DNA of 64,000 bases, from positions 2,249,501 to 2,313,500 of the forward strand of contig CP127080.1 of assembly GCA_030252795.1 (NCBI GenBank). The letters run 5' to 3'. The notes under the pieces were generated by a model. The model was not told where the DNA came from. It did no database searches and saw only the letters and a list, made by a program, of their open reading frames with translations. The translations under genes were made by a program, and so were the position numbers. This DNA comes from Porticoccaceae bacterium LTM1 (GTDB taxonomy: Bacteria > Pseudomonadota > Gammaproteobacteria > Pseudomonadales > Porticoccaceae). The number at the start of each line of letters is the position of its first letter. Position 1 is the first letter of the stretch. Positions 1-64,000 of this stretch are shown here, piece after piece.

Positions 1-806
1 AGGATATCGCGTGTAAAGTCCGCTTCACCAACCGATACACCGCCGGAGGTAATCACCACATCCGCTTCCTTGTCGGCTCGCAGAAAAGCATCGCGAATAC
101 TGTCCGGATTATCTTCCACAACACCGAGATCCAGCACCTTTGCACCCATTTCATTTAGCAGGGCATAGAGTGCCGGCCGGTTTGAATCGTAAATACAACC
201 ATTTGGCAGCGTCTCTCCCGGTTGACGCAGTTCGTCACCGGTAGAAAAAAGCGCCACCGTGATTTGCCTGAAAACCCGAACTTCCGAAATACCAACAGAG
301 GTAAGTAAACCGATATCCACCGGGCTGATTCTGCGCCCTTTAGACAACACTACCTGCCCTTTGCCAATATCCTCACCCCGACGCCGAATCGCTTCGCCGA
401 GTTTAACGCTAGTTAAAAGCGAAATCTGGCCATTGTCGTCATGCACATTTTCCTGCATCACAACAGCATCTGCCCCTTCCGGGATCTGCGCTCCGGTCAT
501 TATGCGCACGCACTGGCCAGCTTCGACGCGGCCATCAAAAGGGCTGCCGGCAAAACTTTTTCCGATCTGGGTAAATACCGTTACCGACGCCAGGTCAGCG
601 TGGCGCAAGGCATATCCATCCATGGCGGAGTTATCATATCCGGGAACATCGATTAGTGAAATGACGTCCTCCGCCATAATTCGCCCGGCCAGCATGTGGA
701 CGGGCACCATCTCGGTTTCGGTGACGGGAACCATAACCTGCTGAATTTTTTCCAAAGCCTGCTCAATCGGCATCAAACCCGGCGCGTCACAACAGGAGAC
801 CATCAT
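1..806 (-). CDS. moeA: Molybdopterin molybdenumtransferase MoeA (3' end beyond window)
   Basis: MoeA inserts molybdenum into adenylylated molybdopterin in the cytoplasm, the last step towards the Mo cofactor that nitrate reductase needs. The translation shows the N-terminal MoeA signature (VPGYDNSAMDGYAL), then RIMTGAQIPEGADAVV, and the start of the MoaB/Mog-like domain (STGDELRQPG, TSGGVSVGEADFTRD). About 268 residues are visible; a full protein is near 400, so the C-terminal part lies beyond the window edge. Its ATG overlaps the narL stop by one base (TAATG), which suggests translational coupling, and GAAAGGGGG upstream serves as ribosome binding site. Co-transcription with narL ties cofactor supply to nitrate sensing. 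Family assignment is firm. Confidence 0.95.
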   Translation of the reverse strand, partial: MMVSCCDAPGLMPIEQALEKIQQVMVPVTETEMVPVHMLAGRIMAEDVISLIDVPGYDNSAMDGYALRHADLASVTVFTQIGKSFAGSPFDGRVEAGQCVRIMTGAQIPEGADAVVMQENVHDDNGQISLLTSVKLGEAIRRRGEDIGKGQVVLSKGRRISPVDIGLLTSVGISEVRVFRQITVALFSTGDELRQPGETLPNGCIYDSNRPALYALLNEMGAKVLDLGVVEDNPDSIRDAFLRADKEADVVITSGGVSVGEADFTRDI

Positions 807-1459
807 TAACCCCCTTTCTGGTGGTTAACCATCCACACCGCCGCTTCAACGCGGCTGCGTAAATTGAGTTTCTTCAGGAAATGCTTAACGTGTACCTTGA
901 CCGTACCGTCAGATATATCCAGCTCACGGGCAATCAGCTTGTTACTCATACCCTTGGCAATCAGTTTCAGGATTTCGTATTCACGGCTGGTAAGGCTTGC
1001 CAGTGCCTGGTTGCCCGGCTTTTCCGGCCTTCTCAGCGCCGATGCCAGAATCTCGGTCAATTTGGCGCTCATCACCATCTTGCCCAATGTCGCTTCCTTG
1101 AGTTTCTCGACAATCTCTTCGGGGTCCATATCCTTCAGCAGGTACCCGTCTGCGCCACCGCGAATCGCCTCAACAACATCTTCATCGTTATCGGAAACCG
1201 TCAGCATGATAATGCGGGCATCAATACCTTTTTCCCGCATCAGGCGCAGTGTTTCCAGGCCATCCATCCCCTGCATATTCAGGTCCATGGTGATCAGGTC
1301 CGGCTCCAGCTCCATCGCCAGTTCAATCGCTTCTTTGCCAGAACTGGCTTCACCAACAACGGTAAGTTCATCTTCCAGATCCAGAAGCTGTCTCAAGCCC
1401 TTTCTCAGCAGCGGATGGTCGTCCACCATCATTATGGTGGCAGGTTGATCCTGATACAT
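806..1459 (-). CDS. narL: Nitrate/nitrite response regulator NarL
   Basis: Two-component response regulator of 217 aa. The receiver domain (about 1-125) carries the acidic pair Asp13-Asp14, the phospho-acceptor Asp59 in the TMDLNM motif and the conserved Lys in LLKD. A linker leads to a LuxR-type helix-turn-helix (about 150-212; LTSREYEILKLIAKG, SDGTVKVHVKHFLKKL). Family knowledge: phosphorylated by NarX, it binds TACYYMT heptamers and activates nitrate respiration genes. Two such paired sites lie in this window, upstream of narK and narG. Its partner kinase narX is about 7.6 kb away on the same strand rather than adjacent as is usual. It is divergent from narK and overlaps moeA by one base. 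Confidence 0.95.
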   Translation of the reverse strand: MYQDQPATIMMVDDHPLLRKGLRQLLDLEDELTVVGEASSGKEAIELAMELEPDLITMDLNMQGMDGLETLRLMREKGIDARIIMLTVSDNDEDVVEAIRGGADGYLLKDMDPEEIVEKLKEATLGKMVMSAKLTEILASALRRPEKPGNQALASLTSREYEILKLIAKGMSNKLIARELDISDGTVKVHVKHFLKKLNLRSRVEAAVWMVNHQKGG

Positions 1460-1546
1460 GTGGCTCTCCAGTCTGGTCGTTTACTTTAGGGCCTAGCATA
1501 ACGCCTTCATTTCCAAAAAAAAATTTTAACTGCTGGGTAGGCTATA

Positions 1547-1562
1547 TACCCACAAGTAGGTA
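1547..1562. promoter_or_regulatory. NarL/NarP 7-2-7 operator upstream of narK
   Basis: TACCCAC-AA-GTAGGTA: two inverted heptamers close to TACYYMT separated by exactly two bases, the arrangement bound by NarL and NarP. A third heptamer-like sequence on the opposite strand (CTGGGTA, 1533-1539) lies just upstream. The centre is about 210 bp from the narK start and about 95 bp from the narL start. The rest of this roughly 300-bp divergent spacer shows no clear FNR box. Confidence 0.75.
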
Positions 1563-1764
1563 GCAGTTGTTCGATACTCAAAATGGCTCTACAGCCATAT
1601 ATTTTCAGCATTCCCAACAGTCTCCCGAACAACACCCATACAGAAATTACCTCCAGATGCTCCCCATAATGATCACTATTTCTACCCATTGAAGGCGGTT
1701 GTTAGCTCTACCGTGCTGAACGATAGTGCATCGTGACCAATTTAATAACACTGGAGTTCGCACT

Positions 1765-3378
1765 ATGGCAGATTTACATAAGTGGGACCCGGAAGATGAA
1801 CACTTCTGGAAGTCCGAAGGAAAAAAAATTGCCAATAGAAATCTATGGATATCTATCCCCAGCTTGCTGTGTGGCTTTGCCGTATGGCTGTACTGGGGAA
1901 TTATCACCGTACAGATGCTGAATCTGGGTTTTCCGTTCGCCAAAGCCGAATTGTTTACCCTGATGGCAATCGCTGGCTTAACCGGCGCTACCCTGCGTAT
2001 CCCCAGCAGCTTCTTTATACGCTTGTGCGGTGGGCGGAATACCATCTTCTTCACCACAGCGTTGCTAATGATTCCGGCCATTGGAACTGGCTTTGCACTG
2101 CAAAGCCAGGACACCCCGCTCTGGCAATTCCAGCTGCTGGCCCTGCTCTCCGGTTTGGGTGGCGGTAACTTTGCCTCATCAATGTCCAATATCAGCTTCT
2201 TTTTCCCGAAAAAACAACAGGGCCTGGCTCTGGGCCTGAATGCCGGTCTTGGCAACTTCGGGGTAACCACCATGCAGATTCTGGTGCCGCTGTTTATGAC
2301 ATTTGCCGCATTTGGTGCACTGGGCGGTGATCCGCTCACCCTGATTAACACCTCAGGCACCCTTATCGGCAAAATACCCGCTGGCACCGATAGCTATATT
2401 GCTAATGCCGGTTTTGTCTGGCTGCTGTTTTTGATACCGCTGTTTTTCCTCACCTGGTTCGGCATGAATAACATCCGCACCGAAGATGTATCGCCCAATA
2501 TCGGTTCACCGCTGACTGCCTTTGGCCTGATAACTCTCATGTTACTGCTGGGCATGGTAATCGCTGCCTCAGGCTTGTGGTTAATGCTGCCGGAATCCGC
2601 AAATGGCTCCGGTTTTGGTGTGGCAAAAGAGATTGTTCTGGTGCTGGTTGTAGCAGCCACCGTAGTGGCGCTGAAATTAATTCCCGGCCAGATCGGCCAG
2701 AGCCTGGCCCGCCAGTACAAAATATTTAACAACCGTCACACCTGGGTGATGAGTGTTATTTATACAATGACCTTCGGCTCTTTTATCGGCTTTTCCGCCT
2801 CATTCCCACTGGCGATCAAAGTGATCTTTGGTTACAGCCACGTAATGGTCGATGGCGTAATGACACACGACACCGTTAACCCGAACGGCCCAAGCGCCCT
2901 GATGTACGCCTGGATGGGACCATTTATCGGCGCGCTGATTCGCCCTGTGGGTGGCTGGATTTCCGATAAGTTCGGCGGCGCACTGGTTACCCAGATCTGC
3001 TCAGTCGTCATGGTAGGCAGCGCACTGGGGGTAGCCTACTACATGCACGCTGCCTATCATTCAGCAACACCGGAAACCTTCTTTGTGCCCTTCTTCCTGC
3101 TGTTCCTGTTACTTTTTGCGGCCACCGGCATTGGTAATGGCTCCACCTTCCGCACCATCGCCATGGTATTCCCGAAAGAGCAGGCAGGCCCGGTATTGGG
3201 TTGGACCTCTGCAATCGCCGCCTACGGTGCCTTCTACATTCCCAAAGTACTGGGTGAACAGATCAAAGCAGCGACACCGGAAGTGGCACTGATTGGCTTT
3301 GCAGTGTTCTATGCGGTTTGTATCTTGATTAACTACTGGTTCTATCTGCGCAAGGATGGGGAGTTTTACAATCCTTGA
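1765..3378 (+). CDS. narK: Nitrate/nitrite transporter NarK
   Basis: Inner-membrane MFS transporter of 537 aa, above the roughly 460 aa of E. coli NarK because of an extended periplasmic-type loop near residues 190-220. It brings nitrate to the cytoplasmic active site of NarG and/or exports nitrite. Visible NarK features are about 12 hydrophobic segments, Gly-rich signature stretches (ALLSGLGGGNFASSMSN and TGIGNGSTFRTIAMVFPKE) and the conserved Arg in TGATLRIPSSF. I chose the ATG at 1765, 13 codons inside the longest frame, because GGAG lies 9 bases upstream and the protein then starts MADLHKWDPED. A NarL-type operator lies upstream and a strong terminator follows. Confidence 0.95.
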   Translation: MADLHKWDPEDEHFWKSEGKKIANRNLWISIPSLLCGFAVWLYWGIITVQMLNLGFPFAKAELFTLMAIAGLTGATLRIPSSFFIRLCGGRNTIFFTTALLMIPAIGTGFALQSQDTPLWQFQLLALLSGLGGGNFASSMSNISFFFPKKQQGLALGLNAGLGNFGVTTMQILVPLFMTFAAFGALGGDPLTLINTSGTLIGKIPAGTDSYIANAGFVWLLFLIPLFFLTWFGMNNIRTEDVSPNIGSPLTAFGLITLMLLLGMVIAASGLWLMLPESANGSGFGVAKEIVLVLVVAATVVALKLIPGQIGQSLARQYKIFNNRHTWVMSVIYTMTFGSFIGFSASFPLAIKVIFGYSHVMVDGVMTHDTVNPNGPSALMYAWMGPFIGALIRPVGGWISDKFGGALVTQICSVVMVGSALGVAYYMHAAYHSATPETFFVPFFLLFLLLFAATGIGNGSTFRTIAMVFPKEQAGPVLGWTSAIAAYGAFYIPKVLGEQIKAATPEVALIGFAVFYAVCILINYWFYLRKDGEFYNP

Positions 3379-3402
3379 TTTGCGAGGTTAACTGCTTAAA
3401 AA

Positions 3403-3429
3403 GGCGAGCCTCTTAAGGCTCGCCTTTTT
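3403..3429 (+). terminator. Rho-independent terminator after narK
   Basis: Perfect 8-bp stem GGCGAGCC / GGCTCGCC with a six-base loop (TCTTAA), followed by TTTTT, 24 bases after the narK stop. It closes the narK transcript just before the cassette array begins. Confidence 0.9.
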
Positions 3430-3449
3430 ATTTGGGACCCCCCCACCAC

Positions 3450-3515
3450 GAATAACAGCATGCAAACCGACGAAAGTAGTTACTTCATTTTTTACGTCGG
3501 ATTGTTTTTATTAGG
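3450..3515 (-). repeat. attC-like site, distal end of the cassette array
   Basis: Imperfect palindrome after the VOC gene. Arms CAAACCGACG (3463-3472) and CGTCGGATTG (3495-3504) surround a spacer of 22 bases. On the minus strand it ends GCTGTTATTCG, resembling the GTTRRRY recombination core. The other end (CCTAATAAAAAC) is a decayed YAAC box. This is the last site of the array before the narK terminator. Confidence 0.6.
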
Positions 3516-3921
3516 TTTTAATTTCGGAAAGAGAATCCGACACATACTGATATTGATAGGTGGTTATTTCGTGCATATTGCCGTCTAAATCATTGAAGTA
3601 CAGTGACCAGGATATTTGATGGTCAGCACACCTTAACAGAATACCCGCCTTCTCCAAATAAGACTTCCACTCCAAAAAAGCTTTACCATCAGCTTTAAAA
3701 GCAATGGCTGTAGATGGCGTATGGTTTTCAACATAAAAAAGCGCAAGATGAATATTACCGCCGGGATCTTCTATAGTTAGCGGCCCATGCTTGTCCTTGG
3801 CCCAAACTTCAAGCTCTTTATTTACAACGAAACCTAAAACATCTTTGTACCATGCAGCGGCTTTTTCTCTGTCCTTAACATAAACGTGTATATGGTCAAT
3901 TCCGATTAATTCTGGAAACAT
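3511..3921 (-). CDS. VOC (glyoxalase/bleomycin-resistance fold) protein, cassette gene
   Basis: Protein of 136 aa with one vicinal-oxygen-chelate domain: IDHIHVYVKDREKAAAWYKDVLGF at the start and YFNDLDGNMHEITTYQ near the end, with His and Glu at the usual metal-ligand positions (IDHIHV, HEITT). Such proteins are metal-dependent lyases, dioxygenases or drug-binding proteins; the substrate cannot be read here. I chose the ATG at 3921 because AAGGAG lies 6 bases upstream; the longer frame runs towards the preceding attC. VOC proteins are common cargo of integron cassettes, and attC-like palindromes flank this gene on both sides. Confidence 0.8.
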   Translation of the reverse strand: MFPELIGIDHIHVYVKDREKAAAWYKDVLGFVVNKELEVWAKDKHGPLTIEDPGGNIHLALFYVENHTPSTAIAFKADGKAFLEWKSYLEKAGILLRCADHQISWSLYFNDLDGNMHEITTYQYQYVSDSLSEIKT

Positions 3922-3950
3922 TTCGATCTCCTTTATTAGCAACTCGCTCA

Positions 3951-4008
3951 CTTAACAAATCAAGAAGGGACCAGCTTTACTGCGTCCCTCTTCTTTGATT
4001 TGTTAAAG
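3951..4008 (-). repeat. attC site (best conserved in the array)
   Basis: Long near-perfect palindrome. TTAACAAATCAAGAAGGGAC (3952-3971) pairs with GTCCCTCTTCTTTGATTTG and following TTAA (3984-4006) around a 12-base centre. On the minus strand the ends are TTTAAC and GTTAAGT, matching the RYYYAAC / GTTRRRY cores, with two extra bases in one arm as expected of attC. The AACAAATCAA and GGGAC blocks resemble Vibrio-type repeats. Confidence 0.85.
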
Positions 4009-4010
4009 CT

Positions 4011-5096
4011 TTATTGCACTTCACTTGGTTGGTATTCCTGGCTATAAGGTGTCGACAACATATCCACAATTCCTATTTCATTGCGGTATACATATACAAC
4101 AGCGATTATCACGCAGATACAGCCGAAAGCCACAATGGCACTTACGCTCTTTGGTGGATTATCTGGAAGGGTTATATCAGTTCCTTTTCGATCAAGATGA
4201 TCAGAGTACAAATCGCAAAGAGCCAGCACATAGATTGGTCTGAGGAACAGCATAATTATGGCAACTGCTATTAGTATTGGCACAGCTGCCCAAAAATAGA
4301 AGGTGTAGATATGGCCATAGATCTCATCACCTTTGGGTACGATATCTACAGTCATAAATAAGAAGATAGCTCCCACGTAGGCCCCAATACCAATTATCCA
4401 GCAAAGTGCCGAATAACCCGCCCGAAGCTTAGCTACTTCTATAAAGTTGTCTTTGACGAAAACCACAGAGTTTTTGCCTGATTTAATTAGGTTGCTACCT
4501 GTTACTATACTTGGCAGAACCCCGGATATTCCTAACTTCCATGCATAGTATAAAGCTTCATTTAGAGCTCGTTTGGCTGGCGTTGTCCTGTCATTCTTTT
4601 TGGGAAGACGCTTAAGTATTTGGTTTACCGTAATCCAGCCATCAATCCAGTGAAATGACCATAAAGACCAGCTTTGCGGAAGAACAACCTTTAAGCAAGT
4701 TGCCACGGTGGACTCACTACCTTGCTTATGCAAGAAATGGGTAGCCCCCATACACCCAGTTAATATTCCTACAGGGAAAGCGACCACACCTACACAAACA
4801 AACGACCAAGCAAACAGAATCAAATCAGCAATTGACCCTTTATCTGACTCTGCGGCACTACGCCATACCCCCTCTGGTATCCAGTCAAGCATTTGAACCC
4901 ATATGAGATAACCAATTCCAATCGACACCCACTGTAGTAGACCAAAGAAGAAAATCTCTTTTTCTTTGAAGCCGAGTGATATTGCGTAACCAACTCTTGA
5001 GCTGAAACTAGCGATTCCACCAGAGGGCTTTTTCTCAATATCAGGGAGGTTTTTTATTTCATCCCTGACAAAGTCTATTTTATTCAAAACTCCCAC
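4011..5096 (-). CDS. Hypothetical multi-pass membrane protein, cassette gene
   Basis: Protein of 361 aa that I do not recognise. It has about six hydrophobic segments: near residues 45-70, 90-115, 225-250, 265-290 and 310-335, plus a weaker one around 185-200. A soluble loop between them includes WSFHWIDGWITVNQ. The N-terminus (about 40 aa) is cytoplasmic-looking and charged. Translation probably starts at GTG 5096, with AAGGAG five bases upstream. It is unusually long for a gene cassette. The stop codon lies two bases before the attC core, the tight packing typical of cassettes. No function is proposed. Confidence 0.65.
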   Translation of the reverse strand: MGVLNKIDFVRDEIKNLPDIEKKPSGGIASFSSRVGYAISLGFKEKEIFFFGLLQWVSIGIGYLIWVQMLDWIPEGVWRSAAESDKGSIADLILFAWSFVCVGVVAFPVGILTGCMGATHFLHKQGSESTVATCLKVVLPQSWSLWSFHWIDGWITVNQILKRLPKKNDRTTPAKRALNEALYYAWKLGISGVLPSIVTGSNLIKSGKNSVVFVKDNFIEVAKLRAGYSALCWIIGIGAYVGAIFLFMTVDIVPKGDEIYGHIYTFYFWAAVPILIAVAIIMLFLRPIYVLALCDLYSDHLDRKGTDITLPDNPPKSVSAIVAFGCICVIIAVVYVYRNEIGIVDMLSTPYSQEYQPSEVQ

Positions 5097-5117
5097 GCTG
5101 ACTCCTTATGTGAGATC

Positions 5118-5190
5118 GTTTGCATCTTTAATACCTGTCTGGGGCAGACTGAGCAACGCGAAGGCCGTCCCAGCCCCATAGAGGCGACTA
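5118..5190 (-). repeat. Diverged attC-like palindrome
   Basis: Between two cassette genes. Arms around CTGGGGCAGAC (5138-5148) and GTCCCAGCCCCATAG (5167-5181) can pair over about 10 positions. The expected end boxes are decayed: on the minus strand the gene-proximal core reads GTATTAAAG in place of GTTRRRY. Called from position and symmetry only. Confidence 0.4.
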
Positions 5191-5210
5191 ACATACGCTG
5201 GCTATGGATT

Positions 5211-5615
5211 TTACTTTAATTGACTACTTAATTTAGCGCTGATTTTAAATTTGTAAAACACCCAAAACACCGAAATGTACAAAAATGAACCCCAAACTAC
5301 ATTAGCCAATTTCCATAAACTTCCATCAAGACAATAAAGTGCAACCGCAAAAATTAGTGTGCAAGAAAATACAAACCACAGTGAATACTGGTGGTATGTA
5401 TGTTTATTGCAATAATTCATGATGCCAACAAATATAGATGGAATCATGATTATCAATGCTATTAGAGAAAAATAGAATGGCAGCAAAAATACACTTTGAA
5501 GATAGCGCTCTGAAAAATAACCAACCACCCTGAAGTCACCACTAAGCCAAAGACCCAAGTTTAAAGCGACCCAAGGAGCAAGGATTATTGCTGCAAAAAA
5601 TCGTAGCTTACTCAT
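5211..5615 (-). CDS. Hypothetical small membrane protein, cassette gene
   Basis: Protein of 134 aa with four predicted membrane segments (about residues 5-25, 42-62, 75-98 and 103-122) and short charged ends (MSKLRFF and KFKISAKLSSQLK). I do not recognise the family. The start ATG at 5615 follows the attC core GTTATAGC almost immediately, leaving no room for a normal ribosome binding site; expression may depend on read-through or leaderless initiation. Its AT-rich composition contrasts with the flanking nar genes. Confidence 0.55.
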   Translation of the reverse strand: MSKLRFFAAIILAPWVALNLGLWLSGDFRVVGYFSERYLQSVFLLPFYFSLIALIIMIPSIFVGIMNYCNKHTYHQYSLWFVFSCTLIFAVALYCLDGSLWKLANVVWGSFLYISVFWVFYKFKISAKLSSQLK

Positions 5616-5617
5616 AT

Positions 5618-5692
5618 GCTATAACGCCGCAAACAGTGTTGAGGCGCACGCAGTGTGGCGCCCCCCTGCTTTGCTTTTTTATGAGGTTTAGC
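5618..5692 (-). repeat. attC site
   Basis: Minus-strand ends are GGCTAAAC and GCGTTATAGC. Inner arms GCAAACAGTGTTGAGGCGC and GCGCCCCCCTGCTTTGC pair imperfectly around ACGCAGTGTG. It overlaps the stop codon of the upstream cassette gene (5688) and abuts the ATG of the next (5615), as expected of a cassette junction. Confidence 0.7.
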
Positions 5693-6182
5693 CAATTACT
5701 GGCACCCCCACAACATATGGTGCCAGCCCTTTTTCATGCCGCCTCATGAAATGCTCGTAATTCCTTTTATAATTTCCATTTTCATTCATCGTTAGAAGCC
5801 ACTCTCTAACCGAAGAGACTATATCCGAGCAAAATTCTTTCAGATCCAAGTTCAGGGCATCGTTAAAGATATTCTTGTGCATATAGATATTTGGATTTGG
5901 CTCAAGGAATATAATTTTTGAATACCCAAGACTTTCATGCTTCGAGCGTCCTTGATGCAACACTCCACATCGATAGGCATAGCACTGATCCCCCGTGAGA
6001 ATCCGCTCATATTTAGGGGCGACCCACTTATTAAACCAAGCTTTGTATCGATTTCCAGTCGCTCGACCATTATTTGACTCCAACGCGCCACAAATATCTG
6101 GCAAGGCTAAAGCAACGTAAAGCCCTAGCAAGTAGCTTCCTGTCTCGACCGAACTCTCAACTTGGTCCAATAGTGTGTTCAT
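5688..6182 (-). CDS. Hypothetical protein with HEPN-like Rx4H motif, cassette gene
   Basis: Soluble 164-aa protein, largely helical in appearance. It starts LLDQVESSVETGSYLLGLYVALALPD and carries YRCGVLHQGR near residue 90, an R-x4-H arrangement like the catalytic motif of HEPN ribonucleases found in toxin-antitoxin and phage-defence proteins. The rest (FLEPNPNIYMHKN, FCSDIVSSVREWL) fits a helical bundle but is not diagnostic. The HEPN reading is an inference from one motif. The start ATG 6182 has GAGGAAC upstream. attC-like sites lie on both sides. Defence and toxin genes are frequent integron cargo, which makes the idea reasonable but unproven. Confidence 0.55.
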   Translation of the reverse strand: MNTLLDQVESSVETGSYLLGLYVALALPDICGALESNNGRATGNRYKAWFNKWVAPKYERILTGDQCYAYRCGVLHQGRSKHESLGYSKIIFLEPNPNIYMHKNIFNDALNLDLKEFCSDIVSSVREWLLTMNENGNYKRNYEHFMRRHEKGLAPYVVGVPVIG

Positions 6183-6190
6183 CCCTGTTC

Positions 6191-6258
6191 CTCATAACGA
6201 CTCAAAAACCGGCAACCAGTGGCGTAGCCTCGTTTTTGGTTGTCCGGCGCCCTAGGCA
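6191..6258 (-). repeat. attC-like site
   Basis: Minus-strand ends are GCCTAGGGC and GTCGTTATGAG. Inner blocks CCGGCAACCA and TGGTTGTCCGG can pair with one bulge. Lies between two cassette genes, with the GTTATGA core 7 bases before the next ATG. The outer arm is partly decayed. Confidence 0.5.
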
Positions 6259-6284
6259 CGTAGTTCTTTGACTTATTAAGTTCC

Positions 6285-6641
6285 TCACGACCGATAGATC
6301 CTTATACTGCTAACCGTACCAGACTCATCAAGCACCAACTTCATAATATACGGGTCAAAATGAAAGTATCCTGGCCCTGCACCCAACTGATACATAAGCC
6401 ACTTCGGCTTATCAGGATAAACGAAAGGCTCACCCAGCTTTGCAACCAATTTATCCTTTCGGAGACCATCCAGGCCACCAAATATTTTCACCCAAGCAGC
6501 CATACGCAAGCGCGTCCAATCCCCCGAAAGCGTGTCTATAGATGCGCTATCCCACCGCTCTCTATTGAACGGTTTTGGCCCATACATGTAGGCTCCCACC
6601 ACAAATATCACGGCAAAAAATAACAGTAGCTTTCGCATCAT
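6285..6641 (-). CDS. Hypothetical membrane-anchored protein with SmpA/BamE-like pattern, cassette gene
   Basis: Protein of 118 aa. An N-terminal hydrophobic stretch (LLLFFAVIFVVGAYMYG, residues 5-21) looks like a signal anchor. The C-terminal part reads GLRKDKLVAKLGEPFVYPD, then PYIMKLVLDESGTVSSIRI, the pattern of small SmpA/OmlA-type domains (G-x-x-x-x-x-v-x-x-L-G-x-P, then a beta strand with d-x-x-G-x-V). That resemblance is by eye only. I placed the start at ATG 6641 with GGAG six bases upstream, because the longer frame would begin inside the attC site. Role unknown. Confidence 0.55.
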   Translation of the reverse strand: MMRKLLLFFAVIFVVGAYMYGPKPFNRERWDSASIDTLSGDWTRLRMAAWVKIFGGLDGLRKDKLVAKLGEPFVYPDKPKWLMYQLGAGPGYFHFDPYIMKLVLDESGTVSSIRIYRS

Positions 6642-6653
6642 TGTTGCTCCAGC

Positions 6654-6711
6654 GCTTAACACCCAAAGCATGCGCTCGTTTACGTTTCGCTTTGCCTTTG
6701 TTTGTTGGGGC
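6654..6711 (-). repeat. attC site
   Basis: On the plus strand it begins GCTTAAC (6654-6660), an exact RYYYAAC, and ends TTTGTTGGGG. Arms ACCCAAAGCATGC and GCCTTTGTTTGTT pair imperfectly. It overlaps the last codons of the upstream cassette gene. Confidence 0.75.
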
Positions 6712-7084
6712 CGGGGACTACCACTTTTGGTGGCTCCATCGAAAGTACGCTAATGCACTCATTTAGCCCAACGATTAAGTATTCCCGCACATCAGAGTGA
6801 TTCTGAGATACGAACCCACTACGTGTTGATTCAAGATCATACCAGCCACCTGATGAGATCTGAAAAAGCCAACCATCGTTAAGATTGAGGTGATCCCAAT
6901 ACTCCAGAAGATTGCCCTCATCAAGAACCCGAAAGCCTACTGAAGAATCGAAAGTAACAACAATGGGATCAGCGCTGTAGGCTGGCTCAATATGAATCAC
7001 AAGATTATGGAGATCATAGTCAAGCCGAATAATTTCAGGCTTTGTGTCCAATGGTCCTTCTATGACTTCAAAGTTCACTTCCAT
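6680..7084 (-). CDS. Hypothetical soluble protein, cassette gene
   Basis: Acidic protein of 134 aa without signal or membrane segments. The N-terminal half is beta-rich (NLVIHIEP, DPIVVTFDSSVGFRVLDE), followed by EYWDHLNLNDGWLFQISSGGW and a helix near residues 95-110. The last dozen residues (PGPNKQRQSET) are encoded by attC sequence. I chose ATG 7084 over the longer frame because the latter reads through the whole preceding attC site. The fold vaguely recalls small immunity-type proteins, but I cannot name a family. Confidence 0.5.
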   Translation of the reverse strand: MEVNFEVIEGPLDTKPEIIRLDYDLHNLVIHIEPAYSADPIVVTFDSSVGFRVLDEGNLLEYWDHLNLNDGWLFQISSGGWYDLESTRSGFVSQNHSDVREYLIVGLNECISVLSMEPPKVVVPGPNKQRQSET

Positions 7085-7102
7085 GCCACTTTCCCTCTGG
7101 TG

Positions 7103-7199
7103 CACCCTAACGCCCAGCTTAGGAGCGGACTTGTAGCTGCGAAGCAGCGGAAAGGCCGCCCCTGCCCCGAAGGGGCAATTACAGCCGCTTGTTAAATGC
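7103..7199 (-). repeat. attC site (about 97 bp)
   Basis: Minus-strand ends are ATTTAAC (exact RYYYAAC, 7191-7197) and GCGTTAGGG (7105-7113). Outer arms AGCGGACTTGTA and TTACAGCCGCTT pair with a bulge. The centre contains two further small hairpins (AGCTGCGAAGCAGC and TGCCCCGAAGGGGCA), giving the branched variable region of a longer attC. Confidence 0.8.
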
Positions 7200-7496
7200 T
7201 TACTCTCCGTACCACATTTTTTTGATAACACCTGCTGTCACAGGGGAATCGCCAGACAGCAATTTCTCTACTATATTCACTAACCTCTCGCATCCACACT
7301 TGACTAAGTGCTCTCGCCACACTGGCGAAGCGACATCAAGCGGCTTTAAGTTACTGCCCACTCCCCCAAATCCTACTCCTTCAGCCACGGCTATAGGAGC
7401 CTCATCATTAGAGGTGTCGATCCATACCCAATATGGGTGTAAATACGTATCTCGCTTTTCTTCAAAATAGCCAATTTCAATTAGATTTGGATTCAT
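7200..7496 (-). CDS. Hypothetical small protein, cassette gene
   Basis: Soluble protein of 98 aa, beginning MNPNLIEIGYFEEK and ending IKKMWYGE. A Gly-rich stretch (GVGFGGVGS) and two neighbouring Cys (VKCGCERL, about residue 74) stand out. No family recognised. The longer frame upstream runs through the preceding attC site, so the ATG at 7496 is the likely start. No convincing ribosome binding site is visible. Confidence 0.5.
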   Translation of the reverse strand: MNPNLIEIGYFEEKRDTYLHPYWVWIDTSNDEAPIAVAEGVGFGGVGSNLKPLDVASPVWREHLVKCGCERLVNIVEKLLSGDSPVTAGVIKKMWYGE

Positions 7497-7502
7497 AAAA
7501 TC

Positions 7503-7580
7503 ATTTAATGCCGTCGGCAGGGGCCAAAAGCAAGAGCGAAGCGGTGGTTTATGCCCCCCTCTGACTGACTTTGTTATGGG
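7503..7580 (-). repeat. attC site
   Basis: Minus-strand ends are GCCCATAAC and GGCATTAAATG; the second has A in place of the first G of GTTRRRY. Inner arms GCCGTCGGCAGGGGCC and CCCCCCTCTGACTGAC pair over most positions. It overlaps the stop codon of the next cassette gene. Confidence 0.65.
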
Positions 7581-8638
7581 CTTACCGTCCAGTAGGTAGT
7601 GAATATAATATTCGCTACCACACCAGTAGCAACGCCTACTACTATTGATGCAATAAATGACACCCACTTATTGCTGTATTTTTTATCAGCTTTCTCTTTG
7701 TGCTGTTCTGATTTTTTTGTTAGAAGGATATAGCTAGGCCTCTTTGTGTCAGCACTGGTTTCCGCCCATACACCAAGGAATATAGCTAAAAACAAAGAAA
7801 AAATGGTGAACACAAAAACTGAAAAGAAAAACTTACCCCAAAACCCACTTGCCATAAGTTCTAATAGCATATTCAGCTTTTGATCAATTTTTGCTGGATC
7901 ACTTATAAGTGGTTTTAACAGCTCTATCTGCTCTTGGCTTATTTTACCGGCTGAGTAAAAGCAAGCAATAATAGAGCAAACAAAGAAAGTTATTGCGAGC
8001 CCCATAGATATTTTGCCGGAGTGCTTCCGAGTAAATTCCCTCACCTTACTTTCAGGTAGAAGAATGTGCTTGCAGTGGCCGCTTAACAGTGATTCGATGT
8101 CAGCACCCCACGTTCTAGCTGTGTGGAAAACTCGGAATGATATATGCCCGCCACCCATAAGCCTAGATATCGGTATAATTGGGGAGTCTTCTGAGTCAAA
8201 TATTGCTATACCACCAGCCCCTTTTGTCACGAAGGACATTTCAATTTCTTGCTTTTCGGGATGTTCTCTATCTTGGAATTTCACAAGAAATGACCAGCTT
8301 AAATGAGCTTGGGTAGCTATGAGAGGCCTTACTTCAGTGTAACTTTTGAAATCTTCTAAGCTGTTTAATAAGACTGTTGAGTTATCATCAAAAACAAGCC
8401 TGATAGTGAACTGAATAAGGCTGGCTTGATTTTGCTGTCTCACTCGCTGACAAACGAGGTTGTATACGCTCTCAATATCATTGTGGCCAATCTCGAAAGA
8501 TCCAGTGTATGCTTTGGATATGGTTTGCGGCTTTCCTAAGAGTCCACTTATAAAGTCGCTAAAGTTTTCCGGCTCACAGGGTAATGCAATCGCAAATTGC
8601 GCCTTATCTCTTTCTCTTTCAATTACTTCCGTATCCAA
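7574..8638 (-). CDS. Hypothetical membrane protein with large soluble N-terminal region
   Basis: Protein of 354 aa. The first ~205 residues are soluble and acidic (FSDFISGLLGKPQTISKAY, SWSFLVKFQDREHPEKQEIEMSF). They are followed by hydrophobic segments near 210-230, 268-295 and 330-350, and a Lys-rich loop (KKSEQHKEKADKKYSNK) before the last one. I do not recognise it. The start is TTG 8638 with AGGAG eight bases upstream. Its stop overlaps an attC site; upstream there is GTTATGG but no complete palindrome, so it is the first gene of the array in transcription order and may mark its boundary. Confidence 0.6.
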   Translation of the reverse strand: MDTEVIERERDKAQFAIALPCEPENFSDFISGLLGKPQTISKAYTGSFEIGHNDIESVYNLVCQRVRQQNQASLIQFTIRLVFDDNSTVLLNSLEDFKSYTEVRPLIATQAHLSWSFLVKFQDREHPEKQEIEMSFVTKGAGGIAIFDSEDSPIIPISRLMGGGHISFRVFHTARTWGADIESLLSGHCKHILLPESKVREFTRKHSGKISMGLAITFFVCSIIACFYSAGKISQEQIELLKPLISDPAKIDQKLNMLLELMASGFWGKFFFSVFVFTIFSLFLAIFLGVWAETSADTKRPSYILLTKKSEQHKEKADKKYSNKWVSFIASIVVGVATGVVANIIFTTYWTVSP

Positions 8639-8679
8639 TTTTATACTCCTATCTTGATTGATCCATAACAGTTAATTAT

Positions 8680-8740
8680 GAAGCCGTGGCTTTTTTTGAC
8701 GGCTTCGTATATTTGTGCTCATAACTTTCTTTTTATGAGC
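8680..8740. repeat. Two adjacent perfect inverted repeats at the array boundary
   Basis: GAAGCCGT...ACGGCTTC (8680-8706, 8-bp stem, 11-base loop) is followed ten bases later by GCTCATAA...TTATGAGC (8717-8740, 8-bp stem, 8-base loop). They lie in the AT-rich stretch between the first cassette gene and the narX side. They could be transcription terminators, a decayed attC or a relic of attI. The remainder of 8639-8774 shows nothing else. Confidence 0.55.
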
Positions 8741-8774
8741 TACTTTTTCTTTATATTCAATATGTTATCTGTAC

Positions 8775-9041
8775 TTATGACCAATAACGACCAACGGGCT
8801 CAAGCAATGACCTTGTATAGTCGGCTTCATATTTCTGCTTGCTAGAATGAGGGCTTTGGAGTGCAACTGTTTTTATTACAGTTATATTGACGTGATATTC
8901 ATGGACGACATACGCACTCCCTTGCCGGTCAAACCAGTTTGCTTTCTGAATCAGCTGAATCTGGCTATCTGTCCACAGAGCTTTAGCCTGCAAACAGAAC
9001 AAACATACCTGTACCGAACCAAATACTATATTAACTTTCAC
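8775..9041 (-). CDS. Possible small exported protein downstream of narX
   Basis: An 88-aa frame from GTG 9041. The N-terminus MKVNIVFGSVQVCLFCLQAKA looks like a signal peptide with an AKA cleavage site, followed by LWTDSQIQLIQKANWFDRQGS and a beta-like stretch (YVVHEYHVNITVIK). An upstream TTG at 9086 is an alternative start, about 20 bases after the narX stop. No family recognised, and no attC flanks it. It is on the narX strand and may be co-transcribed with it. Coding status is uncertain. Confidence 0.35.
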   Translation of the reverse strand: MKVNIVFGSVQVCLFCLQAKALWTDSQIQLIQKANWFDRQGSAYVVHEYHVNITVIKTVALQSPHSSKQKYEADYTRSLLEPVGRYWS

Positions 9042-9107
9042 TACAAGCGCTACCCCAAAAAGATGGGTGCGCTTGATGTTGAGCAATTTCCGGGTTTCCC
9101 CGGTTTG

Positions 9108-10952
9108 TTAAACCATCTTCACCTGCTGGGACCGGGTGTATTCCGGCACAAACCGGAAGTGTACTTGCGTACCCCCCTCTTCCCCTTTCTGGATGGTCAC
9201 TTCCCCACCCAAACTGCGGCTGCGCTCCTGAATAATGGCAAGCCCGTAGTGGTTCAGTTTATTGGGGTCGTCAGGGATTCCGACTCCGTCATCACATACG
9301 GAGAGAGTAACCAGATCACCTTCCTGAGCCACCGACACTCGAATATTTTTCCCTTTGGAGTGGTAAAAGGCATTCTGCATTGATTCGCGAGCGATCTGCA
9401 GCATGTGAATTTCTTCCTGCGGGGAGAACGGGACATGTTCGAGCTGATAATCTAGGTGAAACTCAAATTCATCGGAGCGGCTTTTCAGCTGCTGTATAGT
9501 TTGTTCAAAAGCTGCTTTAAGGCTATCGCCATCCAGCTTGAGGCGGAATGTTGTAAGCAGTTCACGCAATTCCCGATACGCGGAGTTGAGGCCATTGCGC
9601 AACTCACCCATCACCTCGTCAACCTGCTCCTGAACATTTTCTTTCTGTTGCAATTTTTGCAGTCGTGATACCTGAATTTTCAGGTAGGAGAGCGCCTGAG
9701 CCAAAGAGTCATGAAGCTCCCTGGCAATAACGGTGCGCTCTGCCATCAGGGCAATACGGCGATCCTGCTCCTGCTGTTGCATCATGTGCAGGCCAGTTGC
9801 AATTTGCTCCGCAAGCGACTCAAACAATTGATGCTGCCACTCTTCCATTGGCCTGTCGGGTTGGCCACGAACAACCAACACTCCGTAGTTGGTGCCATAT
9901 TTGTTTAATGGGTATTTAAGGTCACCAACATGTGGAGCCGGGGCATTCACATGACCGATACAACTGCCACAATCCCCTACAGCACATTTTTCCGGAAGCT
10001 CTTTTTCCACGGTATGCAGACGAGCAAAAGGCTTATTGCATGACGGTGTCATAATACACAGATCCAGATCCTCTACGCCGGTCACTTCTGCCAACTCGGT
10101 AATGATCGGATCAAAATTATAATTTCCCGGCTCCAGATGATTCAGCATGCTGGAAGTTTTAAACAACAGTTCCAGCGATGCATTGCTCTGACGTAATGCC
10201 TTCGTTTTATAGCGTACTTTTTCTTCCAGGTAAGACTGCGACCGGTGAATCGACTGGCTCATATTATTCATGGTTTTTGCCAGAACAGTCAGCTCGCCTT
10301 TACCCTCCACTTTGGCAACGGCGGTAAAATCCCCCTGGCCGATTCGCTTGGCAACATTCGTTAATGTTGTAAGGGGTTTTTCAATGTGGCGATTGATAAT
10401 AAACATAGCAAACGCGGTCATCAGCAGAGTCACAAACAACGCCACACTTTGTATCAAGCGTATGCTGGCAATATTTCGCTCGGCTTGTCGCTGATAAGCC
10501 GTTACCAGGTTATCGATTTGAGCAACAAACCCCGAAATAAGCTCTAACACTGACTGATTTTCTGCAGTACTGACTCCCTGCTCAAAAGCAGGCTTAACGC
10601 GGTTTAACCATTCGCTTTTTACCTGCGCATGTAACTCTTTAAGCGATGAGGAATCGGCCAATATTAATTGCGACGTCAGTGCACCATCGTTCAGGTCCGA
10701 CTCAAATTTTTCGATCAGGGACTCAATAGACGCACTTTCATTTTCCACACCGGCTTCTTTCTGCTGAACATGCGCCACCATCCTGTAGCTTTGCATACGC
10801 AGCGAGCCTGCCACGTTAACCGCAAGCGCATCTGACTGGGCATGGTCACTGATAAATACCGAGCTGAACATACTGATGACAGCCATAGAGCTGATACAGA
10901 ACATCAGAGCGATGATTTTAAAAACGGTGGAGTGGAGGAAATCGTATTTCAT
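9108..10952 (-). CDS. narX: Nitrate/nitrite sensor histidine kinase NarX
   Basis: Inner-membrane sensor kinase of 614 aa. It has a first membrane helix (about 11-33), then the P-box for nitrate binding (VAGSLRMQSYRM, about 47-58, including the critical Arg). A periplasmic helical domain, second membrane helix (about 168-188) and HAMP follow. A Cys-containing central module (CIMTPSCNKPF, CAVGDCGSCIG) comes next, then the HisKA_3 H-box (IARELHDSLAQALSYLK) and a HATPase domain (CDDGVGIP near the end). It phosphorylates NarL. It is divergent from narG across a 251-bp spacer with a NarL-type site. Unusually it is not next to narL; a cassette array and narK lie between. Confidence 0.95.
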   Translation of the reverse strand: MKYDFLHSTVFKIIALMFCISSMAVISMFSSVFISDHAQSDALAVNVAGSLRMQSYRMVAHVQQKEAGVENESASIESLIEKFESDLNDGALTSQLILADSSSLKELHAQVKSEWLNRVKPAFEQGVSTAENQSVLELISGFVAQIDNLVTAYQRQAERNIASIRLIQSVALFVTLLMTAFAMFIINRHIEKPLTTLTNVAKRIGQGDFTAVAKVEGKGELTVLAKTMNNMSQSIHRSQSYLEEKVRYKTKALRQSNASLELLFKTSSMLNHLEPGNYNFDPIITELAEVTGVEDLDLCIMTPSCNKPFARLHTVEKELPEKCAVGDCGSCIGHVNAPAPHVGDLKYPLNKYGTNYGVLVVRGQPDRPMEEWQHQLFESLAEQIATGLHMMQQQEQDRRIALMAERTVIARELHDSLAQALSYLKIQVSRLQKLQQKENVQEQVDEVMGELRNGLNSAYRELRELLTTFRLKLDGDSLKAAFEQTIQQLKSRSDEFEFHLDYQLEHVPFSPQEEIHMLQIARESMQNAFYHSKGKNIRVSVAQEGDLVTLSVCDDGVGIPDDPNKLNHYGLAIIQERSRSLGGEVTIQKGEEGGTQVHFRFVPEYTRSQQVKMV

Positions 10953-11061
10953 GTCTCTGTGGAGATACCTCTAAAAACCTATGAGTATAGTCATCTGACT
11001 CTTATTCACAACAAATGCTTCCCTCCCCCCCACAGTACAAGGGGACATGACTTTATGCGAC

Positions 11062-11077
11062 TACCTACAAAGTGGTA
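11062..11077. promoter_or_regulatory. NarL/NarP 7-2-7 operator between narX and narG
   Basis: TACCTAC-AA-AGTGGTA: inverted heptamers TACCTAC and TACCACT, two bases apart. The second matches TACYYMT exactly. It lies 127 bp before the narG start. Another heptamer-like sequence (GGAGGTA, reverse TACCTCC) follows at about 11100. No FNR box with correct spacing was found in 10953-11203. Confidence 0.75.
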
Positions 11078-11203
11078 TCCCCCCAAAATATGCCCATTTG
11101 GAGGTACTTGTGGGCGTAGTAGCCATCCTCTTTAATCGAGCCATCGCTATGTGCAGCGCGCTTTTTAAAGCGGTGCCATCCGAACATTCAGGAGGAGTCA
11201 GGC

Positions 11204-14200
11204 GTGAGTCACTTTTTAGACAAACTGCAGTTTTTTAAGAGAAATGAGACCTCGTTTTCCGACGGTCATGGTGTTACCACCGATGAGAACCGTGGCTGGG
11301 AAGACGGCTATCGCCGTCGCTGGCAGCACGATAAAACCGTACGCTCAACTCACGGGGTTAACTGTACGGGTTCGTGCAGCTGGAAAATCTACGTCAAGGA
11401 CGGTCTGGTTACCTGGGAAACCCAGCAAACCGATTACCCGAGAACCCGTCCAGACCTGCCCAACCATGAGCCACGCGGTTGCCCTCGGGGCGCCAGCTAC
11501 TCCTGGTATATATACAGTGCCAACCGCCTCAAGTACCCGAAAGTGCGCAAACGCCTGGTTAAACTGTGGCGCGCCGCCAAAGAGCTTCACAAAGATCCGG
11601 TAGATGCCTGGGCATCTATTGTCGAAGACCCGGCCAAAACCAAAGAGTACAAACAGCAGCGCGGCATGGGTGGCTTTGTTCGCTCCAACTGGAACGAAGT
11701 CAACGAAATTATTGCCGCCTCGAACGTCTATACCATTAAAACCTACGGCCCGGATCGGGTAACCGGTTTCTCGCCGATCCCCGCGATGTCGATGGTTTCC
11801 TACGCCGCCGGTGCACGCTATCTGTCACTGATCGGCGGCAACTGCCTGAGTTTCTACGACTGGTACTGCGACCTGCCACCGGCCTCACCGCAAATCTGGG
11901 GTGAGCAGACCGACGTTCCAGAATCCGCCGACTGGTACAACTCCAACTACATCCTGTGCTGGGGTTCCAACGTACCGCAGACCCGTACCCCCGATGCCCA
12001 CTTCCTGACCGAGGTGCGCTACAAGGGCACCAAGGTAGTGGCGATCACTCCCGACTACTCCGAGGTCGCCAAACTGACCGATCACTGGCTGGCGCCCAAA
12101 CAGGGTACTGACGCGGCTCTGGCGATGGCGTTCGGTCATGTCATCCTGAAAGAGTTCCACGTCGAGAACCCATCGGCCTACTTTACTGATTACGTACGCC
12201 GTTACACCGACTTCCCGATTCTGGTGATGCTGGAACAGGATGAGGATGGCAAGCTGCATCAGGGACGTTTCCTGCGTGCATCCGACCTCTCCGACAATCT
12301 GGGCCAGGAAAATAACCCGGAATGGAAAACCATCTGCATTAATGAGGACAGTGGTGAGTTAGCCTCCCCTACCGGCTCCATCGGTTATCGCTGGGGCGAG
12401 AAGGGCAAATGGAATATTCAGCAACTGGATGGTAAATCCGGAGCTGAAATCACCCCCAAACTGTCCCTGAAAGACGGTCACGACGAGTTGGTGAATGTCG
12501 CCTTCCCGTACTTTGGCGGTGCTGAGCACGAGTTTGGTTACTTCCAGAATACTGAGCACGACGAGGTTATCGAACGCCGCATTCCGGCCAAAAAACTCAC
12601 CCTTGCCGACGGTTCCGAGGCGCTGGTTGCTACCGTATTCGACCTGACCCTGGCCAACTACGGGGTAGCCAACGGCTACGATGATCCCAATGTCGCCAGC
12701 AGCTACGACGACGACATTCCCTACACCCCGGCCTGGCAGGAACAGATTACCGGTGTGGGCCGCGAAGACGTTATCCAGATTGCCCGCGAGTTCGCCGACA
12801 GCGCCAACAAAACCCGTGGTCGCTCAATGATCATCGTCGGTGCCGGCATGAACCACTGGTACCACATGGACATGAACTACCGCGGCCTGATCAACATGCT
12901 GATGATGTGCGGCTGTATCGGCCAGAGCGGTGGCGGCTGGGCGCACTACGTGGGTCAGGAAAAACTGCGTCCGCAAACCGGCTGGCAACCGCTGGCGTTT
13001 GGCCTGGACTGGCAGCGCCCGCCTCGCCATATGAACGGCACCTCGTTCTTCTACAACCACTCCAGCCAATGGCGCTACGAAAAACTGCATATGACCGAAG
13101 TGGTGTCGCCGCTGGCCAATAAAGAAAAGTGGGCCGACTCCATTATCGACTACAACACCCGCGCCGAGCGCATGGGTTGGCTGCCGTCGGCACCGCAATT
13201 GGGTACGAACCCGCTGCAACTGTGCAAAGAAGCCGCCGAGAAAGGTGTATCACCGCAAGAGTATGCCGTGGAGCAACTGAAGTCCGGCGCCCTGAAGTTT
13301 GCCTGTGAAGATCCGGACAACCCGCAGAACTACCCGCGCAATATGTTTATCTGGCGCTCCAACCTGCTGGGTTCTTCCGGTAAAGGCCACGAGTACATGC
13401 TGCGTCACCTGCTCGGTACCAAACACGGCCTGATGGGCAAAGATTTGGGCGAAAGCGGCGACGAAAAACCGAAAGATGTGGTTTGGCACGATGACGCGCC
13501 GGAAGGCAAAGTGGATCTGCTGGTAACCCTGGACTTCCGTATGTCCACCACCTGTCTGTACTCGGACATCGTGTTGCCCACTGCTACCTGGTACGAAAAA
13601 GACGACCTCAACACCTCGGATATGCACCCGTTTATTCACCCGCTGAGTGCTGCGGTAGACCCGGTGTGGGAGTCCCGTTCCGACTGGGATATTTTCAAGG
13701 GCATCGCCAAACAGTTCTCCAAAACCGCAGAGGGACACCTTGGCGTAGAACAGGACCTGGTAACCCTGCCTATTCTCCACGACACCCCTGCCGAGCTGGC
13801 TCAACCGTTTGGTGTGAAAGCCTGGTGGAAAGGCGAATGCGACCTGATTCCGGGTAAAACCGCACCCAGTATGATTCCGGTGGAGCGCGACTACCCCAAC
13901 ACCTACGCCCGCTTTACCTCGGTAGGCCCGTTGCTGGAAAAACTCGGCAATGGCGGTAAAGGCATCAGCTGGAATACCGAAAAAGAGGTCGAATTCCTCG
14001 GTGAACTGAACCGGCGCCATATTGAGGAAGGTGCCAATAAAGGACGCCCCAAAATCGAAACCGCCATTGATGCCGCCGAAGTTATTCTGTCGCTGGCACC
14101 GGAAACCAATGGTCAGGTTGCAGTAAAAGCCTGGGCGGCGCTGAGCGAAATTACCGGGCTGGACCACACCCATCTGGCCAAGCCGAAAGAAGAGGAGAAG

Positions 14201-14965
14201 ATCCGCTTCCGTGATGTTCAGGCACAACCGCGCAAAATCATCAGCTCCCCTACCTGGTCGGGGCTGGAGGACGAGCATGTCTCCTACAACGCCGGTTACA
14301 CAAACGTCCACGAAATGATTCCCTGGCGCACCGTCACCGGTCGACAGCAGTTCTACCAGGATCACGAGTGGATGCGTGATTTCGGCGAGACCATGTGTCT
14401 GTACAAGCCACCGATCAACCTGAAAACCGTCAAGCCGATCATGAATCAGAAGCCCAACGGTAACACGGAGATCGCACTCAACTGGATTACCCCGCACCAG
14501 AAATGGGGTATCCACAGCACCTACTCCGACAACCTGTTGATGCTGACCTTGTCGCGTGGTGGCCCCATTGTGTGGCTCTCCGAACCGGATGCCGAGCGCG
14601 CCGGCATTGTCGATAACGACTGGATCGAGGTGTTCAACGTTAACGGTGCCATTGCTGCCCGGGCCGTGGTGTCCCAGCGTGTACCGGAAGGTATGAGCAT
14701 GATGTATCACGCCCAGGAGCGGATCGTGAACGTGCCCGGTGCGGAAACCACCAAAACACGCGGTGGCATTCACAACTCGGTAACCCGCGCGGTGATGAAA
14801 CCAACGCACATGATTGGTGGTTACGCCCAGCAATCCTACGGTTTCAACTACTACGGCACCGTGGGCTGTAACCGTGATGAGTTTGTGATTGTGCGCAAGA
14901 TGAGCAAGGTCGACTGGCTGGATGAAGACAGTATCGATACCGATCTGAACATGGTGGAGAAATAA
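11204..14965 (+). CDS. narG: Respiratory nitrate reductase A, alpha subunit NarG
   Basis: Molybdenum-containing catalytic subunit of 1253 aa that reduces nitrate to nitrite at the cytoplasmic face of the inner membrane. The N-terminal FS0 motif HGVNCTGSCSW, with His in the first position typical of NarG, and the later GCPRG Cys bind a [4Fe-4S] cluster. YDWYCDLPPASPQIWGEQTD carries the Asp molybdenum ligand. Length and sequence closely follow E. coli NarG from end to end. The start is GTG 11204 with GGAGGAG upstream. narH follows after 2 bases. Several long antisense frames inside it are codon-bias shadows. Confidence 0.98.
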   Translation: MSHFLDKLQFFKRNETSFSDGHGVTTDENRGWEDGYRRRWQHDKTVRSTHGVNCTGSCSWKIYVKDGLVTWETQQTDYPRTRPDLPNHEPRGCPRGASYSWYIYSANRLKYPKVRKRLVKLWRAAKELHKDPVDAWASIVEDPAKTKEYKQQRGMGGFVRSNWNEVNEIIAASNVYTIKTYGPDRVTGFSPIPAMSMVSYAAGARYLSLIGGNCLSFYDWYCDLPPASPQIWGEQTDVPESADWYNSNYILCWGSNVPQTRTPDAHFLTEVRYKGTKVVAITPDYSEVAKLTDHWLAPKQGTDAALAMAFGHVILKEFHVENPSAYFTDYVRRYTDFPILVMLEQDEDGKLHQGRFLRASDLSDNLGQENNPEWKTICINEDSGELASPTGSIGYRWGEKGKWNIQQLDGKSGAEITPKLSLKDGHDELVNVAFPYFGGAEHEFGYFQNTEHDEVIERRIPAKKLTLADGSEALVATVFDLTLANYGVANGYDDPNVASSYDDDIPYTPAWQEQITGVGREDVIQIAREFADSANKTRGRSMIIVGAGMNHWYHMDMNYRGLINMLMMCGCIGQSGGGWAHYVGQEKLRPQTGWQPLAFGLDWQRPPRHMNGTSFFYNHSSQWRYEKLHMTEVVSPLANKEKWADSIIDYNTRAERMGWLPSAPQLGTNPLQLCKEAAEKGVSPQEYAVEQLKSGALKFACEDPDNPQNYPRNMFIWRSNLLGSSGKGHEYMLRHLLGTKHGLMGKDLGESGDEKPKDVVWHDDAPEGKVDLLVTLDFRMSTTCLYSDIVLPTATWYEKDDLNTSDMHPFIHPLSAAVDPVWESRSDWDIFKGIAKQFSKTAEGHLGVEQDLVTLPILHDTPAELAQPFGVKAWWKGECDLIPGKTAPSMIPVERDYPNTYARFTSVGPLLEKLGNGGKGISWNTEKEVEFLGELNRRHIEEGANKGRPKIETAIDAAEVILSLAPETNGQVAVKAWAALSEITGLDHTHLAKPKEEEKIRFRDVQAQPRKIISSPTWSGLEDEHVSYNAGYTNVHEMIPWRTVTGRQQFYQDHEWMRDFGETMCLYKPPINLKTVKPIMNQKPNGNTEIALNWITPHQKWGIHSTYSDNLLMLTLSRGGPIVWLSEPDAERAGIVDNDWIEVFNVNGAIAARAVVSQRVPEGMSMMYHAQERIVNVPGAETTKTRGGIHNSVTRAVMKPTHMIGGYAQQSYGFNYYGTVGCNRDEFVIVRKMSKVDWLDEDSIDTDLNMVEK

Positions 14966-14967
14966 TC

Positions 14968-16494
14968 ATGAAAGTAAGAGCACAAATCGGCATGGTGCTG
15001 AATCTGGATAAGTGTATCGGCTGCCACACCTGTTCAGTTACCTGTAAAAACGTCTGGACCTCCCGCGAGGGGGTCGAGTACGCCTGGTTCAACAACGTGG
15101 AGACCAAACCCGGCGTTGGTTACCCCAAAGAGTGGGAAAACCAGGACAAGTGGAACGGCGGCTGGAAACGCCACAACGACGGTTCCCTGACCCCGCGCCA
15201 GGGTGGCAAGCTGCGAGTGTTGGCGAATATTTTCGCCAACCCGGACCTGCCGGAGATTGACGACTACTACGAACCGTTCGACTTCGACTACCAGCACCTG
15301 CACAAGGCTGGCGAGAGCAAGCATCAGCCTGTAGCTCGCCCACGCTCGTTGATCACTGGTCAGCGCATGGAGAAAATCGAGTGGGGCCCAAACTGGGAAG
15401 AAATTCTCGGTACCGAATTCGCCAAGCGCCGCAAGGACAAAAACTTCGACCAGATTCAGGCGGATATCTACGGCGAATTTGAAAAGACCTTCATGATGTA
15501 TCTGCCGCGTCTCTGCGAGCACTGCATCAACCCTGCCTGTGTCGCCTCTTGCCCAAGTGGTGCGATCTACAAGCGTGAAGAAGATGGCATTGTGCTGATC
15601 GACCAGGACAAGTGCCGCGGCTGGCGGATGTGTGTCAGCGGCTGTCCGTACAAAAAGATCTACTACAACTGGAAAACCGGCAAGTCTGAAAAATGTATTT
15701 TCTGCTACCCGCGTATTGAAGCCGGTCAGCCCACGGTCTGCTCGGAAACCTGTGTTGGTCGCATTCGCTACCTCGGCGTAATGCTCTACGACGCGGACCG
15801 CATTAAAGAAGCGGCATCGGTTCCCAACGACAAGGATCTGTACCAGGCGCAGTGTGACATCTTCCTGGACCCATATGACCCAGAGGTTCAGGAAGCCGCC
15901 CGCAAAGAAGGCATTCCCCAAGCCTGGCTGGACGCGGCACAAGCATCACCGGTGTACAAAATGGCCATGGACTGGAAAGTCGCTCTGCCACTGCACCCGG
16001 AATACCGGACCCTGCCGATGGTGTGGTACGTACCGCCACTGAGCCCGATCCAGTCTGTAGTAGAGAGCGGCAAGGTGCCAATGAACGGGGTATTCCCCGA
16101 TATCGACGCCCTGCGAATTCCGGTGAAATACCTCGCCAACATGCTCACTGCGGGTGACGAAGCCCCGGTGGTGAAAGCCCTGGAACGGATGATCGCGATG
16201 CGCGCTTTCAAACGCGCCCAACAGGTGGACGGCGTAGAAGCCCTCGACGTACTGGAAAAAGTATCGCTGAGTACTGCCCAGGTTGAAGAGATGTACCGCT
16301 ACATGGCGCTGGCTAACTACGAAGACCGCTTTGTGATTCCAACCAGCCACCGCGCCTATGCAGAGGACGCCTACGACATGAAATCCGGTTGCGGCTTCAG
16401 CTTCGGCAACGGTTGCTCCAGCAGTGGCAGCGATATGTTTGGCTCCAAACAGCAGACCGTGCGCCACGTCATCCCAGTGGAAATCCAGGACTAG
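14968..16494 (+). CDS. narH: Respiratory nitrate reductase A, beta subunit NarH
   Basis: Electron-transfer subunit of 508 aa carrying four iron-sulfur clusters between NarI hemes and NarG. Cys groups are visible at CIGCHTCSVTC, CEHCINPACVASCPSG, CRGWRMCVSGCPYK and CIFCYPR. In the third group Trp replaces one Cys (C-R-G-W-R-M-C), which gives the [3Fe-4S] cluster characteristic of NarH. The last ~30 residues contain a Cys/Gly/Ser-rich tail (CGFSFGNGCSSSGSD) not expected to bind a core cluster. Located in the narGHJI operon. Confidence 0.98.
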   Translation: MKVRAQIGMVLNLDKCIGCHTCSVTCKNVWTSREGVEYAWFNNVETKPGVGYPKEWENQDKWNGGWKRHNDGSLTPRQGGKLRVLANIFANPDLPEIDDYYEPFDFDYQHLHKAGESKHQPVARPRSLITGQRMEKIEWGPNWEEILGTEFAKRRKDKNFDQIQADIYGEFEKTFMMYLPRLCEHCINPACVASCPSGAIYKREEDGIVLIDQDKCRGWRMCVSGCPYKKIYYNWKTGKSEKCIFCYPRIEAGQPTVCSETCVGRIRYLGVMLYDADRIKEAASVPNDKDLYQAQCDIFLDPYDPEVQEAARKEGIPQAWLDAAQASPVYKMAMDWKVALPLHPEYRTLPMVWYVPPLSPIQSVVESGKVPMNGVFPDIDALRIPVKYLANMLTAGDEAPVVKALERMIAMRAFKRAQQVDGVEALDVLEKVSLSTAQVEEMYRYMALANYEDRFVIPTSHRAYAEDAYDMKSGCGFSFGNGCSSSGSDMFGSKQQTVRHVIPVEIQD

Positions 16495-16503
16495 GAGTTA
16501 ACG

Positions 16504-17241
16504 ATGAAAATTCTCAAAGTTATTGCCCGGTTGCTGGATTACCCCACCGAGGAGCTGATCCAACACCGTCAGGAAATCACCGATTTTATTCTCGGTGATA
16601 ACACGCTTGATGACAGCCAACGCTCTGCGCTAAGCGATTTTGTAGCCAGCTTCAGCGCAGAATACCTGCTCGACAAACAGGCCGATTACGACGGCCTGTT
16701 TGAGCGCGGGCGCTCGCTGTCACTGCTGATTTTTGAGCACCTGCACGGCGAGTCCCGCGATCGCGGCCAAGCCATGGTGGATCTGCTCAGTCAATACAAA
16801 ACAGCAGGGCTGGATATCGGTGTGCGTGAGTTACCGGACTACATTCCCCTCTACCTTGAATTTGCATCCACCCAGGGCGAAATGGCCGTTGGCTGGTTGC
16901 AGGATATCGCACCGATTCTGGCACTGCTGGCGGTTCGACTTGAACAGCGCGACAGCACCTATGCAGTGCTGATGCACAGCCTGTTGCAATTGTCTGAAGC
17001 CGATATTGACCTGAGCGCCCTGCGCCAGCAAGTGTCGGAAGAGAAACGCGACGACACCCCCAAGGCACTCGACAAGGTATGGGAAGAAGAGGCCGTCACC
17101 TTTGGTGGCGATGCAGTGAATGGTGGTTGCCCAACCAGCCGCCAGCGCCCCAGCGAGACACAACGCCGCGACCAGGAATTTCCCCTGCAGTTTTTCGATG
17201 CCGCGCAACCCCAAACATCTGGCTCTGAGTTGAGGAATTAA
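16504..17241 (+). CDS. narJ: Nitrate reductase assembly chaperone NarJ
   Basis: Cytoplasmic chaperone of 245 aa of the TorD/NarJ helical family. It holds NarGH until the Mo cofactor is inserted and the complex docks on NarI. Characteristic are the start ILKVIARLLDYPTEEL, the central ERGRSLSLLIFEHLHGESRDRGQAM and the P-D-Y-I-P-L-Y-L-E-F motif of this family near residue 115. The acidic C-terminal tail is poorly conserved. Spacing to narH is 9 bases and to narI 2 bases, in keeping with one transcript. Confidence 0.96.
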   Translation: MKILKVIARLLDYPTEELIQHRQEITDFILGDNTLDDSQRSALSDFVASFSAEYLLDKQADYDGLFERGRSLSLLIFEHLHGESRDRGQAMVDLLSQYKTAGLDIGVRELPDYIPLYLEFASTQGEMAVGWLQDIAPILALLAVRLEQRDSTYAVLMHSLLQLSEADIDLSALRQQVSEEKRDDTPKALDKVWEEEAVTFGGDAVNGGCPTSRQRPSETQRRDQEFPLQFFDAAQPQTSGSELRN

Positions 17242-17243
17242 TC

Positions 17244-17927
17244 ATGGCTTTCTTGGACAACTTTCTCTTTGGCATTTACCCGTACATAGCGGGCGCTGTG
17301 TTTCTGCTCGGCAGCCTGATCCGCTACGACCGCGAGCAGTACACCTGGAAAACCGGCTCCAGCCAGATGCTCCGCAGCAAGAACTTCCGTATTGCCAGCG
17401 GCTTCTTCCATATCGGTGTCATCACCATTCTGCTGGGCCATTTTGCCGGGCTGGTGATCCCCTACGAAATCTGGCACGCCTTTGGCGTTACCGTCGAAGC
17501 CAAGCAGATCATCGCTATGGGAGTTGGTGGACTGTTTGGTGTGATCTGCTTTATTGGCCTCACCCTGTTGGTTTACCGCCGCCTGTTTGACCCGCGTGTT
17601 CGCGCCACCAGCACCCGTATGGATATCGCGATTCTGCTGCTGCTCTATGCCCAGTTAATTCTGGGGCTGATCTCCATAACCGTATCTTCCGGTCATATGG
17701 ACGGTGCGGAAATGCTCAAGCTGATGAACTGGACCCGCCATACCATTATCTTCCAGCCCACCGAAGCAGTTGAGTTTATCAGCGAAGTACACTGGATCTA
17801 TAAAGCCCATGTGGCACTGGGTATGACGCTGTTCCTGCTGTTCCCGTTCAGCCGCCTGGTGCATATCTGGAGCGTTCCTGTGAAGTACATTCGCAGAAAC
17901 TATCAGGTTGTTCGTCAAAGAGGTTAA
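17244..17927 (+). CDS. narI: Respiratory nitrate reductase gamma subunit NarI (cytochrome b)
   Basis: Inner-membrane diheme cytochrome b of 227 aa that oxidises quinol and passes electrons to NarH. Five hydrophobic segments are visible (about residues 4-25, 48-70, 86-110, 125-150 and 183-208). Heme-ligand histidines lie in SGFFHIGVITILLGHFAG and, near the end, in the WIYKAHVALGMTLFLLFPFSRLVH stretch (shown here in full length only by its ends). The protein starts MAFLDNFLFGIYPY like other NarI proteins. A GC-rich hairpin (17935-17959) follows the stop. Confidence 0.97.
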   Translation: MAFLDNFLFGIYPYIAGAVFLLGSLIRYDREQYTWKTGSSQMLRSKNFRIASGFFHIGVITILLGHFAGLVIPYEIWHAFGVTVEAKQIIAMGVGGLFGVICFIGLTLLVYRRLFDPRVRATSTRMDIAILLLLYAQLILGLISITVSSGHMDGAEMLKLMNWTRHTIIFQPTEAVEFISEVHWIYKAHVALGMTLFLLFPFSRLVHIWSVPVKYIRRNYQVVRQRG

Positions 17928-17980
17928 TCACACCGCCCGGGCTGCATAGCGGCTCGGGCTGTTTGTGACAGGAGTTTGTA

Positions 17981-18775
17981 ATGAGCCTTACCGATACCCC
18001 GGAAATCCGCGTTAACGGCCAGTTGATCAGCCCCGCAATGATCGATGCCGAAGTTCAGTATCACCCCGCAGAAACCCGCCGCGAAGCAATGATCCAGGCA
18101 GCGGAAACCCTGATTATTGGCGAACTGTTTCGGCAGCGAGCCCAGGAAGTTGGACTTGCCTCTGCGTCCAGTTCGCCTTCCGAACTTGAAGAGCAGGCCA
18201 CTTTTGATCAACTGGTAAATCAGGAAGCACAGATTCCCCAGGTGACCAAAGAGGAATGTGAACGCTTTTTTGAAGCCAACCCGGATCGATTCTGCTCGCC
18301 TCCCATTCTTGAAGTGCGACATATTTTACTGGCCGCCGACCCGCAGGATATCAACGAAAGGGCAAAAATCGAGCAGCAGGCAACAGCGTTAATCAACCAG
18401 CTTGAAAGTGGTGAAAGTACTTTTGCTGAACTGGTAACTGCTTACTCAGCGTGTCCTTCATCAGCCACTGGCGGCAGCCTCGGCCAGATTTCCAAATCCC
18501 AGACCGTGCCCGAATTCGAGCGGCAGGTTTTTGCTGCCAATGAAGGATTGATGCCCCGCCCTGTGGAAAGCCGCTATGGTTTTCACATTGTGGAAGTCGC
18601 TCGCAAAATTCCGGGAAAACCACTGCCGTTCGAAATGGTCGAGGCAAAAATCGCCAGCTACCTGCAAGAGAAGGTTAAGCGCAAAGCGACTTCCCAATAC
18701 ATTCAGCAACTGATTAACAATGCCCATATCGAAGGATTCTGGTTCGATGTGGAGTCATCACCACTGATGCAATAG
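17981..18775 (+). CDS. Parvulin-type peptidyl-prolyl isomerase (PpiC/NifM-like)
   Basis: Protein of 264 aa with an N-terminal helical region (about 1-100) and one rotamase domain (about 110-205) recognisable by VRHILLA, ESGESTFAELVTAYSACPSSATGGSLG and the closing YGFHIVEV. No signal peptide is visible, so it probably acts in the cytoplasm. The same type of gene follows narGHJI in Pseudomonas, where it is called nifM-like. A role in folding the nitrate reductase subunits is inferred from position only. AGGAG lies 7 bases before the ATG. It is separated from narI by a 53-bp gap with a short hairpin. Confidence 0.88.
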   Translation: MSLTDTPEIRVNGQLISPAMIDAEVQYHPAETRREAMIQAAETLIIGELFRQRAQEVGLASASSSPSELEEQATFDQLVNQEAQIPQVTKEECERFFEANPDRFCSPPILEVRHILLAADPQDINERAKIEQQATALINQLESGESTFAELVTAYSACPSSATGGSLGQISKSQTVPEFERQVFAANEGLMPRPVESRYGFHIVEVARKIPGKPLPFEMVEAKIASYLQEKVKRKATSQYIQQLINNAHIEGFWFDVESSPLMQ

Positions 18776-18783
18776 GGATTGCC

Positions 18784-19443
18784 ATGCCCCTGAAGGAGCT
18801 ATTGGAAAACAACCAGCGCTGGGCGCAAGAGGCAAAGGAACAGGACCCGGCGTTTTTCACGCGCCTGTCGTCTATCCAGAAACCTGAATACTTGTGGATC
18901 GGTTGCTCCGACAGTCGGGTGCCTGCCAACCAGATTGTCGATCTCGCTCCCGGCGAACTGTTTGTGCACCGGAACATCGCCAATCAGGTAGTGCATACCG
19001 ACTTCAACTGCCTGGCTGTGGTGCAGTACGCCATTGAGGTACTGCGTGTTCAGCACATTATCGTCTGTGGTCACTATGGCTGCGGAGGCATTAAAGCCTC
19101 CATGGGGCACGATGAATACGGTGTAGTCGACAACTGGCTGCGCCACATCAAAGACATCAGCTTTGCCCATCGACAGGAATTGGAAGCGATACCGGAAAGC
19201 CAGCGTGTTGATCGTTTGTGCGAGCTGAATGTTATCGCCCAGGTGCAAAATCTCTACCGCACCAAAGCTGTCCAGTACGCCTGGGATCGTGGTCAGGTAC
19301 TGGGTATTCATGGCTGGATCTATCGAATTGACGATGGACTTATCAAGGATTTAAACGTCACTGCCACTTGCCGGGAAGATGTAGAAGACATCTACCAGCT
19401 TTATCCAACGGAAAGGGGAAACCGTCCCCATGCCAACCACTAG
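18784..19443 (+). CDS. can: Beta-class carbonic anhydrase
   Basis: Cytoplasmic zinc enzyme of 219 aa interconverting CO2 and bicarbonate. Zinc ligands are Cys41 (IGCSDSRVPANQ), His97 and Cys100 (VCGHYGCGG), with the Asp43-Arg45 dyad present. The family also has H-R-N-x-A-N, here VHRNIANQV. It starts 8 bases after the isomerase gene and likely belongs to the nar transcript, perhaps coping with CO2 from anaerobic respiration (inference). The TAG stop forms the first bases of a MITE-like repeat, so the 3' end of the transcript is made by the element. Confidence 0.95.
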   Translation: MPLKELLENNQRWAQEAKEQDPAFFTRLSSIQKPEYLWIGCSDSRVPANQIVDLAPGELFVHRNIANQVVHTDFNCLAVVQYAIEVLRVQHIIVCGHYGCGGIKASMGHDEYGVVDNWLRHIKDISFAHRQELEAIPESQRVDRLCELNVIAQVQNLYRTKAVQYAWDRGQVLGIHGWIYRIDDGLIKDLNVTATCREDVEDIYQLYPTERGNRPHANH

Positions 19444-19709
19444 GGCCTGCTCACACTAATTGAATGCTTACTGTTGTGTCTAAAAAAGTGCCAATCAAGG
19501 CATGAGGAGAGTAGTTTGGTCATTCCAAATAAACGACGAATAACACAGAGTGGCGCTTTTTTAGACACAACCCGAAGGGCTGATGCCATTTTTTCGCCCA
19601 GCTGCGTTATCAGTCGCTTATGTAGAGCAACTACACAGCGCTCTTTCTGCCTTGCTGGCCAAAAAAATGGCCTTCAGCAGTAAACATTCAATTAGTGTGA
19701 ACAGGCCCT
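19442..19709. mobile_element. MITE-like element with 32-bp terminal inverted repeats
   Basis: A 268-bp non-coding element. The left end AGGGCCTGCTCACACTAATT (continuing to 19473) and the reverse complement of the right end (19678-19709) match at 30 of 32 positions. Inside are two more palindromes: GTTGTGTCTAAAAAAG ... CTTTTTTAGACACAAC, and GCTGATGCCATTTTTT ... AAAAAAATGGCCTTCAGC. The two arms are also related to each other (shared AAGGCA...GTAG...CGAC...ATAAC...CAG pattern). No transposase is encoded. It begins at the carbonic anhydrase stop codon. No clear target duplication is visible. Confidence 0.75.
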
Positions 19710-19747
19710 CCAACCCCTTCCGTGCCAAATGGTCTGCTCAAGGGCAT

Positions 19748-20041
19748 ATGTTATGTCTCGGCCACTGGGAGATTTCATACCGCGGCATTCATCTCTGTCT
19801 GCCGGACGCAGTGGCAGAAGATCATATGAACACTCGAGGAATTTTCAGCTGGCTTTTTCCTGATGATGAAGAGTTTTTGGAAGGTGAACCACTGGATGTC
19901 TGGCTACTGAATAACGGTAACTGGCTGTACGATCTGTTCTCTGAGGAAGGTATTCCCTTTGACGAGCAGCATGCTCGCTGGTTTTACGAAGCGGTCAATG
20001 CCCAGGACTGGCGCTGTGGAAGCTGTGGTGGCTGCCTGTAA
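19748..20041 (+). CDS. Hypothetical small protein with C-terminal CGSCGGC motif
   Basis: Protein of 97 aa. A short N-terminal stretch (CLGHWEISYRGIHLCLPD) precedes an acidic central region (WLFPDDEEFLEGEPLDVWLLNNGNW) and the ending WRCGSCGGCL. The closely spaced Cys suggest metal or Fe-S binding, though this is unproven. The frame is open far upstream through the MITE, but I place the start at ATG 19748 because sequence before it is repeat. If a longer ancestral N-terminus existed, the element replaced it. Family not recognised. Convergent with the HD-GYP gene. Confidence 0.65.
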   Translation: MLCLGHWEISYRGIHLCLPDAVAEDHMNTRGIFSWLFPDDEEFLEGEPLDVWLLNNGNWLYDLFSEEGIPFDEQHARWFYEAVNAQDWRCGSCGGCL

Positions 20042-20064
20042 TTGGCAGCCCTTTGGGTTGCATA

Positions 20065-21396
20065 TCAGGCGCTAAACGCGGGATCCATCATGGGCAATAT
20101 GGAATAAGACTCGATACCCAGATCCGTATTTACTCCACTTAGCAGTACTCTCTGTACCGCCAGACCTTGCTCATCCAGAGATTCAGGGCGGGAGAGCTTA
20201 ACGCGACGAGGTTCAAACAAATCGCCCTCTTGGTCGTGAACGATATTGGCAACAGGCATTTCACCTGCCTTTTCTGGTGCTGAGACAACTGCGGCAACCG
20301 AACCATTCAGCAACTCCACCAGTGTACCCGGCGGGTAAGGGCCAATCATATTGACAAAGTTGACTGCCAGCGCCGCATCAAAGCGCTTGCCACGGGATTG
20401 GTAGATCTCCCGCAGTACCGCTTTTGGCGGGATAGCCTTGCCACCCATACTTCCACCAGCCAATATCTCATAGGTAGATACGATGGAAATCATGCGGGTA
20501 AAACGGTCGATCTCGGCACCTTTTAATCCTTTCGGATAACCTTTTCCATCAAGCCTTTCATGGTGATGCAAGGCGGTGCGCATTACAAAATCGCTCATCT
20601 CTTCGCATTCCTGAAGCAAGTCGTGCCCCGCCTCGGTATGCATACGATAGAACTCTTGTTCCGCCTCAGTCATTGTGTAGTTGGACTTCAACAGATGAGG
20701 CGGAAGCCTGCACTCACCAATATCGTGAAACAGCCCGCAGAGACCGATCAGCTCGATTTCCACATTGGACAGCTTCATATACTTGGCTAATGCAATCGCC
20801 AAAATAGCGGTATTGATTGCGTGCTTTGCGCGTTTGCCCGCTACTGGCTGCAGCCGGGTCATCCACAACATGGCATTGTGGTTGCGGTCCAGACTAGAGC
20901 CAATCTCACGAATGATATTTTTGGCCTGGGGCAGATCAATCACCCCGGAATCACGAGCACCGGTAAAGATAGTGCGCACGCCCTCTGAGGCATCAAGGTA
21001 AATTTGTCTGGCAACCGAATGCTCGAGATAAACGGAAACCTCACAAACCGGCAAGCCCAGATCGGGGATATTTTTGTCTGGGCCCGAATCGTTTTTCTGC
21101 GACTCTTTTTTGCTTTTTGCCGATTTTTTGGGGCCATCAGGCGAATCATGATCGCGATCGACCACTGCCGCATAGCCACCACGAACATGAACACTTCGAG
21201 CAGGGTCTATCCACACGTAGTTGCAGCATTCGGCCAGCTGCATGATTTCACGCATTTCAGTAAGTGCAAAGCCTTGAACAATAAAGGGGGTACCCAACCA
21301 GGGACGATCAAGTTCAGCAACGTACATCCCGAGCTTCAGCTCGTCTATCGCCACTCGCTTCAGGTCGGTGCGCCTTTGAAAGGAATGGGTCATCAT
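20065..21396 (-). CDS. HD-GYP domain protein with DUF3391-like N-terminus, possibly degenerate
   Basis: Protein of 443 aa. The N-terminal segment LKRVAIDELKLGMYVAELDRPW is the DUF3391-type start common in c-di-GMP phosphodiesterases. The HD-GYP core (about 190-330) shows FHDIGE, HTEAGHDLL and HHHERLDGKGYPKGLKG. Two deviations stand out: HDIGK is HDIGE, and the usual V-x-D before the last helix is IVSTYEILAGG, so a metal-binding Asp appears lost. It may bind rather than cleave c-di-GMP, or be inactive. A Lys/Ser/Asp-rich low-complexity linker lies at about 70-100. It is divergent from gcvP. Confidence 0.85.
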   Translation of the reverse strand: MMTHSFQRRTDLKRVAIDELKLGMYVAELDRPWLGTPFIVQGFALTEMREIMQLAECCNYVWIDPARSVHVRGGYAAVVDRDHDSPDGPKKSAKSKKESQKNDSGPDKNIPDLGLPVCEVSVYLEHSVARQIYLDASEGVRTIFTGARDSGVIDLPQAKNIIREIGSSLDRNHNAMLWMTRLQPVAGKRAKHAINTAILAIALAKYMKLSNVEIELIGLCGLFHDIGECRLPPHLLKSNYTMTEAEQEFYRMHTEAGHDLLQECEEMSDFVMRTALHHHERLDGKGYPKGLKGAEIDRFTRMISIVSTYEILAGGSMGGKAIPPKAVLREIYQSRGKRFDAALAVNFVNMIGPYPPGTLVELLNGSVAAVVSAPEKAGEMPVANIVHDQEGDLFEPRRVKLSRPESLDEQGLAVQRVLLSGVNTDLGIESYSILPMMDPAFSA

Positions 21397-21623
21397 ACGT
21401 GTTGATCCTCAACTTATCCGGTCTCGTTCCGGACGCATTACCAGAACAACTGCCGAGCAGTTATTGTTCATGAATGCCCAGAAGTCATTGTTTTTATTGC
21501 TGATAGCACCGTTCGAAAGGCGCAAGCTTGATTATCATGCACCAGCTTTTCTGCAAAAATCTGGTATCTGTTCACGCTATCCAATGAAAGTAGTCTGCTA
21601 CCCCCAAAAAAGGACGATTTTGG

Positions 21624-21631
21624 TATAAAAT
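21624..21631 (+). promoter_or_regulatory. Probable -10 element of gcvP
   Basis: TATAAAAT, 54 bases before the gcvP start, followed by GCGCGCC. A matching -35 is not obvious. The 288-bp divergent spacer (21397-21684) shows no recognisable glycine riboswitch. Confidence 0.45.
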
Positions 21632-21684
21632 GCGCGCCTTTGTTATCCGTCCAACGACTGGACTTCTTTTAGAGGCTCTTGCAC

Positions 21685-24531
21685 ATGCAACACGATCACT
21701 TTGGCCGTCGCCATATTGGCCCGGACGCTGCTCAAACCGAAGCCATGCTGGCCGCCCTGGGCGTATCCTCTCTGGATCAACTGATTGCCCAGACCGTTCC
21801 TGCGAACATCCTGAAAAAGGATGCCCTGGAACTGGATACCGGACTGACCGAGCAGGAAGCACTGGCCGAGATCAAGGAAATTGCCAGCAAGAACCAGGTA
21901 TTTACCAGCCTGATCGGTACCGGCTACTACGACACCATCGTTCCACCAGTGGTGCTGCGCAACGTTCTGGAAAATCCGGGTTGGTACACCGCTTACACCC
22001 CATACCAACCAGAAATCTCCCAAGGTCGTCTGGAAGCCCTGCTCAACTACCAGCAGATGGTGATGGACCTGACCGGCATGGAGATCGCCAACGCCTCCCT
22101 GTTGGACGAAGGTACTGCCGCTGCTGAAGCAATGGCCATGACCAAGCGTCACCTGCGCAAAAACAAGAGCAACACCTTCTTTATCGATGCAGACTGCCAC
22201 CCGCAGACCATCGCCGTAGTAAAAACCCGCGCCGAGCACTTCGGCTGGGACATCGTTCTGGGCAACCCTGAGACTGACCTGGCCGATCTGGAGTTCTTCG
22301 GTGCCCTGCTGCAGTACCCAACCAGCACCGGTAAAGTGATCGACATCGCCCCGATTATCGAAACCATTCATGCCAAAGACGCCCTGGCCACTGTAGCCGG
22401 CGACCTGATGAGCATGGTTCTGATGAAGCCTGCTGGCGAAATGGGTGCCGACATCGTTGTTGGTTCCAACCAGCGCTTTGGTGTACCTATGGGCTTTGGT
22501 GGTCCACACGCCGGTTTCTTCGCCTTCCGCGACGAGTACAAGCGTTCTTCACCGGGCCGCATTATCGGCGTTTCCATCGACAGCCACGGCAAGCAGGCAC
22601 TGCGTATGGCCATGCAAACTCGCGAACAGCACATCCGTCGCGAAAAGGCCAACTCCAACGTTTGTACCGCCCAGGCACTGCTGGCGATCATGTCCCAGTT
22701 CTACGCTGCGTATCACGGCCCGGAAGGCCTGAAAGCCATCGCTGGCCAGATTCACAGCCTGACCAATACTCTCGCCGCTGGCCTGCAAAGCCAGGGCTTC
22801 ACCCTGCGTCACAAAACCTGGTTTGACACCATCACCGTTGAAGTGGGCGACAAGCAGGACAAAATCATTGAGCGCGCCGAAAGCCAGCGCATCAACCTGC
22901 GCCGCGTAGGTACTGACGCCATCGCCATGAGCCTGGATGAAACCAGCACCGAAGGCCTGGTAATGGACCTGCTGGTGGTGTTTGGCGCAGAAGAACCCGC
23001 TCTTGCAGACAATGCTGCATCCGGCATTCCTGCCGAATTGGTTCGCACCAGCAACTTCCTGACTCACGACGTATTCAACAGCTACCACAGCGAAACCGAA
23101 ATGATGCGCTACATGCATCGCCTGGAAGCCAAGGACATCGCCCTGAACCTGTCGATGATTCCACTCGGCTCCTGCACCATGAAGCTGAATGCTGCCGCCG
23201 AGATGATTCCGGTAACCTGGCCCGAATTTGGTGACATGCACCCGTTCGCTCCAATCGAACAGGCTGCCGGTTACACCGAAATGTTCGAAAGCCTGCAAAA
23301 AATGCTGGAAATCTGCACAGGTTACGACGCCATCTCCCTGCAACCTAATGCTGGCTCTCAAGGCGAGTACGCCGGTCTTGTAGCGATCAAGAAATACCAC
23401 GAGAGCCGCGGCGACGATCAGCGCAATGTTTGCCTGATTCCAAGCTCTGCTCACGGCACCAACCCGGCCTCTGCCCAGATGGTGAACTACAAGGTAGTGG
23501 TAGTGAAGTGCGACGAAAACGGCAACGTTGATATCGCTGACCTGCAAGACAAATGCGAGAAGCACAGCAACGAGCTGGCAGCGATCATGATCACCTACCC
23601 GTCTACCCACGGTGTGTTTGAAGAGAACGTTACCGAGATCTGCGATCTGGTGCACAAGCACGGTGGTCAGGTTTACGTGGACGGCGCCAACATGAACGCC
23701 CTGGTTGGCCTGGCCGGCCCAGGTGCATTTGGCGGCGATGTATCGCACCTCAACCTGCACAAAACCTTCTGTATCCCGCACGGCGGTGGTGGCCCAGGCA
23801 TGGGCCCGATTGGCGTAGGTGCGCACCTCAAGCCATTCCTGGCCGCGCACCCGGTACAACCGGTTCCCGGTACCGATCTGGCCAACGGCACTATTTCTGC
23901 CGCGCCTTGGGGCTCGGCGTCCATCCTGCCGATCAGCTGGATGTACATTCGCATGATGGGCCGTGAAGGTATGCGCAGGGCCACCGAAATGGCGATCCTC
24001 AACGCCAACTACCTGGCCAAGAAACTGAGCGATCACTACCCGGTTCTGTACACCGGTAAAAACGGCTTTATCGCCCACGAGTGCATTATCGATATCCGTC
24101 CGCTGAAAGAAGCCACCGGCATCTCCGAGGAAGATATCGCCAAGCGCCTGATGGACTTCGGTTTCCACGCGCCGACCATGTCGTTCCCTGTAGCGGGCAC
24201 CTTGATGATCGAGCCAACCGAATCCGAGTCCAAAGCCGAGCTGGACCGTTTCATTGAAGCGATGATCACCATCCGCAACGAAATGACCAAAGTACAAAAC
24301 GGCGAATGGCCGCTGGATAACAACCCGCTGGTGAAAGCACCTCACACCATGGACGATGTACTGACCGCTGAATGGGATCGTCCATACAGCCGCGAAGTAG
24401 CGGTTCGTCCGGCAAGCTGGCTGAAAGGCCACAAGTACTGGCCAACCGTTAACCGTATCGACAACGTATACGGTGACCGCAACCTGATCTGCAGCTGCCC
24501 GACTATGGACAGTTACAGCGAAGATGCTTAA
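21685..24531 (+). CDS. gcvP: Glycine dehydrogenase (decarboxylating), GcvP
   Basis: PLP-dependent P-protein of 948 aa of the glycine cleavage system. It decarboxylates glycine and transfers the aminomethyl group to the lipoyl H-protein. It begins with the typical FGRRHIGPD. The PLP lysine lies in [18 protein letters not shown] in the C-terminal half, and [16 protein letters not shown] marks the second-half fold. Full-length, single-chain form, as in most Gammaproteobacteria. I chose ATG 21685 with AGAGG upstream rather than the in-frame TTG two codons earlier. gcvT and gcvH are not adjacent. A terminator follows directly. Confidence 0.98.
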
Positions 24532-24563
24532 TCGCTAACCACAAAAGCGATTATCTAAAAAAG

Positions 24564-24590
24564 CGGGGCCAATAATAGGCCCCGTTTTTT
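24564..24590 (+). terminator. Rho-independent terminator after gcvP
   Basis: Stem CGGGGCC / GGCCCCG with loop AATAATA, followed by six T, about 33 bases after the gcvP stop. Confidence 0.92.
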
Positions 24591-24659
24591 ATTGGTGAAA
24601 AACCAAGCTTTCAGTTTCAACAAAAGGTCATTGCATTATCAATGCAACTATCCTTTATG

Positions 24660-27317
24660 TCACTTCACTGAGGAAGATTGTGCCTGGGCTTTCCCTGAGG
24701 TTTTCTGCTTCTCACGCCAGGCAGCAAATGCCGCTTTTTCTTCCGCCAGCTGCTTGTCTCTTTCACGAGCTGCCGTGGCGGCCACTTCACTGGATTTTTG
24801 CTGCTCTTTAAACTTCCGCCAACGCTTGTATTGCTCTGCCTTTGCCGGATTTGGATCCTCATAACCGGTCAGCCAAAAACTGAACCAATCCACATTCTGC
24901 TCCTGCATAGCCAGCCGTTCCCAGGGTTTGACCAGGTTATGTGGCGCAGCCATCAACATAACCATTTCAACCGGCTTTTCCTGGCGACGAAGCATGGCGT
25001 AGACATCAAACCAATGCATGACCTGGCCAGTGTTGTGCTGCTGCATGCGGATCGGTGTTTTCACTCGATCCAGGTGCATAGATGGATCCTGGGAAACCCA
25101 GCTCTCCAAACCTTCACCCCATGGTTGCGCATTATAAAATGGCTCAATATAGGCCATACCACCCAACTGCAGACCATAAAAACTACTGTACCCCCACAGT
25201 GTCATGTTAAACGCATCTACAATGTTTGCTGCAGCAAAATCATAATCCGAAAACGTGACGATATGCTGCACTTCGTGACCGGTCGCGCTAAAGCCTTGCA
25301 GCCCTACCTTATTGCGCAATATCAACCCATCCTCGTCCATCTGGTCAATGAGTGCCTCAATACCCGACTGGAGGACCATACGGGAAAAATATGGAGGGAC
25401 AGGCTTGTCGGGAACCTGAACTACTATCAAATCTCGATTAACCAGTGCCTGGGCCGCATAACCGCCAATCATACCCGGACCTTCAATCAAAAATTGATGC
25501 TTATCAAAACCATGGGTCTGGATTACCAGAGGGTAGCGCTTGCCTGCCTTGTAATTCGGCGGATAGACAATACCCGCTTCCCATTCGATTTCATTCTTAT
25601 CTTTCCAACGGTAAACTTCAGTTTCACCAAAACTCAGCTCACGAAATTGGGGGTTTAAATCGGTGACAATCCTTTCATTTCCAGTTACTGCATCGCGAGC
25701 CAGCAAGTTGGGCGGGACATTCAAATCTTCTGCCACTTCCACCATCAAACGCTGCTCCGGCATAACCTCATTAGAAAAAGCTTTCCACTGCCCCTCTATT
25801 TTCTGGTAGTGGTTTACCTTCCGTCCGGATTCAATGCTTACAATGCCCTCAGAAGAGACTCCGAGATAACTAAACCCTTTGGATAGATCACCGTCTAACC
25901 GATGCTCCATAACCGTCGTGATTTTTTTACTATCAAGGTGGTACTCAACAGTCGCAGGCACTTGACGTCGATTCTCCAAAACCTGTGGATCCTTTACATC
26001 AAGGGGCAAAAAAGTATTAGCGACAATCACTGTCTGGTCATCCAACCAGTGAACACCAAACTTATATCCACCCAACAAATATCCCGAAGGTACCGGAGAA
26101 CCAAAGAGCGGACGCTCTTCACCACTATCCAGATCTACCACCACATATTGAAAAATGGATGTAAGCTCGTCACTACCTTTCCTTGAACTGTAAGTTACAT
26201 TCCAATAATCGCCGAAATTGGGGTATTCCTCTGGCCAGCTTTCCTGTAATTCGTTACGAAGCAGTTCACGTGTGGCAATAATTTTGTTTCCACTTGGGGA
26301 AAAATACACATCGTCATACCAGAGGCGCTCCGCCACACTGAATTCAAGTGGCAAGGCTTTAGCCGGTTTGCCCGGTCGCTGAACGTAGTAATGATGCCTG
26401 TATGGAATCGGCCGCTTGGGTTTATGCAACTCGTTAAGATCTCTCGCACTGGTTATAGAAACGCCTTTTTTATCCACAATGAAATATTGAGCATTCAAAT
26501 TTTCAGCATCTACACGATCAGCAGGTGTACTCTTGCGCTTGTCTGGCGCCGATTTAATTTTTTTATCATCTGATTCACTGGAATGTGAGGCCTTATTCAA
26601 AGGTTTTCTCGCCGTATACAACAGAGTACCATTTGAGTGAAGCTCAAAAGCCACTATCCTTTCGGGGTGCGAAGTCATTCGCTCCAGCTTCTTGCTTCGA
26701 ATATCCAAGGTGTATACCTGAGGCCCCAATTCAGGGTCATCCTCACCAAGAAAGGCCAGGGTTCGATTGTCAGCCAACCAGCGTAAGTTGTTGACCGCTC
26801 CGCTATTTGACCCGGAGGAGAATGTAGCACTGAAAAATGGCTTCGGACGCCTTACCCCCACATCCTTAGCTTTCGAAGAGTGTGCCACATCTTCTACGGA
26901 CTTCAGTGAAGAAGTGTTTTTATCACCATTTTCCGCCGCATTAACATAGCTCAAAACTTCAGACGTACTATAAACCTGCAAATCAAAGTCATTTTTCCCT
27001 GATTCAACATTCGGCTTCCTGACGACTATCACGAAATACTCGCCATCAACAGAAAACGTTGGTCGAGACATTGACCTTACAATGGCATCAGTAGATGCAT
27101 CAGGGTGCGCCAGAGTTGCCATGGACACTGCATCCGCGGCAGTTAACCGGCGAACCGTATCCTTCGCCTCCGCATGTATGCTTAGTAATGTCAGGACTCC
27201 CAGAAGTAGCCATTTTGAAACAGAAAACACCATATTGATTCCTTGAGAATATTTATGGAAATATATTCGTCGAACTCCTTTTTTAAAGGTATTCGAAATA
27301 TCTATTGTTGGAAACAT
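24660..27317 (-). CDS. S9 (prolyl oligopeptidase-type) peptidase resembling lasso-peptide isopeptidases
   Basis: Large secreted or periplasmic serine peptidase, 885 aa from ATG 27317 (GGAGGAG upstream). A second start at 27233 with AAGGA gives a more normal signal peptide (VSKWLLLGVLTLLSIHAEA). After an N-terminal segment RRLTAADAVSMATLAHPD comes a beta-propeller region and a C-terminal alpha/beta hydrolase. The nucleophile is probably Ser677 in GFSATGHE (normally G-x-S-x-G-G) and the His is His793 in APHNLVKPWERL. The ending NVDWFSFWLTGYEDPNPAKA recalls Atxe2-type isopeptidases, as does the neighbouring TonB/FecIR set, but no lasso synthesis genes exist here. A charged helical tail (about 840-885) is extra. 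Last gene of the peptide island. Confidence 0.8.
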   Translation of the reverse strand: MFPTIDISNTFKKGVRRIYFHKYSQGINMVFSVSKWLLLGVLTLLSIHAEAKDTVRRLTAADAVSMATLAHPDASTDAIVRSMSRPTFSVDGEYFVIVVRKPNVESGKNDFDLQVYSTSEVLSYVNAAENGDKNTSSLKSVEDVAHSSKAKDVGVRRPKPFFSATFSSGSNSGAVNNLRWLADNRTLAFLGEDDPELGPQVYTLDIRSKKLERMTSHPERIVAFELHSNGTLLYTARKPLNKASHSSESDDKKIKSAPDKRKSTPADRVDAENLNAQYFIVDKKGVSITSARDLNELHKPKRPIPYRHHYYVQRPGKPAKALPLEFSVAERLWYDDVYFSPSGNKIIATRELLRNELQESWPEEYPNFGDYWNVTYSSRKGSDELTSIFQYVVVDLDSGEERPLFGSPVPSGYLLGGYKFGVHWLDDQTVIVANTFLPLDVKDPQVLENRRQVPATVEYHLDSKKITTVMEHRLDGDLSKGFSYLGVSSEGIVSIESGRKVNHYQKIEGQWKAFSNEVMPEQRLMVEVAEDLNVPPNLLARDAVTGNERIVTDLNPQFRELSFGETEVYRWKDKNEIEWEAGIVYPPNYKAGKRYPLVIQTHGFDKHQFLIEGPGMIGGYAAQALVNRDLIVVQVPDKPVPPYFSRMVLQSGIEALIDQMDEDGLILRNKVGLQGFSATGHEVQHIVTFSDYDFAAANIVDAFNMTLWGYSSFYGLQLGGMAYIEPFYNAQPWGEGLESWVSQDPSMHLDRVKTPIRMQQHNTGQVMHWFDVYAMLRRQEKPVEMVMLMAAPHNLVKPWERLAMQEQNVDWFSFWLTGYEDPNPAKAEQYKRWRKFKEQQKSSEVAATAARERDKQLAEEKAAFAAWREKQKTSGKAQAQSSSVK

Positions 27318-27343
27318 GATTAAAACTCCTCCAATTAAGTTTC

Positions 27344-27374
27344 CGAATACTTTTTTAAATTAAAAAAGCATTCG
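27344..27374 (-). other. AT-rich stem-loop just upstream of the S9 peptidase ribosome binding site
   Basis: CGAATGCTTTTTTAA / TTTAAAAAAGTATTCG on the minus strand, a 14-15 bp stem with one mismatch and a minimal loop, ending about 16 bases before GGAGGAG. It could terminate the ABC exporter transcript or modulate translation of the peptidase. Confidence 0.5.
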
Positions 27375-27415
27375 ATTTCAGGTTACATCATAAAAATTAC
27401 TTATTTGAAAAATTA

Positions 27416-27449
27416 CGGTAAAACTCACAGTTTGAGTTAACCCACACCT
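27416..27449 (-). promoter_or_regulatory. Weak match to the island's ECF-type promoter, upstream of the S9 peptidase
   Basis: On the minus strand AGGTGTGGGT, 15 bases, then GTTTTACCG. This resembles the CAGGTAGGGT ... TGTATTTAC pattern seen upstream of the sigma factor and TonB receptor genes, with spacing within one base. Called by eye; could be chance. Confidence 0.3.
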
Positions 27450-27518
27450 ACACCTTCCAGAACAACCAAAAATCCCCTCTCAGCTTCAGGTAGCACAAAA
27501 AAACACATAAAAAACAAA

Positions 27519-29648
27519 TCAGGAAGCCACTTTCGATGGAGGCGTTAGCTCGATAAGCTTGGCGCCACGCAACTCCAATACACGATCTGCTGATCGAACA
27601 GTTTCGTGCCGATGGGCAACGATAATCCGGGTTATATTCAGTGCCTTTATTGCAGAGTTCACCACTGACTCCGTCATTGAATCCAAGTGACTGGTAGCTT
27701 CATCCAAAATCAAAATCTTTGGCTGCCTATAGAGGGCACGCGCCAGTAGTACGCGCTGCTTTTGGCCGCCAGAAAGACTACTGCCCATATCGCCAATTAG
27801 GGTGTTGTACTGCATGGGCATTTGTTCAACGCTCCGATCAATCGCTGCCAACCTGGCACATTCGAAAATTCTGTCTCTGTCTGGATTTGGATCAAAAAAA
27901 GAAATATTGTCCGCAATCGAACCAGATAACAGTTGATCATCCTGGGTTACTGCGGCGATATTGCGTCGATAATTAGCCAGACCCACCGAAGAAATATTTT
28001 TTTCATCCACCAAAATCTCACCTTCCGTGGGCGTTAACAATCCGAGCAATAACTTCAGGAATGTTGTTTTTCCACAGCCGGAAGGCCCCACTATCGCAAC
28101 TGACTCTCCAGCATGAATGGTAATATTCAGATCTTTAATTATGTGTGGCAGACCCTCACCATAGCGATACGATAAATTTCGGCTTTCTATTGCTCCATCA
28201 ATCACACAGGTCGATAGCGGCTGATCATCCAGATTCGGTTCTTCTTCAGTAAGAGCGATATCTGACAAGCGACTAAGGTGTAATTCCAGCATTTTGAACT
28301 CAATACCTTTTTCAATAAGCCCAAATGCCTTGCCAATAAAATTATCTTTGTAAGCAACAAAGGCCATTAACATGCCGATTGACATAGCATTGTCAAAAAT
28401 CTGCATTGAGCCAAGGTATAACACCGCGAGGGTTTCAACGCCTGCAAGAGTGGCATTAATTACACCAAAATGAATATTGAGTTTTTTCAGTCTTATTCCG
28501 ACATTGATGGTATCGGCAAAGTAGTTCTGCCAAAGGCTCAATCGGTCATTTTCCCGTCCGAATATTTTAATACCCTGCACCGCTCGAACCGATTCCATAA
28601 AATTGGAATTCTGTTTTGCCGCCGCCACAATCGATTCTTCAGACAAAGACCTCATGGGTCGGTACATAGCAATTCGCACCAACGCATAGAACACAACCGC
28701 AGCCAGAACCACAAAGGTTAGCAACGGGCTGTACACAAACATCATGATTAGTGTCAACAGCATCATAATGCCGTCCACTAATGCGGCAATTAATCCGGTG
28801 GTTAATAATTTTTGTATTGTAGACAGTGAACCAAACCGGGATACGATATCCCCTATATGTCGCTTACCGAAATAATCCCCTGGCAATCGCAATAAATGCC
28901 TGAACATAGATACACCGAGCTGAAAACTCAGCATATTCCCCAAGTGCATTACGACGTATTCTCGAAGCGTGCTTGTGGTAATGCGCATAATCATTAGCAT
29001 CGAAAAACCAATTGTTAGCACCTTCAATAATTCTAGGTCACGGCCGACAACCACATCATCTATCACCAATTGTGAATAATATGGCGCAGCAATGGTGAAC
29101 AACTGCAATAACAGAGAGACAAGCAATATCTGAAGTAGCGCACGTTTCAAGCCAACTGTTTTACGAAAAAAACCGCTTAACTTAAGCTTCCTGCTATCTT
29201 CTTTTTCTTCAAAATCTGACGTTGGCGTCAGCTCCAGAGCCACTCCTGTAAAATGTCTGCTCACTTCGGACAAGGGTATATAGCGAACCCCCATGGCAGG
29301 ATCGTGAATTGTAATTCCCTTTTTGTCTGCGGATTTTAATACTACAAAATGGTTTAAATCCCAATGCAAAACACAAGGCATCTTCAATTCAGGAATTTGC
29401 TCAAGCTCCAGCCGTAAAGCCCGGCAAGCGAATTGCAACTTGCTTGCCATTTGCACCAACAATTCGAGGGTCGTGCCCTGCAAAGAGGTGGCGTACCGGC
29501 CTCGCAAAGTACCTAAATCAACTTTATGTCCATAATAATTGCAAATCATGGCCAGACACGCATGACCACATTCTGCTGCCTCAGACTGCAAAACAACGGG
29601 AAGTTTATTACTGCTGAACAACAGGATTTTGCTTATATCCGCCGCCAT
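27519..29648 (-). CDS. C39 peptidase-containing ABC exporter (double-glycine peptide exporter)
   Basis: Inner-membrane protein of 709 aa that cleaves double-glycine leaders and exports the cargo. The N-terminal C39 domain has the catalytic Cys27 (LQSEAAECGHACLAMI), His100 (HWDLNHFVVL) and Asp116 (HDPAMG). Six membrane helices follow (about 160-440). The ATPase domain has Walker A GPSGCGKTT, signature LSGGQKQRVLLARAL and Walker B ILILDEATSHLD. The start is ATG 29648, one base after the stop of the HlyD-type gene; the longer frame overlaps that gene and is discarded. All catalytic residues are intact, so it should process the GG-leader protein encoded nearby. Confidence 0.95.
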   Translation of the reverse strand: MAADISKILLFSSNKLPVVLQSEAAECGHACLAMICNYYGHKVDLGTLRGRYATSLQGTTLELLVQMASKLQFACRALRLELEQIPELKMPCVLHWDLNHFVVLKSADKKGITIHDPAMGVRYIPLSEVSRHFTGVALELTPTSDFEEKEDSRKLKLSGFFRKTVGLKRALLQILLVSLLLQLFTIAAPYYSQLVIDDVVVGRDLELLKVLTIGFSMLMIMRITTSTLREYVVMHLGNMLSFQLGVSMFRHLLRLPGDYFGKRHIGDIVSRFGSLSTIQKLLTTGLIAALVDGIMMLLTLIMMFVYSPLLTFVVLAAVVFYALVRIAMYRPMRSLSEESIVAAAKQNSNFMESVRAVQGIKIFGRENDRLSLWQNYFADTINVGIRLKKLNIHFGVINATLAGVETLAVLYLGSMQIFDNAMSIGMLMAFVAYKDNFIGKAFGLIEKGIEFKMLELHLSRLSDIALTEEEPNLDDQPLSTCVIDGAIESRNLSYRYGEGLPHIIKDLNITIHAGESVAIVGPSGCGKTTFLKLLLGLLTPTEGEILVDEKNISSVGLANYRRNIAAVTQDDQLLSGSIADNISFFDPNPDRDRIFECARLAAIDRSVEQMPMQYNTLIGDMGSSLSGGQKQRVLLARALYRQPKILILDEATSHLDSMTESVVNSAIKALNITRIIVAHRHETVRSADRVLELRGAKLIELTPPSKVAS

Positions 29649-29649
29649 G

Positions 29650-30909
29650 TCACACCCTTCCCTGCAGGCTGTACAGGGGATCAAGTAACCACTCCCATAA
29701 CGTGCGCTTGTCCAGTACGATATCTGCCTCAAGTAAAATCCCAGATTCCAGCGGGTATTTTTCACCATAGGCAAACACAAATTGCTGATCCAGCTGAACC
29801 ACTACCTTGTAAACAGGCTCCTGCACTCCCAGCGGATCGTGAGTTAATTCATTTGGCGCGTAAAGGGACTTGGCGATATCCAAAATCTCCCCCCCGTAAA
29901 GGCCAAATCTCTGAAAGGGGAAAGCCTCATACCGAAGCTTGACACTCTGCCCAGGCTTGATAAAACCAATGGCGCGGCTCGGTACATATATCACCGCTTG
30001 CATAGTCGACCCTTCGGGAATGATTGCTGCGAGGGGGGTCTTCAGCCCCGATGGAGCTCCCTCTGAAACCTGTATACCTGTTACCACACCACTTCTGGGT
30101 GCTTTAATCACCTGCCTTTTATCAGCTTGATTCCTTAGTATTCGTTGATCAATTTCGTGCAACTGATGCTGAACATCGGCAGTACGTTGATCTACCGAAT
30201 TGTCAATTTGCGCCAATTCGGCCTGATAGTCTGACAACTGAGAACGCCCTTGCAGCAATTGCTGATCAATCTTCAAAAGCTGTTTTTTCTTTTCGAGATA
30301 GCTTTCGTGATAGCGTAAATATCTAGCTTGAGAAATCAGCTTTTTTTCCACAAGGACCTTATAGTCATTTTGTGTCTTCTCAGCCATATCCTGACTTTCC
30401 AGATAAAGTTTTCGTTGATCTTCCAAGTGCACCAGCTCATCCCTGGAAGAAGCAATCTTGTCTTCAAGACGTTTTTTTTCAGACTTTCGAAATTCTTCTA
30501 ATTTCGCCACCTTTTTCTCAAGATTTAACCTTTCCTGTAGAAGGGTCGCTCCCAGCCCCTCCAAAACAAAACCACTTTCACCAATATAATTATCCGAATA
30601 CACGGAAAATAGCGGTTCGTCCTTAACTACCCTGTCACCATTCCGAACATGAATCCTCTCAAATACCCCAGGGGTGAACGAAAATATTTTCGTAACCCCC
30701 TTATCCGGACAGACATACCCTTTCACCGATTCTTTTCGCTGATAATCGAACGAACATAAAAACACACAAACAACAACTACAAACGTTACAATCGCACCGG
30801 TAAAATATTTGAATCTCAGCGGTGGAATCAGGAGGCACTGCCCCAGCAAACCTTCTTTTTTAGCATCCAGAACTTCGTCCCGAAACAGAGTTTTCTCTTC
30901 CTTTCTCAC
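29650..30909 (-). CDS. HlyD-family membrane fusion (periplasmic adaptor) protein
   Basis: Adaptor of 419 aa for the C39 ABC exporter, bridging the inner membrane to an outer-membrane channel. It has one N-terminal membrane helix (about 36-52), a lipoyl-like half (PGVFERIHVRNGDRVVKDEPL), a long coiled coil (about 130-240, rich in K/E/L/Q) and a second lipoyl half with a beta-barrel (IKAPRSGVVTGIQVSEGAPSG). Start is GTG 30909; no ATG is available and the ribosome binding site is weak. Similar to the MFP partners of microcin V and colicin-type exporters. A TolC partner is not encoded nearby. Confidence 0.92.
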   Translation of the reverse strand: MRKEEKTLFRDEVLDAKKEGLLGQCLLIPPLRFKYFTGAIVTFVVVVCVFLCSFDYQRKESVKGYVCPDKGVTKIFSFTPGVFERIHVRNGDRVVKDEPLFSVYSDNYIGESGFVLEGLGATLLQERLNLEKKVAKLEEFRKSEKKRLEDKIASSRDELVHLEDQRKLYLESQDMAEKTQNDYKVLVEKKLISQARYLRYHESYLEKKKQLLKIDQQLLQGRSQLSDYQAELAQIDNSVDQRTADVQHQLHEIDQRILRNQADKRQVIKAPRSGVVTGIQVSEGAPSGLKTPLAAIIPEGSTMQAVIYVPSRAIGFIKPGQSVKLRYEAFPFQRFGLYGGEILDIAKSLYAPNELTHDPLGVQEPVYKVVVQLDQQFVFAYGEKYPLESGILLEADIVLDKRTLWEWLLDPLYSLQGRV

Positions 30910-30980
30910 AGCTCAATCCATTCAACGATCAAAACTCAAAAAAGGGAGGCAGTTAATGCCTCCCTCCCAGCACTAACAAC

Positions 30981-31286
30981 TTACTGTGACATATACCACT
31001 GATAAACTTCTGAATGTGCGTAATAACTGGTTAATTGCATATTATTGCCGTAGTCATTTGCACTGTAGCTCTTGTAAAAGGATGCGCCAGTTACTTCATG
31101 CTGCGCAAAAACCTGCCATCCTTGATCACTACCCATATTCCAATAGACAAACCAGGCGTCATTATCACCATCGAGATCAATATCATCCCAATGGGTATCC
31201 GGATTCCACATATCCCCACCAGATACAACGGCCACTTCAGAAGATGATAACTCTCTCATTCCTGGCTGTTTTTTTTCTAACTGCAT
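30981..31286 (-). CDS. Double-glycine leader secreted peptide (microcin-like precursor)
   Basis: Precursor of 101 aa. The leader (residues 1-24) ends MRELSSSEVAVVSGG, the classic double-glycine pattern with Leu, Val and Val at the hydrophobic positions. The predicted mature product (77 aa, starting DMWNPDTHW) has no Cys, 6 Trp, 8 Tyr, 10 Asp, 2 Glu, one Lys and no Arg: strongly acidic, unlike cationic bacteriocins. DIDLDGDND fits the calcium-binding pattern DxDxDGxxD. Start ATG 31286 has AAGGA seven bases upstream; the longer frame is rejected. Next to a C39 exporter and HlyD adaptor. No immunity gene is recognisable. It could be a signal, a metal-binding peptide or an atypical microcin. Confidence 0.85.
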   Translation of the reverse strand: MQLEKKQPGMRELSSSEVAVVSGGDMWNPDTHWDDIDLDGDNDAWFVYWNMGSDQGWQVFAQHEVTGASFYKSYSANDYGNNMQLTSYYAHSEVYQWYMSQ

Positions 31287-31474
31287 AGTAGTTTCCTTAA
31301 CTATATTTTCTAACGTTAAACCGAATCGCAAAATCCATTTATTGATCCAGCGCTTTACTCCACTCAATATCCCTATCGATAAATCCCTGAAAACATCCAT
31401 ACACGGCAAACCAAATACGATGTCTGACTCAAATATAAGCTTTAAAATATTTTCAATTATTTAAGCTATTCAAC

Positions 31475-33349
31475 TTACGGTTTACTTGCACTGAAAACTG
31501 AATCACCAATGACTTGGAAAGAGAAAAATGTTAGGAATGGCATATATCGATTTATCTGAAGTTCCGAAAACTGAAGAGTTATTGTTTTATTTTTCGTGCT
31601 AGCACCTGCTATTAATCCGCCTTCAGGAATCAGCTTCGTAAAATCCCAATACGCATCGTGGCCTTTTACCTTATTGTCCGCATCAATCACTTCCATCTCA
31701 CCGATGGCGGAGTTCCACGATAATGCGCGAACAACAATCGATCCGTTGATGGTTGTATCGGAAATATTATTGAGGGTGGCATTTGCCGTAATTCGCTTAC
31801 TCCCAAAATCAAATACCACGTCCTCCATCTGAACCTCTACAAGTGGCGTAACGTCCTTGAAATTTGCCAGTGACGGTGAACCGTACGGTGCAGCCTCTAT
31901 CGGCACTGTAACTCGGGCAGTCCATACTTGGGGGATACCCGTTCGAGTATCTATCCATAGCGGGTGAAAGTTACCATCCGCATCAGCAGCCAAACCAGAG
32001 GTATGACCCAACCAGCTGGAAACAACCGATAGATTTAATTGTGAATCTGCGGGGTTGATGTTGTGTGATTTCCCCGCCCCATATCCTACGGGTGATCCCG
32101 ATAGACTTTGAATTTTTCGACCGCCCGGCACATGGTCTACCCAAACAGCAGGTTGAAATGTGTCGCCACCATCCAGGGAAGCGGTAAATCTTACACGCGC
32201 CGTCAGCTGCTGATCACCTTCGCCTCCCTCGTACCACATGATGCCCACTACACCCTGAGGATTTACCACCACATTCGGCATATATGCCCGATCACCACCC
32301 GGAACAATGCGTGGCACTGACCATGTTTTACCTTTGTCATCTGAGTGAGAGATCACCAAATGACTGGTTGATGGCACCCCCTCTAGCGAAATAACAGGCC
32401 TCGACCAAACAAGATATAGGCGGTCTTTAAAATAGTTACTACCAGGATCCAGTGCTAATTTCACTTCCCCGGAAGTATCCAGTTTGACCACATGATTGAT
32501 AGACTCTCCACCATCATCAGAAGACATAAATTTAGTGACACTTTTTCTGTCTTTATTTGTCAAGTTGTATAACCAGCCGACGGTACCATCCGACATGACT
32601 ACCATTTCAGTCAGCGTCCCCGACAGTGCACTGCCTACGCTTTTTCGCACAGACTGAAACGATTTTCCATGATCCTCGGAGTGAAACAATATGGGAAGCA
32701 TATCCCCGTGATTTCCCTGTTCATCTACCTCCTTCGTCAAATGTCCATTAATATAGACACGTCCATCGTACTCGCCTTTGGTGTTGTCAACGGCTGTATA
32801 CATACGATCAATACCGTATGAGCCGGGTGCAATTACCGGCGGAAGCCAGGTACGGCCAAAGTCTTTTGAATGATAAATATGGAGTTCGGAAGCACCTTCA
32901 TCATCTCCATCTGAGCGACTCTCTGCGGTAAAAACCATCCCGCTAATATAGATTGATCCATCACGTCCGTAGGCACATGACGGATCAGCCGCTTTCACAT
33001 CGTTTGCTCGTGAATCGATAGAAAACTCCCAGCTTTTTCCACCATCATGGGATGCATATGCCACCAGCTGGAAAGGCTCTGTCACATCACCCTTTCGACT
33101 CTCCATCATCGAAACACCTAAAAGGTGATTTGGATTTGTGGGATGAGCACACATAATTACTTCTGCATGTGCGATATTCGGCAGTGCGGCACTAACCTGA
33201 ACATTGGGTCCCACGCTGATATTTGACGTGTTGATATTTGACGAACTTATATCGGCATCAGGTTTTTTCATGGAAAGAATCACTGCCAATGCAGCGATAC
33301 CCAGAATAAATACCAGTGTTCGTTTTCTGAAAAATGACTTTTTACTCAT
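31475..33349 (-). CDS. Exported Asp-box (BNR/sialidase-like) beta-propeller protein
   Basis: Protein of 624 aa with an N-terminal signal anchor (RKRTLVFILGIAALAVILSM). Six Asp-box motifs of the S-x-D-x-G-x-T/S-W/F type are visible: SHDGGKSW, SKDFGRTW, SEDHGKSF, SSDDGGES, SDDKGKTW and SLDGGDTF, which suggests a six-bladed propeller (about 50-480). A C-terminal beta-sandwich-like region follows (about 510-620). Asp boxes occur in sialidases and many binding proteins. I see no clear Arg triad or sialidase FRIP motif, so enzyme activity is not claimed. It sits between the TonB receptor and the GG-leader gene. The start at 33349 has GAGGG upstream. Confidence 0.8.
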   Translation of the reverse strand: MSKKSFFRKRTLVFILGIAALAVILSMKKPDADISSSNINTSNISVGPNVQVSAALPNIAHAEVIMCAHPTNPNHLLGVSMMESRKGDVTEPFQLVAYASHDGGKSWEFSIDSRANDVKAADPSCAYGRDGSIYISGMVFTAESRSDGDDEGASELHIYHSKDFGRTWLPPVIAPGSYGIDRMYTAVDNTKGEYDGRVYINGHLTKEVDEQGNHGDMLPILFHSEDHGKSFQSVRKSVGSALSGTLTEMVVMSDGTVGWLYNLTNKDRKSVTKFMSSDDGGESINHVVKLDTSGEVKLALDPGSNYFKDRLYLVWSRPVISLEGVPSTSHLVISHSDDKGKTWSVPRIVPGGDRAYMPNVVVNPQGVVGIMWYEGGEGDQQLTARVRFTASLDGGDTFQPAVWVDHVPGGRKIQSLSGSPVGYGAGKSHNINPADSQLNLSVVSSWLGHTSGLAADADGNFHPLWIDTRTGIPQVWTARVTVPIEAAPYGSPSLANFKDVTPLVEVQMEDVVFDFGSKRITANATLNNISDTTINGSIVVRALSWNSAIGEMEVIDADNKVKGHDAYWDFTKLIPEGGLIAGASTKNKTITLQFSELQINRYMPFLTFFSFQVIGDSVFSASKP

Positions 33350-33430
33350 TTCATTCCCTCTTGTAAGAAATAAAAACAATAAAATACCCACCATATTCAT
33401 GGTTCTGGAGAATCCATCAGGGATGTGTTA

Positions 33431-33461
33431 GCCCGCACTTCTTTGAGAAAGAAGTGCGGGC
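33431..33461 (-). other. Perfect 13-bp stem-loop between TonB receptor and Asp-box gene
   Basis: GCCCGCACTTCTT / AAGAAGTGCGGGC with a five-base loop, six bases after the TonB receptor stop. No T-run follows on the minus strand, so it looks like an mRNA-stabilising or processing hairpin that sets different levels for receptor and downstream genes, rather than a full terminator. Confidence 0.7.
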
Positions 33462-33467
33462 ATATGG

Positions 33468-36400
33468 TTAAAAGCGTTTTGTGAAACTTACATAAAACAT
33501 GCGGCCACGGGGATCGGCCAAATTGGCATTGAATTCTGGAATAAGATCCGGTTCACCAGTTTCAAGTATGGTAACCTTGTGTTCCGGATGATCATCCAGA
33601 AGATTAAGAACACGGAATGAAACGGTACTGTCTTTCAGCCAGTCTGCCACCTGAAACAGATCACCTTCTTCCATGTTATAGGAGGCAACCAGATCAAGGT
33701 TTAAAGGCGTTTTACTTGTTCTGATTTCCGTTTGGGTTAAAAAGACGCTCGGATTTCGACTCGTCGTATCACTGGCCTTACTTGCATCAATATTGATCGA
33801 CAGCCCCCTGTTATACCAACCCAGATTGGCCGAATAGCGCAACTCCGGAATAACATAAAGGGTTCCAAAGCCAGCGTCCTTAACTACGCTCTCAACCTCT
33901 GCTCCCGGGCTGGAGACTTTATCCCATTTATCGGTATAGGCAACATTCGCATTTAAAAGGAACTCACCAATACTTGTATCGAATTTATAACGGAGTTTGT
34001 AATCAATACCGCTGACATCTAGAGACGCCAGGTTTACTGCGCGATAATCCAACACCAGATAACCAAATTCATCACGGCTAATATTATCCGGATAACGCTC
34101 TTCGTAATTAGGACCTAAGACACCTATTCTACCGTCAAAACCAGAAATCCTGTTTTCATACTCGGTTTGATGCCAGATGGCACTCAAAGACAACCCCGGG
34201 ATAAAATCCGGCTCTATCTCAATACCCGCTGAAAGTGACGAGGCAGTCTCTGGTCGTAGATCTGGATTACCTCCGCTAATTAAGGTGGATGCAGCCTCAA
34301 ACTGGCCAGTCGGAAAACCATTCACGTCAACTACCGGAATGGTAAAGGTAAAAAGCGGTAGACTTGAAAAAACATTAGGTGGAATCAGTGCCTCCTTGGG
34401 AGTGGGCACCACATAGGAGGTGGCGTGATTGACCTTAAATCTAATCTGGGAATCGGGGCTCCAAATCATTCCCAATGACCAGGTGGAATCACTGCCATAT
34501 TGGTCATAAGAATCATAGCGACCTGATCCTGTTACCGTCAGTTTCTCAATCATGGGAACAGCATTATTTTCCCCAACTATAGGAACTAGAATTTCTGCAA
34601 ATGCCGAATGTTGCGAACGACTCACTTCTGTTGCTGTATAAGCCCACTGTGGAAGGCTTGAAGAGCCTTGCCCCAACCCAGTCTGTGATACGATGACATC
34701 CGCCGCGCTAATGAGAGTCTCTTCGCGCCACTGGGCTCCAACAGCCAAGTGAACATCCCCCCCGGGTAATCTGAAGAGCGGACCATTCAGGCTTACCTCC
34801 GCTGTACTTTCCTTATTGGTAGACTGTACTGGCCGCGGGGGCCCCACTAACGCTGCCAGTTGTTCTGGTGTGTTGACAGCGTCGATATCGCCACCCAGCA
34901 AATTAAGCTCACCTTCTTCGATCAGGCTAAGAACATTAGCAGCTCCTGTACCAAAATAATCGAATAGCTGGATGGGCTCATTAAAATACAGAGAATCAAT
35001 TTTGTCCCTCGACTGACCGATAGATAAATTCCAATTCCAATCATCAGCGAAAGAACCATCCAATCCCAGGTTCCAGCGAAAAACGCGACTTTCAGTCTGA
35101 TAGTGTCTATCCGGCAGGCTCGGAATAGACCAGTAGATACCGATATCTGTTTCAAAAGGGTTGACCGGATGGGATGCGAGCAGGCTCATAGGTAATTCGA
35201 ATCCGCCCGTGGCTGCATATGTATCTTGCGCTGAATAGTAAATATCGCCGGTCAAGGTGATATCACTATTCCATAGAGAAAGCTCCTGATCAAAACCGAG
35301 CCGTAATGTATTACGATCTTTCGCTGGTAATAAACTGTTGCCCGAATCCGCATTATAGTTAATCGGCGCATCCAGCGCTGTAAAGTCAGCTGCTGTCAGG
35401 TTGCTGCCATCCTGCCCAATAGGTAGTACTGTTTGCGTGACCGCAACTACACCCTGAGATGTTGGCGTCAAGCCCAGTGCTGCAAGTTCAGATGGAAGAT
35501 AATTCTGCCCGCTATACTGGTAAAAAAGTGGTTGACTATTGAAAGTACCTAACGAACGTGCGATTTTTGCTGGCGCCAAAAATTGACTCCAAGCAACCCT
35601 TTCTGGCCGCTCCGCAAAATCTAGGTTACTACTGCTGAAGTGCTCAAAGTTGACGCGCGCCCTGCCGCTATCCCAAGAGAAGCCGCCGGACAAGGTGAGA
35701 ATATGTTCTTCAAACCCGCCATCCTGAGGCTTACCGAAGTCATAGCCCAGCTCTAATCCTTCGTAATCTTTTTTGAGAATAATATTGACCACACCACCAA
35801 CGGCATCTGACCCATAAACTGAAGAGGCGCCATCCAGCATGATTTCCACTCGATCGACTGAACTGAGGGGAATACCTGAGATATCCGATATACCGCCAAA
35901 AATGCCGGATTTTCCGATACGCCGACCATCGATCAACACCAATGTGGACTCACTGCCCAAGCCACGCAAGTTAATACTGGAGCCGCCGGTCAGGTTCTGT
36001 GCGCTGTTGAACGAACCGCGAACCGCTCCTCCAACTTCACTGGCGCCAAACATATTTTGTGGCAGCTGACGAAGTGCGCGCTCCAGAGTCACCTCACCGG
36101 TTGCACGAAGTTCATCGATATCCAGAGTGATAAGGTTAGATGCCAGTTGACTGGAAGCTTGTGCAATGCGACTACCGGTTACAACTATCTCTTCTACTTC
36201 TTGGGACTGCTTATCTGATTTTTTATTATCAACCTCATCTTCTTTTATGATCACTGAATCAGAAGACAGAAATTCATACACCAAGCCACTTCCTGCCAAC
36301 AGGGCATCCAGGGCTGAGGCTAAAGTAAATTCACCTTTCAGAGCAGGAAGTTCTAAATCAACACCAACTCCATCTGGAAGAACAATATGAGTATGTGTTT

Positions 36401-36563
36401 GTGCGGCTAAATCCAGAATCGCCTTGCCAGCGTTCTGGCCTTTGAGGTCCAACATGATTTTTTCAGGTTCTGCGAGCAAATCTGCCGACAGTGTCAGCGC
36501 TATCGCCGATGCAATACCAATCATCAAGCGATTTTTTTTGAACCCTCTTCGTTGACTTTTCAT
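33468..36563 (-). CDS. TonB-dependent receptor with N-terminal STN signalling domain (island 1)
   Basis: Outer-membrane receptor of 1031 aa. Signal peptide (about 1-32), then a secretin/TonB short N-terminal domain (about 36-105; LDLKGQNAGKAILDLAAQ, FTLASALDALLAGSGL). A TonB box region follows (EEIVVTGSRI), then the plug (INLRGLGSESTLVLIDGRR, DAVGGVVNIIL) and a beta-barrel ending in Phe (SFTKRF). The STN domain marks a transducer that signals to a FecR-type protein when ligand binds, and the fecR/fecI pair lies directly upstream. Ligand unknown; the nearby secreted peptide or its fragments are candidates. The 1031-aa length and the R-x-I-G plug type match the large peptide/carbohydrate receptor group rather than siderophore receptors. 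Confidence 0.93.
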   Translation of the reverse strand: MKSQRRGFKKNRLMIGIASAIALTLSADLLAEPEKIMLDLKGQNAGKAILDLAAQTHTHIVLPDGVGVDLELPALKGEFTLASALDALLAGSGLVYEFLSSDSVIIKEDEVDNKKSDKQSQEVEEIVVTGSRIAQASSQLASNLITLDIDELRATGEVTLERALRQLPQNMFGASEVGGAVRGSFNSAQNLTGGSSINLRGLGSESTLVLIDGRRIGKSGIFGGISDISGIPLSSVDRVEIMLDGASSVYGSDAVGGVVNIILKKDYEGLELGYDFGKPQDGGFEEHILTLSGGFSWDSGRARVNFEHFSSSNLDFAERPERVAWSQFLAPAKIARSLGTFNSQPLFYQYSGQNYLPSELAALGLTPTSQGVVAVTQTVLPIGQDGSNLTAADFTALDAPINYNADSGNSLLPAKDRNTLRLGFDQELSLWNSDITLTGDIYYSAQDTYAATGGFELPMSLLASHPVNPFETDIGIYWSIPSLPDRHYQTESRVFRWNLGLDGSFADDWNWNLSIGQSRDKIDSLYFNEPIQLFDYFGTGAANVLSLIEEGELNLLGGDIDAVNTPEQLAALVGPPRPVQSTNKESTAEVSLNGPLFRLPGGDVHLAVGAQWREETLISAADVIVSQTGLGQGSSSLPQWAYTATEVSRSQHSAFAEILVPIVGENNAVPMIEKLTVTGSGRYDSYDQYGSDSTWSLGMIWSPDSQIRFKVNHATSYVVPTPKEALIPPNVFSSLPLFTFTIPVVDVNGFPTGQFEAASTLISGGNPDLRPETASSLSAGIEIEPDFIPGLSLSAIWHQTEYENRISGFDGRIGVLGPNYEERYPDNISRDEFGYLVLDYRAVNLASLDVSGIDYKLRYKFDTSIGEFLLNANVAYTDKWDKVSSPGAEVESVVKDAGFGTLYVIPELRYSANLGWYNRGLSINIDASKASDTTSRNPSVFLTQTEIRTSKTPLNLDLVASYNMEEGDLFQVADWLKDSTVSFRVLNLLDDHPEHKVTILETGEPDLIPEFNANLADPRGRMFYVSFTKRF

Positions 36564-36628
36564 TTACTACCACCCTTGTTCTAGTATAGTTGATTCACTT
36601 CACCCTTCTTGCATTCTTCCGAAAGGCT

Positions 36629-36667
36629 TATCTGTAAATACAACTAACCAGCCATCCACCCTACCTG
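36629..36667 (-). promoter_or_regulatory. ECF-type promoter upstream of TonB receptor 1
   Basis: On the minus strand CAGGTAGGGT (36667-36658), then 15 bases, then TGTATTTACAGATA. The same CAGGTAGGGT block, identical spacing and a matching TGTACTTACCTATA occur upstream of the sigma-factor gene (38484-38522). Likely -35 and -10 parts of the promoter read by the island's own ECF sigma factor. The start codon lies about 65 bases downstream. Confidence 0.65.
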
Positions 36668-36775
36668 AAAAAATAATTTATTTATAAATACCGCCTTCTC
36701 CCATATCAGCCATGCCAATAACTATCAAAAATGGCCGGAGCAACCCCGTCCATCCATCTATTTTTGTATATGTTC

Positions 36776-37861
36776 TTATTTGGAATTTTTAGGGGAAACT
36801 ATATGAATACGATCAAACTGATGAACAACCTTAATAGGCAGGGCTTGTTCAAGAGCAGACAATCCACCACTGATATCATCAATATTTATGGACGCAAAAA
36901 CATTTAAATCCATCAATGAAGAATCCTGTATCAGGATCTTCTTGGCGGAGTAGCGATTGAGCTCCATAATCACTTCATTAAAGGGAACATTCTCAAACCG
37001 CAAAACACCAGACTTCCAATCAATCAGGCGAGCCATATCAACAGGCCTGAACGCTGTCAGGGATTGATGCTCCACACTGAATCTGGCCGCCATACCCGCC
37101 TTAAAACGCCGCTGAGCCGATTCTTTAACAAGCACCTCTTGGCCAATTTCGGCAATTGCATCTAACGCCGATGCGGAAGCAGGTTCATTCTCTCTGTGAA
37201 CGGTTACAACCCCCTCTACAACAGCCAATGTAAAACCATCTGCCTGTTTTGAAAGATTGAATTCGGTTCCCAATACAGTTACCACGCGGCCATCCAATTT
37301 CACGCTGAATGGCCGATCAGGGTCGGCAGCAACATCAAAATAAGCCTCTCCTCGTCCGAGGATCACAAGCCTTTCATTCCCCTCTTCCATATCGACCAGT
37401 AACTGTGTACCGGTATTCATTGTGACTACAGAGCCATCAGGCAATGTAACTACTTTTTGCTCACCTGTTCTGGTTACATACCGGGATATGCTCCCGTCAT
37501 CAATTGATGTTCCCAATGGATACAGCACAAATGAAACCACGATAACCAGACAAGCAGCAGCCAAAAGCCAGGGCCACGCTCCCCAATGCGCAGACCCTGG
37601 CTGGCCGCTTCCAGCACCGACCGATAACTCACTCTTTTTATTATCCTTTTCTACCAATGAGAGTAAGAATGGGTCATCTGCCAATTCATCAATTGCGTCG
37701 TCTGCATAGAGTATTTCCAAAAAAAGAGCTTCATACTCCACAGACCGTGATCGATCCTTGAGAATACGCTCAACCTTGTTGTCGTCCAGCTCTCCGGAAA
37801 ACATCCGTGCCACATCAGCTGACGCCAGTTGTTCAATATTTTTCCACTTTGAAATGTCCAT
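36776..37861 (-). CDS. FecR-type transmembrane anti-sigma/sensor protein (island 1)
   Basis: Inner-membrane regulator of 361 aa. The cytoplasmic N-terminal region (1-95) holds the sigma factor. One membrane helix follows (WPWLLAAACLVIVVSFVLYP, about 97-116), then the periplasmic FecR domain (LPDGSVVTMNTGTQLLVD, GRGEAYFDVAADPDRPFSV, VLGTEFNL). A C-terminal STN-like domain (FNEVIMELNRYSAKKILI, LSALEQALPIKV) should contact the receptor's signalling domain. Its ATG overlaps the sigma-factor stop by one base (TAATG), a coupling that keeps the two in balance. Confidence 0.93.
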   Translation of the reverse strand: MDISKWKNIEQLASADVARMFSGELDDNKVERILKDRSRSVEYEALFLEILYADDAIDELADDPFLLSLVEKDNKKSELSVGAGSGQPGSAHWGAWPWLLAAACLVIVVSFVLYPLGTSIDDGSISRYVTRTGEQKVVTLPDGSVVTMNTGTQLLVDMEEGNERLVILGRGEAYFDVAADPDRPFSVKLDGRVVTVLGTEFNLSKQADGFTLAVVEGVVTVHRENEPASASALDAIAEIGQEVLVKESAQRRFKAGMAARFSVEHQSLTAFRPVDMARLIDWKSGVLRFENVPFNEVIMELNRYSAKKILIQDSSLMDLNVFASINIDDISGGLSALEQALPIKVVHQFDRIHIVSPKNSK

Positions 37862-38451
37862 TATCTTTCTACCTTCTGCGTCTCACTCACTGCCCTGCGA
37901 ATAATTACCAACGCTTTCTGTATGTACTTTTCTACCTGCTTTACCGAAACTCCCATATCTTTGGCGATTTCTTTGTATGTTCTCTGTTTGAACCGATTGA
38001 GAATAAAAGCCTGCCGGGTATTGATGTTCATACCAGCGATTACATTGCGTATCTGGCTTAACTCCTCTCGAACCAGATTGATTCGCTCCGGCGTATGATC
38101 AAAGTGCACCTCCTCAGATTGCATACGCAATTTTTCTCCGTCCAGATAGCGATTACGGACGGTTTTGTGGCGTTCTATATTGATGGCCAGGTTATTGGCC
38201 GCCCGAAACAGGTACGACAAGCTACCTTCTTCTCCTATAGGCAAAAGCTCGGCAAGATTCTCGATCTTGGCCAACCGGGCAAACACCTCCTGAACAATAT
38301 CATCCAGCTCCTGACTGATGCCCAGCCGGGCTCGCAGAAACTTGCGAAGCGCCACATGGTGCTCTTCGTAGAGCCTGTTCAGCGCCTGTTGCTGCGTTTC
38401 ACGAGGATTGCCTCGGAATTCAACCACATTTGTTCTCTTTTCTAGCGTCAA
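37861..38451 (-). CDS. ECF sigma factor, FecI-type (island 1)
   Basis: RNA polymerase sigma factor of 196 aa. Region 2 (about 25-95) shows LYEEHHVALRKFLRARLG, LDDIVQEVFARLA and LSYLFRAANNLAIN. Region 4 (about 130-190) shows NINTRQAFILNRFKQRTYKEIA followed by the helix-turn-helix GVSVKQVEKYIQKAL. Partner of the adjoining FecR-type protein; expected to drive the TonB receptor and probably its own gene, since both share a promoter element. The start is uncertain: TTG 38451 is the longest option and GTG eight codons later is the main alternative; neither has a strong ribosome binding site. Confidence 0.92.
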   Translation of the reverse strand: MTLEKRTNVVEFRGNPRETQQQALNRLYEEHHVALRKFLRARLGISQELDDIVQEVFARLAKIENLAELLPIGEEGSLSYLFRAANNLAINIERHKTVRNRYLDGEKLRMQSEEVHFDHTPERINLVREELSQIRNVIAGMNINTRQAFILNRFKQRTYKEIAKDMGVSVKQVEKYIQKALVIIRRAVSETQKVER

Positions 38452-38483
38452 TTTAAGTGATCCGCTTTAAATATAGGGCCTCA

Positions 38484-38522
38484 TATAGGTAAGTACACGC
38501 AACTCCACCTTTACCCTACCTG
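38484..38522 (-). promoter_or_regulatory. ECF-type promoter upstream of the sigma-factor gene (autoregulation)
   Basis: On the minus strand CAGGTAGGGT (38522-38513), 15 bases, TGTACTTACCTATA. Same 10-base block and same spacing as the element before TonB receptor 1. The remaining spacer (38523-38883) up to the divergent methyltransferase gene shows no further feature. Confidence 0.65.
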
Positions 38523-38883
38523 CTAGAATGTAAAACTCAGGAAAAACCTAACGCAGCAAGCCCGGGATGTGCCCATAGAACGGACGGTCAAGCCAATGAA
38601 AGATGACTTGCAAGATGATGTTTATAAGCTCAGGCAATATAGAAAGTGTTTTTTATCGCAAAGCGGTCCGTCAATCAGCGGCTGTTTGGTAGTAATTGAT
38701 GTGGCGTGATAGAGAGAAGTTACTGGTAGTGGGAATGAATAGGGAAAAACTCGTATCGTCAGACTGTGAATCATCCCTGTCGACAGTCTGTCATTGCTCT
38801 TCGACCTCAGAATTTCATCTCCATTGCACAATAAATCGACGAAGCAACTACACTATCTTTACTCACAATCTGCGAGCCCCGTC

Positions 38884-39684
38884 ATGAACAACCAAGCTTC
38901 CCAATTTATCGGCTCTATTCCAGAGAACTACGACAAGGGGCTGGTGCCCCACATTTTTGACGACTTTGCCAATGATCTTGTCAGCCTGATTGTCAGCCAC
39001 AACCCAAGAGCGGTTCTGGAGCTGGCAGCCGGTACCGGTGTTGTTACCAGAAAACTACGTGACGCTCTAACTGAGCACTCCACAATAGTCGCAACCGATT
39101 TAAACCCTCCAATGCTGAATGTGGCCCAAGCCAAGTTCTCTCCCGATGAACAGGTCAGATTTGAAGAGGTAGATGCAACCTTATTACCTTACCAGGACGA
39201 CAGTTTCGACTTGATTACCTGTCAATTTGGCGTAATGTTCTTTCCGGACAAGGAGGCTTCGTATATTGAAGCTCATAGAGTTTTAAAATCGGGTGGACGA
39301 TACATATTCAACACTTGGGGTTCCTGGGAAAGAAATGCTTTTGCCGAATTGGCACACAACGCCGTCAGTGATTTTTTCCCCGAAGATCCACCACAGTTTT
39401 ATAAAGTACCTTTCAGTTATCACGATATGGAAGCCATTCAACAGTCGCTACTCTGCTGTGGCTTTGATGATGTTCAATTCCACCCTACTCCTAAGACTGT
39501 TAGAATTTTATCTGCAGATCTATTAGCCAAAGGGCTTGTTTTTGGTAATCCGTTATATGACGAAATAGTCAATCGCAACGGTTCGCCTGAAGCTGTTTAT
39601 CAGGCTCTGAAAACCATGATAGAAAATACACTGGGCGATCAGTTACGACTGTTTGCGACTACTATTGAGGCGTTAAAGAGATAG
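38884..39684 (+). CDS. Class I SAM-dependent methyltransferase
   Basis: Cytoplasmic protein of 266 aa with a Rossmann methyltransferase fold. Motif I is VLELAAGTGVVTRKL, the acidic ribose-binding residue is in VATDLNPPML, and later come FDLITCQFGVMFFPD and LKSGGRYIFNTWG. It belongs to the UbiE/Methyltransf_11 type; the substrate is unknown. ATG 38884 is chosen because the protein then starts MNNQASQFIGSIPENYDKG, as related proteins do; the ribosome binding site is weak. It faces away from the sigma factor and precedes the M14-type gene by 74 bases, so the two may be one unit between the two TonB systems. Confidence 0.88.
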   Translation: MNNQASQFIGSIPENYDKGLVPHIFDDFANDLVSLIVSHNPRAVLELAAGTGVVTRKLRDALTEHSTIVATDLNPPMLNVAQAKFSPDEQVRFEEVDATLLPYQDDSFDLITCQFGVMFFPDKEASYIEAHRVLKSGGRYIFNTWGSWERNAFAELAHNAVSDFFPEDPPQFYKVPFSYHDMEAIQQSLLCCGFDDVQFHPTPKTVRILSADLLAKGLVFGNPLYDEIVNRNGSPEAVYQALKTMIENTLGDQLRLFATTIEALKR

Positions 39685-39758
39685 CATATTTGACGTTTGA
39701 ATACTCAGAAGATATTCCAAACAATCTACCGCCCTCTGAAATAAATCAAGAGACCTTT

Positions 39759-40673
39759 ATGACTACCAATTCCAGCACATATTCTGTTGGCACACCCGGC
39801 ACTCCCTGGGGTGATAATGAAAAAGCACAATGGCTCGCCAACCAATCCGTCAAACGCTCTTATCAAGATGAAGTGTTAAGCAAACTGGAACCGCTGAGTC
39901 AACACTTTGTTGTTGAACAATATGGCGCGTTATCCTGTGATCCCGCCCGCTATCCACTACATATCGTAAAAACCCGAAACTGGAATAACAGCAAGCCCAC
40001 TATATTGGTTACCGGTGGGGTGCATGGTTATGAAACCAGTGGCGTTCAGGGCGCAATTCGATTTTTGGAGACCGTCGCACGGGATTATGAACAGCACTTT
40101 AATGTGGTTGTAGCACCCTGCGTCAGCCCATGGGGATATGAGACGATTAACCGTTGGAATCCCAAAGCACTTGACCCTAATCGCTCTTTTTATTCGAATA
40201 GCCCTGCTGAAGAGGCTGCTTTTTTAATGGCCGGTATCAGCAAGCTTTCCGCCAATTTCGCTCTGCATATCGATCTGCATGAGACCACCGATACTGACAA
40301 TAGCGAATTTAGGCCTGCCCTGGCGGCACGGGATGGCATTAAACAGAAAAACTGGAATATCCCCGACGGTTTCTACCTGGTGGGCGACACTGAAGATCCG
40401 CAACCTGAATTTCAAAAAGCTGTTATTGAGTCAGTGGAAAAGGTTACTCATATCGCACCACCGGATGACAACGGCCAATACATTGGTGCACCCCAGGAGC
40501 AATGGGGCGTGATTAATTATTCGGCAAAAAAACTGGGCCTGTGTTTTGGCATGACGAACGCCAGGTTCAGGACCACCACCGAGGTTTACCCTGACAGCCC
40601 GAACGTGGATGATGAGAACTGCATTCAGGCTCAGGTGGCTGCTGTGCGAGGTGCGCTGAAATTTTTGATTTAG
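39759..40673 (+). CDS. M14-type zinc metallohydrolase (AstE/aspartoacylase-like)
   Basis: Soluble protein of 304 aa. The zinc motif H-x-x-E is in TGGVHGYETSGVQGA and the third ligand His is probably in LHIDLHETTDTD; RWNPKALDPNRSF carries the substrate-binding Asn-Arg. These are features of the succinylglutamate desuccinylase / aspartoacylase and carboxypeptidase group, which hydrolyse amide bonds of acylated amino acids or peptides. The substrate is not readable. The start at ATG 39759 has AGAG upstream. The position between two peptide-type TonB systems makes a role in processing imported peptides conceivable, but this is inference. Confidence 0.85.
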   Translation: MTTNSSTYSVGTPGTPWGDNEKAQWLANQSVKRSYQDEVLSKLEPLSQHFVVEQYGALSCDPARYPLHIVKTRNWNNSKPTILVTGGVHGYETSGVQGAIRFLETVARDYEQHFNVVVAPCVSPWGYETINRWNPKALDPNRSFYSNSPAEEAAFLMAGISKLSANFALHIDLHETTDTDNSEFRPALAARDGIKQKNWNIPDGFYLVGDTEDPQPEFQKAVIESVEKVTHIAPPDDNGQYIGAPQEQWGVINYSAKKLGLCFGMTNARFRTTTEVYPDSPNVDDENCIQAQVAAVRGALKFLI

Positions 40674-40791
40674 CGCCTATTATCTATATTGGTTATCGTC
40701 AACGATGCGATAGTATAAATAAAGGTTATTGCACAAATGAGTAGACTCTGACCACTCTTTGATGATTTTATCCTTTCAATAGAACAAAAAA

Positions 40792-40823
40792 AGCCCCTCA
40801 ATAAGACATGAGGGGCTGTTACC
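40792..40823 (-). terminator. Rho-independent terminator after TonB receptor 2
   Basis: Perfect 9-bp stem AGCCCCTCA / TGAGGGGCT (40792-40817) with an 8-base loop. On the minus strand TTTTTTT follows, so it ends the TonB receptor 2 transcript. It also separates it from the convergent M14-type gene. Confidence 0.88.
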
Positions 40824-40843
40824 ATTATTGTATTTTTTTGAAA

Positions 40844-43800
40844 TCAGAAGGTAGTATTAATATTCAGAGAAAATGCTCGACCACGTGGCTCAATCGCATA
40901 TCCATTGATCCTAAGAAACTGCTGATTTACCGCAGGTTCAAATTGCTTATCAATAAACTTTTGTGTCACTTCTTGCTCTTTACGCCACACATCATCAACG
41001 GTCAGAGACACTCGAGTACCTTCCATCCAACTCGGTACCTCAAACAGACTACCGGAAAAATCATAGCTGAACGTCATGTCTATTGAGCGAGTCGGCGAGG
41101 TAGTGACTTCACTGACATTTTCCAAAGGTGTATATTGCCCATCAATGATTGCCCATCCAGAGTCCCTGCGAATACGGGTAGTATCCGAGCGATAATCGGT
41201 TCTCAAACCAATACCAAGCCCTCGATATTCCCAATTCAAATCCAATGCAGTACTGTGTTTTGGCACTGGCTGAAAAATCTGACTAGTACCGATAAAGTCA
41301 TCGTCATCCATAACCTCTACAATATCAACCCAACTATTAAAGTTGTCCGGTTTTGGACCCCTTTCCGCACCTACCCCACTGAAACAATCTCCTCTTTTAC
41401 AAAAGTCCGACTGCAGATATTCCTGCTTGTGCAAATACTGATAACGCCAACCAACAAACCAATCACCCCAATTAGTACTGAGATTATAAGTCAACTGTAA
41501 ATCAGCATGCTTTTGCCTCATTGATCCGACATTAAATAAGCGAGCATCCTTGATAAGAGTGCCTACATCTATTGTATCTCCAATATACTCACCAGCTAAC
41601 GCTCTGGCCTGAAATTCTTCCACGATTTCAGGGGTTGCGTAATATAAGGCAGTAGTGGGATTATCGACCAGCTGTTCAAGCGCATCTGGCGTCGAATAAT
41701 TAGCCACCCCAGGGGCACCTATTCGATCTTGGGCACCTGTTTCAATAAAACTTAGCTCTACTCTCAGACCTTCCAAAGAATCCGGAGTGAATATAAATCC
41801 AAGCTTATTGGTATCATAAATTTCAGGATCAAGTTGATTATTTCCCCCTGTCAAGTGGAGCACTTCCTGAAACCCATAAAATTGATCCTGAGTCTCGTCG
41901 GTATAAAGACGAAAACAACAGTAATCTCTCCCCTGCATTGGTGTAGCCGTTCGAACAGCATTAGCGACTTTCAAACCATAATCCCGATTGAATCGAACCG
42001 CGAACTGATTATTTATATGCCAGTTAAAACCCAAAGACCAGTTCTCACCACGCTGATCGGTATTTCCGTAATCTTCTATTCGAGCAGAAGCACTTATCAG
42101 GAAGTCCTGAATAAACGGTTTGGAATTTTCAACACCCACAAGAGGCGCAACAACCTCAAAGCCAACGGAATTCACTGTTTCACCGTAGCTTGCCTCATAT
42201 TCCCTCAGGTATGGAATATCAGCATCCCCCGTATTACCCAGTACATCTGTAGCAGCAAGGAGGTATGTGGCATCGTTACTGGATACTTCATTGCGATTAC
42301 GCCGATGTGAAATGGCAATATTGGTACGCACATCACCACCTGGAAGCTGCCCCAACACACCGCGAATGTTGAAATCCATATCACGACTGAACGACTTGTT
42401 TACGGTATGTGTTCTTGGGTTAACAGCCGCGGCTATTAACTCCTCCGATGAATTAAAGCCTAGGAAAGGATCATGAATTAGAACACCTTCAATTGGTACA
42501 CGAGTAGAAAAGTTTTCAAAATAATATCCATGCAGATAGTCAAGTAGAGCTATCGTTCCAGCAGGTGCAAGGAATGTATCCCTATAAAGTTTATTATAGC
42601 TGTCAGATATTTGGTCAGTTTTTCCTAACCCCCAGCCTAAAACCACCTCCCAATCACCATTCACTTGCCAATCCAACTCACCAGATAGTGAATATGTATC
42701 AATCAACAATTCCTGGTATTGCTGCGGAAACTCATTCGCCCACGCATAACTTACACGGGTCATAAATGGATGTGTTGTAGCGCGACCAGCAATTGAAAAC
42801 TCATCACCGTTACCACGAGTATTATTGCGTTTTTCAGTAGTAGAGTAATCCATTGACAAGGCCAATGTAAGACTCTCGGTTAAATCCTGATCCAGATCAA
42901 TACCAATTGAATATGTCTTATCTTCTGGCGCTAATGACTGCCCCTTACGCGGCACATAGGCAGAATCTGCATAAACACCTTCCTGACCTAAGACACTTCC
43001 ATCGTAATTAGTCAAATCAATATCGTAAAGGCCAAATGGTGTGCCATCCGACTCAGGCAACTGTAGAACCCTTACTGGAATATAACCATTATCTTGAGGC
43101 AAATTCGCTTGAAGATCTGGGAATATGGTTGGATCATCAAGAATTATTCTGGAACTCATTGTAGGGTTTTCTCTAATAAGCTCTACTGTTGTAGGTATTC
43201 TACGAGTACCGAATACAAATTCACCTTCAGCGACAACACCGCCAGTAATCCTCTCATCTAGTGATTGAGTATCGTAGCGTCCATCGCCATCAACATCTTT
43301 CACCCACATAGCAGCATTACGTTGATTTGTACCAAAAATAGGGTTTCCTCCAACAGTACCTGGACTCGATACCGGAAGCGAAAATCCTTGAGATGCAACC
43401 AATGCCAAATCGCGGGCAGAGCCATCTATATCTTCCTGAGTTTGATAACTAAAATTACCCGTTAATGATCCGGACTCCCAAGAAAAAGTATGGCCAACAC
43501 TGAAATTGTAGCGTTTGCTACCTCCATCTGTAGTATCACTGTATGTCAAATTGACATTCGTACCTTCGTAGGCACGGTTGGTAACAATGTTAACTACCCC
43601 GCCAATCGCGTCTGCACCATATATGGCAGCTGCCCCATCAAACAAAATCTCGACACGATCGACACGATCAATCGGAATGTTACTAATATCTGTAATGCCG
43701 CCAAATTGCCCCCCGGATGCCGGACGCCTCCCATCAATCAAAATCAGACTATACTGAGAACCCAGACCGCGAAGGTTGACACTACTACCCGCAAATACAT

Positions 43801-44392
43801 TAAGACCTAGCCCAAAATCACGAAGCCCATAACGATCATCGACAAAACCCCCGCCGACATTATTAGGCGCATTAACATTCTGGGGCAATCTCTTCAGGAG
43901 TTCATCAAGCCTTGTAACGCCCGAACGCTCAATTTCCTCTCGAGTTAAAATTGTCATCTGCTTAGTCATTTTCCCTGGATCCGAAATCAGTCGGCTACCA
44001 GTAACAACTATTTCTTCAATATTATCTTCTTTAGCAGAGCCTTCTTTACCGACCTCATCTTCGTCATCTTCTTTGATCAAAACTACATTTTCTGAAGTAT
44101 AACGATAGATTAAACCAGTATTTGACAATAAGCTTTTCAACGCCTGCTCTAAAGTAAAAATCCCCTTGAGCGCATCCACCTGAACGCTATAACCAGCTTC
44201 TTCAGAGACTATTATTTGTACGCCAGACAAGCTTGCAAGCTCCATTAATGCTGAGCCTGCATCTTGCGGCTTAATATCCAAATTGAGCTTTTCAGCATCA
44301 TCTTGGGATGCATTAACTAGACCAATGGAAAGCACTGCAGCTATGCTCAGCACTAGCTTTTTATGATAGAAAGAGTATTTTGATATTTTCAT
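40844..44392 (-). CDS. TonB-dependent receptor with N-terminal STN signalling domain (system 2)
   Basis: Outer-membrane receptor of 1182 aa. Signal peptide (LVLSIAAVLSIGLVNAS), STN domain (LDIKPQDAGSALMELASLSG, FTLEQALKSLLSNTGLIY), TonB box EEIVVTGSRL, plug (VNLRGLGSQYSLILIDGRR, DAIGGVVNIVTN) and a long barrel ending NINTTF. It resembles TonB receptor 1 in plan (same STN, same plug wording), so the two are probably paralogues with different ligands. It is longer by 150 residues through barrel loops, including a Cys-bearing loop (DFCKRGDCFSG, near residue 1040). The signalling pair is directly upstream. Confidence 0.92.
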   Translation of the reverse strand: MKISKYSFYHKKLVLSIAAVLSIGLVNASQDDAEKLNLDIKPQDAGSALMELASLSGVQIIVSEEAGYSVQVDALKGIFTLEQALKSLLSNTGLIYRYTSENVVLIKEDDEDEVGKEGSAKEDNIEEIVVTGSRLISDPGKMTKQMTILTREEIERSGVTRLDELLKRLPQNVNAPNNVGGGFVDDRYGLRDFGLGLNVFAGSSVNLRGLGSQYSLILIDGRRPASGGQFGGITDISNIPIDRVDRVEILFDGAAAIYGADAIGGVVNIVTNRAYEGTNVNLTYSDTTDGGSKRYNFSVGHTFSWESGSLTGNFSYQTQEDIDGSARDLALVASQGFSLPVSSPGTVGGNPIFGTNQRNAAMWVKDVDGDGRYDTQSLDERITGGVVAEGEFVFGTRRIPTTVELIRENPTMSSRIILDDPTIFPDLQANLPQDNGYIPVRVLQLPESDGTPFGLYDIDLTNYDGSVLGQEGVYADSAYVPRKGQSLAPEDKTYSIGIDLDQDLTESLTLALSMDYSTTEKRNNTRGNGDEFSIAGRATTHPFMTRVSYAWANEFPQQYQELLIDTYSLSGELDWQVNGDWEVVLGWGLGKTDQISDSYNKLYRDTFLAPAGTIALLDYLHGYYFENFSTRVPIEGVLIHDPFLGFNSSEELIAAAVNPRTHTVNKSFSRDMDFNIRGVLGQLPGGDVRTNIAISHRRNRNEVSSNDATYLLAATDVLGNTGDADIPYLREYEASYGETVNSVGFEVVAPLVGVENSKPFIQDFLISASARIEDYGNTDQRGENWSLGFNWHINNQFAVRFNRDYGLKVANAVRTATPMQGRDYCCFRLYTDETQDQFYGFQEVLHLTGGNNQLDPEIYDTNKLGFIFTPDSLEGLRVELSFIETGAQDRIGAPGVANYSTPDALEQLVDNPTTALYYATPEIVEEFQARALAGEYIGDTIDVGTLIKDARLFNVGSMRQKHADLQLTYNLSTNWGDWFVGWRYQYLHKQEYLQSDFCKRGDCFSGVGAERGPKPDNFNSWVDIVEVMDDDDFIGTSQIFQPVPKHSTALDLNWEYRGLGIGLRTDYRSDTTRIRRDSGWAIIDGQYTPLENVSEVTTSPTRSIDMTFSYDFSGSLFEVPSWMEGTRVSLTVDDVWRKEQEVTQKFIDKQFEPAVNQQFLRINGYAIEPRGRAFSLNINTTF

Positions 44393-44520
44393 TTATTCCC
44401 ACCTCTATGGACCAAACACATAAAACTCTTTGACTGTCCACTTATTAAAAACAATTAGACTGCCATTAAGTTAACGGAGCAGAAACTAAATACCCTGTAA
44501 TTTTTTATATATCTCAACCC

Positions 44521-44565
44521 AAAACAGACAAAACAGACAAAACAGACAAAACAGACAAAACAGAC
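44521..44565. repeat. Five-copy 9-bp tandem repeat (AAAACAGAC) upstream of TonB receptor 2
   Basis: Five exact head-to-tail copies of AAAACAGAC, about 130 bases before the receptor start and between fecR and the receptor. The unit is a multiple of three but lies in non-coding DNA, so copy-number change would alter promoter spacing rather than a reading frame. An AGGGT ... GTTAACTTA sequence on the minus strand (about 44496-44470) between repeat and gene may be the ECF promoter. Confidence 0.95.
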
Positions 44566-44627
44566 AATATGGATCCACTCTAATGAAACACACAATCTAA
44601 ATATTGAAACATTTAAATTTATAACTT

Positions 44628-45674
44628 TTATCCTTCAGACCCAACAATAACAATTCGATCAAAGTGACTTATAACCTTAATTGGCAGAATCTGCTCAAGA
44701 GCCTTTAAAGCTGCCCCCAAATCTTTGATATCAACTGCCACATATACACCAAGATCCATAATTTCTTTATCTTCAATTAGAATCTTTTTGCCACTATAAC
44801 GATTAAGCTCCTGAATCACTTTATAGAGAGGTTCTTTATAAAAGCGAATCAAACCATTTCGCCACCCTCCATATTCATTTTGTGAAGCAGATTGATAAGC
44901 CTCCATCTCATTATTAGCGATATCAAATTCAGCAACCCAACCACCTTTTACTCGATACTGTTTCGATTGCGAATTTTGCGATATAGGATTTTCAATCAAT
45001 GACGCTGAAGGTGAAACATCATCCCCCGGAAAATGAACAGCCACCTCCCCCTCAACGACTGCCAGCTGATAGTGGCCAGGTGATTTTCGAATATTAAATT
45101 CTGTCCCGAGTACAGTTACTGTTTTAACCCCCAAGTCCACTGTAAAGGTTTTTTCCGGATTAGGTGCCACATCAAAGTAAGCCTCACCGCGGTCCAGAAT
45201 AATCCTACGTTGCCCTTCAGTGTAGTCAACCAGAAGCTGGGTAGCTGTATTCATATTGACTACACTGCCATCTGGCAGCTGAATTTCTTTCTGCTCACCG
45301 ATTCTGGTCACATAACGCTGCATATCGGAACGTGAAAGTTCTTTTTCTGAAAGATTCAAATATCCGAACAAGCCAACACAAAAAGCTATTAGGATGCCAG
45401 CTGTCATTGATAAAGCTCTCTGGGCATTCAAACGGCCCTTACTCCAAGATGATCCATGCTGATTGGCTACTACCCGAACATCAGGATCATCTGACAGCCT
45501 TTCTAGATCAGCAAGAAATTCCAAGCTTCCTAGATAATCTTCCCGAAACTGAGGATCCATGGCTGCTTTTTGACGAATCGCCTTCACTTCTTCATCAGAG
45601 AGTCTTCCCGAATAAAGACGAGCCAATGCATAATCACTGCTTGAACCAACTATTTTGTCTGCTTGACTATTCAT
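44628..45674 (-). CDS. FecR-type transmembrane sensor (system 2)
   Basis: Inner-membrane regulator of 348 aa, similar in plan to the island 1 protein. A cytoplasmic part (1-80), one membrane helix (LSMTAGILIAFCVGLFGYL, about 86-104), the FecR domain (LPDGSVVNMNTATQLLVDY, DRGEAYFDVAPNPEKTF, VLGTEFNI) and a C-terminal STN-like domain (YKVIQELNRYSGKKILIE, LKALEQILPIKV). Its start overlaps the sigma gene by 8 bases. Shared wording with the first FecR protein points to duplication of the regulatory set. Confidence 0.92.
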   Translation of the reverse strand: MNSQADKIVGSSSDYALARLYSGRLSDEEVKAIRQKAAMDPQFREDYLGSLEFLADLERLSDDPDVRVVANQHGSSWSKGRLNAQRALSMTAGILIAFCVGLFGYLNLSEKELSRSDMQRYVTRIGEQKEIQLPDGSVVNMNTATQLLVDYTEGQRRIILDRGEAYFDVAPNPEKTFTVDLGVKTVTVLGTEFNIRKSPGHYQLAVVEGEVAVHFPGDDVSPSASLIENPISQNSQSKQYRVKGGWVAEFDIANNEMEAYQSASQNEYGGWRNGLIRFYKEPLYKVIQELNRYSGKKILIEDKEIMDLGVYVAVDIKDLGAALKALEQILPIKVISHFDRIVIVGSEG

Positions 45675-46257
45675 AATCGCTCTCCTTTTCTCTCAGCTTT
45701 CTCTCCGCCTTACGTATTTTAGCCATCGCTTGAGAAATGAAATGCTCGACTTGTTTTAAAGTCACATCCATGTATTCAGCGATATCTTGATAGCTCATAT
45801 TATTAAAACGGCTGAGGATAAAGGCTTTCCTCCATGCTGGTCGCATCCTCAAAATTACCGATTTCATTGCTTCCAAATCACGCAATGCCGAAACGATCAC
45901 TTCCGGCGTCTGCTCGTTGACCCTCTCCGCTTCAGAATTTTTTTCCCTGACTACATAATCTTTTCGAGTCATAGCCTTTCTCTGCAGATCAACAACCATG
46001 TTGTTCGCCATGGTCAGAAAAAAAGAGAGATTACTGCCAGTTTCCGGCGACATTTTCATTTCAAGCCCATCAAGGGCAATCAACCTTGAAAACAATTCCT
46101 GCACCAGATCATCAACTTCATCCTCTGGCATCAACCGTGCAAGATAGAACCTTCTTATCATAGGGGCATACTCATCAAACAATTGTTTGACAAGCTGTTG
46201 CCGCCCCTGCTTCTGGCGGGATGAAAGGTTTATAACGTTGTCCGATTTATGGACCAT
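45667..46257 (-). CDS. ECF sigma factor, FecI-type (system 2)
   Basis: Sigma factor of 196 aa, the same length as the island 1 sigma. Region 2: LFDEYAPMIRRFYLARLM, VDDLVQELFSRLIAL, LSFFLTMANNMVVDL. Region 4: RMRPAWRKAFILSRFNNMSYQDIAEYMDVTLKQVEHFI, shown as the helix-turn-helix core DVTLKQVEHFISQAM. ATG 46257 is the start. Upstream (46258-46602) an AGGGC block and TGTAAGTTA occur on the minus strand but with longer spacing than the island 1 element, so autoregulation is less certain. That spacer also holds a C-rich hairpin at 46486-46513. Confidence 0.9.
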   Translation of the reverse strand: MVHKSDNVINLSSRQKQGRQQLVKQLFDEYAPMIRRFYLARLMPEDEVDDLVQELFSRLIALDGLEMKMSPETGSNLSFFLTMANNMVVDLQRKAMTRKDYVVREKNSEAERVNEQTPEVIVSALRDLEAMKSVILRMRPAWRKAFILSRFNNMSYQDIAEYMDVTLKQVEHFISQAMAKIRKAERKLREKESDYE

Positions 46258-46602
46258 AGATTACCGACGTATAATCTTTACAGAGCCTTACTATCAGTAA
46301 ACGGCTCAGCCCCAAAAAACCCCGAGAATTTAACCCCTTTTATTTCAATAACTTACAATCATTTTATAAAAAATTTGCCCTATCTCAGGAACCGATTTGA
46401 TTACAATTTAATTTGACACCAAAAAACTGAGAGGTGGAAATATTGGTGTGTACCGGTCTCAACCGATCATATTCAGAATAGCACCTCCCCCTCACATCAG
46501 CAGATGCAGGGGGAAAGTGATTTTTGAGAGGGATTACCTGGCTGCCTCAATATTGAATAATGAAAATAGCCGTAACAAAATAAAATACTTAGAAGAAGAG
46601 AG

Positions 46603-47436
46603 TTACACCATCATGGCAGCGAGGTCTTCTCCCTTCTCAAGGATGACTTCCAGTCTGTGAAGAACACGATCTTTACCCAGCCCAAGCAATTGGGCCTGCT
46701 CTTCAGGGAAAAACTCCTCATCGTCTTCATCCATCTCTGCATCGGTAACTTTTACCAGATGGGATGAAATACTTAGAACCGCAGCGTAATTAGCTTTCTC
46801 TTCATAACTGGCCGGATCGAGCTGGCAGCGAATAGCTTCTTGAATGACCTCCGGGAAATCCCAGCGACTGGCCAGTTCGGCACCCACCTCAGCAAAATCG
46901 ATGCCCAGTAATTTCTTTTGGGTTTCGGCCCGATCAGCGCCGATGTCTTCATAGCCATCAATATCAGCACTCAGTTCAGGTTCAGCCATGCGAATCAGCA
47001 GGTCGCCGATACGGTGCAGCATTCCGCAAACAAAGGCGACGTTGGGATCAAGCTTGGCCATTCTTCCCAGTTCACGCGAAAGGCTCGCAACCAGGAAACA
47101 GTTGCGCCAGAAAGCACGCTTGTCAAAGTTGGGCAGTGCAGGAAAGAGGCCAGTGGCACTGGAGGCGATCACCAGGGTTCGCAGGGCCGACAGTCCCAGC
47201 AGAACAACCGCCTGATCCAGAGTAGCGACATTACGGGCACCCCCAAAGTAGGCTGAGTTAGCCAGGCGAAGTACCTTGGCGGTAAGCACCTGATCCATTG
47301 CAACCTTGGCGGCGACTTCACCCAAATGGGCTCCGCTTTCCTCTTCTTTGTCAAAGGATTCAAGCAGTTCCTGGGCAATTTTGGGCATTCCGGGGGGGAG
47401 CTGGCGAACCCGGCCAAAGAGTTCATCGACTGTCAT
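46603..47436 (-). CDS. HDOD domain signalling protein
   Basis: Cytoplasmic protein of 277 aa with one HDOD domain (about 10-215), a catalytically inactive relative of HD phosphohydrolases used as an output or scaffold module in motility and stress signalling. Typical are LPPGMPKIAQELLESF, VLRLANSAYFGG, LDQAVVLLGLSALRTLV and FVCGMLHRIGDLLI, where the usual HD pair is H-R, in keeping with non-enzymatic HDOD. An acidic stretch (DEDDEEFFPEE) lies near the C-terminus. It stands alone on the minus strand. Confidence 0.9.
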   Translation of the reverse strand: MTVDELFGRVRQLPPGMPKIAQELLESFDKEEESGAHLGEVAAKVAMDQVLTAKVLRLANSAYFGGARNVATLDQAVVLLGLSALRTLVIASSATGLFPALPNFDKRAFWRNCFLVASLSRELGRMAKLDPNVAFVCGMLHRIGDLLIRMAEPELSADIDGYEDIGADRAETQKKLLGIDFAEVGAELASRWDFPEVIQEAIRCQLDPASYEEKANYAAVLSISSHLVKVTDAEMDEDDEEFFPEEQAQLLGLGKDRVLHRLEVILEKGEDLAAMMV

Positions 47437-47576
47437 GGCAATACTCGCGTTTGTAATTGTCGTTATAACGCTGCGGCAGCGTGTTGTTTTTATTCAGATA
47501 AGCGGGCAATCATAAGCCAAAATTGAGCCGAGAGCGAGCCAACACCCTTTCAGCTGTCTTGTGAAAATACCGGCTA

Positions 47577-49229
47577 TCAAATGGGACAAGTGACTTTACC
47601 CAGTCGCTCTGTCAGCAACCGGTTCTCTCTGTAATCGATGGGCACCACCACAAGACTTGGGCCCTGCTCGGCAAAGGCATCCTGAAGAATCGATTTGAGG
47701 TCAGAACTGTGGGTTACCAGGTGGCCATGCCACCCAAATGCTGAAGCCAACTGCAACCAATCGGGGTTGCCGAAATCCAGGTCAGTATGATGACCAAACT
47801 CGTTATCCTGCTTCCAGGCAATCAAGCCGTAACTGTTATCTTCCCAAACCATCACAACAATCTGGCTGTTGAGGCGCCTCGCTGTTTCCATCTCCTGAAC
47901 GTTCATCAAAAATCCGGCATCACCGCAGATGGCCATGATTTTACGATCCGGGTAAACCAGTGACGCAGCAATGGATCCCGGCAACGCGAAACCCATTGAA
48001 CAGAATCCATTTGGAATCAGGCAGGTGTTAGGTTCATGGCACTGATAATGGCGGGCAATCCACATTTTATGTGCCCCAACATCCGACAGAAGAATATCGT
48101 CTGGCCCCAAAATTTCGCGGCTATCCCACAATACCTTCTGGGGGCGAATTGGCGCGGGATTATCATCGTCTTTATGGGCGGAAATTTCTGCCCACATATC
48201 GTGGCGCACCATTCGCTGCTGATCCAACTCGAAGTTAAACGGACCATTGGCATCCACTCGTTCATTGATCATCCATAGCGCGTGAGCCAGATCCCCTACC
48301 ACCTCAACCTGGGGATGATAGTTCTGGTCAATTTCGGCCGGCAGAAAGTCGATATGCACCACATCCTTATCTCTCTCCGGATTCCACAAGCTGGGGTGGT
48401 ATTCAACCATGTCGTAGCCAATGGTAATAATCAGGTCTGCAGCATCCACCGCACAAGAGACAAAATCCCTTGACCCCAGCCCGATGGTATAGAGGCAGTA
48501 ATCTGCATCCATGTCGACGCACCCTTTGGCCATAAAGGTACTAACAACACCGATGCCGGTTTTGTCGCAGAGAAGTCGCAACTGTTTGCTGGCACGGCGA
48601 CGAATACAGCCATTGCCTGCGATGATGAGTGGCCGTCTCGCCTGCCGGATTTTGTCAAAAGCCCTGTCCACCGCTTTGTCATCAGGTACAGAACGACGAA
48701 ATTTGCGCACGTTCATCGGTGGCCTGGTGGTCATATGCTTGGCAATATCCTCAGGCAGCTCTATGTGAACCGCGCCGGGCTTTTCAGTGCGAGCAAGGCG
48801 CACTGCTTTACGTACTATCTCGGGAATGCTGTCCGCATATATAACCTGGGTAGCCCATTTGGTTACCGGTTCAAACATTCCAACCACATCCATCACTTGA
48901 TGAGACTCCTTGTGAAGCCGCGCCGACGCCCCCTGGCCGGTCAGCACAAGCATGGGAGCTCTATCCATGTTCGAATCGGCAACCCCGGTGATCAGGTTTG
49001 TTGCTCCTGGCCCCAGAGTACCCAGGCATCCGGCGGGGTTACCGGTCAGGCGACCGTAGATCTCGGCCATAAAGGCGGCACCCTGTTCATGCCGGGTAAG
49101 GATAAAACGGATCTTTGTGCTCCCTTCGAGAGACATCATAAAGTCGGCGTTCTCTTCTCCAGGAACCCCGAAAATGTACTCTATACCCTCTTCTTCAAGG
49201 CATTTCACAAACAGGTCTGACGCTTTCAT
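47577..49229 (-). CDS. Thiamine-diphosphate enzyme, acetolactate-synthase type
   Basis: Cytoplasmic enzyme of 550 aa of the acetohydroxyacid synthase / acetolactate synthase family, condensing two pyruvates or related keto acids. N-terminal PYR domain with the activating Glu in LTRHEQGAAFMAEIYGR; central domain; C-terminal PP domain with CGDAGFLMNVQEMETARRLN carrying the GDG-N cofactor motif (here GDA). There is no regulatory small subunit beside it, which suggests a catabolic AlsS-like or uncharacterised enzyme rather than IlvB. The exact product is not assigned. Divergent from the NSS transporter. Confidence 0.88.
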   Translation of the reverse strand: MKASDLFVKCLEEEGIEYIFGVPGEENADFMMSLEGSTKIRFILTRHEQGAAFMAEIYGRLTGNPAGCLGTLGPGATNLITGVADSNMDRAPMLVLTGQGASARLHKESHQVMDVVGMFEPVTKWATQVIYADSIPEIVRKAVRLARTEKPGAVHIELPEDIAKHMTTRPPMNVRKFRRSVPDDKAVDRAFDKIRQARRPLIIAGNGCIRRRASKQLRLLCDKTGIGVVSTFMAKGCVDMDADYCLYTIGLGSRDFVSCAVDAADLIITIGYDMVEYHPSLWNPERDKDVVHIDFLPAEIDQNYHPQVEVVGDLAHALWMINERVDANGPFNFELDQQRMVRHDMWAEISAHKDDDNPAPIRPQKVLWDSREILGPDDILLSDVGAHKMWIARHYQCHEPNTCLIPNGFCSMGFALPGSIAASLVYPDRKIMAICGDAGFLMNVQEMETARRLNSQIVVMVWEDNSYGLIAWKQDNEFGHHTDLDFGNPDWLQLASAFGWHGHLVTHSSDLKSILQDAFAEQGPSLVVVPIDYRENRLLTERLGKVTCPI

Positions 49230-49362
49230 GTGGAGCCCTTTTGTTTCCTGGATAGAGTCAGCACAGCAACTCTTTTGCTTTCCGCTAGCGATAGGTGATT
49301 TATACCTTGTAATGCCGGTATTATGCTCAGCTGTTCAATTACATAATTAAAAGGTAGCTCAG

Positions 49363-50715
49363 ATGCAGACTGATAGGGGGCAATTCACTTCGCGGTTCGG
49401 CTTTATCATGGCAGCAGCAGGCTCTGCTGTCGGATTAGGTAATGTGTGGGGATTCCCTACCAATACAGCCAGTAATGGTGGCGGAGCCTTTCTTTTGATG
49501 TACCTGGTGTTGGCGTTCTGTCTCGCCTACCCCGCGCTGATGGCCGAGCTGGTTATTGGTCGCCACACTCAATCCAATATGGTGACAGCATTAAAGTCCG
49601 TTTCTCGCGGTCCATTCATGCGCCAATTTGGCCGTTTTACTGGCTTTTACGGCATTATTGTCGCCAGCCTGATTCTCAGCTTTTACAGCATTGTTGCTGG
49701 CTGGATGCTCTCCTTTACCCTGGAACCTGTCGCTGCGGCAGCCGGCATGAGCTCCCAGTCTGAATGGTTAACCACTTTTAGCGTCGAGCGTAACTTGGTA
49801 TTTGCTGCCTTTTTCTCTCTTTTAACCATTTGGGTTATCAGCGCGGGGGTTGAAAAAGGAATTGAAAAGTGGTCCAGCCTTTTAATGCCTGCCTTGCTGG
49901 TGATTCTGGTCTTACTGATTGTTTACGTGCTGTTTCAGGATGGCGCTATGGAAGGCCTGAAACATTATCTGGTACCGGACTTCAGCCGGATCACTGAACC
50001 GAAATTGATGATCAGCGCTTTGGGACAAGCCTTTTTCTCGCTCTCGCTCGGGGTCGGTACCATGTTGATTTATGGTTCCTACGTCAAGAAATCGGAAAAC
50101 CTGCCAAAACTCGGGGCCATCGTAACCGCCGTTGATATAAGCATCGCCTTTTTGGCCGGGTTACTCATTTTGCCGGCCATGTTTGTGGCGCAAAAGAATG
50201 GTGTATCAATCTACAATGAAACCGGTGCACTTCTGTCTGAAGACACGCTTATATTCCAAACCCTGCCAGCGTTGTTTGAAACCATGGGCGGAGCCGGATT
50301 GGTTGTTGCCTTTGCATTCTTTACATTGATGTCCATCGCATCACTGACCTCTTCTATCTCCATGCTGGAAGTTCCGGTTGCCTATGCGGTTGAAACCCAC
50401 AATCTGAAGCGCCGCACTGCCACATGGGCAATCGGTCTGGCTATCCTTGGCATCAGTGCCATTATTGTGCTGAATTTCGAATCACTGTTTTTGTTTGTTG
50501 TCCATTTAACCACTCGGTACAGCCAGCCTCTGCTGGGCATCGCGATCTGTATTTTTGCCGGTTGGGTGATGCACCGCCACAAACTTCTGGAAGAAGTAAA
50601 ACAGGGATTGCCAGAGGTAGAAAAAACCCTGTTCTGGAAAGTTTGGCCAGTGTATGTGAAGTTCTTCTGTCCGACCCTGATTCTGCTTACCTTCATTCAA
50701 AGTTTGAGAGGATAA
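49363..50715 (+). CDS. Sodium-dependent transporter of the NSS (SNF) family
   Basis: Inner-membrane symporter of 450 aa with about 11 helices. The first helix motif RFGFIMAAAGSAVGLGNVWGFP is the sodium- and substrate-binding signature of LeuT-type proteins, and GGGAFLLMYLVLAFCLAYPAL is the second. Likely carries an amino acid or similar solute; specificity is not readable. The ABM gene follows after 3 bases, so the two are probably one operon. Confidence 0.93.
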   Translation: MQTDRGQFTSRFGFIMAAAGSAVGLGNVWGFPTNTASNGGGAFLLMYLVLAFCLAYPALMAELVIGRHTQSNMVTALKSVSRGPFMRQFGRFTGFYGIIVASLILSFYSIVAGWMLSFTLEPVAAAAGMSSQSEWLTTFSVERNLVFAAFFSLLTIWVISAGVEKGIEKWSSLLMPALLVILVLLIVYVLFQDGAMEGLKHYLVPDFSRITEPKLMISALGQAFFSLSLGVGTMLIYGSYVKKSENLPKLGAIVTAVDISIAFLAGLLILPAMFVAQKNGVSIYNETGALLSEDTLIFQTLPALFETMGGAGLVVAFAFFTLMSIASLTSSISMLEVPVAYAVETHNLKRRTATWAIGLAILGISAIIVLNFESLFLFVVHLTTRYSQPLLGIAICIFAGWVMHRHKLLEEVKQGLPEVEKTLFWKVWPVYVKFFCPTLILLTFIQSLRG

Positions 50716-50718
50716 GCT

Positions 50719-51033
50719 ATGTTTGCCGTAATCTTCAGCGCTGTACTTAACCCTGAAGCCAACGAGGAAGATTACGGCAATACCATTCAGCGTATGCGCC
50801 ATCTGGCAGAGCAACTGGATGGCTTTATTTCCATGCAAAGTGTTTGTGAAGGAGAGTCGGAAATTACTATTTCCTACTGGAAATCACTTGACGCGATCAG
50901 GGAGTGGAAAGCCAATCCGGAGCATCAGATTGCGCAGGCAAAGGGAAGAAAGAGATGGTACAAAAACTATAAGGTAGAGGTCGTTGAGGTAACTCGCAGT
51001 TATTCTTTTACTGCAACAAATCACGCAACCTGA
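50719..51033 (+). CDS. Antibiotic biosynthesis monooxygenase (ABM) fold protein
   Basis: Small cytoplasmic protein of 104 aa with a dimeric alpha/beta-barrel fold. FAVIFSAVLNPEANEEDY at the start, LDGFISMQSVCEGESEITISYW in the middle and a short helix DAIREWKANPEHQIAQ are typical of ABM proteins, which act as cofactor-free oxygenases or heme-degrading enzymes. A specific reaction cannot be assigned. It follows the NSS transporter directly and is convergent with the HNH gene. Confidence 0.85.
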   Translation: MFAVIFSAVLNPEANEEDYGNTIQRMRHLAEQLDGFISMQSVCEGESEITISYWKSLDAIREWKANPEHQIAQAKGRKRWYKNYKVEVVEVTRSYSFTATNHAT

Positions 51034-51074
51034 TTCATTTAAACCTGCTTCCAACCCTGCTGCTTATCCCACCA

Positions 51075-51635
51075 TTACAGCCAGCGGGAATTTTTTGAAA
51101 ATTGTCCTCTTAAAAACTCCATCTGGTCACCCAGAATACGGCGACTGTTGATCAACGCCAGGTACTCTGCATTATTTGGCCGATAAGGTAGTGCCACCAA
51201 CTGCATATCAATCTCTTCCAGCAGTGAATCGGCTTTTCTCTGATTACAACGACGGCAAGCAGCCACCACATTCATCCAACGGTCTTTGCCCCCCTTTGAG
51301 GTTGGAACAATATGGTCTCTGGTCAGCTCCTGCGCCGAAAATTCTCGCGCACAATACATGCACATATGAGCATCGCGAACAAACAATGCAGGGTTACTGA
51401 GAGGAAAATTTTTACGTGGCCTGGCAAGGCGTTCCCCTCCGCAAGCAATAATACTGGGTAAGTCAACGACCGTTTGCAGCCCCGTCAACCTGGAGTGACC
51501 ACCGTGAATGCGCTGCACCACTTTGCCCATACTCCAGACCACCAACTCTCGCGAATACATGCACACAGCATCCTGCCACCCCAGCCATTCAATTGGCTGC
51601 CCAGCGAGATTCAAACGCAAAATCATTGGTTGCAT
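51075..51635 (-). CDS. HNH endonuclease domain protein
   Basis: Protein of 186 aa. An N-terminal portion (PIEWLGWQDAVCMYSRELVVW) of a type seen in stand-alone bacterial HNH proteins precedes the HNH core: CMYCAREFSAQELTRDHIVPTSKGG, then NVVAACRRCNQRKADSLLEE. Two CxxC pairs bind structural zinc and the D-H pair is the catalytic site. Proteins of this kind are widespread in Gammaproteobacteria as chromosomal genes; their role is unclear (possibly DNA repair). Not linked to a mobile element here. Confidence 0.9.
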   Translation of the reverse strand: MQPMILRLNLAGQPIEWLGWQDAVCMYSRELVVWSMGKVVQRIHGGHSRLTGLQTVVDLPSIIACGGERLARPRKNFPLSNPALFVRDAHMCMYCAREFSAQELTRDHIVPTSKGGKDRWMNVVAACRRCNQRKADSLLEEIDMQLVALPYRPNNAEYLALINSRRILGDQMEFLRGQFSKNSRWL

Positions 51636-51950
51636 GACTCTCTCCCCCTAACCGGTCGACTACAAACACCTTTTCCAAGCCCCATAAAAGCAAAAACTCC
51701 AGCGGGAGGTCCCGATGGAGTTTGGAAATCAGATAGAAGAGTCACCTGGCCACGGATGACTGACATCCGGTGCAATAGCGAGTAAATAAGATTCAGGCTA
51801 TCTCTATTGAAGGCAATGTCCTTCCCAGTTACTGTACACCCAATAACCACAGCATACCCTTTGCAGGTACAGTGTCAACTGCTTATGAAGCGCAATCCCA
51901 GGGCAAATTTGTGAGGATTTTGTGACAGAAAGCTGAACCTTCCCAGCCCC

Positions 51951-51982
51951 AAAAAGAAAAACCCTCTGGCAGAACCAGAGGG
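51951..51982 (-). terminator. Rho-independent terminator of the Rsm-type RNA
   Basis: On the minus strand CCCTCTGG-TTCTG-CCAGAGGG followed by TTTTTCTTTTT. No protein gene lies upstream on this strand, which is what first indicated an RNA gene. Confidence 0.92.
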
Positions 51983-52075
51983 TAAAAAGCAGTATAGCCA
52001 TTCCAACCATGGACCCCTCGACTCATATCCATATCATCCGTGGGGGTACACATCCGTGTGACAGAGCATCCATGC
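51951..52075 (-). ncRNA. Rsm/Csr-type regulatory RNA (RsmY/RsmZ-like)
   Basis: An RNA of about 120 nt with no reading frame. On the minus strand it contains five GGA motifs (TCC on the plus strand at 52069-71, 52053-55, 52037-39, 52028-30 and 52002-04). Three or more lie in apical loops of small hairpins: GCATGGATGC, CACACGGATGTG, ATATGGATAT. This is the pattern of RNAs that titrate CsrA/RsmA. A -10-like TATTAG sits at 52080-52085, a strong terminator ends it, and a GacA-like box is centred about 67 bases upstream of the inferred start, the usual distance. Family assigned from these signals, not from sequence identity. Confidence 0.8.
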
Positions 52076-52132
52076 GGGGCTAATAGTGGCTCTTTTCCGT
52101 TTAGGTGAACATCAGGAAATATCTGCTTTTCC

Positions 52133-52150
52133 TGTAGGATATTTCCTACC
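52133..52150 (-). promoter_or_regulatory. GacA/UvrY-type upstream activating box
   Basis: TGTAGG-ATATTT-CCTACC, a near-perfect palindrome matching TGTAAG-N6-CTTACA except for one change in the first half and two in the second. Its distance to the RNA start fits activation by GacA. Expected control: GacS/GacA switches on the RNA, which in turn relieves RsmA repression. Confidence 0.65.
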
Positions 52151-52245
52151 CTTGAATTGGTTTACCACTCAATAGAGCCATTGACCGGACAGCAAGGCTC
52201 GGCTACGGTTGCGCCCTGTCTGCAATCACCACAGGTTAATAGAAA

Positions 52246-52488
52246 GTGGCTACCCGAAAAAAATCCCCGGACTTTGAAAAGCGTCTTGAACAGCTGGAAT
52301 CCCTGGTTAAAGAGATGGAACAGGGCGGAATGAGTCTTGAAGATTCCCTGAAGGCTTTTGAAGAGGGCATCAAGATTACTCGTGAGTGTCAGCAGGCCCT
52401 GAAAGAAGCTGAACAGAAAGTAGAAATCCTGACTCAAAATCCGGCAACCGGTGAGTTGTCCAGCGAGTCCTTTGAGTCCGATTCATGA
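52246..52488 (+). CDS. xseB: Exodeoxyribonuclease VII small subunit XseB
   Basis: Cytoplasmic protein of 80 aa, normal for the family. FEKRLEQLESLVKEMEQGGMSLEDSLKAFEEG is the helical hairpin of XseB (shown here by its ends FEKRLEQLESLV and LEDSLKAFEEGI), followed by a second helix (CQQALKEAEQKVEIL). It joins XseA to degrade single-stranded DNA. Start is GTG 52246. Its stop overlaps the ispA start by four bases (ATGA), the common xseB-ispA-dxs arrangement. Confidence 0.95.
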   Translation: MATRKKSPDFEKRLEQLESLVKEMEQGGMSLEDSLKAFEEGIKITRECQQALKEAEQKVEILTQNPATGELSSESFESDS

Positions 52489-53366
52489 GCAATACTCTCA
52501 AAGAATTTCAGGACGCGTCTCTTTCCAGAGTTAACCACCAGCTGGAACTTGCAGTCAGCTCCAGTCCTGCCGAACAATTGCTGAAAGCAATGCAATACAG
52601 CCTGCTCAATGGCGGAAAGCGGATTCGCCCTTTATTGGCATACGCTGCCGCGCAGGCTGTAGGCACAGTCAGTTCGGATACCGACCGGGTAGCTAGTGCC
52701 GTAGAAATGATTCATGCCTACTCGTTGATCCACGACGATTTACCAGCGATGGACAATGATGACCTGCGTCGCGGCCAGCCGACCTGCCATATTGCTTTTG
52801 ATGAGGCGACTGCAATTCTGGCAGGCGATGCCCTGCAGGCATTGGCCTTTGAGCAACTTTCGCAGCTCGAACATTGTTCACCTGAAACTGCACTTAAAAT
52901 GATCTCGGAACTGGCTAAAGCCTCTGGCGTCGCCGGAATGGTGGCTGGTCAGGCAATTGATCTGCAGTCGGTCAATCACGCCTTGTCGCTTGAGCAACTT
53001 GAACAGATGCACCAGTTGAAAACCGGCGCGATGATCGCTGTCAGTGTGCGATTGGGTGCCATGAGTGCTGGAGCTGGTGAGCAACAGTTAGCCGCACTTG
53101 ATCAATACAGCCGCTGTATCGGACTGGCATTTCAGGTTCAGGACGACATTCTGGATGTAGAAAGCTCAACTGAAACATTGGGAAAAAGGCAGGGTGCCGA
53201 CCAATCGTTAAACAAGCCGACCTATACCTCTATTCTGGGGTTGGATCAGGCCAAGGCCAAAGCCGCCGAGCTGCACCAATCCGCTATTGAGGCACTGGCC
53301 GATTTTGATGACGGCGCCGAACCGTTGCGCGCCATCGCCAACTACATCGTAACCCGCAGTCATTAA
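52485..53366 (+). CDS. ispA: (2E,6E)-Farnesyl diphosphate synthase IspA
   Basis: Cytoplasmic prenyltransferase of 293 aa making farnesyl diphosphate from DMAPP/GPP and IPP. The first Asp-rich motif is DDLPAMDNDDLRRG and the second is FQVQDDILDVE; GGKRIRPLL binds substrate near the N-terminus. The two residues between the Asps of the first motif follow the bacterial FPP synthase type. Sits between xseB and dxs, supplying precursors for ubiquinone and undecaprenyl phosphate. Confidence 0.96.
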   Translation: MSNTLKEFQDASLSRVNHQLELAVSSSPAEQLLKAMQYSLLNGGKRIRPLLAYAAAQAVGTVSSDTDRVASAVEMIHAYSLIHDDLPAMDNDDLRRGQPTCHIAFDEATAILAGDALQALAFEQLSQLEHCSPETALKMISELAKASGVAGMVAGQAIDLQSVNHALSLEQLEQMHQLKTGAMIAVSVRLGAMSAGAGEQQLAALDQYSRCIGLAFQVQDDILDVESSTETLGKRQGADQSLNKPTYTSILGLDQAKAKAAELHQSAIEALADFDDGAEPLRAIANYIVTRSH

Positions 53367-53394
53367 GAGCGGATTCTGCACACATTGTGGTGGC

Positions 53395-53519
53395 AAGAGG
53401 ATACGGGGACAGGTTTCTGGAACTCGCCGTACTCCCCATAGGTAAAGAGTCATCCATGTAGGCTCGAGGCCAGCGTCCGTGCTGGCCACGATTCCAGAAA
53501 CCTGTCCCCGCACCCTCTT
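53395..53519. repeat. Palindromic intergenic repeat A (between ispA and dxs)
   Basis: Outer arms GGGGACAGGTTTCTGGAA (53405-53422) and TTCCAGAAACCTGTCCCC (53492-53509) are perfectly complementary over 18 bp. The symmetry extends outward to AAGAGG / CCTCTT. The centre carries CATCCATGTAGGCTCG and a second small palindrome (GGCCAGC..GCTGGCC). Confidence 0.9.
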
Positions 53520-53590
53520 TTCGCATCGAGAGTCGAACACCAAATAACCACTGCGCTTGAATAAATCCCCAATATTCAATGCAAAGACCC

Positions 53591-53689
53591 GGGGCAGGTA
53601 TTGCTTTTCTGGACCGTATGCGACATGGACGTCGCATCCGAGCTACATGGATGTACTTGCCGCGTGTTCAGGAAAGCAATACCTGCTCC
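53591..53689. repeat. Palindromic intergenic repeat B (between ispA and dxs)
   Basis: Arms GGGGCAGGTATTGCTTTTCT and AGGAAAGCAATACCTGCTCC match with two differences. The centre has GCGACATGGACGTCGC and CCGAGCTACATGGATGTA, the reverse of the core found in repeat A. So A and B belong to one family with variable arms. The 475-bp ispA-dxs spacer (53367-53841) holds only these two repeats and the dxs leader. Confidence 0.9.
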
Positions 53690-53841
53690 GTGTCGCCACC
53701 ATAACTTGTGTACAGAACCCACCAGTGTTCATTTCATCTACAGACAGCAGCACAATTCCTGAGCGAATTCAGGGTCAAATTGTTGTAATATTGTTCCCTT
53801 GGCTTATCAGCAGGCAGTGTGCCTGGCACTAGTGAAACCCT

Positions 53842-55776
53842 ATGGCAGAAAAGTTCACCGAAATCCCGCTTACCCGCCCCGACACGCCGTTGCTGGACAG
53901 CATCGACGCCCCTCAACAGCTGCGCGAGCTGGATGAAGAGCAACTGCTGCAACTGGCCGATGAACTGCGTGCCTACCTGCTATACAGCGTCGGTAAAACT
54001 GGTGGACACTTCGGCGCTGGCCTCGGAGTGGTGGAACTGACCATCGCCCTGCACTATGCCTACAACACCCCTTATGATCGACTGGTGTGGGACGTGGGCC
54101 ACCAGACTTACCCACACAAGATTCTCACTGGCCGTCGCGAGCAGATGTCGGGAATCCGCCAAAAAGACGGTTTGTCCGGCTTTCCGAAACGCAGTGAAAG
54201 CGAATACGACACCTTTGGCGTTGGTCACTCCAGCACCTCCATCAGTGCTGCACTGGGTATGGCACTAGGCGCAAAAATGGCCGGTGAACCGCGCCGTACT
54301 GTTGCAGTAATTGGCGATGGCGCAATGACCGCGGGAATGGCCTTTGAAGCCCTCAACCACGCAGCCCATACCGATGCCGATATGTTGGTGGTACTAAACG
54401 ACAACAATATGTCGATCTCCCACAATGTCGGCGGCCTGGCTACCTATTTCTCTAAAATCTGGGCCAGCCGCTTCTACAACACCATTCGCGAAGGGGGCAA
54501 AAAAGTACTTAAGGCCATCCCCTCCGCTGCTGCCTTTGTTCGTCGTACCGAAGAGCACATGAAAGGCATGGTGGCTCCGGGAACCCTGTTTGAAGAGTTG
54601 GGCTTCACTTATATCGGCCCGATTGATGGCCACGACCTGCCGCAGCTGATTCACACGATCGAGAATTTGCAGCACCTGACTGGTCCAATTCTGTTGCACA
54701 CCATTACTCGTAAGGGCCAGGGCTTTATTCCTGCGGAAGAAGATCCGGTGGGCTACCACGCGCTAAGCAAGATCGAGCCCAAACAACCTCCTCAGGTGGC
54801 TGTAAGCCAACCTGACAAAACTATTAAAAAAGCAAAGCCCAAGTACCAGCAGGTGTTTGGCGACTGGCTCTGCGACATGGCGGCTCAGGATCAACGTCTC
54901 GTAGGTATCACCCCGGCAATGTGTGAAGGCTCCGGCATGGTGGAATTTGCCAAGCGGTTTCCGGATCGATACCACGACGTTGCCATTGCCGAGCAACACG
55001 CTGTGACACTGGCTGCCGGGCTGGCCTGCGAGGGACAAAAACCCGTAGTGGCAATTTATTCGTCTTTCCTGCAGCGCGCCTACGATCAGCTGATTCACGA
55101 CGTCGCCCTGCAAAACCTGGATGTCACTTTTGGCATCGATCGCGCCGGACTGGTGGGTGAAGATGGTGCCACCCATGCAGGCAGTTTTGATTTGAGCTAC
55201 CTGCGATGTGTTCCCAACATGCTGGTAATGGCCCCTTCTGACGAAAACGAGTGTCGCCAGCTGCTCTACACCGGCTTTGCATTCAACGGCCCTGCCGCCA
55301 TACGCTATCCACGCGGCAGTGGAACCGGGGTCGATATTGAGCAGGAAATGACAGCCCTTCCGATCGGTAAAGGCCTGGTTCGTCGTGAGGGCAAGCGCGT
55401 TGCTATTTTGAGCTTTGGTACCCTGCTGAATAACGGAATGGAAGCAGCAGAAGCACTCAACGCCACCGTTGCCGATATGCGCTTTGTAAAACCACTCGAT
55501 GAAGCACTGATTACCGAGCTTGCCGAGAAACATGAGTTGTTGGTGACGTTGGAAGAAAACAGCATCCATGGCGGCGCTGGCGCTGCAGTCTCCGAGTACC
55601 TGGCGCACAGTGGTGTGGTAATTCCAGTCTTACATCTCGGCCTGCCGGACAGCTATCTGGATCATGCAAGCCACAGTCAGCAGCTCAAAGCCGTCGGCCT
55701 GGATGCTGCCAGCATTCAGCAGGCCATCGAACAGCGCCTGCAACTACTGGATGGAAAACACTCAGCAGCTTTGTAA
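53842..55776 (+). CDS. dxs: 1-Deoxy-D-xylulose-5-phosphate synthase Dxs
   Basis: Thiamine-diphosphate enzyme of 644 aa, first step of the MEP isoprenoid pathway (pyruvate plus glyceraldehyde 3-phosphate). [20 protein letters not shown] begins the fold; the cofactor motif is [16 protein letters not shown] with [28 protein letters not shown] carries the catalytic Glu of the PYR-like domain. Length is normal. Downstream of ispA, with two palindromic repeats in between, so it may have its own promoter. Confidence 0.98.
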
Positions 55777-55805
55777 AAGACCTGCCTGAAAAAGGTAACG
55801 CTATT

Positions 55806-55869
55806 CACTTAAGTTATCGGAAGTACTTGTCATCCCCGCGTAGGCGGGAATGACGATATTTCTTAAGTG
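55806..55869. repeat. Nested palindromic repeat between dxs and pgeF
   Basis: Outer arms CACTTAAG / CTTAAGTG (8 bp) enclose GTCATCCCCGCGTAGGCGGG and following AATGAC (55829-55854), itself an imperfect palindrome of the widespread GTCATTCCCGC type. Lies between the convergent dxs and pgeF genes, where it may act as a bidirectional transcript end. Confidence 0.8.
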
Positions 55870-55909
55870 GACCACATTACGTCTGAAAAAGGGCCTGCGA
55901 AAACAAGCC

Positions 55910-56656
55910 CTATTCAATCCAGATCAACGAGGCCATTCGGCCGGTTACCCCATCGCGTCGGTATGAATAGAACAGGTCTGGTTGACTGTAAGTGCAGTAA
56001 TTACCGCCATAGACAGCATTTACGCCAATCGCATTAAGCTCTGCTTTAGCCAGCGCATAAATATCGGCCTGCAATCTATCACCCTTCCCTGCTATAAACC
56101 CGGCATCAATCTCCTTGCCGTGCCCTGAATTTATCGCGTTAGCCTGAAAGGCCGCTTTAACTTCAGGACCGACCTCAAAATGTGTTTGGGAAATGGCCGG
56201 TCCGAGATAGGCCAGAATTTGACCCGGCTCCACCCCCATCGCATCGACTGTATTTCGAAGCACACCTCCAGCCAGCCCTCGCCATCCCGCGTGAGCGGCT
56301 GCAACCACACTGCCATTCTCGGCGCAAAACAGAACCGGCAAGCAATCCGCCGTCAGTACTGCGGCGGCCAGGCCGGGTGTGCGACTGACCGCTGCGTCTG
56401 CTTCCCGCTCAACGCCATCAGCTGATGCCTCAACCACGGTTTTCCCATGAACCTGATGCAACCATTGAGGAGATTGTCCAAGGCCTGTTGCATCGTTCAA
56501 CAGGGCCCTGTTACTCGCCATATGCTCTTGATCATCACCGGTTCGTAACCCGAGGTTAAAGCTGTCCCAGGGAGCTTCACTGTACCCGCCCAGACGCGTC
56601 GTCAGAACCGCTTTTACCTCAGCGGGTGCAGGCCAATCAGGTGTCAGCAGTTTCAT
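55910..56656 (-). CDS. pgeF: Multicopper polyphenol oxidase / purine nucleoside phosphorylase family PgeF
   Basis: Cytoplasmic protein of 248 aa of the YfiH/LACC1 family. Zinc/copper-site motifs are QVHGKTVVEA, TADCLPVLFCAENGSVV and AHAGWRGLAGGVL. Family members act on nucleosides or edit UDP-MurNAc peptides. It starts within the 3' end of rluD (20-base overlap), as in E. coli where yfiH follows rluD. Confidence 0.94.
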   Translation of the reverse strand: MKLLTPDWPAPAEVKAVLTTRLGGYSEAPWDSFNLGLRTGDDQEHMASNRALLNDATGLGQSPQWLHQVHGKTVVEASADGVEREADAAVSRTPGLAAAVLTADCLPVLFCAENGSVVAAAHAGWRGLAGGVLRNTVDAMGVEPGQILAYLGPAISQTHFEVGPEVKAAFQANAINSGHGKEIDAGFIAGKGDRLQADIYALAKAELNAIGVNAVYGGNYCTYSQPDLFYSYRRDGVTGRMASLIWIE

Positions 56657-57611
56657 TGCGTTTCAATACCGACAATAGATTCTGGAAATCTTCCGGCAGC
56701 GGCGCATCCCACTCCATCTCTTCGCCAGTATCCGGATGAATCAGGGCCAGTGAAGCAGCATGCAGGGCTTGACGCTTAAATCCATGCCTAAGCAGCTCAA
56801 CCAGCTCTGGCGTTGCATTTCTAGGTAGTTTCAGCCGACCAGCGTAAGTAGCATCCCCCACCAACGGATGGGCAATATGGGCCATGTGGACACGAATCTG
56901 GTGGGTGCGACCGGTTTCCAGCGCCAAGCGAACATGAGTGTAGTCTCGAAAGCGCTTGATTAACCGATAATGGGTAATGGCTTCCTTACCGCCAAATTCC
57001 ACCACCGCCATCTTGGTACGCGACCTCGGGTGCCTGCCAATGGCGGCCTCAACCACGCCACCTCCGGTCATGGTCCCCATTACTACCGCCTCGTATTCCC
57101 GAGAGACAGTGCGGGCCTGCAACTGTTTGACCAGATCATGGTGTGCGGTCAGCGTTTTCGCCACTACCATCAAGCCAGTCGTATCTTTATCCAAACGGTG
57201 GACAATACCCGCCCTTGGCACTGACTCCAGTTCCGGGCAGTGATGCAGTAACGCGTTCAATACCGTGCCATCCGGGTTACCAGCAGCGGGATGAACAACC
57301 AGATTGGCGGGCTTGTTAATCACCAGCAGCGTGTCATCTTCGTAGACAATATCCAGGGGAATATCCTGGGCCTGCCACTCTCCTGCAGGCTCCAGTTCAG
57401 CCGCCAGAGTCATTAATTCGCCCCCCAGCAACCGCTCCTTGGGCTTGCGCTGCTGACCATCCACTTGCAGTGAACCGTCCTCTATCCACTGTTTTAAGCG
57501 TGATCTTGAGTATTCATGGAACAATTCCGCAGCCGCCTGATCCAATCTGGACCCTGCGAGTGAATCGGGCACCTGTGCTTCGCACTGGATGGTGGATTCT
57601 TCATTTATCAT
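56637..57611 (-). CDS. rluD: 23S rRNA pseudouridine synthase RluD
   Basis: Enzyme of 324 aa that makes pseudouridines 1911, 1915 and 1917 in helix 69 of 23S rRNA (E. coli numbering). An N-terminal S4 RNA-binding domain (LDQAAAELFHEYSRSRLKQW) precedes the RluA catalytic domain with the Asp in HRLDKDTTGLMVVAKT and the motif RTHQIRVHMAHI. Divergent from bamD across about 97 bases, the same layout as in E. coli. Confidence 0.97.
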   Translation of the reverse strand: MINEESTIQCEAQVPDSLAGSRLDQAAAELFHEYSRSRLKQWIEDGSLQVDGQQRKPKERLLGGELMTLAAELEPAGEWQAQDIPLDIVYEDDTLLVINKPANLVVHPAAGNPDGTVLNALLHHCPELESVPRAGIVHRLDKDTTGLMVVAKTLTAHHDLVKQLQARTVSREYEAVVMGTMTGGGVVEAAIGRHPRSRTKMAVVEFGGKEAITHYRLIKRFRDYTHVRLALETGRTHQIRVHMAHIAHPLVGDATYAGRLKLPRNATPELVELLRHGFKRQALHAASLALIHPDTGEEMEWDAPLPEDFQNLLSVLKRNETADT

Positions 57612-57708
57612 AGAGTGATCGTTATCCCACTTTTGCTAACCACACTGCTGTGGTTAAATAACCGGCTATTGAGCCGAAAAATAATCAGATCGTTAAGGAT
57701 CCGCGTTG

Positions 57709-58692
57709 ATGCGTATTTTAACTCCCCTTTGTCTCTGTCTCACCCTTTCCATTACAGGTTGTTCATGGATGGGCTTTGGCGACGATGAAGAAGAAAAGAA
57801 ATCGGAAACCGAAAACTACACCGAACGCCAGTTTTACGAGGCTATCGAAAAGAGCATGCGTGCCAACAACTGGCAGCGCGCCATCCAAACTCTCCAGGCC
57901 CTGGAAGCCAAGTACCCCTTCGGCGGATACGCCGAACAGGCTCAATTGAACCTGATCTACGCCTATTATCGCAGTCGTGACTACCAGGCCGCTATTGCTG
58001 CTGCCGACCGCTTTATTCGACTCCAGCCTCAACACCCTGACGTTGATTATGCCCATTACCTGAAAGGTTTGGCCGCTTTCAGCGAAAGCCGCAGCTTTGT
58101 GGGCAACTTTCTGCCAACGGATATTACCAAACGCGACCCCGGCGCTGCCCGTGAATCCTTTGCAGCTTTTAACCAGCTGCTGTCACGATACCCCAACAGC
58201 CCCTACGCCGCTGATGCCCGCAAGCGCATGATTCACCTGCGCAACCATCTCGCGCGTTATGAAATCCATGTTGCCAATTACTACTTTAAGCGCGGCGCTT
58301 ACCTGGCGGCGGTCAATCGCGGCAAATATGTGGTTGAGAGCTTTCAGAAAACTCCTGCCGTTGCCGATGGACTGGCCATTATGGCACAGGGCTACTTCCT
58401 GCTAGGCATTCAAGACCTGGCAGATGACGCTGTTTCTGTTCTGGTTGCCAACTACCCGGATTACCCGGCACTGGACAAAGACGGCAATTTCAACTTCCGC
58501 GAAGACGTCAGTGGCGAAAAACGCCCCTGGGTTAACAAGCTGTCATTTGGCTTGATCGGCAATCCTGAAGCGCCCGGCTACGACACCCGCGAGATCTACA
58601 ACCCGGTCTACAAACCCAAGCACGGAAAAGGCCGAAATGTTGAGGAAGAGCGCTCCTGGCTGAGCATCCTCACCTTTGGTTTGTTTGATTGA
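57709..58692 (+). CDS. bamD: Outer membrane assembly lipoprotein BamD
   Basis: Lipoprotein of 327 aa, an essential part of the BAM complex that inserts outer-membrane proteins. The lipobox SITGC places the lipidated Cys at residue 18. Five TPR-like helical repeats follow (ALEAKYPFGGYAEQAQLNL, FNQLLSRYPNSPYAADARKR). A C-terminal extension past about 260 is longer than in E. coli BamD (245 aa). ATG 57709 is used with AAGGA upstream; the TTG one codon earlier is ignored. Confidence 0.95.
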   Translation: MRILTPLCLCLTLSITGCSWMGFGDDEEEKKSETENYTERQFYEAIEKSMRANNWQRAIQTLQALEAKYPFGGYAEQAQLNLIYAYYRSRDYQAAIAAADRFIRLQPQHPDVDYAHYLKGLAAFSESRSFVGNFLPTDITKRDPGAARESFAAFNQLLSRYPNSPYAADARKRMIHLRNHLARYEIHVANYYFKRGAYLAAVNRGKYVVESFQKTPAVADGLAIMAQGYFLLGIQDLADDAVSVLVANYPDYPALDKDGNFNFREDVSGEKRPWVNKLSFGLIGNPEAPGYDTREIYNPVYKPKHGKGRNVEEERSWLSILTFGLFD

Positions 58693-58710
58693 ACAACTTC
58701 AGATAAAAAA

Positions 58711-58733
58711 AGGAGCTTCGGCTCCTTTTTTTA
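58711..58733 (+). terminator. Rho-independent terminator after bamD
   Basis: Stem AGGAGC / GCTCCT with a TTCG tetraloop and a run of seven T, 18 bases after the stop. Confidence 0.92.
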
Positions 58734-58842
58734 TGCCTGTAAATCAACCTTTGGATCCATACACCCAAAGGGACTATGCCTTATTGCTGTGGTAATCTAA
58801 GGTTCGTGTAATAAATTAAAACAGCGAGCAAATTCAGAAGTA

Positions 58843-59676
58843 ATGGACAGAGAATCAATCATTCAGGAAATGCGGGTATTACCCCGGATTGAACCGCAAT
58901 TTGAAATCCAGCGCCGCGTTGCTTTTATCAAAAAGCAGCTGCTCCAGTCTCACTTGAAAAGCCTGGTGTTAGGCATTAGTGGCGGTGTCGACTCATCCAC
59001 CTGTGGCCGACTCGCTCAATTAGCTGTAGATGAATTAAACGCGGAGACCGACGGCGGCTATCAATTTATTGCTGTGCGCCTCCCCTATGGGGTTCAGGCA
59101 GATGAACACGATGCCCAGGCGGCACTCAGTTTTATCCAGCCCACCAAGAGTCTTGCCATCAACGTTAAGCTGGGTGCTGACGGGATACACGAAGAGACCC
59201 TGGGTGCCATGCAGGAGTGTGATTTATTGGCGCACACATCTGATTTTCATATCGACTTTGTCAAAGGTAATGTAAAAGCCCGTACTCGCATGGTCATACA
59301 GTACGAAGTTGCCGGACTGGTAAGCGGCCTGGTTTTGGGAACCGATCATTCAGCCGAAAATATCACCGGCTTTTTCACCAAATTTGGTGATGGTGCCTGT
59401 GATTTGGCACCGCTGTTCGGGCTTAGCAAACGCCAGGTCAGGTTATTGGCAAAAACACTGGGTGCCCCGGATGAACTGGTAGGTAAGGTCCCAACAGCAG
59501 ATCTTGAATGCCTTTCACCCTCTAAAGCGGACGAAGAAGCATTGGGTATTCGATACGATGAGATTGACGATTTCCTGGAAGGGCTGCCTGTTAGTGACGA
59601 AGTCGCCGAGAGGCTGATTTCGATTTACAAATCTACCCAGCACAAGCGCCAGCCCATCCCGACCATTTACGATTGA
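58843..59676 (+). CDS. nadE: Ammonia-dependent NAD+ synthetase NadE
   Basis: Cytoplasmic enzyme of 277 aa that converts nicotinic acid adenine dinucleotide and ammonia to NAD+ using ATP. The P-loop is [31 protein letters not shown] and [22 protein letters not shown] are family signatures. It lacks the glutaminase domain of the long form. Its stop lies before the pilS start (59718) by about 40 bases. Confidence 0.96.
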
Positions 59677-59717
59677 TCGGGCGGGCGACCGGAGAAATAA
59701 CTATTACAAGCTCAACA

Positions 59718-61349
59718 ATGAAGCAATCAAATAAAAAACTGGACGCCCTGAAGGATCAGGGTAACCGGTCTTTGCTCAGGGTTTACACTCTCTACCGCTT
59801 TGCTTTAGCCGGGCTTATTCTGGCCATGCACCATTCCGGCATTGCCAATGATATTCTCGGCAGTTATCGACCGGAGCTGTTCTCCTATACAGCTATCGGC
59901 TACGCCGTAATCAACACATTGACGCTGATATTTTTTATCCGCCCATCCGTAACCCCCAATACAGCACAAATATTCTTCCTGGTACTAGTGGATATTTGTG
60001 CCATTACGCTGTTAATGCATACCAGTAATGGCATTCAAAGTGGCTTGGGATTCTTGCTGCTGGTCTGCGTTGCTGCAGGTAGCCTGTTTATCTCCGGGCA
60101 ACTGGCGTTGTTGCTTGCTGCTGTGGCAAGTATCTGTGTTATTTCGACCAGTATTGTTCGTTTACTTGGCGAGGACTCCAGTAACAACACTGTCTTTCAG
60201 GCAGGACTGCTGGGCGTATTACTGTTTGTCACTGCCCTGGCCTTTCAATTACTGACCCGCCGACTTCGTCGAGCACAGATAGATGCTGAGTCGAAAGCAC
60301 AACGCGCTGCACAGCTACAGCAACTGAACAAACATATTATCGCGCGGATGCGAACCGGAATTATTGTGCTTGATTCAGACAGTCACATTCAGCTTATCAA
60401 TGACGCCGCCAAAAGACTACTTGGTGATGAAGCCAATCAAGAGAATCTGTCTCAAGGAAGCTCATTAACTTCTGTGCCAACCTTACAAAATACTTACCAA
60501 CACTGGAGAGAATACCCCTGGATTCGTCCAGAAGTCTTTCAGGAAAACAATGCCGGTATTGAGGTCCAGGCAAATTTCACTTACCTGACTGAAGGTGAAG
60601 AGCAACAAATTCTGATCTTTTTGGAAGACACCCGCACCCTCTCCCAGCATGCCCAATTGATAAAACAGGAGTCTCTCAGTCGGCTGACTGGCAGTATTGC
60701 CCATGAAATTCGTAATCCATTAGGCGCAATCAGCCATGCCGCGCAATTACTGGAAGAAGACCCGCAACTGGGCCAGCAATCGCGGTTGATGCAAATCATT
60801 AAAAAGCAGAGTGACCGGGTCAATCAAATCATTGAAAACGTTCTACAACTTTCCAGGCAGCAACCACCCAAATTACAGAAGCTCGACATCAAAGCCTGGC
60901 TTAACGACTTCATTGAGGATTATCGCGCTACTCATGCTGACCAGATAGTCATCGACCTCAATATTGAGGATCACTGTCAAATACAATTTGATCCTTCACA
61001 GCTCAATCAGGTGGTTAGTAACCTACTGGACAACGCCCTGCGATACAGCAATGAGCACAACAACTGCCACTGGGCTGGCATAACACTATCAACGTCTCAA
61101 TCCACCGGACGTCCATATCTGGATATAGAAGACAAGGGCCCAGGCGTTTTACCTGAAAATACAGACAAAATATTTGAGCCTTTCTTTACAACTTCGCATC
61201 AAGGCTCTGGTTTAGGTCTATATATTTGCAGAGAACTTTGCGAATTGAACTTCGCCACCTTGAATTATCATCCCAGAAATGGCGAAAATGGCTTTTTCCG
61301 AATCGGGTTCGCGCATCCTGATCGCTTGCTGCCGGGGCAAATGCAATGA
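59718..61349 (+). CDS. pilS: Two-component sensor histidine kinase PilS
   Basis: Inner-membrane sensor of 543 aa that controls type IV pilin transcription with PilR. Six N-terminal hydrophobic segments (about 20-195), a PAS region (about 210-310), a HisKA domain with GSIAHEIRNPLGAISHAA and a HATPase domain (NLLDNALRYS, EDKGPGVLPEN, GSGLGLYICRELCE). ATG 59718 is preferred over the upstream TTG at 59673, though the ribosome binding site is weak. It overlaps pilR by four bases (ATGA). Confidence 0.94.
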   Translation: MKQSNKKLDALKDQGNRSLLRVYTLYRFALAGLILAMHHSGIANDILGSYRPELFSYTAIGYAVINTLTLIFFIRPSVTPNTAQIFFLVLVDICAITLLMHTSNGIQSGLGFLLLVCVAAGSLFISGQLALLLAAVASICVISTSIVRLLGEDSSNNTVFQAGLLGVLLFVTALAFQLLTRRLRRAQIDAESKAQRAAQLQQLNKHIIARMRTGIIVLDSDSHIQLINDAAKRLLGDEANQENLSQGSSLTSVPTLQNTYQHWREYPWIRPEVFQENNAGIEVQANFTYLTEGEEQQILIFLEDTRTLSQHAQLIKQESLSRLTGSIAHEIRNPLGAISHAAQLLEEDPQLGQQSRLMQIIKKQSDRVNQIIENVLQLSRQQPPKLQKLDIKAWLNDFIEDYRATHADQIVIDLNIEDHCQIQFDPSQLNQVVSNLLDNALRYSNEHNNCHWAGITLSTSQSTGRPYLDIEDKGPGVLPENTDKIFEPFFTTSHQGSGLGLYICRELCELNFATLNYHPRNGENGFFRIGFAHPDRLLPGQMQ

Positions 61350-62716
61350 CAACTGAATCCACTGCATTAATAGTCGATGATGAGCCAGATATTCGGGAGC
61401 TCCTCTCAATGACATTAACCCAAATGGGGTTAAGGGTAATTGAGGCTGAGAACCTGAACAGTGCTCGCCAGCTTTTGAATATGAATCCAGTCGCTTTTTG
61501 CCTGACCGATATGCGCTTACCAGATGGCAATGGATTGGAACTCGTCGAACATATTCAGGCAGATTATCCTGAAGTACCTGTCGCGGTGATCACCGCTCAT
61601 GGCAACATGGAAATTGCTGTTGACGCCTTGAAAAAGGGTGCGTTTGATTTTGTCTCCAAGCCAGTCGAGCTTGGCCGCTTGCGCCAGATTGTTCAATCCG
61701 CACTGGAGTTGAATGAAAGCACTACCAAGTCAGGCCAGCACCTTCAGGACCTGCTTGGTAACTCACCCGCAATGGATACACTGCGCAACCAAATACGCAG
61801 GGTGGCTAGAAGCCAGGCACCGGTATTCATCAGCGGTGAATCGGGCAGTGGTAAAGAGCTGGTTGCCCGAGCTATTCACTATAGCGGCCCCAGAGCCAAT
61901 GGGCCTTTTATTCCAGTTAACTGTGGCGCGATTCCTTCCGAGCTGATGGAAAGCGAGTTCTTTGGCCACAAAAAAGGCAGCTTTACCGGTGCTTATCAAG
62001 ACAAACAAGGGCTTTTCCAGGCCGCTGACGGCGGCACACTGTTTTTGGACGAAGTGGCAGACCTCCCCCTGCAAATGCAGGTAAAACTGCTCCGCGCCAT
62101 TCAGGAAAAATCCGTACGCCCCGTAGGTTCGGAAAAAGAGATTCCTACCAACATTCGCATTTTAAGCGCCACACATAAAAATCTTCCCCAAGAGGTGGCC
62201 AACGAGAAATTCAGGCAGGATCTTTTTTACCGCATCAATGTGATCGAGTTACTGGTACCGGCTCTCAGGCAGCGAACAGAGGACATACCTGAACTGGCCC
62301 AACACTTTCTGCGTGAGTTTGCCAGTGAAGCTGAAGTAAGCTGTCCCAAGATTAGTCGAGAAGCCTTGCAGGCGCTCAATGAATACAATTTTCCGGGCAA
62401 TGTTCGCGAGCTGGAAAACATTCTGGAAAGAGCATTCACCCTCTGCGATGGCCAGACTATCAAGGTGCATGACCTTCAACTGCGGGATCAAGTACCAGCA
62501 AGCTCAAACGGAAATTCCAACGGCTTCACAAATATCAGCGACCTCTGCGCCCAGCAAGTGGACTGCATTGACGATTTTCTTGAAGAAATCGAAAAAGAGA
62601 TATTGACTAAAACACTGGAAAAAACTGCCTGGAATAGGACAGCCGCGGCCAAAGAGCTGGGAATTTCTTTTCGCCAGATTCGCTATAAATTGAAGAAACT
62701 TGGACTTGATGAGTAG
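61346..62716 (+). CDS. pilR: Sigma-54-dependent response regulator PilR
   Basis: Regulator of 456 aa. The receiver domain (1-120) has Asp10-Asp11-type acidic residues and the phospho-Asp in CLTDMRLPDGNG. The AAA+ domain carries Walker A GESGSGKE, the sigma-54 contact loop GSFTGAY (G-S-F-T-G-A form, as in PilR proteins), Walker B GTLFLDEVADLP and the R finger region. A Fis-type helix-turn-helix closes it (TAAAKELGISFRQIRYKLKKLG). Expected to activate the major pilin promoter. Confidence 0.96.
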   Translation: MTTESTALIVDDEPDIRELLSMTLTQMGLRVIEAENLNSARQLLNMNPVAFCLTDMRLPDGNGLELVEHIQADYPEVPVAVITAHGNMEIAVDALKKGAFDFVSKPVELGRLRQIVQSALELNESTTKSGQHLQDLLGNSPAMDTLRNQIRRVARSQAPVFISGESGSGKELVARAIHYSGPRANGPFIPVNCGAIPSELMESEFFGHKKGSFTGAYQDKQGLFQAADGGTLFLDEVADLPLQMQVKLLRAIQEKSVRPVGSEKEIPTNIRILSATHKNLPQEVANEKFRQDLFYRINVIELLVPALRQRTEDIPELAQHFLREFASEAEVSCPKISREALQALNEYNFPGNVRELENILERAFTLCDGQTIKVHDLQLRDQVPASSNGNSNGFTNISDLCAQQVDCIDDFLEEIEKEILTKTLEKTAWNRTAAAKELGISFRQIRYKLKKLGLDE

Positions 62717-62775
62717 CTACCTGTATCGGGGAAAAACCTCCACCCCGCATTACATGTTGCTGCAAACTACCTAAC

Positions 62776-62850
62776 TGTCATTCTGAGCGTAGCGAAGAAC
62801 CTCGTTATTTATTTCCAAGCCAGAGATCCTTCGCTAAGCTCAGGATGACA
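62776..62850. repeat. Palindromic repeat of the GTCATCCTGAGC type
   Basis: TGTCATTCTGAGCGTAGCGA (running on to GAACCTC, 62803) pairs with GATCCTTCGCTAAGCTCAGG and following ATGACA, ending 62850. Lies between the convergent pilR and pilin genes. This type of repeat is common in bacterial intergenic spaces. Confidence 0.8.
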
Positions 62851-62924
62851 CAATCGGGCTAACCCCCATTACACTACGATGGCCGTAAACAATATTATTT
62901 CCGTAGAATCGCTTCAAACCAAAC

Positions 62925-63374
62925 TTACCAGCAAGTATCGGTCGCTGCCGTAGCTCCATCAGTCTGGTATTTCAGCCCCTGCTCATCAAGACCCAGAGTT
63001 TTACAGTCGGTATCCTTCGTCTGTGATTTTTGTGGCGTAGCCTTAAGAGTAAACTCCAAACCGCCATTAGCCGTAGTCGCATCCAGCAGGTAAATGGTGT
63101 CATCAGTAATAGCAGCTGACGCATCGCCATCGGCAGTAACGTAATAATCTGCAGCAGGATATCCCAGGTCTGTCAGGTCATCCGTATAGGTTTTATTGTT
63201 GACAAAATACTGCTCCTGTCGAGCAGCGATCTCCATCAGCTCAGCTTTACCTATTGCACGCTTGGCCTTTAACACTTGCCCAAAGTAACTGGGAATAGCT
63301 ACCGCAGCAATGATGGCAGCAATGGCAACCACCACCATCAATTCAACCAATGTGAAGCCTTTTTGCTTATTCAT
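62925..63374 (-). CDS. pilE: Type IV pilin-like protein (PilE minor pilin type)
   Basis: Prepilin of 149 aa. Short leader MNKQKG, then FTLVELMVVVAIAAIIAAVA with Glu5 of the mature protein, cleaved by PilD after Gly6. The alpha1-C region and YFVNNKTYTDDLTDLGYPA are typical of PilE minor pilins. Two Cys in the C-terminal part (DTDCKTLG and the final DTCW) form the usual D-loop disulfide. ATG 63374 is chosen because the leader then has standard length. It follows pilY1 by about 30 bases. Confidence 0.93.
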   Translation of the reverse strand: MNKQKGFTLVELMVVVAIAAIIAAVAIPSYFGQVLKAKRAIGKAELMEIAARQEQYFVNNKTYTDDLTDLGYPAADYYVTADGDASAAITDDTIYLLDATTANGGLEFTLKATPQKSQTKDTDCKTLGLDEQGLKYQTDGATAATDTCW

Positions 63375-63406
63375 ATATTTCACACTCAATTTCTCAAATT
63401 TCAAAA

Positions 63407-64000
63407 TTAAAGCTCATCCATACCGGGTTCACGCCAGTAGATAATGAATTTGGATTTAACAGTACGGGGAGGTGCACCTACTTTTGTGCTGCCATCAATA
63501 ATTCCGTCGCCATCCGAGTCTACACCTATACCACCACCTGGAATAATAATGGCATTACCAATAGAAACCACACTGGGAGGGATTCCCGGGCCAACATCAT
63601 AGCTGCGCTGATTGTCCAGAACAGCTGATCCATCGGATAACTCAACGAGATACACGTAACCATTACCCTCTGTGACATCACAGATGCTAACGGCATCCGT
63701 AGGGGCATAACTGGTAAACAACACCACACCAGCATCAATCAGTGGTGATGCCAGGCCTTTTTCTCCTGCAATTCCCAGCTCCAGCTTCCAGCCATTGGTT
63801 TTCGCAGAGGTACAGGCTGAATTGGTGTCGTCACGAGTGACACAGCCAGTCACATCATCCAGATCAGAAATGGTAAGTGCTGTCGCGCTCCTGGCCGCAC
63901 TGCTTCCGGTAGTCGTATTGCGATCCTTAATCAGGAAGGCGTAGTTAACAACATCGGTATTTAATGGATCAGCACGGTTACCACTGGTAATTACCACACC
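63407..64000 (-). CDS. pilY1: Type IV pilus tip protein PilY1, C-terminal part (5' end beyond window)
   Basis: The last 196 or so residues of a large protein are visible; the frame stays open to the window edge. NGWKLELGIAGEKGLASPL and ITSGNR, with VYLVELSDGSAV, fit the C-terminal beta-propeller of PilY1/PilC. DSDGDGIIDGS near the end is a calcium-binding-type loop. PilY1 caps the pilus tip and needs minor pilins, one of which (pilE) follows. Confidence 0.88.
   Translation of the reverse strand, partial: GVVITSGNRADPLNTDVVNYAFLIKDRNTTTGSSAARSATALTISDLDDVTGCVTRDDTNSACTSAKTNGWKLELGIAGEKGLASPLIDAGVVLFTSYAPTDAVSICDVTEGNGYVYLVELSDGSAVLDNQRSYDVGPGIPPSVVSIGNAIIIPGGGIGVDSDGDGIIDGSTKVGAPPRTVKSKFIIYWREPGMDEL

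Follow-up and report, generated by a model that had tools for sequence, protein, structure and literature searches.

The genes between narK and narX in the genome of Porticoccaceae bacterium LTM1 very probably represent a decayed chromosomal integron, which entered the narK-narX space as a block. The window, i.e. the whole stretch of 64,000 nucleotides analysed here, covers positions 2,249,501-2,313,500 of the one-contig genome of 3.13 Mb.

Insertion into the nar locus

Between the ends of narK (3378) and narX (9108), which stand 5.7 kb apart in the window, eight minus-strand genes are present. The original prediction had described genes of mostly unknown function here, correctly as to location and strand, while counting seven instead of eight. 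The genes, with the two flanks, are:

1726..3378, plus strand: narK, left flank, host locus (gene calls, synteny)
3511..3921, minus strand: cassette gene 8, VOC (glyoxalase/bleomycin-resistance fold) protein, 136 aa (Pfam PF00903, E=1.3e-9)
4011..5096, minus strand: cassette gene 7, membrane protein, 361 aa (weak PF10110, under the cut-off)
5211..5615, minus strand: cassette gene 6, membrane protein, 134 aa (gene calls, Pfam)
5688..6182, minus strand: cassette gene 5, no assigned function, 164 aa (gene calls, Pfam)
6285..6638, minus strand: cassette gene 4, no assigned function, 117 aa (gene calls, Pfam)
6680..7084, minus strand: cassette gene 3, no assigned function, 134 aa (stop within attC)
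7200..7496, minus strand: cassette gene 2, no assigned function, 98 aa (gene calls, Pfam)
7574..8638, minus strand: cassette gene 1, adjoining attI, membrane protein, 354 aa (TTG start behind AGGAG; stop within attC)
9108..10952, minus strand: narX, right flank, host locus (gene calls, synteny)

The terminator hairpin of narK (3397-3430) is intact, and the block hence starts just after it. The gene order narL< narK> narX< narG> is encountered in many Alteromonadales and some others, and in the loci of ten relatives the narK-narX gap spans merely 81-214 bp (81 bp in G029, of the same family) with the block absent, congruent with the proposed insertion in the nar locus. In other loci the gap measures 0.8-7.9 kb and is filled by other DNA, indicating that the site is prone to insertions. 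This synteny set was collected by a narK search, and a narX protein search of the named genomes gave no match. From these comparisons we infer that the block entered an Alteromonas-type nar locus between narK and narX, with the entry as one block being read from the flanks at the level of alignment. The nar cluster itself (narL-narK-narX-narG, window 806-14965) was probably also acquired by horizontal transfer, judging from narK and narG being nearer to Aestuariibacter/Alteromonas (88% identical) than to the same-genus Porticoccus sp. W117 (G001; narK 80% identical), in which the nar gene order is different.

The cassette products are mostly orphans with almost no family matches; apart from the VOC-fold protein they consist of larger membrane proteins and short proteins of no assigned function. 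The VOC protein scores far under every fosfomycin-resistance (Fos) cut-off, and no resistance is claimed. The 361-aa protein of gene 7 has no relative among 97 genomes, and the cassette status of this gene is consequently based on its position.

attC sites of the array

To recognize attC sites we exploited a covariance model trained on 27 sites from other genomes, mainly from the intact purL integrons of G001 and G002. Only the attC arms were modelled, as plain alignment of full-length attCs misaligned the arms; in the resulting model 82.8% of cells pair, with a covariation score of 0.600 vs 0.161 in shuffles. The window sites were then rescored glocally with a free loop using the training alignment, and the strong scores below originate from our own rescoring script. 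Six attC sites were recovered at 3.9-7.6 kb, each following a gene and every one on the minus strand, confirming the imperfect palindromes of the original prediction at their places. Two further sites in the list were missed by the model, one decayed and one a candidate identified by eye:

~3446-3518, minus strand: candidate last attC, adjoining narK (by eye; CCGACG/CGTCGG arms, GTTATTC end)
3950-4008, minus strand: attC, score 23.0
5140-5216, minus strand: decayed attC, mutated in both core sites, sharing 87% identity over 78 bp with an attC of the intact G002 integron
5619-5684, minus strand: attC, score 37.3, genome-wide E=0.0013, 86% identical to another G002 attC
6192-6281, minus strand: attC, score 42.1
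6654-6710, minus strand: attC, score 23.1
7105-7197, minus strand: attC, score 28.0
7503-7579, minus strand: attC, score 27.1, genome-wide E=8.8

The largest gap between good attCs is about 1.6 kb, so that the array has the composition demanded of a CALIN (at least two attCs, less than 4 kb apart), and the six sites surpass the two below which the prediction of a cassette array was to be abandoned. No attC pair in the window exceeds 72% identity. A local Infernal search was weaker, returning a single site with E=0.023 and a further two with E about 2, because long loops are penalised. Rfam yielded no match, and a loose AAC/GTT palindrome search was rejected as not specific in favor of the trained model.

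Could terminator-like hairpins in an ordinary small-gene cluster resemble attCs by chance and generate the same picture? Several of the genes are indeed short orphans, as such a cluster would offer. However, the scores are far above those of the controls, with none of at least 12 in the other 52 kb of the window (12-64 kb) and a single match of at least 23 in 345 kb of shuffled array sequence, and all sites fall on one strand. Moreover, two of the sites are 86-87% identical to attCs of an intact integron, and the array is accompanied by the attI and integrase stump described below. The window and shuffle controls refute this explanation, leaving it a negligible probability.

attI and integrase stump at the array head

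The original prediction confined the array to 3450-8740. The feature however reaches 9089, since it includes an attI (~8666-8777) and a 5'-terminal piece of an integron integrase gene (intI), both of which had been overlooked:

8666..8777, minus strand: attI, type A, ending with GTTA at 8669-8666, where the first cassette begins (copy at 3.089 Mb)
8901..9089, plus strand: intI stump, 5' end of an integron integrase gene (TIGR02249 profile, homology)

The integron-integrase profile TIGR02249 matches at 8943-9089 (plus strand, positions 1-49, E=9.1e-5), and the start of the frame at 8901 was set by homology. With about 63 codons, the stump corresponds to roughly the first fifth of an integrase gene and stops 18 bp before the stop codon of narX. 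It is 42-45% identical to the intact IntI of G013 over 71-80 residues, and 39% identical to the class 1 IntI1. In integrons intI runs divergent from the array, an orientation that is also displayed by the stump. Thus, the assertion that the window holds no integrase gene is valid for a working one, whereas the plus-strand stump at 8901-9089 had escaped attention.

Stump and attI have a second copy at 3.089 Mb, 77% identical over about 216 and 112 bp, respectively; the similarity breaks off at GTTA, the point from which the cassettes start. Comparison with this copy and with the attI end of G013 places a putative attI beside the 5' end of intI. Scanning for promoters yielded no more matches than expected by chance.

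These elements also bear on whether the array is a CALIN that arose through off-site (attG-type) cassette insertion into the nar locus, with an integrase acting in trans. Such an origin would explain attCs without a working intI as well as a foreign locus carrying the insert, and events of this kind occur experimentally, as cited in PMC12444791. Off-site cassettes would however not bring an attI and an intI 5' end with the right spacing and divergent orientation; an attG-type insertion consists of cassettes without attI or intI sequence, yet both are found here. As the attI head and the stump are retained, off-site insertion of loose cassettes is not the best account, and we consider it improbable.

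Remnants elsewhere in the genome

No full-length intI was detected anywhere in the genome, and no match exceeds the TIGR02249 cut-off. The integrase that was to be sought elsewhere is accordingly missing, and with it an intact chromosomal integron nearby. The earlier proposal of an array close to a chromosomal integron or left by off-site integration is therefore not favored: attI and stump head the array, in a genome without an intact integron. Instead, attC and attI searches uncovered seven further attI remnants, five with intI stumps, yielding eight loci with three attI types. The other type-A remnant, at 3.089 Mb, retains a stump and one clear attC. Type B occurs at five loci: a stump is accompanied by five attCs at 0.492 Mb and by two at 1.368 Mb, whereas at 1.967 Mb the stump stands without any attC found; at 2.089 Mb a weak stump goes with two attCs, and at 2.121 Mb the attI is degenerate and again no attC was found. 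The type-C remnant, at 0.411 Mb, has one attC and no stump.

The stumps at 1.368 and 1.967 Mb have a premature stop in common (RHFSC*TIKGYLC), which argues that these blocks were copied after inactivation. A single fixed intI cut point for all blocks was dismissed, since the stumps end at differing codons, about 33 to 54 (G001 numbering). Two stumps terminate at, or close to, repeats of REP-like character (GGATCCCCGCCTGCGCGGGGATGACG type; L169:9160-9320 and L077:6520-6660), representing possible break sites. By eye, a LexA-box-like motif (CTGT-N8-ACAG) is located upstream of intI in W117 (L050:9460-9480) and beside the 0.492-Mb stump (L077:6840-6865), and looks degenerate at the other stumps.

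Regarding the 3.089-Mb remnant, its first cassette (L059:11039-12808) encodes a 589-aa protein that by eye resembles an OLD-family ATPase/nuclease, possibly a defence gene. The same remnant contains an inverted copy of the attI hairpin about 240 bp from attI (L059:10749-10776), bordering a stretch that is missing from the window copy.

attI-headed arrays in relatives

The purL place harbors intact integrons in the same-genus G001 (Porticoccus sp. W117) and G002. This place, inspected as a possible old home, is empty in the genome of the window. The single-contig G002 has one full-length intI, with a type-C attI at purL, and in addition a second type-C attI at 1.534 Mb, the last 52 nt of which are identical to those of the active purL attI, followed by three attCs without intI. 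Two type-B attI arrays without full intI, at 0.924 and 1.931 Mb, carry seven and six attCs, respectively. In the metagenome-assembled genome G016, four attIs agree completely over 55 nt, and each of them is followed by different genes. The dispersed layout is thus not peculiar to one genome. When all attI copies are compared in pairs, the mean identity amounts to 81-98% within the final 25-50 nt ahead of GTTA, drops to about half farther upstream, and is about 30% immediately behind GTTA.

Certain neighbourhoods recur with differing attI types: trkA-trkH has type A in the genome of the window and type B in G002, while the bio operon has type B and type C, respectively. At aceF, type B in the genome of the window is matched by a B-like attI in G010, of another genus, in opposite orientation (L206:6036-8217, L169:8800-9850). 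The far-end gene of the 0.492-Mb array (L077:10495-11259) is also related to that of the W117 purL integron (L050:15774-16427); such related far-end genes with differing intI sides suggest rearrangement through the platform. Free cassette exchange between loci of one genome found little support, considering that few near-identical attCs or cassettes are common to the loci.

This distribution raises the prospect of a distributed integron in Porticoccaceae, in which short attI units spread and each found their own array, one integrase serves all in trans, and the window is a satellite of which the integrase has since been lost from the genome. The intact intI and three more attI-headed arrays of G002, one with an attI matching the active one, are congruent with such an arrangement, as are the G016 attIs and the conservation of attI while the stump region decays. 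Service in trans is however a reading of sequence, near-identical attCs or cassettes common to the loci of one genome are few, the G002 type-B arrays do not match its type-C integrase, and G016 is metagenome-assembled. We hold this scenario to be conceivable but rather unlikely.

Proposed history of the block

For the decayed chromosomal integron that we favor, established integron biology would have the integrase once capture cassettes at the window attI through attI x attC recombination. Once intI was truncated, the array would have become frozen, leaving only decay or cassette loss. Should the cassettes be expressed at all, the promoter would lie in the attI/intI 5' region or within cassettes; the former might still serve, which could explain the persistence of that part. 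Following inactivation, blocks may have been copied or moved within the genome; candidate routes are recombination between the repeated platforms and an occasional action of the integrase on attI, of the kind known from Delta-attI cassettes (PMC12901181).

Comparison with known systems

A complete integron has a full-length integrase, an attI beside the intI 5' end and cassettes with attCs in the same orientation. In the window the integrase is reduced to its 5' stump, while the putative attI adjoins this stump and the six attCs all lie on the minus strand. Congruent with the intact purL integrons of G001 and G002, the block exhibits the same attC family, divergent intI, attI and short orphan cassettes, but these relatives have full-length intI and attI types B and C instead of type A. 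Neither does the block resemble a Vibrio-type sedentary superintegron, with its long array of highly similar attCs, as there are only eight cassettes and the attCs are dissimilar.

In the degraded chromosomal integrons of Xanthomonas, intI has been inactivated by stops, frameshifts or deletions while arrays persist (PMC12444791). Analogously, cassette arrays outlast intI here, and arrays without intI are found at further loci. However, in Xanthomonas intI sits at one ancestral place, ilvD (PMC12444791), as opposed to the eight loci that carry attI remnants, of three types, in the present genome; the remnant in the window resides within an apparently acquired nar cluster. Delta-attI-type cassettes of class 1 and 2 integrons likewise place attI pieces away from their own integrase, but in those a shortened attI takes the position of the attC at the cassette end (PMC12901181), whereas here a complete array at a distant locus is headed by attI.

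Decayed integrons are thus already known; for a chromosome with several dispersed attI-headed arrays that lack intI, seemingly a variant, we did not find a description in the literature searched, coverage of which was partial. In having two or more attCs and no full integrase that can be detected, the array resembles a CALIN (PMC9024848), but it possesses attI and an intI stump, which software does not seek outside class 1. Detection software would probably label the window array a CALIN, and being blind to attI outside class 1, it leaves attI-headed arrays hidden among CALINs. Comparison within the genus, in contrast, brings to light three attI types, spread over eight loci in one genome and four in another. 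Comparing attIs hence offers a direct means of telling decayed or satellite platforms apart from the off-site insertion of cassettes, and opens to testing the idea that a single integrase can run several docking sites.

Follow-up and report, generated by a model that had tools for sequence, protein, structure and literature searches.

A probable sigma-controlled operon in Porticoccaceae bacterium LTM1 that suggests sensing and re-uptake of a secreted double-glycine peptide

Within the window, a 64-kb (64,000-nucleotide) stretch of DNA from Porticoccaceae bacterium LTM1, we found eight genes on one strand (minus, 24660-38451) encoding, in order, an ECF sigma factor, FecR, an STN-type TonB receptor, an Asp-box propeller protein, a double-glycine (GG) peptide precursor, an HlyD adaptor, a C39 exporter and an S9 peptidase. 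The locus suggests that the cell senses and re-takes its own secreted peptide; the best single reading, to which we give a probability of roughly 45%, is a cell-surface-signalling operon with a self-retrieved peptide, following the logic of methanobactin systems. Open reading frames and family searches reproduced the eight genes of the original prediction, their order and, nearly identically, their coordinates, except that the S9 protein probably starts at ATG 27233 and the exporter at ATG 29648 rather than at the TTG of its open frame. The end point given in that prediction, 38522, coincides with the upstream edge of the promoter box before the sigma gene (Table 1). The gaps were 67 bp (receptor/Asp-box), 188 bp (Asp-box/GG precursor), 71 bp (GG precursor/HlyD), 1 bp (HlyD/C39) and about 0.2-0.3 kb (C39/S9), and base composition was uniform along the block.

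Table 1. Features of the locus, in positions of the window
Feature	Positions	Strand	Basis or detail
ECF-type two-box promoter before sigma gene	38489..38522	-	CAGGTAGGGT-N16-GTACTTAC; motif scan
ECF (FecI-like) sigma factor, 196 aa	37861..38451	-	sigma-70 r2/r4_2 families
FecR-type transmembrane sigma regulator, 361 aa	36776..37861	-	FecR family, 72 bits
Second promoter copy, FecR-receptor gap	36634..36667	-	CAGGTAGGGT-N16-GTATTTAC; motif scan
STN-type TonB-dependent outer-membrane receptor, 1031 aa	33468..36563	-	TonB barrel + Plug + STN
Exported Asp-box propeller protein	31475..33400 (likely start ATG 33349)	-	BNR_2/BNR
GG precursor: 24-aa leader, 77-aa acidic core	30981..31286	-	ORF + GG-leader pattern
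12-bp hairpin + T run, directly 3' of precursor gene (partial terminator/attenuator)	30940..30968	-	
HlyD-family (CvaA-like) adaptor, 419 aa	29650..30909	-	HlyD_3
C39 peptidase-containing ABC exporter (CvaB-like)	27519..29648	-	C39 (127 bits) + ABC membrane + ABC ATPase
Exported S9-type peptidase, AtxE2/SpI-IsoP lasso-isopeptidase family	24660..27233 (longest ORF to 27317)	-	
Rho-independent terminator, operon end	24564..24584	-	

The promoter box shared by the two copies, CAGGTAGGGT-N16-GTAYTTAC, matched exactly twice in 64 kb, before the sigma and receptor genes only (chance expectation, 0.04 matches in 64 kb at <=3 mismatches), and the 64-kb scan found no sigma-type promoter inside the unit running from the receptor gene to the S9 gene. 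Terminators in this unit lie only after the GG precursor and S9 genes, and the GG peptide genes sit within it, not alongside. As the boxes occur only before the sigma and receptor genes, the receptor, Asp-box and peptide genes, with probably those of the exporter and peptidase, are probably one sigma-controlled operon, and we regard the operon and its sigma control as highly probable; the two promoter copies and the terminator positions thus agree with the proposal that the circuit is one unit. Because the same dedicated promoter stands before both genes, the sigma factor would be expected to drive its own gene together with the unit receptor-Asp-box-GG peptide-(attenuator)-HlyD-C39-S9. The consecutive sigma, FecR and STN-type receptor genes and the promoter before the receptor gene are shared with FecIRA/siderophore signalling (PMC9249621). 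In contrast to E. coli, where fecIR is under sigma-70, the LTM1 sigma gene has the ECF-type box of the receptor gene, which implies self-amplification, and the cargo genes are new. The exact two-box promoter at the sigma and receptor genes is new here.

The S9 peptidase is genuinely related to the lasso isopeptidases, whose fold and sequence family it shares, since AtxE2 and SpI-IsoP were its best solved matches: AtxE2 was the best PDB sequence match (7.9e-22), and the two were the top structural matches (Z 33-34; next 26.8). Pfam S9 scored just 13.4 bits, far from ordinary S9 proteins, and NCBIfam NF033523 (Atxe2 lasso isopeptidase) gave 136 bits (E 1.7e-39), below its 400-bit cut-off. The lasso-isopeptidase type inferred in the original prediction was therefore supported by both fold and sequence family. 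The protein carries the signal peptide MVFSVSKWLLLGVLTLLSIHAEA from its probable start; Ser677 and His793 (885-aa ORF numbering) are present, the Ser and His being invariant, and an acidic residue aligned with the AtxE2 Glu is missing from this protein (P0001) and most of its clade. A locus search with the single protein gave 0 matches, and a scan with an alignment gave 79 loci. S9 relatives were usually neighbours of a TonB receptor, in very many cases together with FecIR; the closest were Woeseiaceae sigma-FecR-receptor-S9 loci with flanks lacking lasso genes.

The same family argument, that sigma/FecR/receptor genes plus an S9 protein mark a lasso-type locus, held for the S9 protein and not for the receptor. 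In the phylogeny the receptor (P0006) clustered with paralogs of its own genome, among them one of 52% identity (L099), away from S9-neighbour receptors, although the deepest split was weakly supported. Judged from these sequences, the receptor is a member of the host genome's own sigma/FecR/receptor family of about 30 members and not a lasso receptor. Most members of this family adjoin thioredoxin-like proteins, without a peptide, and paired matching boxes are present in many of the paralogous modules. The receptor's STN domain scored 27.9 bits, slightly below the 28.4 cut-off.

Lasso synthesis genes are absent, as had been claimed: neither B2 (Transglut_core3) nor C (Asn synthase-like) genes were found in the operon, and a whole-genome search for B2 (PF13471) gave 0 matches, although the same search detected the gene in 12 of the 14 genomes that carry related S9 loci. 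As the genome lacks lasso B2, the GG peptide is the sole peptide encoded by the operon. Its precursor, MQLEKKQPGMRELSSSEVAVVSGG|DMWNP..., alone among the ORFs of the 64 kb meets the GG-leader pattern; it starts at ATG 31286, with AAGGAA just upstream, and has the leader MRELSSSEVAVVSGG. The core is hydrophilic (GRAVY -0.92), has a pI of 4.05, 0 Cys and one DxDxDGxxD motif, and its structure model (pLDDT 53) was too weak to interpret. Relatives of the precursor were not found in plasmids at E <= 1, and 34 related genomes gave chance matches only, the best (L236) lying among ATP synthase genes. With the C39 exporter and HlyD adaptor, the GG-leader precursor provides class II microcin features. 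The exporter, which shares up to 56% identity with CvaB-type proteins, has intact ATPase motifs and, as predicted, all of its C39 catalytic residues (Q21, C27, H100 and D116, numbered from ATG 29648). We conclude that the exporter and peptide resemble colicin-V parts and are specific to the LTM1 locus.

The Asp-box protein contains six S-x-D-x-G-x-x-[TSFW] boxes; a sialidase was ruled out, as there was no FRIP motif and PDB matches were weak only. It recurred at one Acidobacteria lasso-type locus, together with a receptor and an S9 protein that resembles the isopeptidases. Most matches in other Acidobacteriota (L224, L226-L230) were sialidase/sortilin-like proteins of a general kind, with no accompanying isopeptidase, and a full-length relative (L225) occurred but beside an ordinary S9 protein. 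None was found in the plasmids or viral contigs searched, and PADLOC gave 0 anti-phage defence matches for the S9 protein, Asp-box protein or precursor.

The autocrine loop can be set out step by step. The GG precursor would be cleaved after GG and exported by C39/HlyD through TolC as an acidic peptide of about 9.2 kDa, a step strongly inferred, as are signalling from a ligand-bound STN receptor through FecR to the sigma factor and the action of S9 as a secreted or periplasmic peptidase of lasso-isopeptidase fold. The receptor ligand may be the secreted peptide, alone or with cargo held by the DxDxDGxxD loop or aromatic residues, a proposal we place a little short of even odds; the exposed propeller may help in its capture. 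Recapture would then yield more receptor, peptide and exporter, and S9 might clip the peptide on its return, which would end the signal or release the cargo, although action of S9 on the GG peptide is the more tentative assignment. Taken as a whole, an autocrine loop in which an unmodified protein signal or metallophore is exported in colicin-V fashion, recaptured with FecIR coupling, self-amplified through its operon and degraded by a repurposed lasso isopeptidase is doubtful. The isopeptidases characterised so far are specific for threaded lasso peptides (PMC9266682), a 77-aa linear protein would be an unusual S9 substrate, AtxE2's third catalytic residue (Glu) has no counterpart at the aligned S9 position, and the receptor comes from the genome's own expanded family, mostly beside thioredoxin-like proteins; in favour of the loop are the hydrophilic core and the absence of an immunity-size ORF from the gaps, unlike microcins (PMC10233263). 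Also in its favour, S9 relatives usually adjoin a TonB receptor, a lasso-locus isopeptidase works on the peptide encoded at its own locus (PMC9266682), and methanobactin offers a precedent for a ribosomal peptide under FecIR-type re-uptake control (PMC3621798).

Methanobactin is a ribosomal peptide that is exported and re-taken by a TonB receptor with a signalling domain under FecI/FecR control (PMC3621798). Its MbnI/MbnR/MbnT system thus resembles the LTM1 locus in the FecI/FecR pair, the receptor with a signalling domain and the ribosomal peptide (PMC3621798), but methanobactin itself is a small copper chelator that carries extensive modifications and leaves the cell through a MATE pump, whereas the LTM1 operon, with no MbnB/MbnC modification enzymes among its proteins, has an apparently unmodified GG peptide with a 77-aa core, and a lasso-isopeptidase-like peptidase. 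Isopeptidase-type lasso clusters (astexin-2/3, sphingopyxin I, benenodin-1; AtxE2, SpI-IsoP) likewise share a FecI/FecR-like pair, a TonB receptor and an S9 protein of the same fold and family (PMC9266682). They differ in having the lasso precursor, B and C genes and GntR, all lacking at the LTM1 locus, which instead has the GG-leader peptide with its C39/HlyD exporter, a receptor of another branch and an extra Asp-box protein. The function of such clusters is enigmatic according to reviews, and a siderophore-like role has been suggested (PMC9266682).

An unlikely alternative is competition sensing, in which the receptor, FecR and sigma factor detect a foreign peptide that S9 destroys while the cell secretes its own class II microcin-like peptide, so that import and degradation on one side and export on the other concern different molecules. 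The CvaB/CvaA-type exporter and adaptor, the leader, the 77-aa core, whose length falls in the range of class II microcins (PMC10233263), and the receptor not of lasso-locus type all favour it, and the GG leader, C39 ABC exporter, HlyD adaptor and core length are shared with class II microcins such as microcin V (CvaC, CvaA, CvaB, Cvi) (PMC10233263). Set against this, no ORF of at least 50 aa, and thus none of immunity size, lies in the gaps between the operon genes, the core is very hydrophilic and acidic while microcins have about 61% hydrophobic residues on average (PMC10233263), and the genes lie inside a FecIR/receptor/peptidase operon. We consider it quite improbable that an orphan receptor and isopeptidase module scavenges or clears lasso peptides of other species, with the GG peptide and exporter as passengers on a shared promoter. 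The lasso-free Woeseiaceae loci, the absence of B2 from LTM1, the closeness of the S9 fold to AtxE2 and SpI-IsoP and the Asp-box partner at a lasso-type locus fit this account; but 12 of the 14 genomes with such orphan S9 loci carry lasso B2 elsewhere, so these loci may serve their own peptides. Known isopeptidases, moreover, take their cognate lasso peptide only (PMC9266682).

Chance assembly, in which an independent peptide-export cassette landed between the Asp-box and S9 genes without a functional link, is very unlikely in our estimate, even though the original prediction had named beforehand, as a sign of it, a lack of FecIR-TonB genes next to the S9, Asp-box and exporter genes in relatives. 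None of the 19 exporter, adaptor and precursor relatives examined adjoined S9, FecIR or such receptors, so by that criterion conservation with the other genes does not extend to the exporter half; in the genomes searched the trio never occurred with the remaining genes, and the locus was missing from both congeners examined. Against chance stand the single strand, tight spacing and uniform composition, the lack of an internal sigma-type promoter, the hairpin between precursor and exporter, and exporter frames and catalytic residues that are all intact where decay would be expected. No relative among the genomes searched had the complete eight-gene set, which counts against the proposed loop.

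The matched boxes suggest that many of the genome's roughly 30 receptor modules each govern a separate, readable regulon. At the LTM1 locus a secreted peptide that is simple and genetically tractable takes the place of lasso chemistry beside the receptor, sigma factor and isopeptidase logic, which makes it directly testable whether such modules export a peptide, sense it, retrieve it and then dismantle it.

The source genome is a single contig of 3.13 Mb, of which the window spans positions 2,249,501-2,313,500. As the original prediction had it, eight genes lie in one direction, here the minus strand, encoding an ECF sigma factor, FecR, an STN-type TonB receptor, an Asp-box protein, a double-glycine (GG) leader precursor, an HlyD adaptor, a C39 ABC exporter, and an S9 peptidase. 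The block is co-directional, compact and uniform in base composition, with an autoregulated-sigma design, an intact exporter, an isopeptidase-type S9, and no lasso B2 gene. A plus-strand gene pair at 38794-40673, encoding a methyltransferase and an M14/AstE-like zinc enzyme, separates two sigma/FecR/receptor modules; a close copy of the methyltransferase was absent from the two congeners compared.

Flanking genes and regulatory features of the eight-gene block (window positions)
Feature	Position	Strand	Remark
Glycine-cleavage P-protein gene	21679-24531	+	one flank of the block
Methyltransferase gene	38794	+	other flank of the block
Two-box promoter copy	38489-38522	-	ahead of the sigma gene
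Two-box promoter copy	36634-36667	-	within the FecR-receptor gap
Hairpin terminator after precursor	30968-30940	-	12-bp stem
Terminator after S9	24584-24564	-	hairpin in gap

The 64-kb window contains exactly two copies of the pattern CAGGTAGGGT-N16-GTAYTTAC, a count that is descriptive only, as the pattern was built from these same two sites; 0.04 matches at up to three mismatches are expected by chance. The promoter-box evidence therefore rests on the position of the pair and its recurrence in paralogous modules of the same genome, many of which carry their own box pair of the same design, such as AGGTAGGGT...CCGTGCGT in module L105 and ACTCAGGGT...TTCGTGTAGTT in L117. The box-pair score exceeded every shuffle in about half of these modules; several fell short. 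In L105, L106, L113, L115, L117 and others, a matched two-box promoter lay upstream of both the sigma and the receptor gene; across module promoters a GGTAGGGT-like -35 was conserved, and the -10, some 16 nt from it, was specific to the module. Paired boxes before the two genes mark an ECF sigma factor as autoregulated. No sigma-type box was found before the Asp-box, precursor, adaptor, exporter or S9 genes, so that read-through would be needed to transcribe them. In the gaps, strong hairpin terminators followed only the precursor and S9; the former, between precursor and adaptor, is what would be expected if more peptide than exporter is made.

STN receptors pass a signal via FecR to the sigma factor (PMC9249621). 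About 30 related ECF sigma-FecR-STN receptor modules were present in the 3.1-Mb genome, for example L100-L119 and window positions 40844-46257. The receptor of the block was closest to a same-genome paralog (52%) and clustered with such paralogs, apart from the S9-adjacent receptors of other genomes (deepest split weakly supported), so that its proposed lasso-type character was not borne out. Because of this grouping, we take the module to belong to a local series and to have been re-equipped with new cargo genes. Among proteins encoded after such receptors, 14 of 20 scanned were thioredoxin/TlpA-like, with a peroxidase and a DsbD N-terminal domain among the others; a gene of one of these kinds came next in most modules examined, which makes this a receptor-plus-redox-partner expansion.

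The predicted kinship of S9 to lasso isopeptidases held. It scored 136 bits with the NCBIfam Atxe2 model NF033523, under the 400-bit cut-off, its top PDB sequence match was the isopeptidase AtxE2, and its AlphaFold model (built from 34 relatives; pLDDT 82, pTM 0.84) matched AtxE2 and SpI-IsoP first (Z 33-34; next family 26.8). The Ser and His were invariant throughout the aligned set but the AtxE2 Glu was not found at the aligned place in this S9 or its clade; enzymatic activity is therefore likely but not certain. A 75-member tree placed S9 with Woeseiaceae proteins whose genes lie in sigma-FecR-receptor-S9 loci flanked by no lasso genes. A lasso B2 gene was present elsewhere in 12 of 14 genomes with orphan S9 loci, including the Woeseiaceae genomes, and lasso loci were seen in L231-L234. 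Lasso-locus isopeptidases cleave the peptide encoded alongside them (PMC9266682). The whole window genome lacks a lasso B2 gene, as the claimed absence of lasso synthesis implies, and S9 therefore does not serve an own-cell lasso peptide made by the known pathway. Several receptor-isopeptidase pairs, some tandem, without adjoining lasso genes, occurred in L180, L199, L204 (Rhodanobacter sp. B05), L156 and L163; three of these loci share one contig.

The precursor was the one ORF in 64 kb to pass the GG-leader filter. It starts at ATG 31286, with AAGGAA upstream, and comprises the leader MQLEKKQPGMRELSSSEVAVVSGG and a 77-residue core (9.2 kDa, pI 4.05, GRAVY -0.92) with ten Asp, eight Tyr, six Trp, no Cys and one DxDxDGxxD stretch, DIDLDGDND; no relatives of the core were found in anything searched. 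The C39 domain keeps Q21, C27, H100 and D116, the ATPase motifs are present, and the C39 and HlyD proteins are CvaB/CvaA-like, with at most 56% identity to proteins from other genomes of the class. The expected co-occurrence of the exporter with the rest failed to appear: none of 19 inspected C39/HlyD neighbourhoods held an S9, FecR, related receptor or Asp-box gene. In the set of 79 S9 loci, a CvaB-like C39/HlyD pair accompanied by a GG-leader ORF turned up at a distance of up to about 8 kb in Brevundimonas diminuta (L160/L161) alone. This locus (6263-18885) has a lasso B2 gene together with isopeptidase, receptor and FecIR genes, all of them within 8 kb of the pair and the ORF. The core of the ORF opens with the TonB-plug-like VDDIVVTAQRK, and the flanks showed no recognisable Asn-synthase gene. 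The export genes of the block are ordinary; their placement in such a block is unusual.

The Asp-box gene was found next to S9 and receptor genes, as anticipated for relatives, at one lasso-type Acidobacteria locus (L145, 332-10251), where it follows the receptor gene and precedes S9; the opposite strand there carries an Asn-synthase gene, and the Asp-box relative is full-length (27% over 608 residues, E 1e-34). L225 is a weaker case, in which a full-length relative adjoins a receptor, an ordinary S9 and a GntR regulator. We take the Asp-box protein for a real partner of the receptor/S9 set, and its position between receptor and isopeptidase-like gene in L145 suggests that the propeller is an unrecognised lasso-locus component.

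We give a probability of roughly 45% to the full loop, in which the GG peptide would be the receptor's ligand and would be retrieved by the cell and then clipped. Methanobactin is secreted and then retrieved, and FecI/FecR-like control has been proposed for it (PMC3621798). Had the circuit been long established, a second example might be expected; the lack of any speaks against this. That the peptide is a co-regulated microcin, released in answer to a foreign peptide, seems rather unlikely; the acidic and hydrophilic nature of its core and the lack of an immunity gene speak against a classical microcin, no ORF the size of an immunity protein being present in the gaps of the block. Less probable again is that the block scavenges lasso peptides of foreign origin and that the GG peptide is a passenger, and we think it improbable that the genes came together by chance.

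In the open-access papers searched, a double-glycine leader and FecR were never mentioned together, and the open-access lasso papers examined describe no combination of an isopeptidase-family enzyme, a GG-leader peptide and a C39 exporter. We rate the block as a variant, new in the open-access literature searched, of a known kind, FecIR-controlled re-uptake of a secreted peptide; many of its paralogous modules, with their promoters, offer a naturally occurring collection of sigma/promoter specificity pairs.

What the first reader, a model, noticed from the sequence alone, without database searches (positions are those of the whole stretch)
30981..31286. Precursor with textbook GG leader but a strongly acidic, Trp/Tyr-rich, Cys-free product
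The mature 77 residues have 12 acidic and one basic residue, 6 Trp and 8 Tyr, plus a DxDxDGxxD calcium-type loop (DIDLDGDND). Known GG-exported microcins are mostly neutral to cationic and Gly/Ala rich. The composition suggests calcium-dependent folding or binding, a surface or signal peptide, or a metal-binding product, more than a pore former. No immunity protein is visible nearby.
Basis: partly seen in the sequence, partly recalled or inferred. Interest (0 to 1): 0.7.

Follow-up and report, generated by a model that had tools for sequence, protein, structure and literature searches.

The report
Secreted acidic peptide with recapture operon
A bacterium appears to make and export a small acidic protein from the same gene run that encodes an outer-membrane receptor, a surface-signalling switch and a peptidase of a kind otherwise found with lasso peptides, which suggests that the cell takes its own secreted peptide back in rather than using it only as a toxin.

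Summary
At 31286-30981 (-) there is a 101-residue precursor with a double-glycine leader and a 77-residue Cys-free, acidic, Trp/Tyr-rich product, the only such leader in six frames of the window. The gene lies in one co-directional run: FecI-like sigma, FecR, TonB-dependent receptor (TBDT), BNR propeller, peptide, HlyD, C39-peptidase ABC exporter, and an S9 peptidase whose best structural matches are the two solved lasso-peptide isopeptidases, AtxE2 and SpI-IsoP. A terminator-like hairpin follows the peptide gene. FecI-FecR-TBDT-S9 is the module of isopeptidase-type lasso clusters, but no lasso B protein was found in this genome. Of the 80 best S9 homologue loci, 0 have a C39 exporter, HlyD or GG peptide. 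Of 13 exporter relatives read, 0 have the uptake module. The peptide has no detectable homologue. Best explanation: a secreted peptide recaptured by its own receptor, self-sensed, and cut in the periplasm. The calcium-type loop is non-random, but binding is unproven. Function is inferred, not shown.

The parts
30981..31286 (-). GG-leader precursor peptide, 101 aa; leader 31286-31215, mature 77 aa 31214-30984
30940..30968 (-). terminator-like hairpin directly after the peptide gene, before HlyD
   Evidence: 12-pair stem plus T run; folding z-score -3.06, 1 of 200 shuffles folds as well
29650..30909 (-). HlyD-type membrane fusion protein, 419 aa
   Evidence: PF13437 49.3 bits; type_I_hlyD below its cut-off
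27519..29648 (-). peptidase-containing ABC exporter (C39 domain with QSEAAECG, HWDLNHF, HDPAMG), 709 aa from ATG 29648
   Evidence: PF03412, PF00664, PF00005; start and motifs
24660..27317 (-). S9 peptidase, lasso-isopeptidase fold; Ser677, His793 and probable acid Asp771
   Evidence: NF033523 136 bits, below cut-off 400; triad columns; AtxE2 Z 33.5, SpI-IsoP Z 32.9
31475..33400 (-). BNR/Asp-box propeller protein, 641 aa, six Asp boxes, hydrophobic N-terminal stretch; role unknown
   Evidence: PF13088, PF02012; six Asp boxes
33468..36563 (-). TonB-dependent receptor (TBDT1), 1031 aa, with N-terminal STN-like signalling domain
   Evidence: PF00593, PF07715; STN 27.9 bits, just under cut-off 28.4
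36776..37861 (-). FecR-type anti-sigma/sensor
   Evidence: PF04773 72 bits
37861..38451 (-). FecI-type ECF sigma factor
   Evidence: PF04542, PF08281; TIGR02937 over cut-off

Best explanation
The gene encodes a small secreted protein that the producer takes back. The C39-ABC exporter with HlyD (and a TolC encoded elsewhere) would cut the leader after Gly-Gly and secrete the 77-residue acidic product. Outside, it folds, perhaps around Ca2+ or another ligand bound at DIDLDGDND. The operon's own TonB-dependent receptor binds it; occupancy is signalled through the STN domain and FecR to the FecI-type sigma factor, and the peptide (with or without cargo) enters the periplasm. There the S9 peptidase, a relative of lasso-peptide isopeptidases, cuts it, which ends the signal or frees the cargo. 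A hairpin after the peptide gene would keep peptide mRNA in excess over exporter mRNA. Shown: gene content, order, leader, conserved catalytic residues, S9 fold match, hairpin. Inferred: that receptor, sigma pair and S9 act on this peptide; ligand binding; signalling; location of the S9 enzyme.
For: Eight consecutive same-strand genes with gaps of at most 212 bp. GG leader next to an HlyD/C39 exporter. S9 fold nearest to AtxE2 and SpI-IsoP, Z 33.5 and 32.9 against 26.4 for the next S9 protein. Among the 80 best S9 homologue loci, 35 have a TBDT just upstream, 25 of these 35 also have FecR and sigma, and 21 of 35 have lasso B or C hits; so this module often sits beside genes for a secreted peptide. 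S9 catalytic Ser and His are in 78 of 78 rows and the acid column is D/E in 69 of 78. The review PMC9266682 (passages) describes TBDT and sigma/anti-sigma pairs as constant partners of lasso isopeptidases. No immunity-sized ORF in the gaps. GC of 0.40-0.48 between flanks of 0.48-0.58 and no module beside the flanking genes in 2 of 2 sibling species, so the stretch looks gained.
Against: No second genome with this combination was found, so the link of peptide and module rests on one locus. No homologue of the peptide, hence no conservation evidence. The gap of 201 bp before S9 and the hairpin before HlyD leave separate transcription possible. A second FecI/FecR/TBDT set stands next door (46257-40844), so regulation may be shared. 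In the homologous loci the TBDT usually stands right before S9, here five genes lie between. NF033523 is matched well below its cut-off. The peptide model is of low confidence. There is no ligand or transport evidence.
Confidence: 0.48

Rival explanations
1. It is an unusual class II microcin: exported by the C39 exporter, it kills other cells by entering through their TonB receptors, and the producer is protected by its S9 peptidase, which degrades any peptide that re-enters.
For: GG leader, C39 exporter and HlyD as in class II microcins; size 9.2 kDa; related exporters carry Gly/Ala-rich microcin-like cargo in L067 and L071.
Against: No immunity-sized ORF in the gaps; product is acidic and polar (GRAVY -0.92), unlike the cargo of L067 and L071; a sigma/anti-sigma and receptor set in the producer is not part of the five-part gene set described in PMC10233263 (passages).
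Confidence: 0.2
2. Two unrelated units side by side: a FecI-FecR-TBDT-S9 module that scavenges peptides (for example lasso peptides) made by other bacteria, and a separate exporter with its peptide, which may be a surface or matrix protein.
For: Module loci without lasso hits exist: 8 of 27 TBDT-S9 loci with at least 5 kb after S9. The exporter family occurs without the module in 13 of 13 loci read.
Against: The peptide and exporter genes lie inside the module, between TBDT and S9, in the same direction.
Confidence: 0.24
3. The reading frame is not a working gene.
For: No convincing homologue in 96 other genomes, plasmids or genome contigs.
Against: Ribosome-binding site, full leader motif at the right place beside an exporter of the fitting kind, hairpin right after the stop.
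Confidence: 0.04

Closest known systems
Isopeptidase-containing lasso peptide clusters (astexin/AtxE2, sphingopyxin I/SpI-IsoP, rubrinodin)
   Same: FecI, FecR, TBDT and an S9 peptidase of isopeptidase fold in a run with genes for a secreted peptide
   Different: No lasso B protein found in the genome; precursor has a GG leader and a 77-residue product; export is by C39 exporter and HlyD
Class II microcins (microcin V type)
   Same: GG leader, C39-peptidase ABC exporter, HlyD; leader MRELSSSEVAVVSGG resembles MRELNVNEIKQVNGG of L067
   Different: No immunity-sized ORF seen; acidic Trp/Tyr-rich product; producer carries receptor, sigma switch and peptidase in the same run
Iron-carrier uptake with FecI/FecR surface signalling (PMC9249621, search listing only)
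   Same: TBDT with STN-like N-terminal domain, FecR, FecI
   Different: The presumed ligand is a ribosomal, apparently unmodified peptide encoded and exported by the same gene run

Membership tests
Class II microcin | double-glycine leader | tested here: met
Class II microcin | C39-peptidase ABC exporter and membrane fusion protein beside it | tested here: met
Class II microcin | immunity protein gene, 51-216 aa, adjacent | tested here: not met
   the longest ORF in the gaps of the run is 40 aa, on the opposite strand; size range from PMC10233263 passages
Class II microcin | antibacterial activity | not testable with these tools
   none
Isopeptidase-type lasso peptide cluster | TBDT with sigma/anti-sigma pair in the isopeptidase cluster | tested here: met
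   definition from PMC9266682 passages
Isopeptidase-type lasso peptide cluster | lasso B protein (PF13471) | tested here: not met
   no match at E 0.001 in the whole genome
Isopeptidase-type lasso peptide cluster | lasso C protein (asparagine-synthetase-like) in the cluster | tested here: not met
   none among the ten cluster and neighbour proteins scanned; the whole genome was not searched for it
Lasso peptide isopeptidase (NF033523) | score over the curated cut-off (400 bits) | tested here: not met
   136.1 bits
Lasso peptide isopeptidase (fold and residues) | propeller plus hydrolase fold with Ser-His-acid | tested here: met
   Ser and His certain, acid position by alignment only
Lasso peptide isopeptidase (activity) | hydrolysis of a lasso isopeptide bond | not testable with these tools
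   none
EF-hand-like calcium loop | DxDxDG loop with acidic residue at position 12 (recalled definition) | tested here: not met
   position 12 is Phe; no Pfam match up to E 10

The most novel reading that the evidence does not exclude
A ribosomal, unmodified mini-protein that works like a siderophore or a pheromone: secreted, loaded with an ion or other ligand at its acidic loop, recaptured by its own receptor with surface signalling, and destroyed by a dedicated periplasmic peptidase. The lasso-type receiver module would then be a general receiver for secreted peptides, with lasso peptides as one cargo class among several.
Probability: 0.25. Interest if true: 0.85.

Novelty: new variant of a known kind. 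Interest (0 to 1): 0.62.

Why it matters
The biological role of isopeptidase-containing lasso peptides is described as enigmatic (PMC9266682, passages). A locus where the same receiver module surrounds an ordinary gene-encoded peptide offers a simpler test: the ligand can be made as a plain recombinant protein, and recapture, signalling and cleavage can be measured one by one. If confirmed, it links GG-peptide export with self-uptake and would widen what such receivers are for.

Tried and rejected
Homologues of the peptide: 97 relatives (this genome included) gave only weak matches outside the genome itself, best E 0.018; I opened three of these loci (L002, L005, L010) and the viral-contig hit L021 and saw no GG precursor; the L021 match lies inside a 406-aa ORF of a phage-like contig, which I read as chance. 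The other weak loci were not opened. Plasmids, and genome contigs by exact 8-mers, gave none; the 8-mer method misses distant relatives. Pfam, NCBIfam, PHROGs, PADLOC and PDB sequence searches gave nothing for the peptide. Foldseek with the peptide model gave no match at E 0.001; that model is too weak to read.

Homologues of the BNR protein: none in 228 other class genomes or plasmids; its PDB hits to TALE repeats cover 16 residues and were rejected. A shared promoter motif was looked for by eye only in the gaps printed; no claim is made.

One search gave lasso counts of 0 because its database lacked the lasso queries; one search is the corrected count. One search missed the peptide because it read ORFs from the farthest start; one search replaces it. 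Of 20 exporter matches outside this genome, 13 were read and 7 weaker ones (31-38% identity) left unread; several of the 13 are cut by contig ends. In one search, 395 stretches matched, 338 were relatives and the tool kept 80; all 80 were counted, many cut by contig ends. For the tree and the residue counts, 75 of the 80 entered (ORFs under 600 aa dropped), with two others and the window: 78 rows. The lasso label in the tree was set by hand and includes some loci with only one weak B or C hit.

Papers: four searches aimed at this combination listed nothing that describes it in the titles and abstract starts seen; only PMC9266682, PMC11006600 and PMC10233263 were opened, as passages. Closed journals are not held, so this is no proof that it is unpublished.

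Full report
Observation. The precursor at 31286-30981 (-) is as described: 24-residue leader ending in Gly-Gly, 77-residue product with 12 acidic and one K/R residue, 6 Trp, 8 Tyr, no Cys, pI 4.05. A strict leader pattern with an ATG in reach finds this place only in the six frames of the window; 3 of 200 Markov windows hold one. The DxDxDGxxD loop appears in 66 of 100,000 shuffles of the product, so the loop is not a by-product of composition; its twelfth residue is Phe, so it is not a canonical EF-hand loop (definition recalled).

Setting. Eight genes run in one direction from 38451 down to 24660: FecI-type sigma, FecR, TonB-dependent receptor, BNR propeller protein, the peptide, HlyD, a C39-peptidase ABC exporter and an S9 peptidase. 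Sigma and FecR overlap by a base; the other gaps are 212, 67, 188, 71, 1 and 201 bases if the exporter starts at ATG 29648. A 12-pair hairpin with a T run follows the peptide stop; 1 of 200 shuffles folds as well. This is as expected if more peptide than exporter is made; that purpose is inference. The C39 domain keeps its Cys, His and Asp motifs (their role is recalled). The S9 protein has near its start a hydrophobic stretch ending in AEA that I read as a signal peptide, so I place it in the periplasm; no signal-peptide program was run.

The S9 peptidase. Sequence search finds AtxE2 (E 8e-22) and SpI-IsoP (1e-11) first among solved structures. An AlphaFold model on 21 sequences (mean pLDDT 77.7) matches AtxE2 at Z 33.5 (490 residues, rmsd 3.9) and SpI-IsoP at Z 32.9 (535, rmsd 4.1), ahead of an S9 carboxypeptidase at 26.4; Foldseek ranks the same entries first. 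Ser677 and His793 are in 78 of 78 aligned rows and the acid column (Asp771) holds D/E in 69 of 78. The curated lasso-isopeptidase model NF033523 is matched at 136 bits, under its cut-off of 400, so I do not file it as that equivalog.

Where this module occurs. The scan of genome contigs kept 80 S9 loci. A TBDT stands just upstream in 35 of 80; FecR and sigma are also present in 25 of those 35; lasso B or C hits are in 21 of 35, or 19 of the 27 with at least 5 kb after S9. A C39 exporter is in 0 of 80, HlyD in 0 of 80 and a GG precursor by the strict pattern in 0 of 80. In the tree, the window's S9 lies in a set of 27 rows with SH-aLRT 99, 16 of them labelled lasso. Nearest by path are two loci of one Woeseiaceae genome that have the module without lasso hits (L073, L074). 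One locus, L086, has the module beside a radical-SAM protein, which hints at further cargo classes. The review PMC9266682 (passages) states that TBDT and sigma/anti-sigma pairs accompany lasso isopeptidases and that the role of these peptides is unknown.

Where the exporter occurs. Among 321 class genomes, 20 (this one included) match the exporter at E 1e-110. Thirteen loci from twelve genomes were read: HlyD is beside the exporter in 13 of 13, S9, TBDT or FecR hits in 0 of 13; GG precursors by the strict pattern are in 3 of 13 (L063, L067, L071), two of which carry Gly/Ala-rich, microcin-like products.

Origin. The stretch from about 26 to 46 kb has GC 0.40-0.48; the 2-kb bins on either side (18-26 kb and 46-52 kb) have 0.48-0.58. 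In both sibling species examined, 20-kb stretches around the two flanking genes hold no gene of the run. The S9 protein is matched at E 1e-40 in 1 of 390 order genomes, namely this one. The locus therefore looks acquired. A lasso B protein is not found in the genome at E 0.001.

Interpretation. I favour self-recapture: export, surface binding by the run's own receptor, signalling through FecR to the sigma factor, import and cleavage. The parts are shown; the links between them are inferred from position and from the habit of the module elsewhere. The main weakness is that one locus carries the case. The microcin rival fails on the immunity gene, although the S9 peptidase could serve instead. 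The 'two units side by side' rival is weakened by the peptide and exporter genes standing between receptor and peptidase, though that order also differs from the usual TBDT-S9 pair. Calcium remains a reasonable but untested ligand.

Noticed in passing
window 46257-40844 (-): A second FecI, FecR and large TonB-dependent receptor set directly upstream of the peptide run; the first about 350 residues of the two receptors are 38% identical.
   Followed up: partly
window 38794-40673 (+): A methyltransferase and an AstE/AspA-M14-like gene in opposite direction between the two receptor sets.
   Followed up: no
L086 2887-14559: FecI, FecR, TBDT and two S9 peptidases followed by a radical-SAM protein: possibly the receiver module with another peptide class.
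   Followed up: partly
L063 8600-13400: GG precursor (...GGASAYGWTSVFPRGIPWPELF...) with a radical-SAM protein, HlyD and C39 exporter: a candidate modified peptide.
   Followed up: no
window 33401-33467 (-): A strong-looking hairpin (CCCGCACTTCTTT-CTC-AAAGAAGTGCGGG) in the gap between TBDT1 and the BNR gene, without a clear T run.
   Followed up: no
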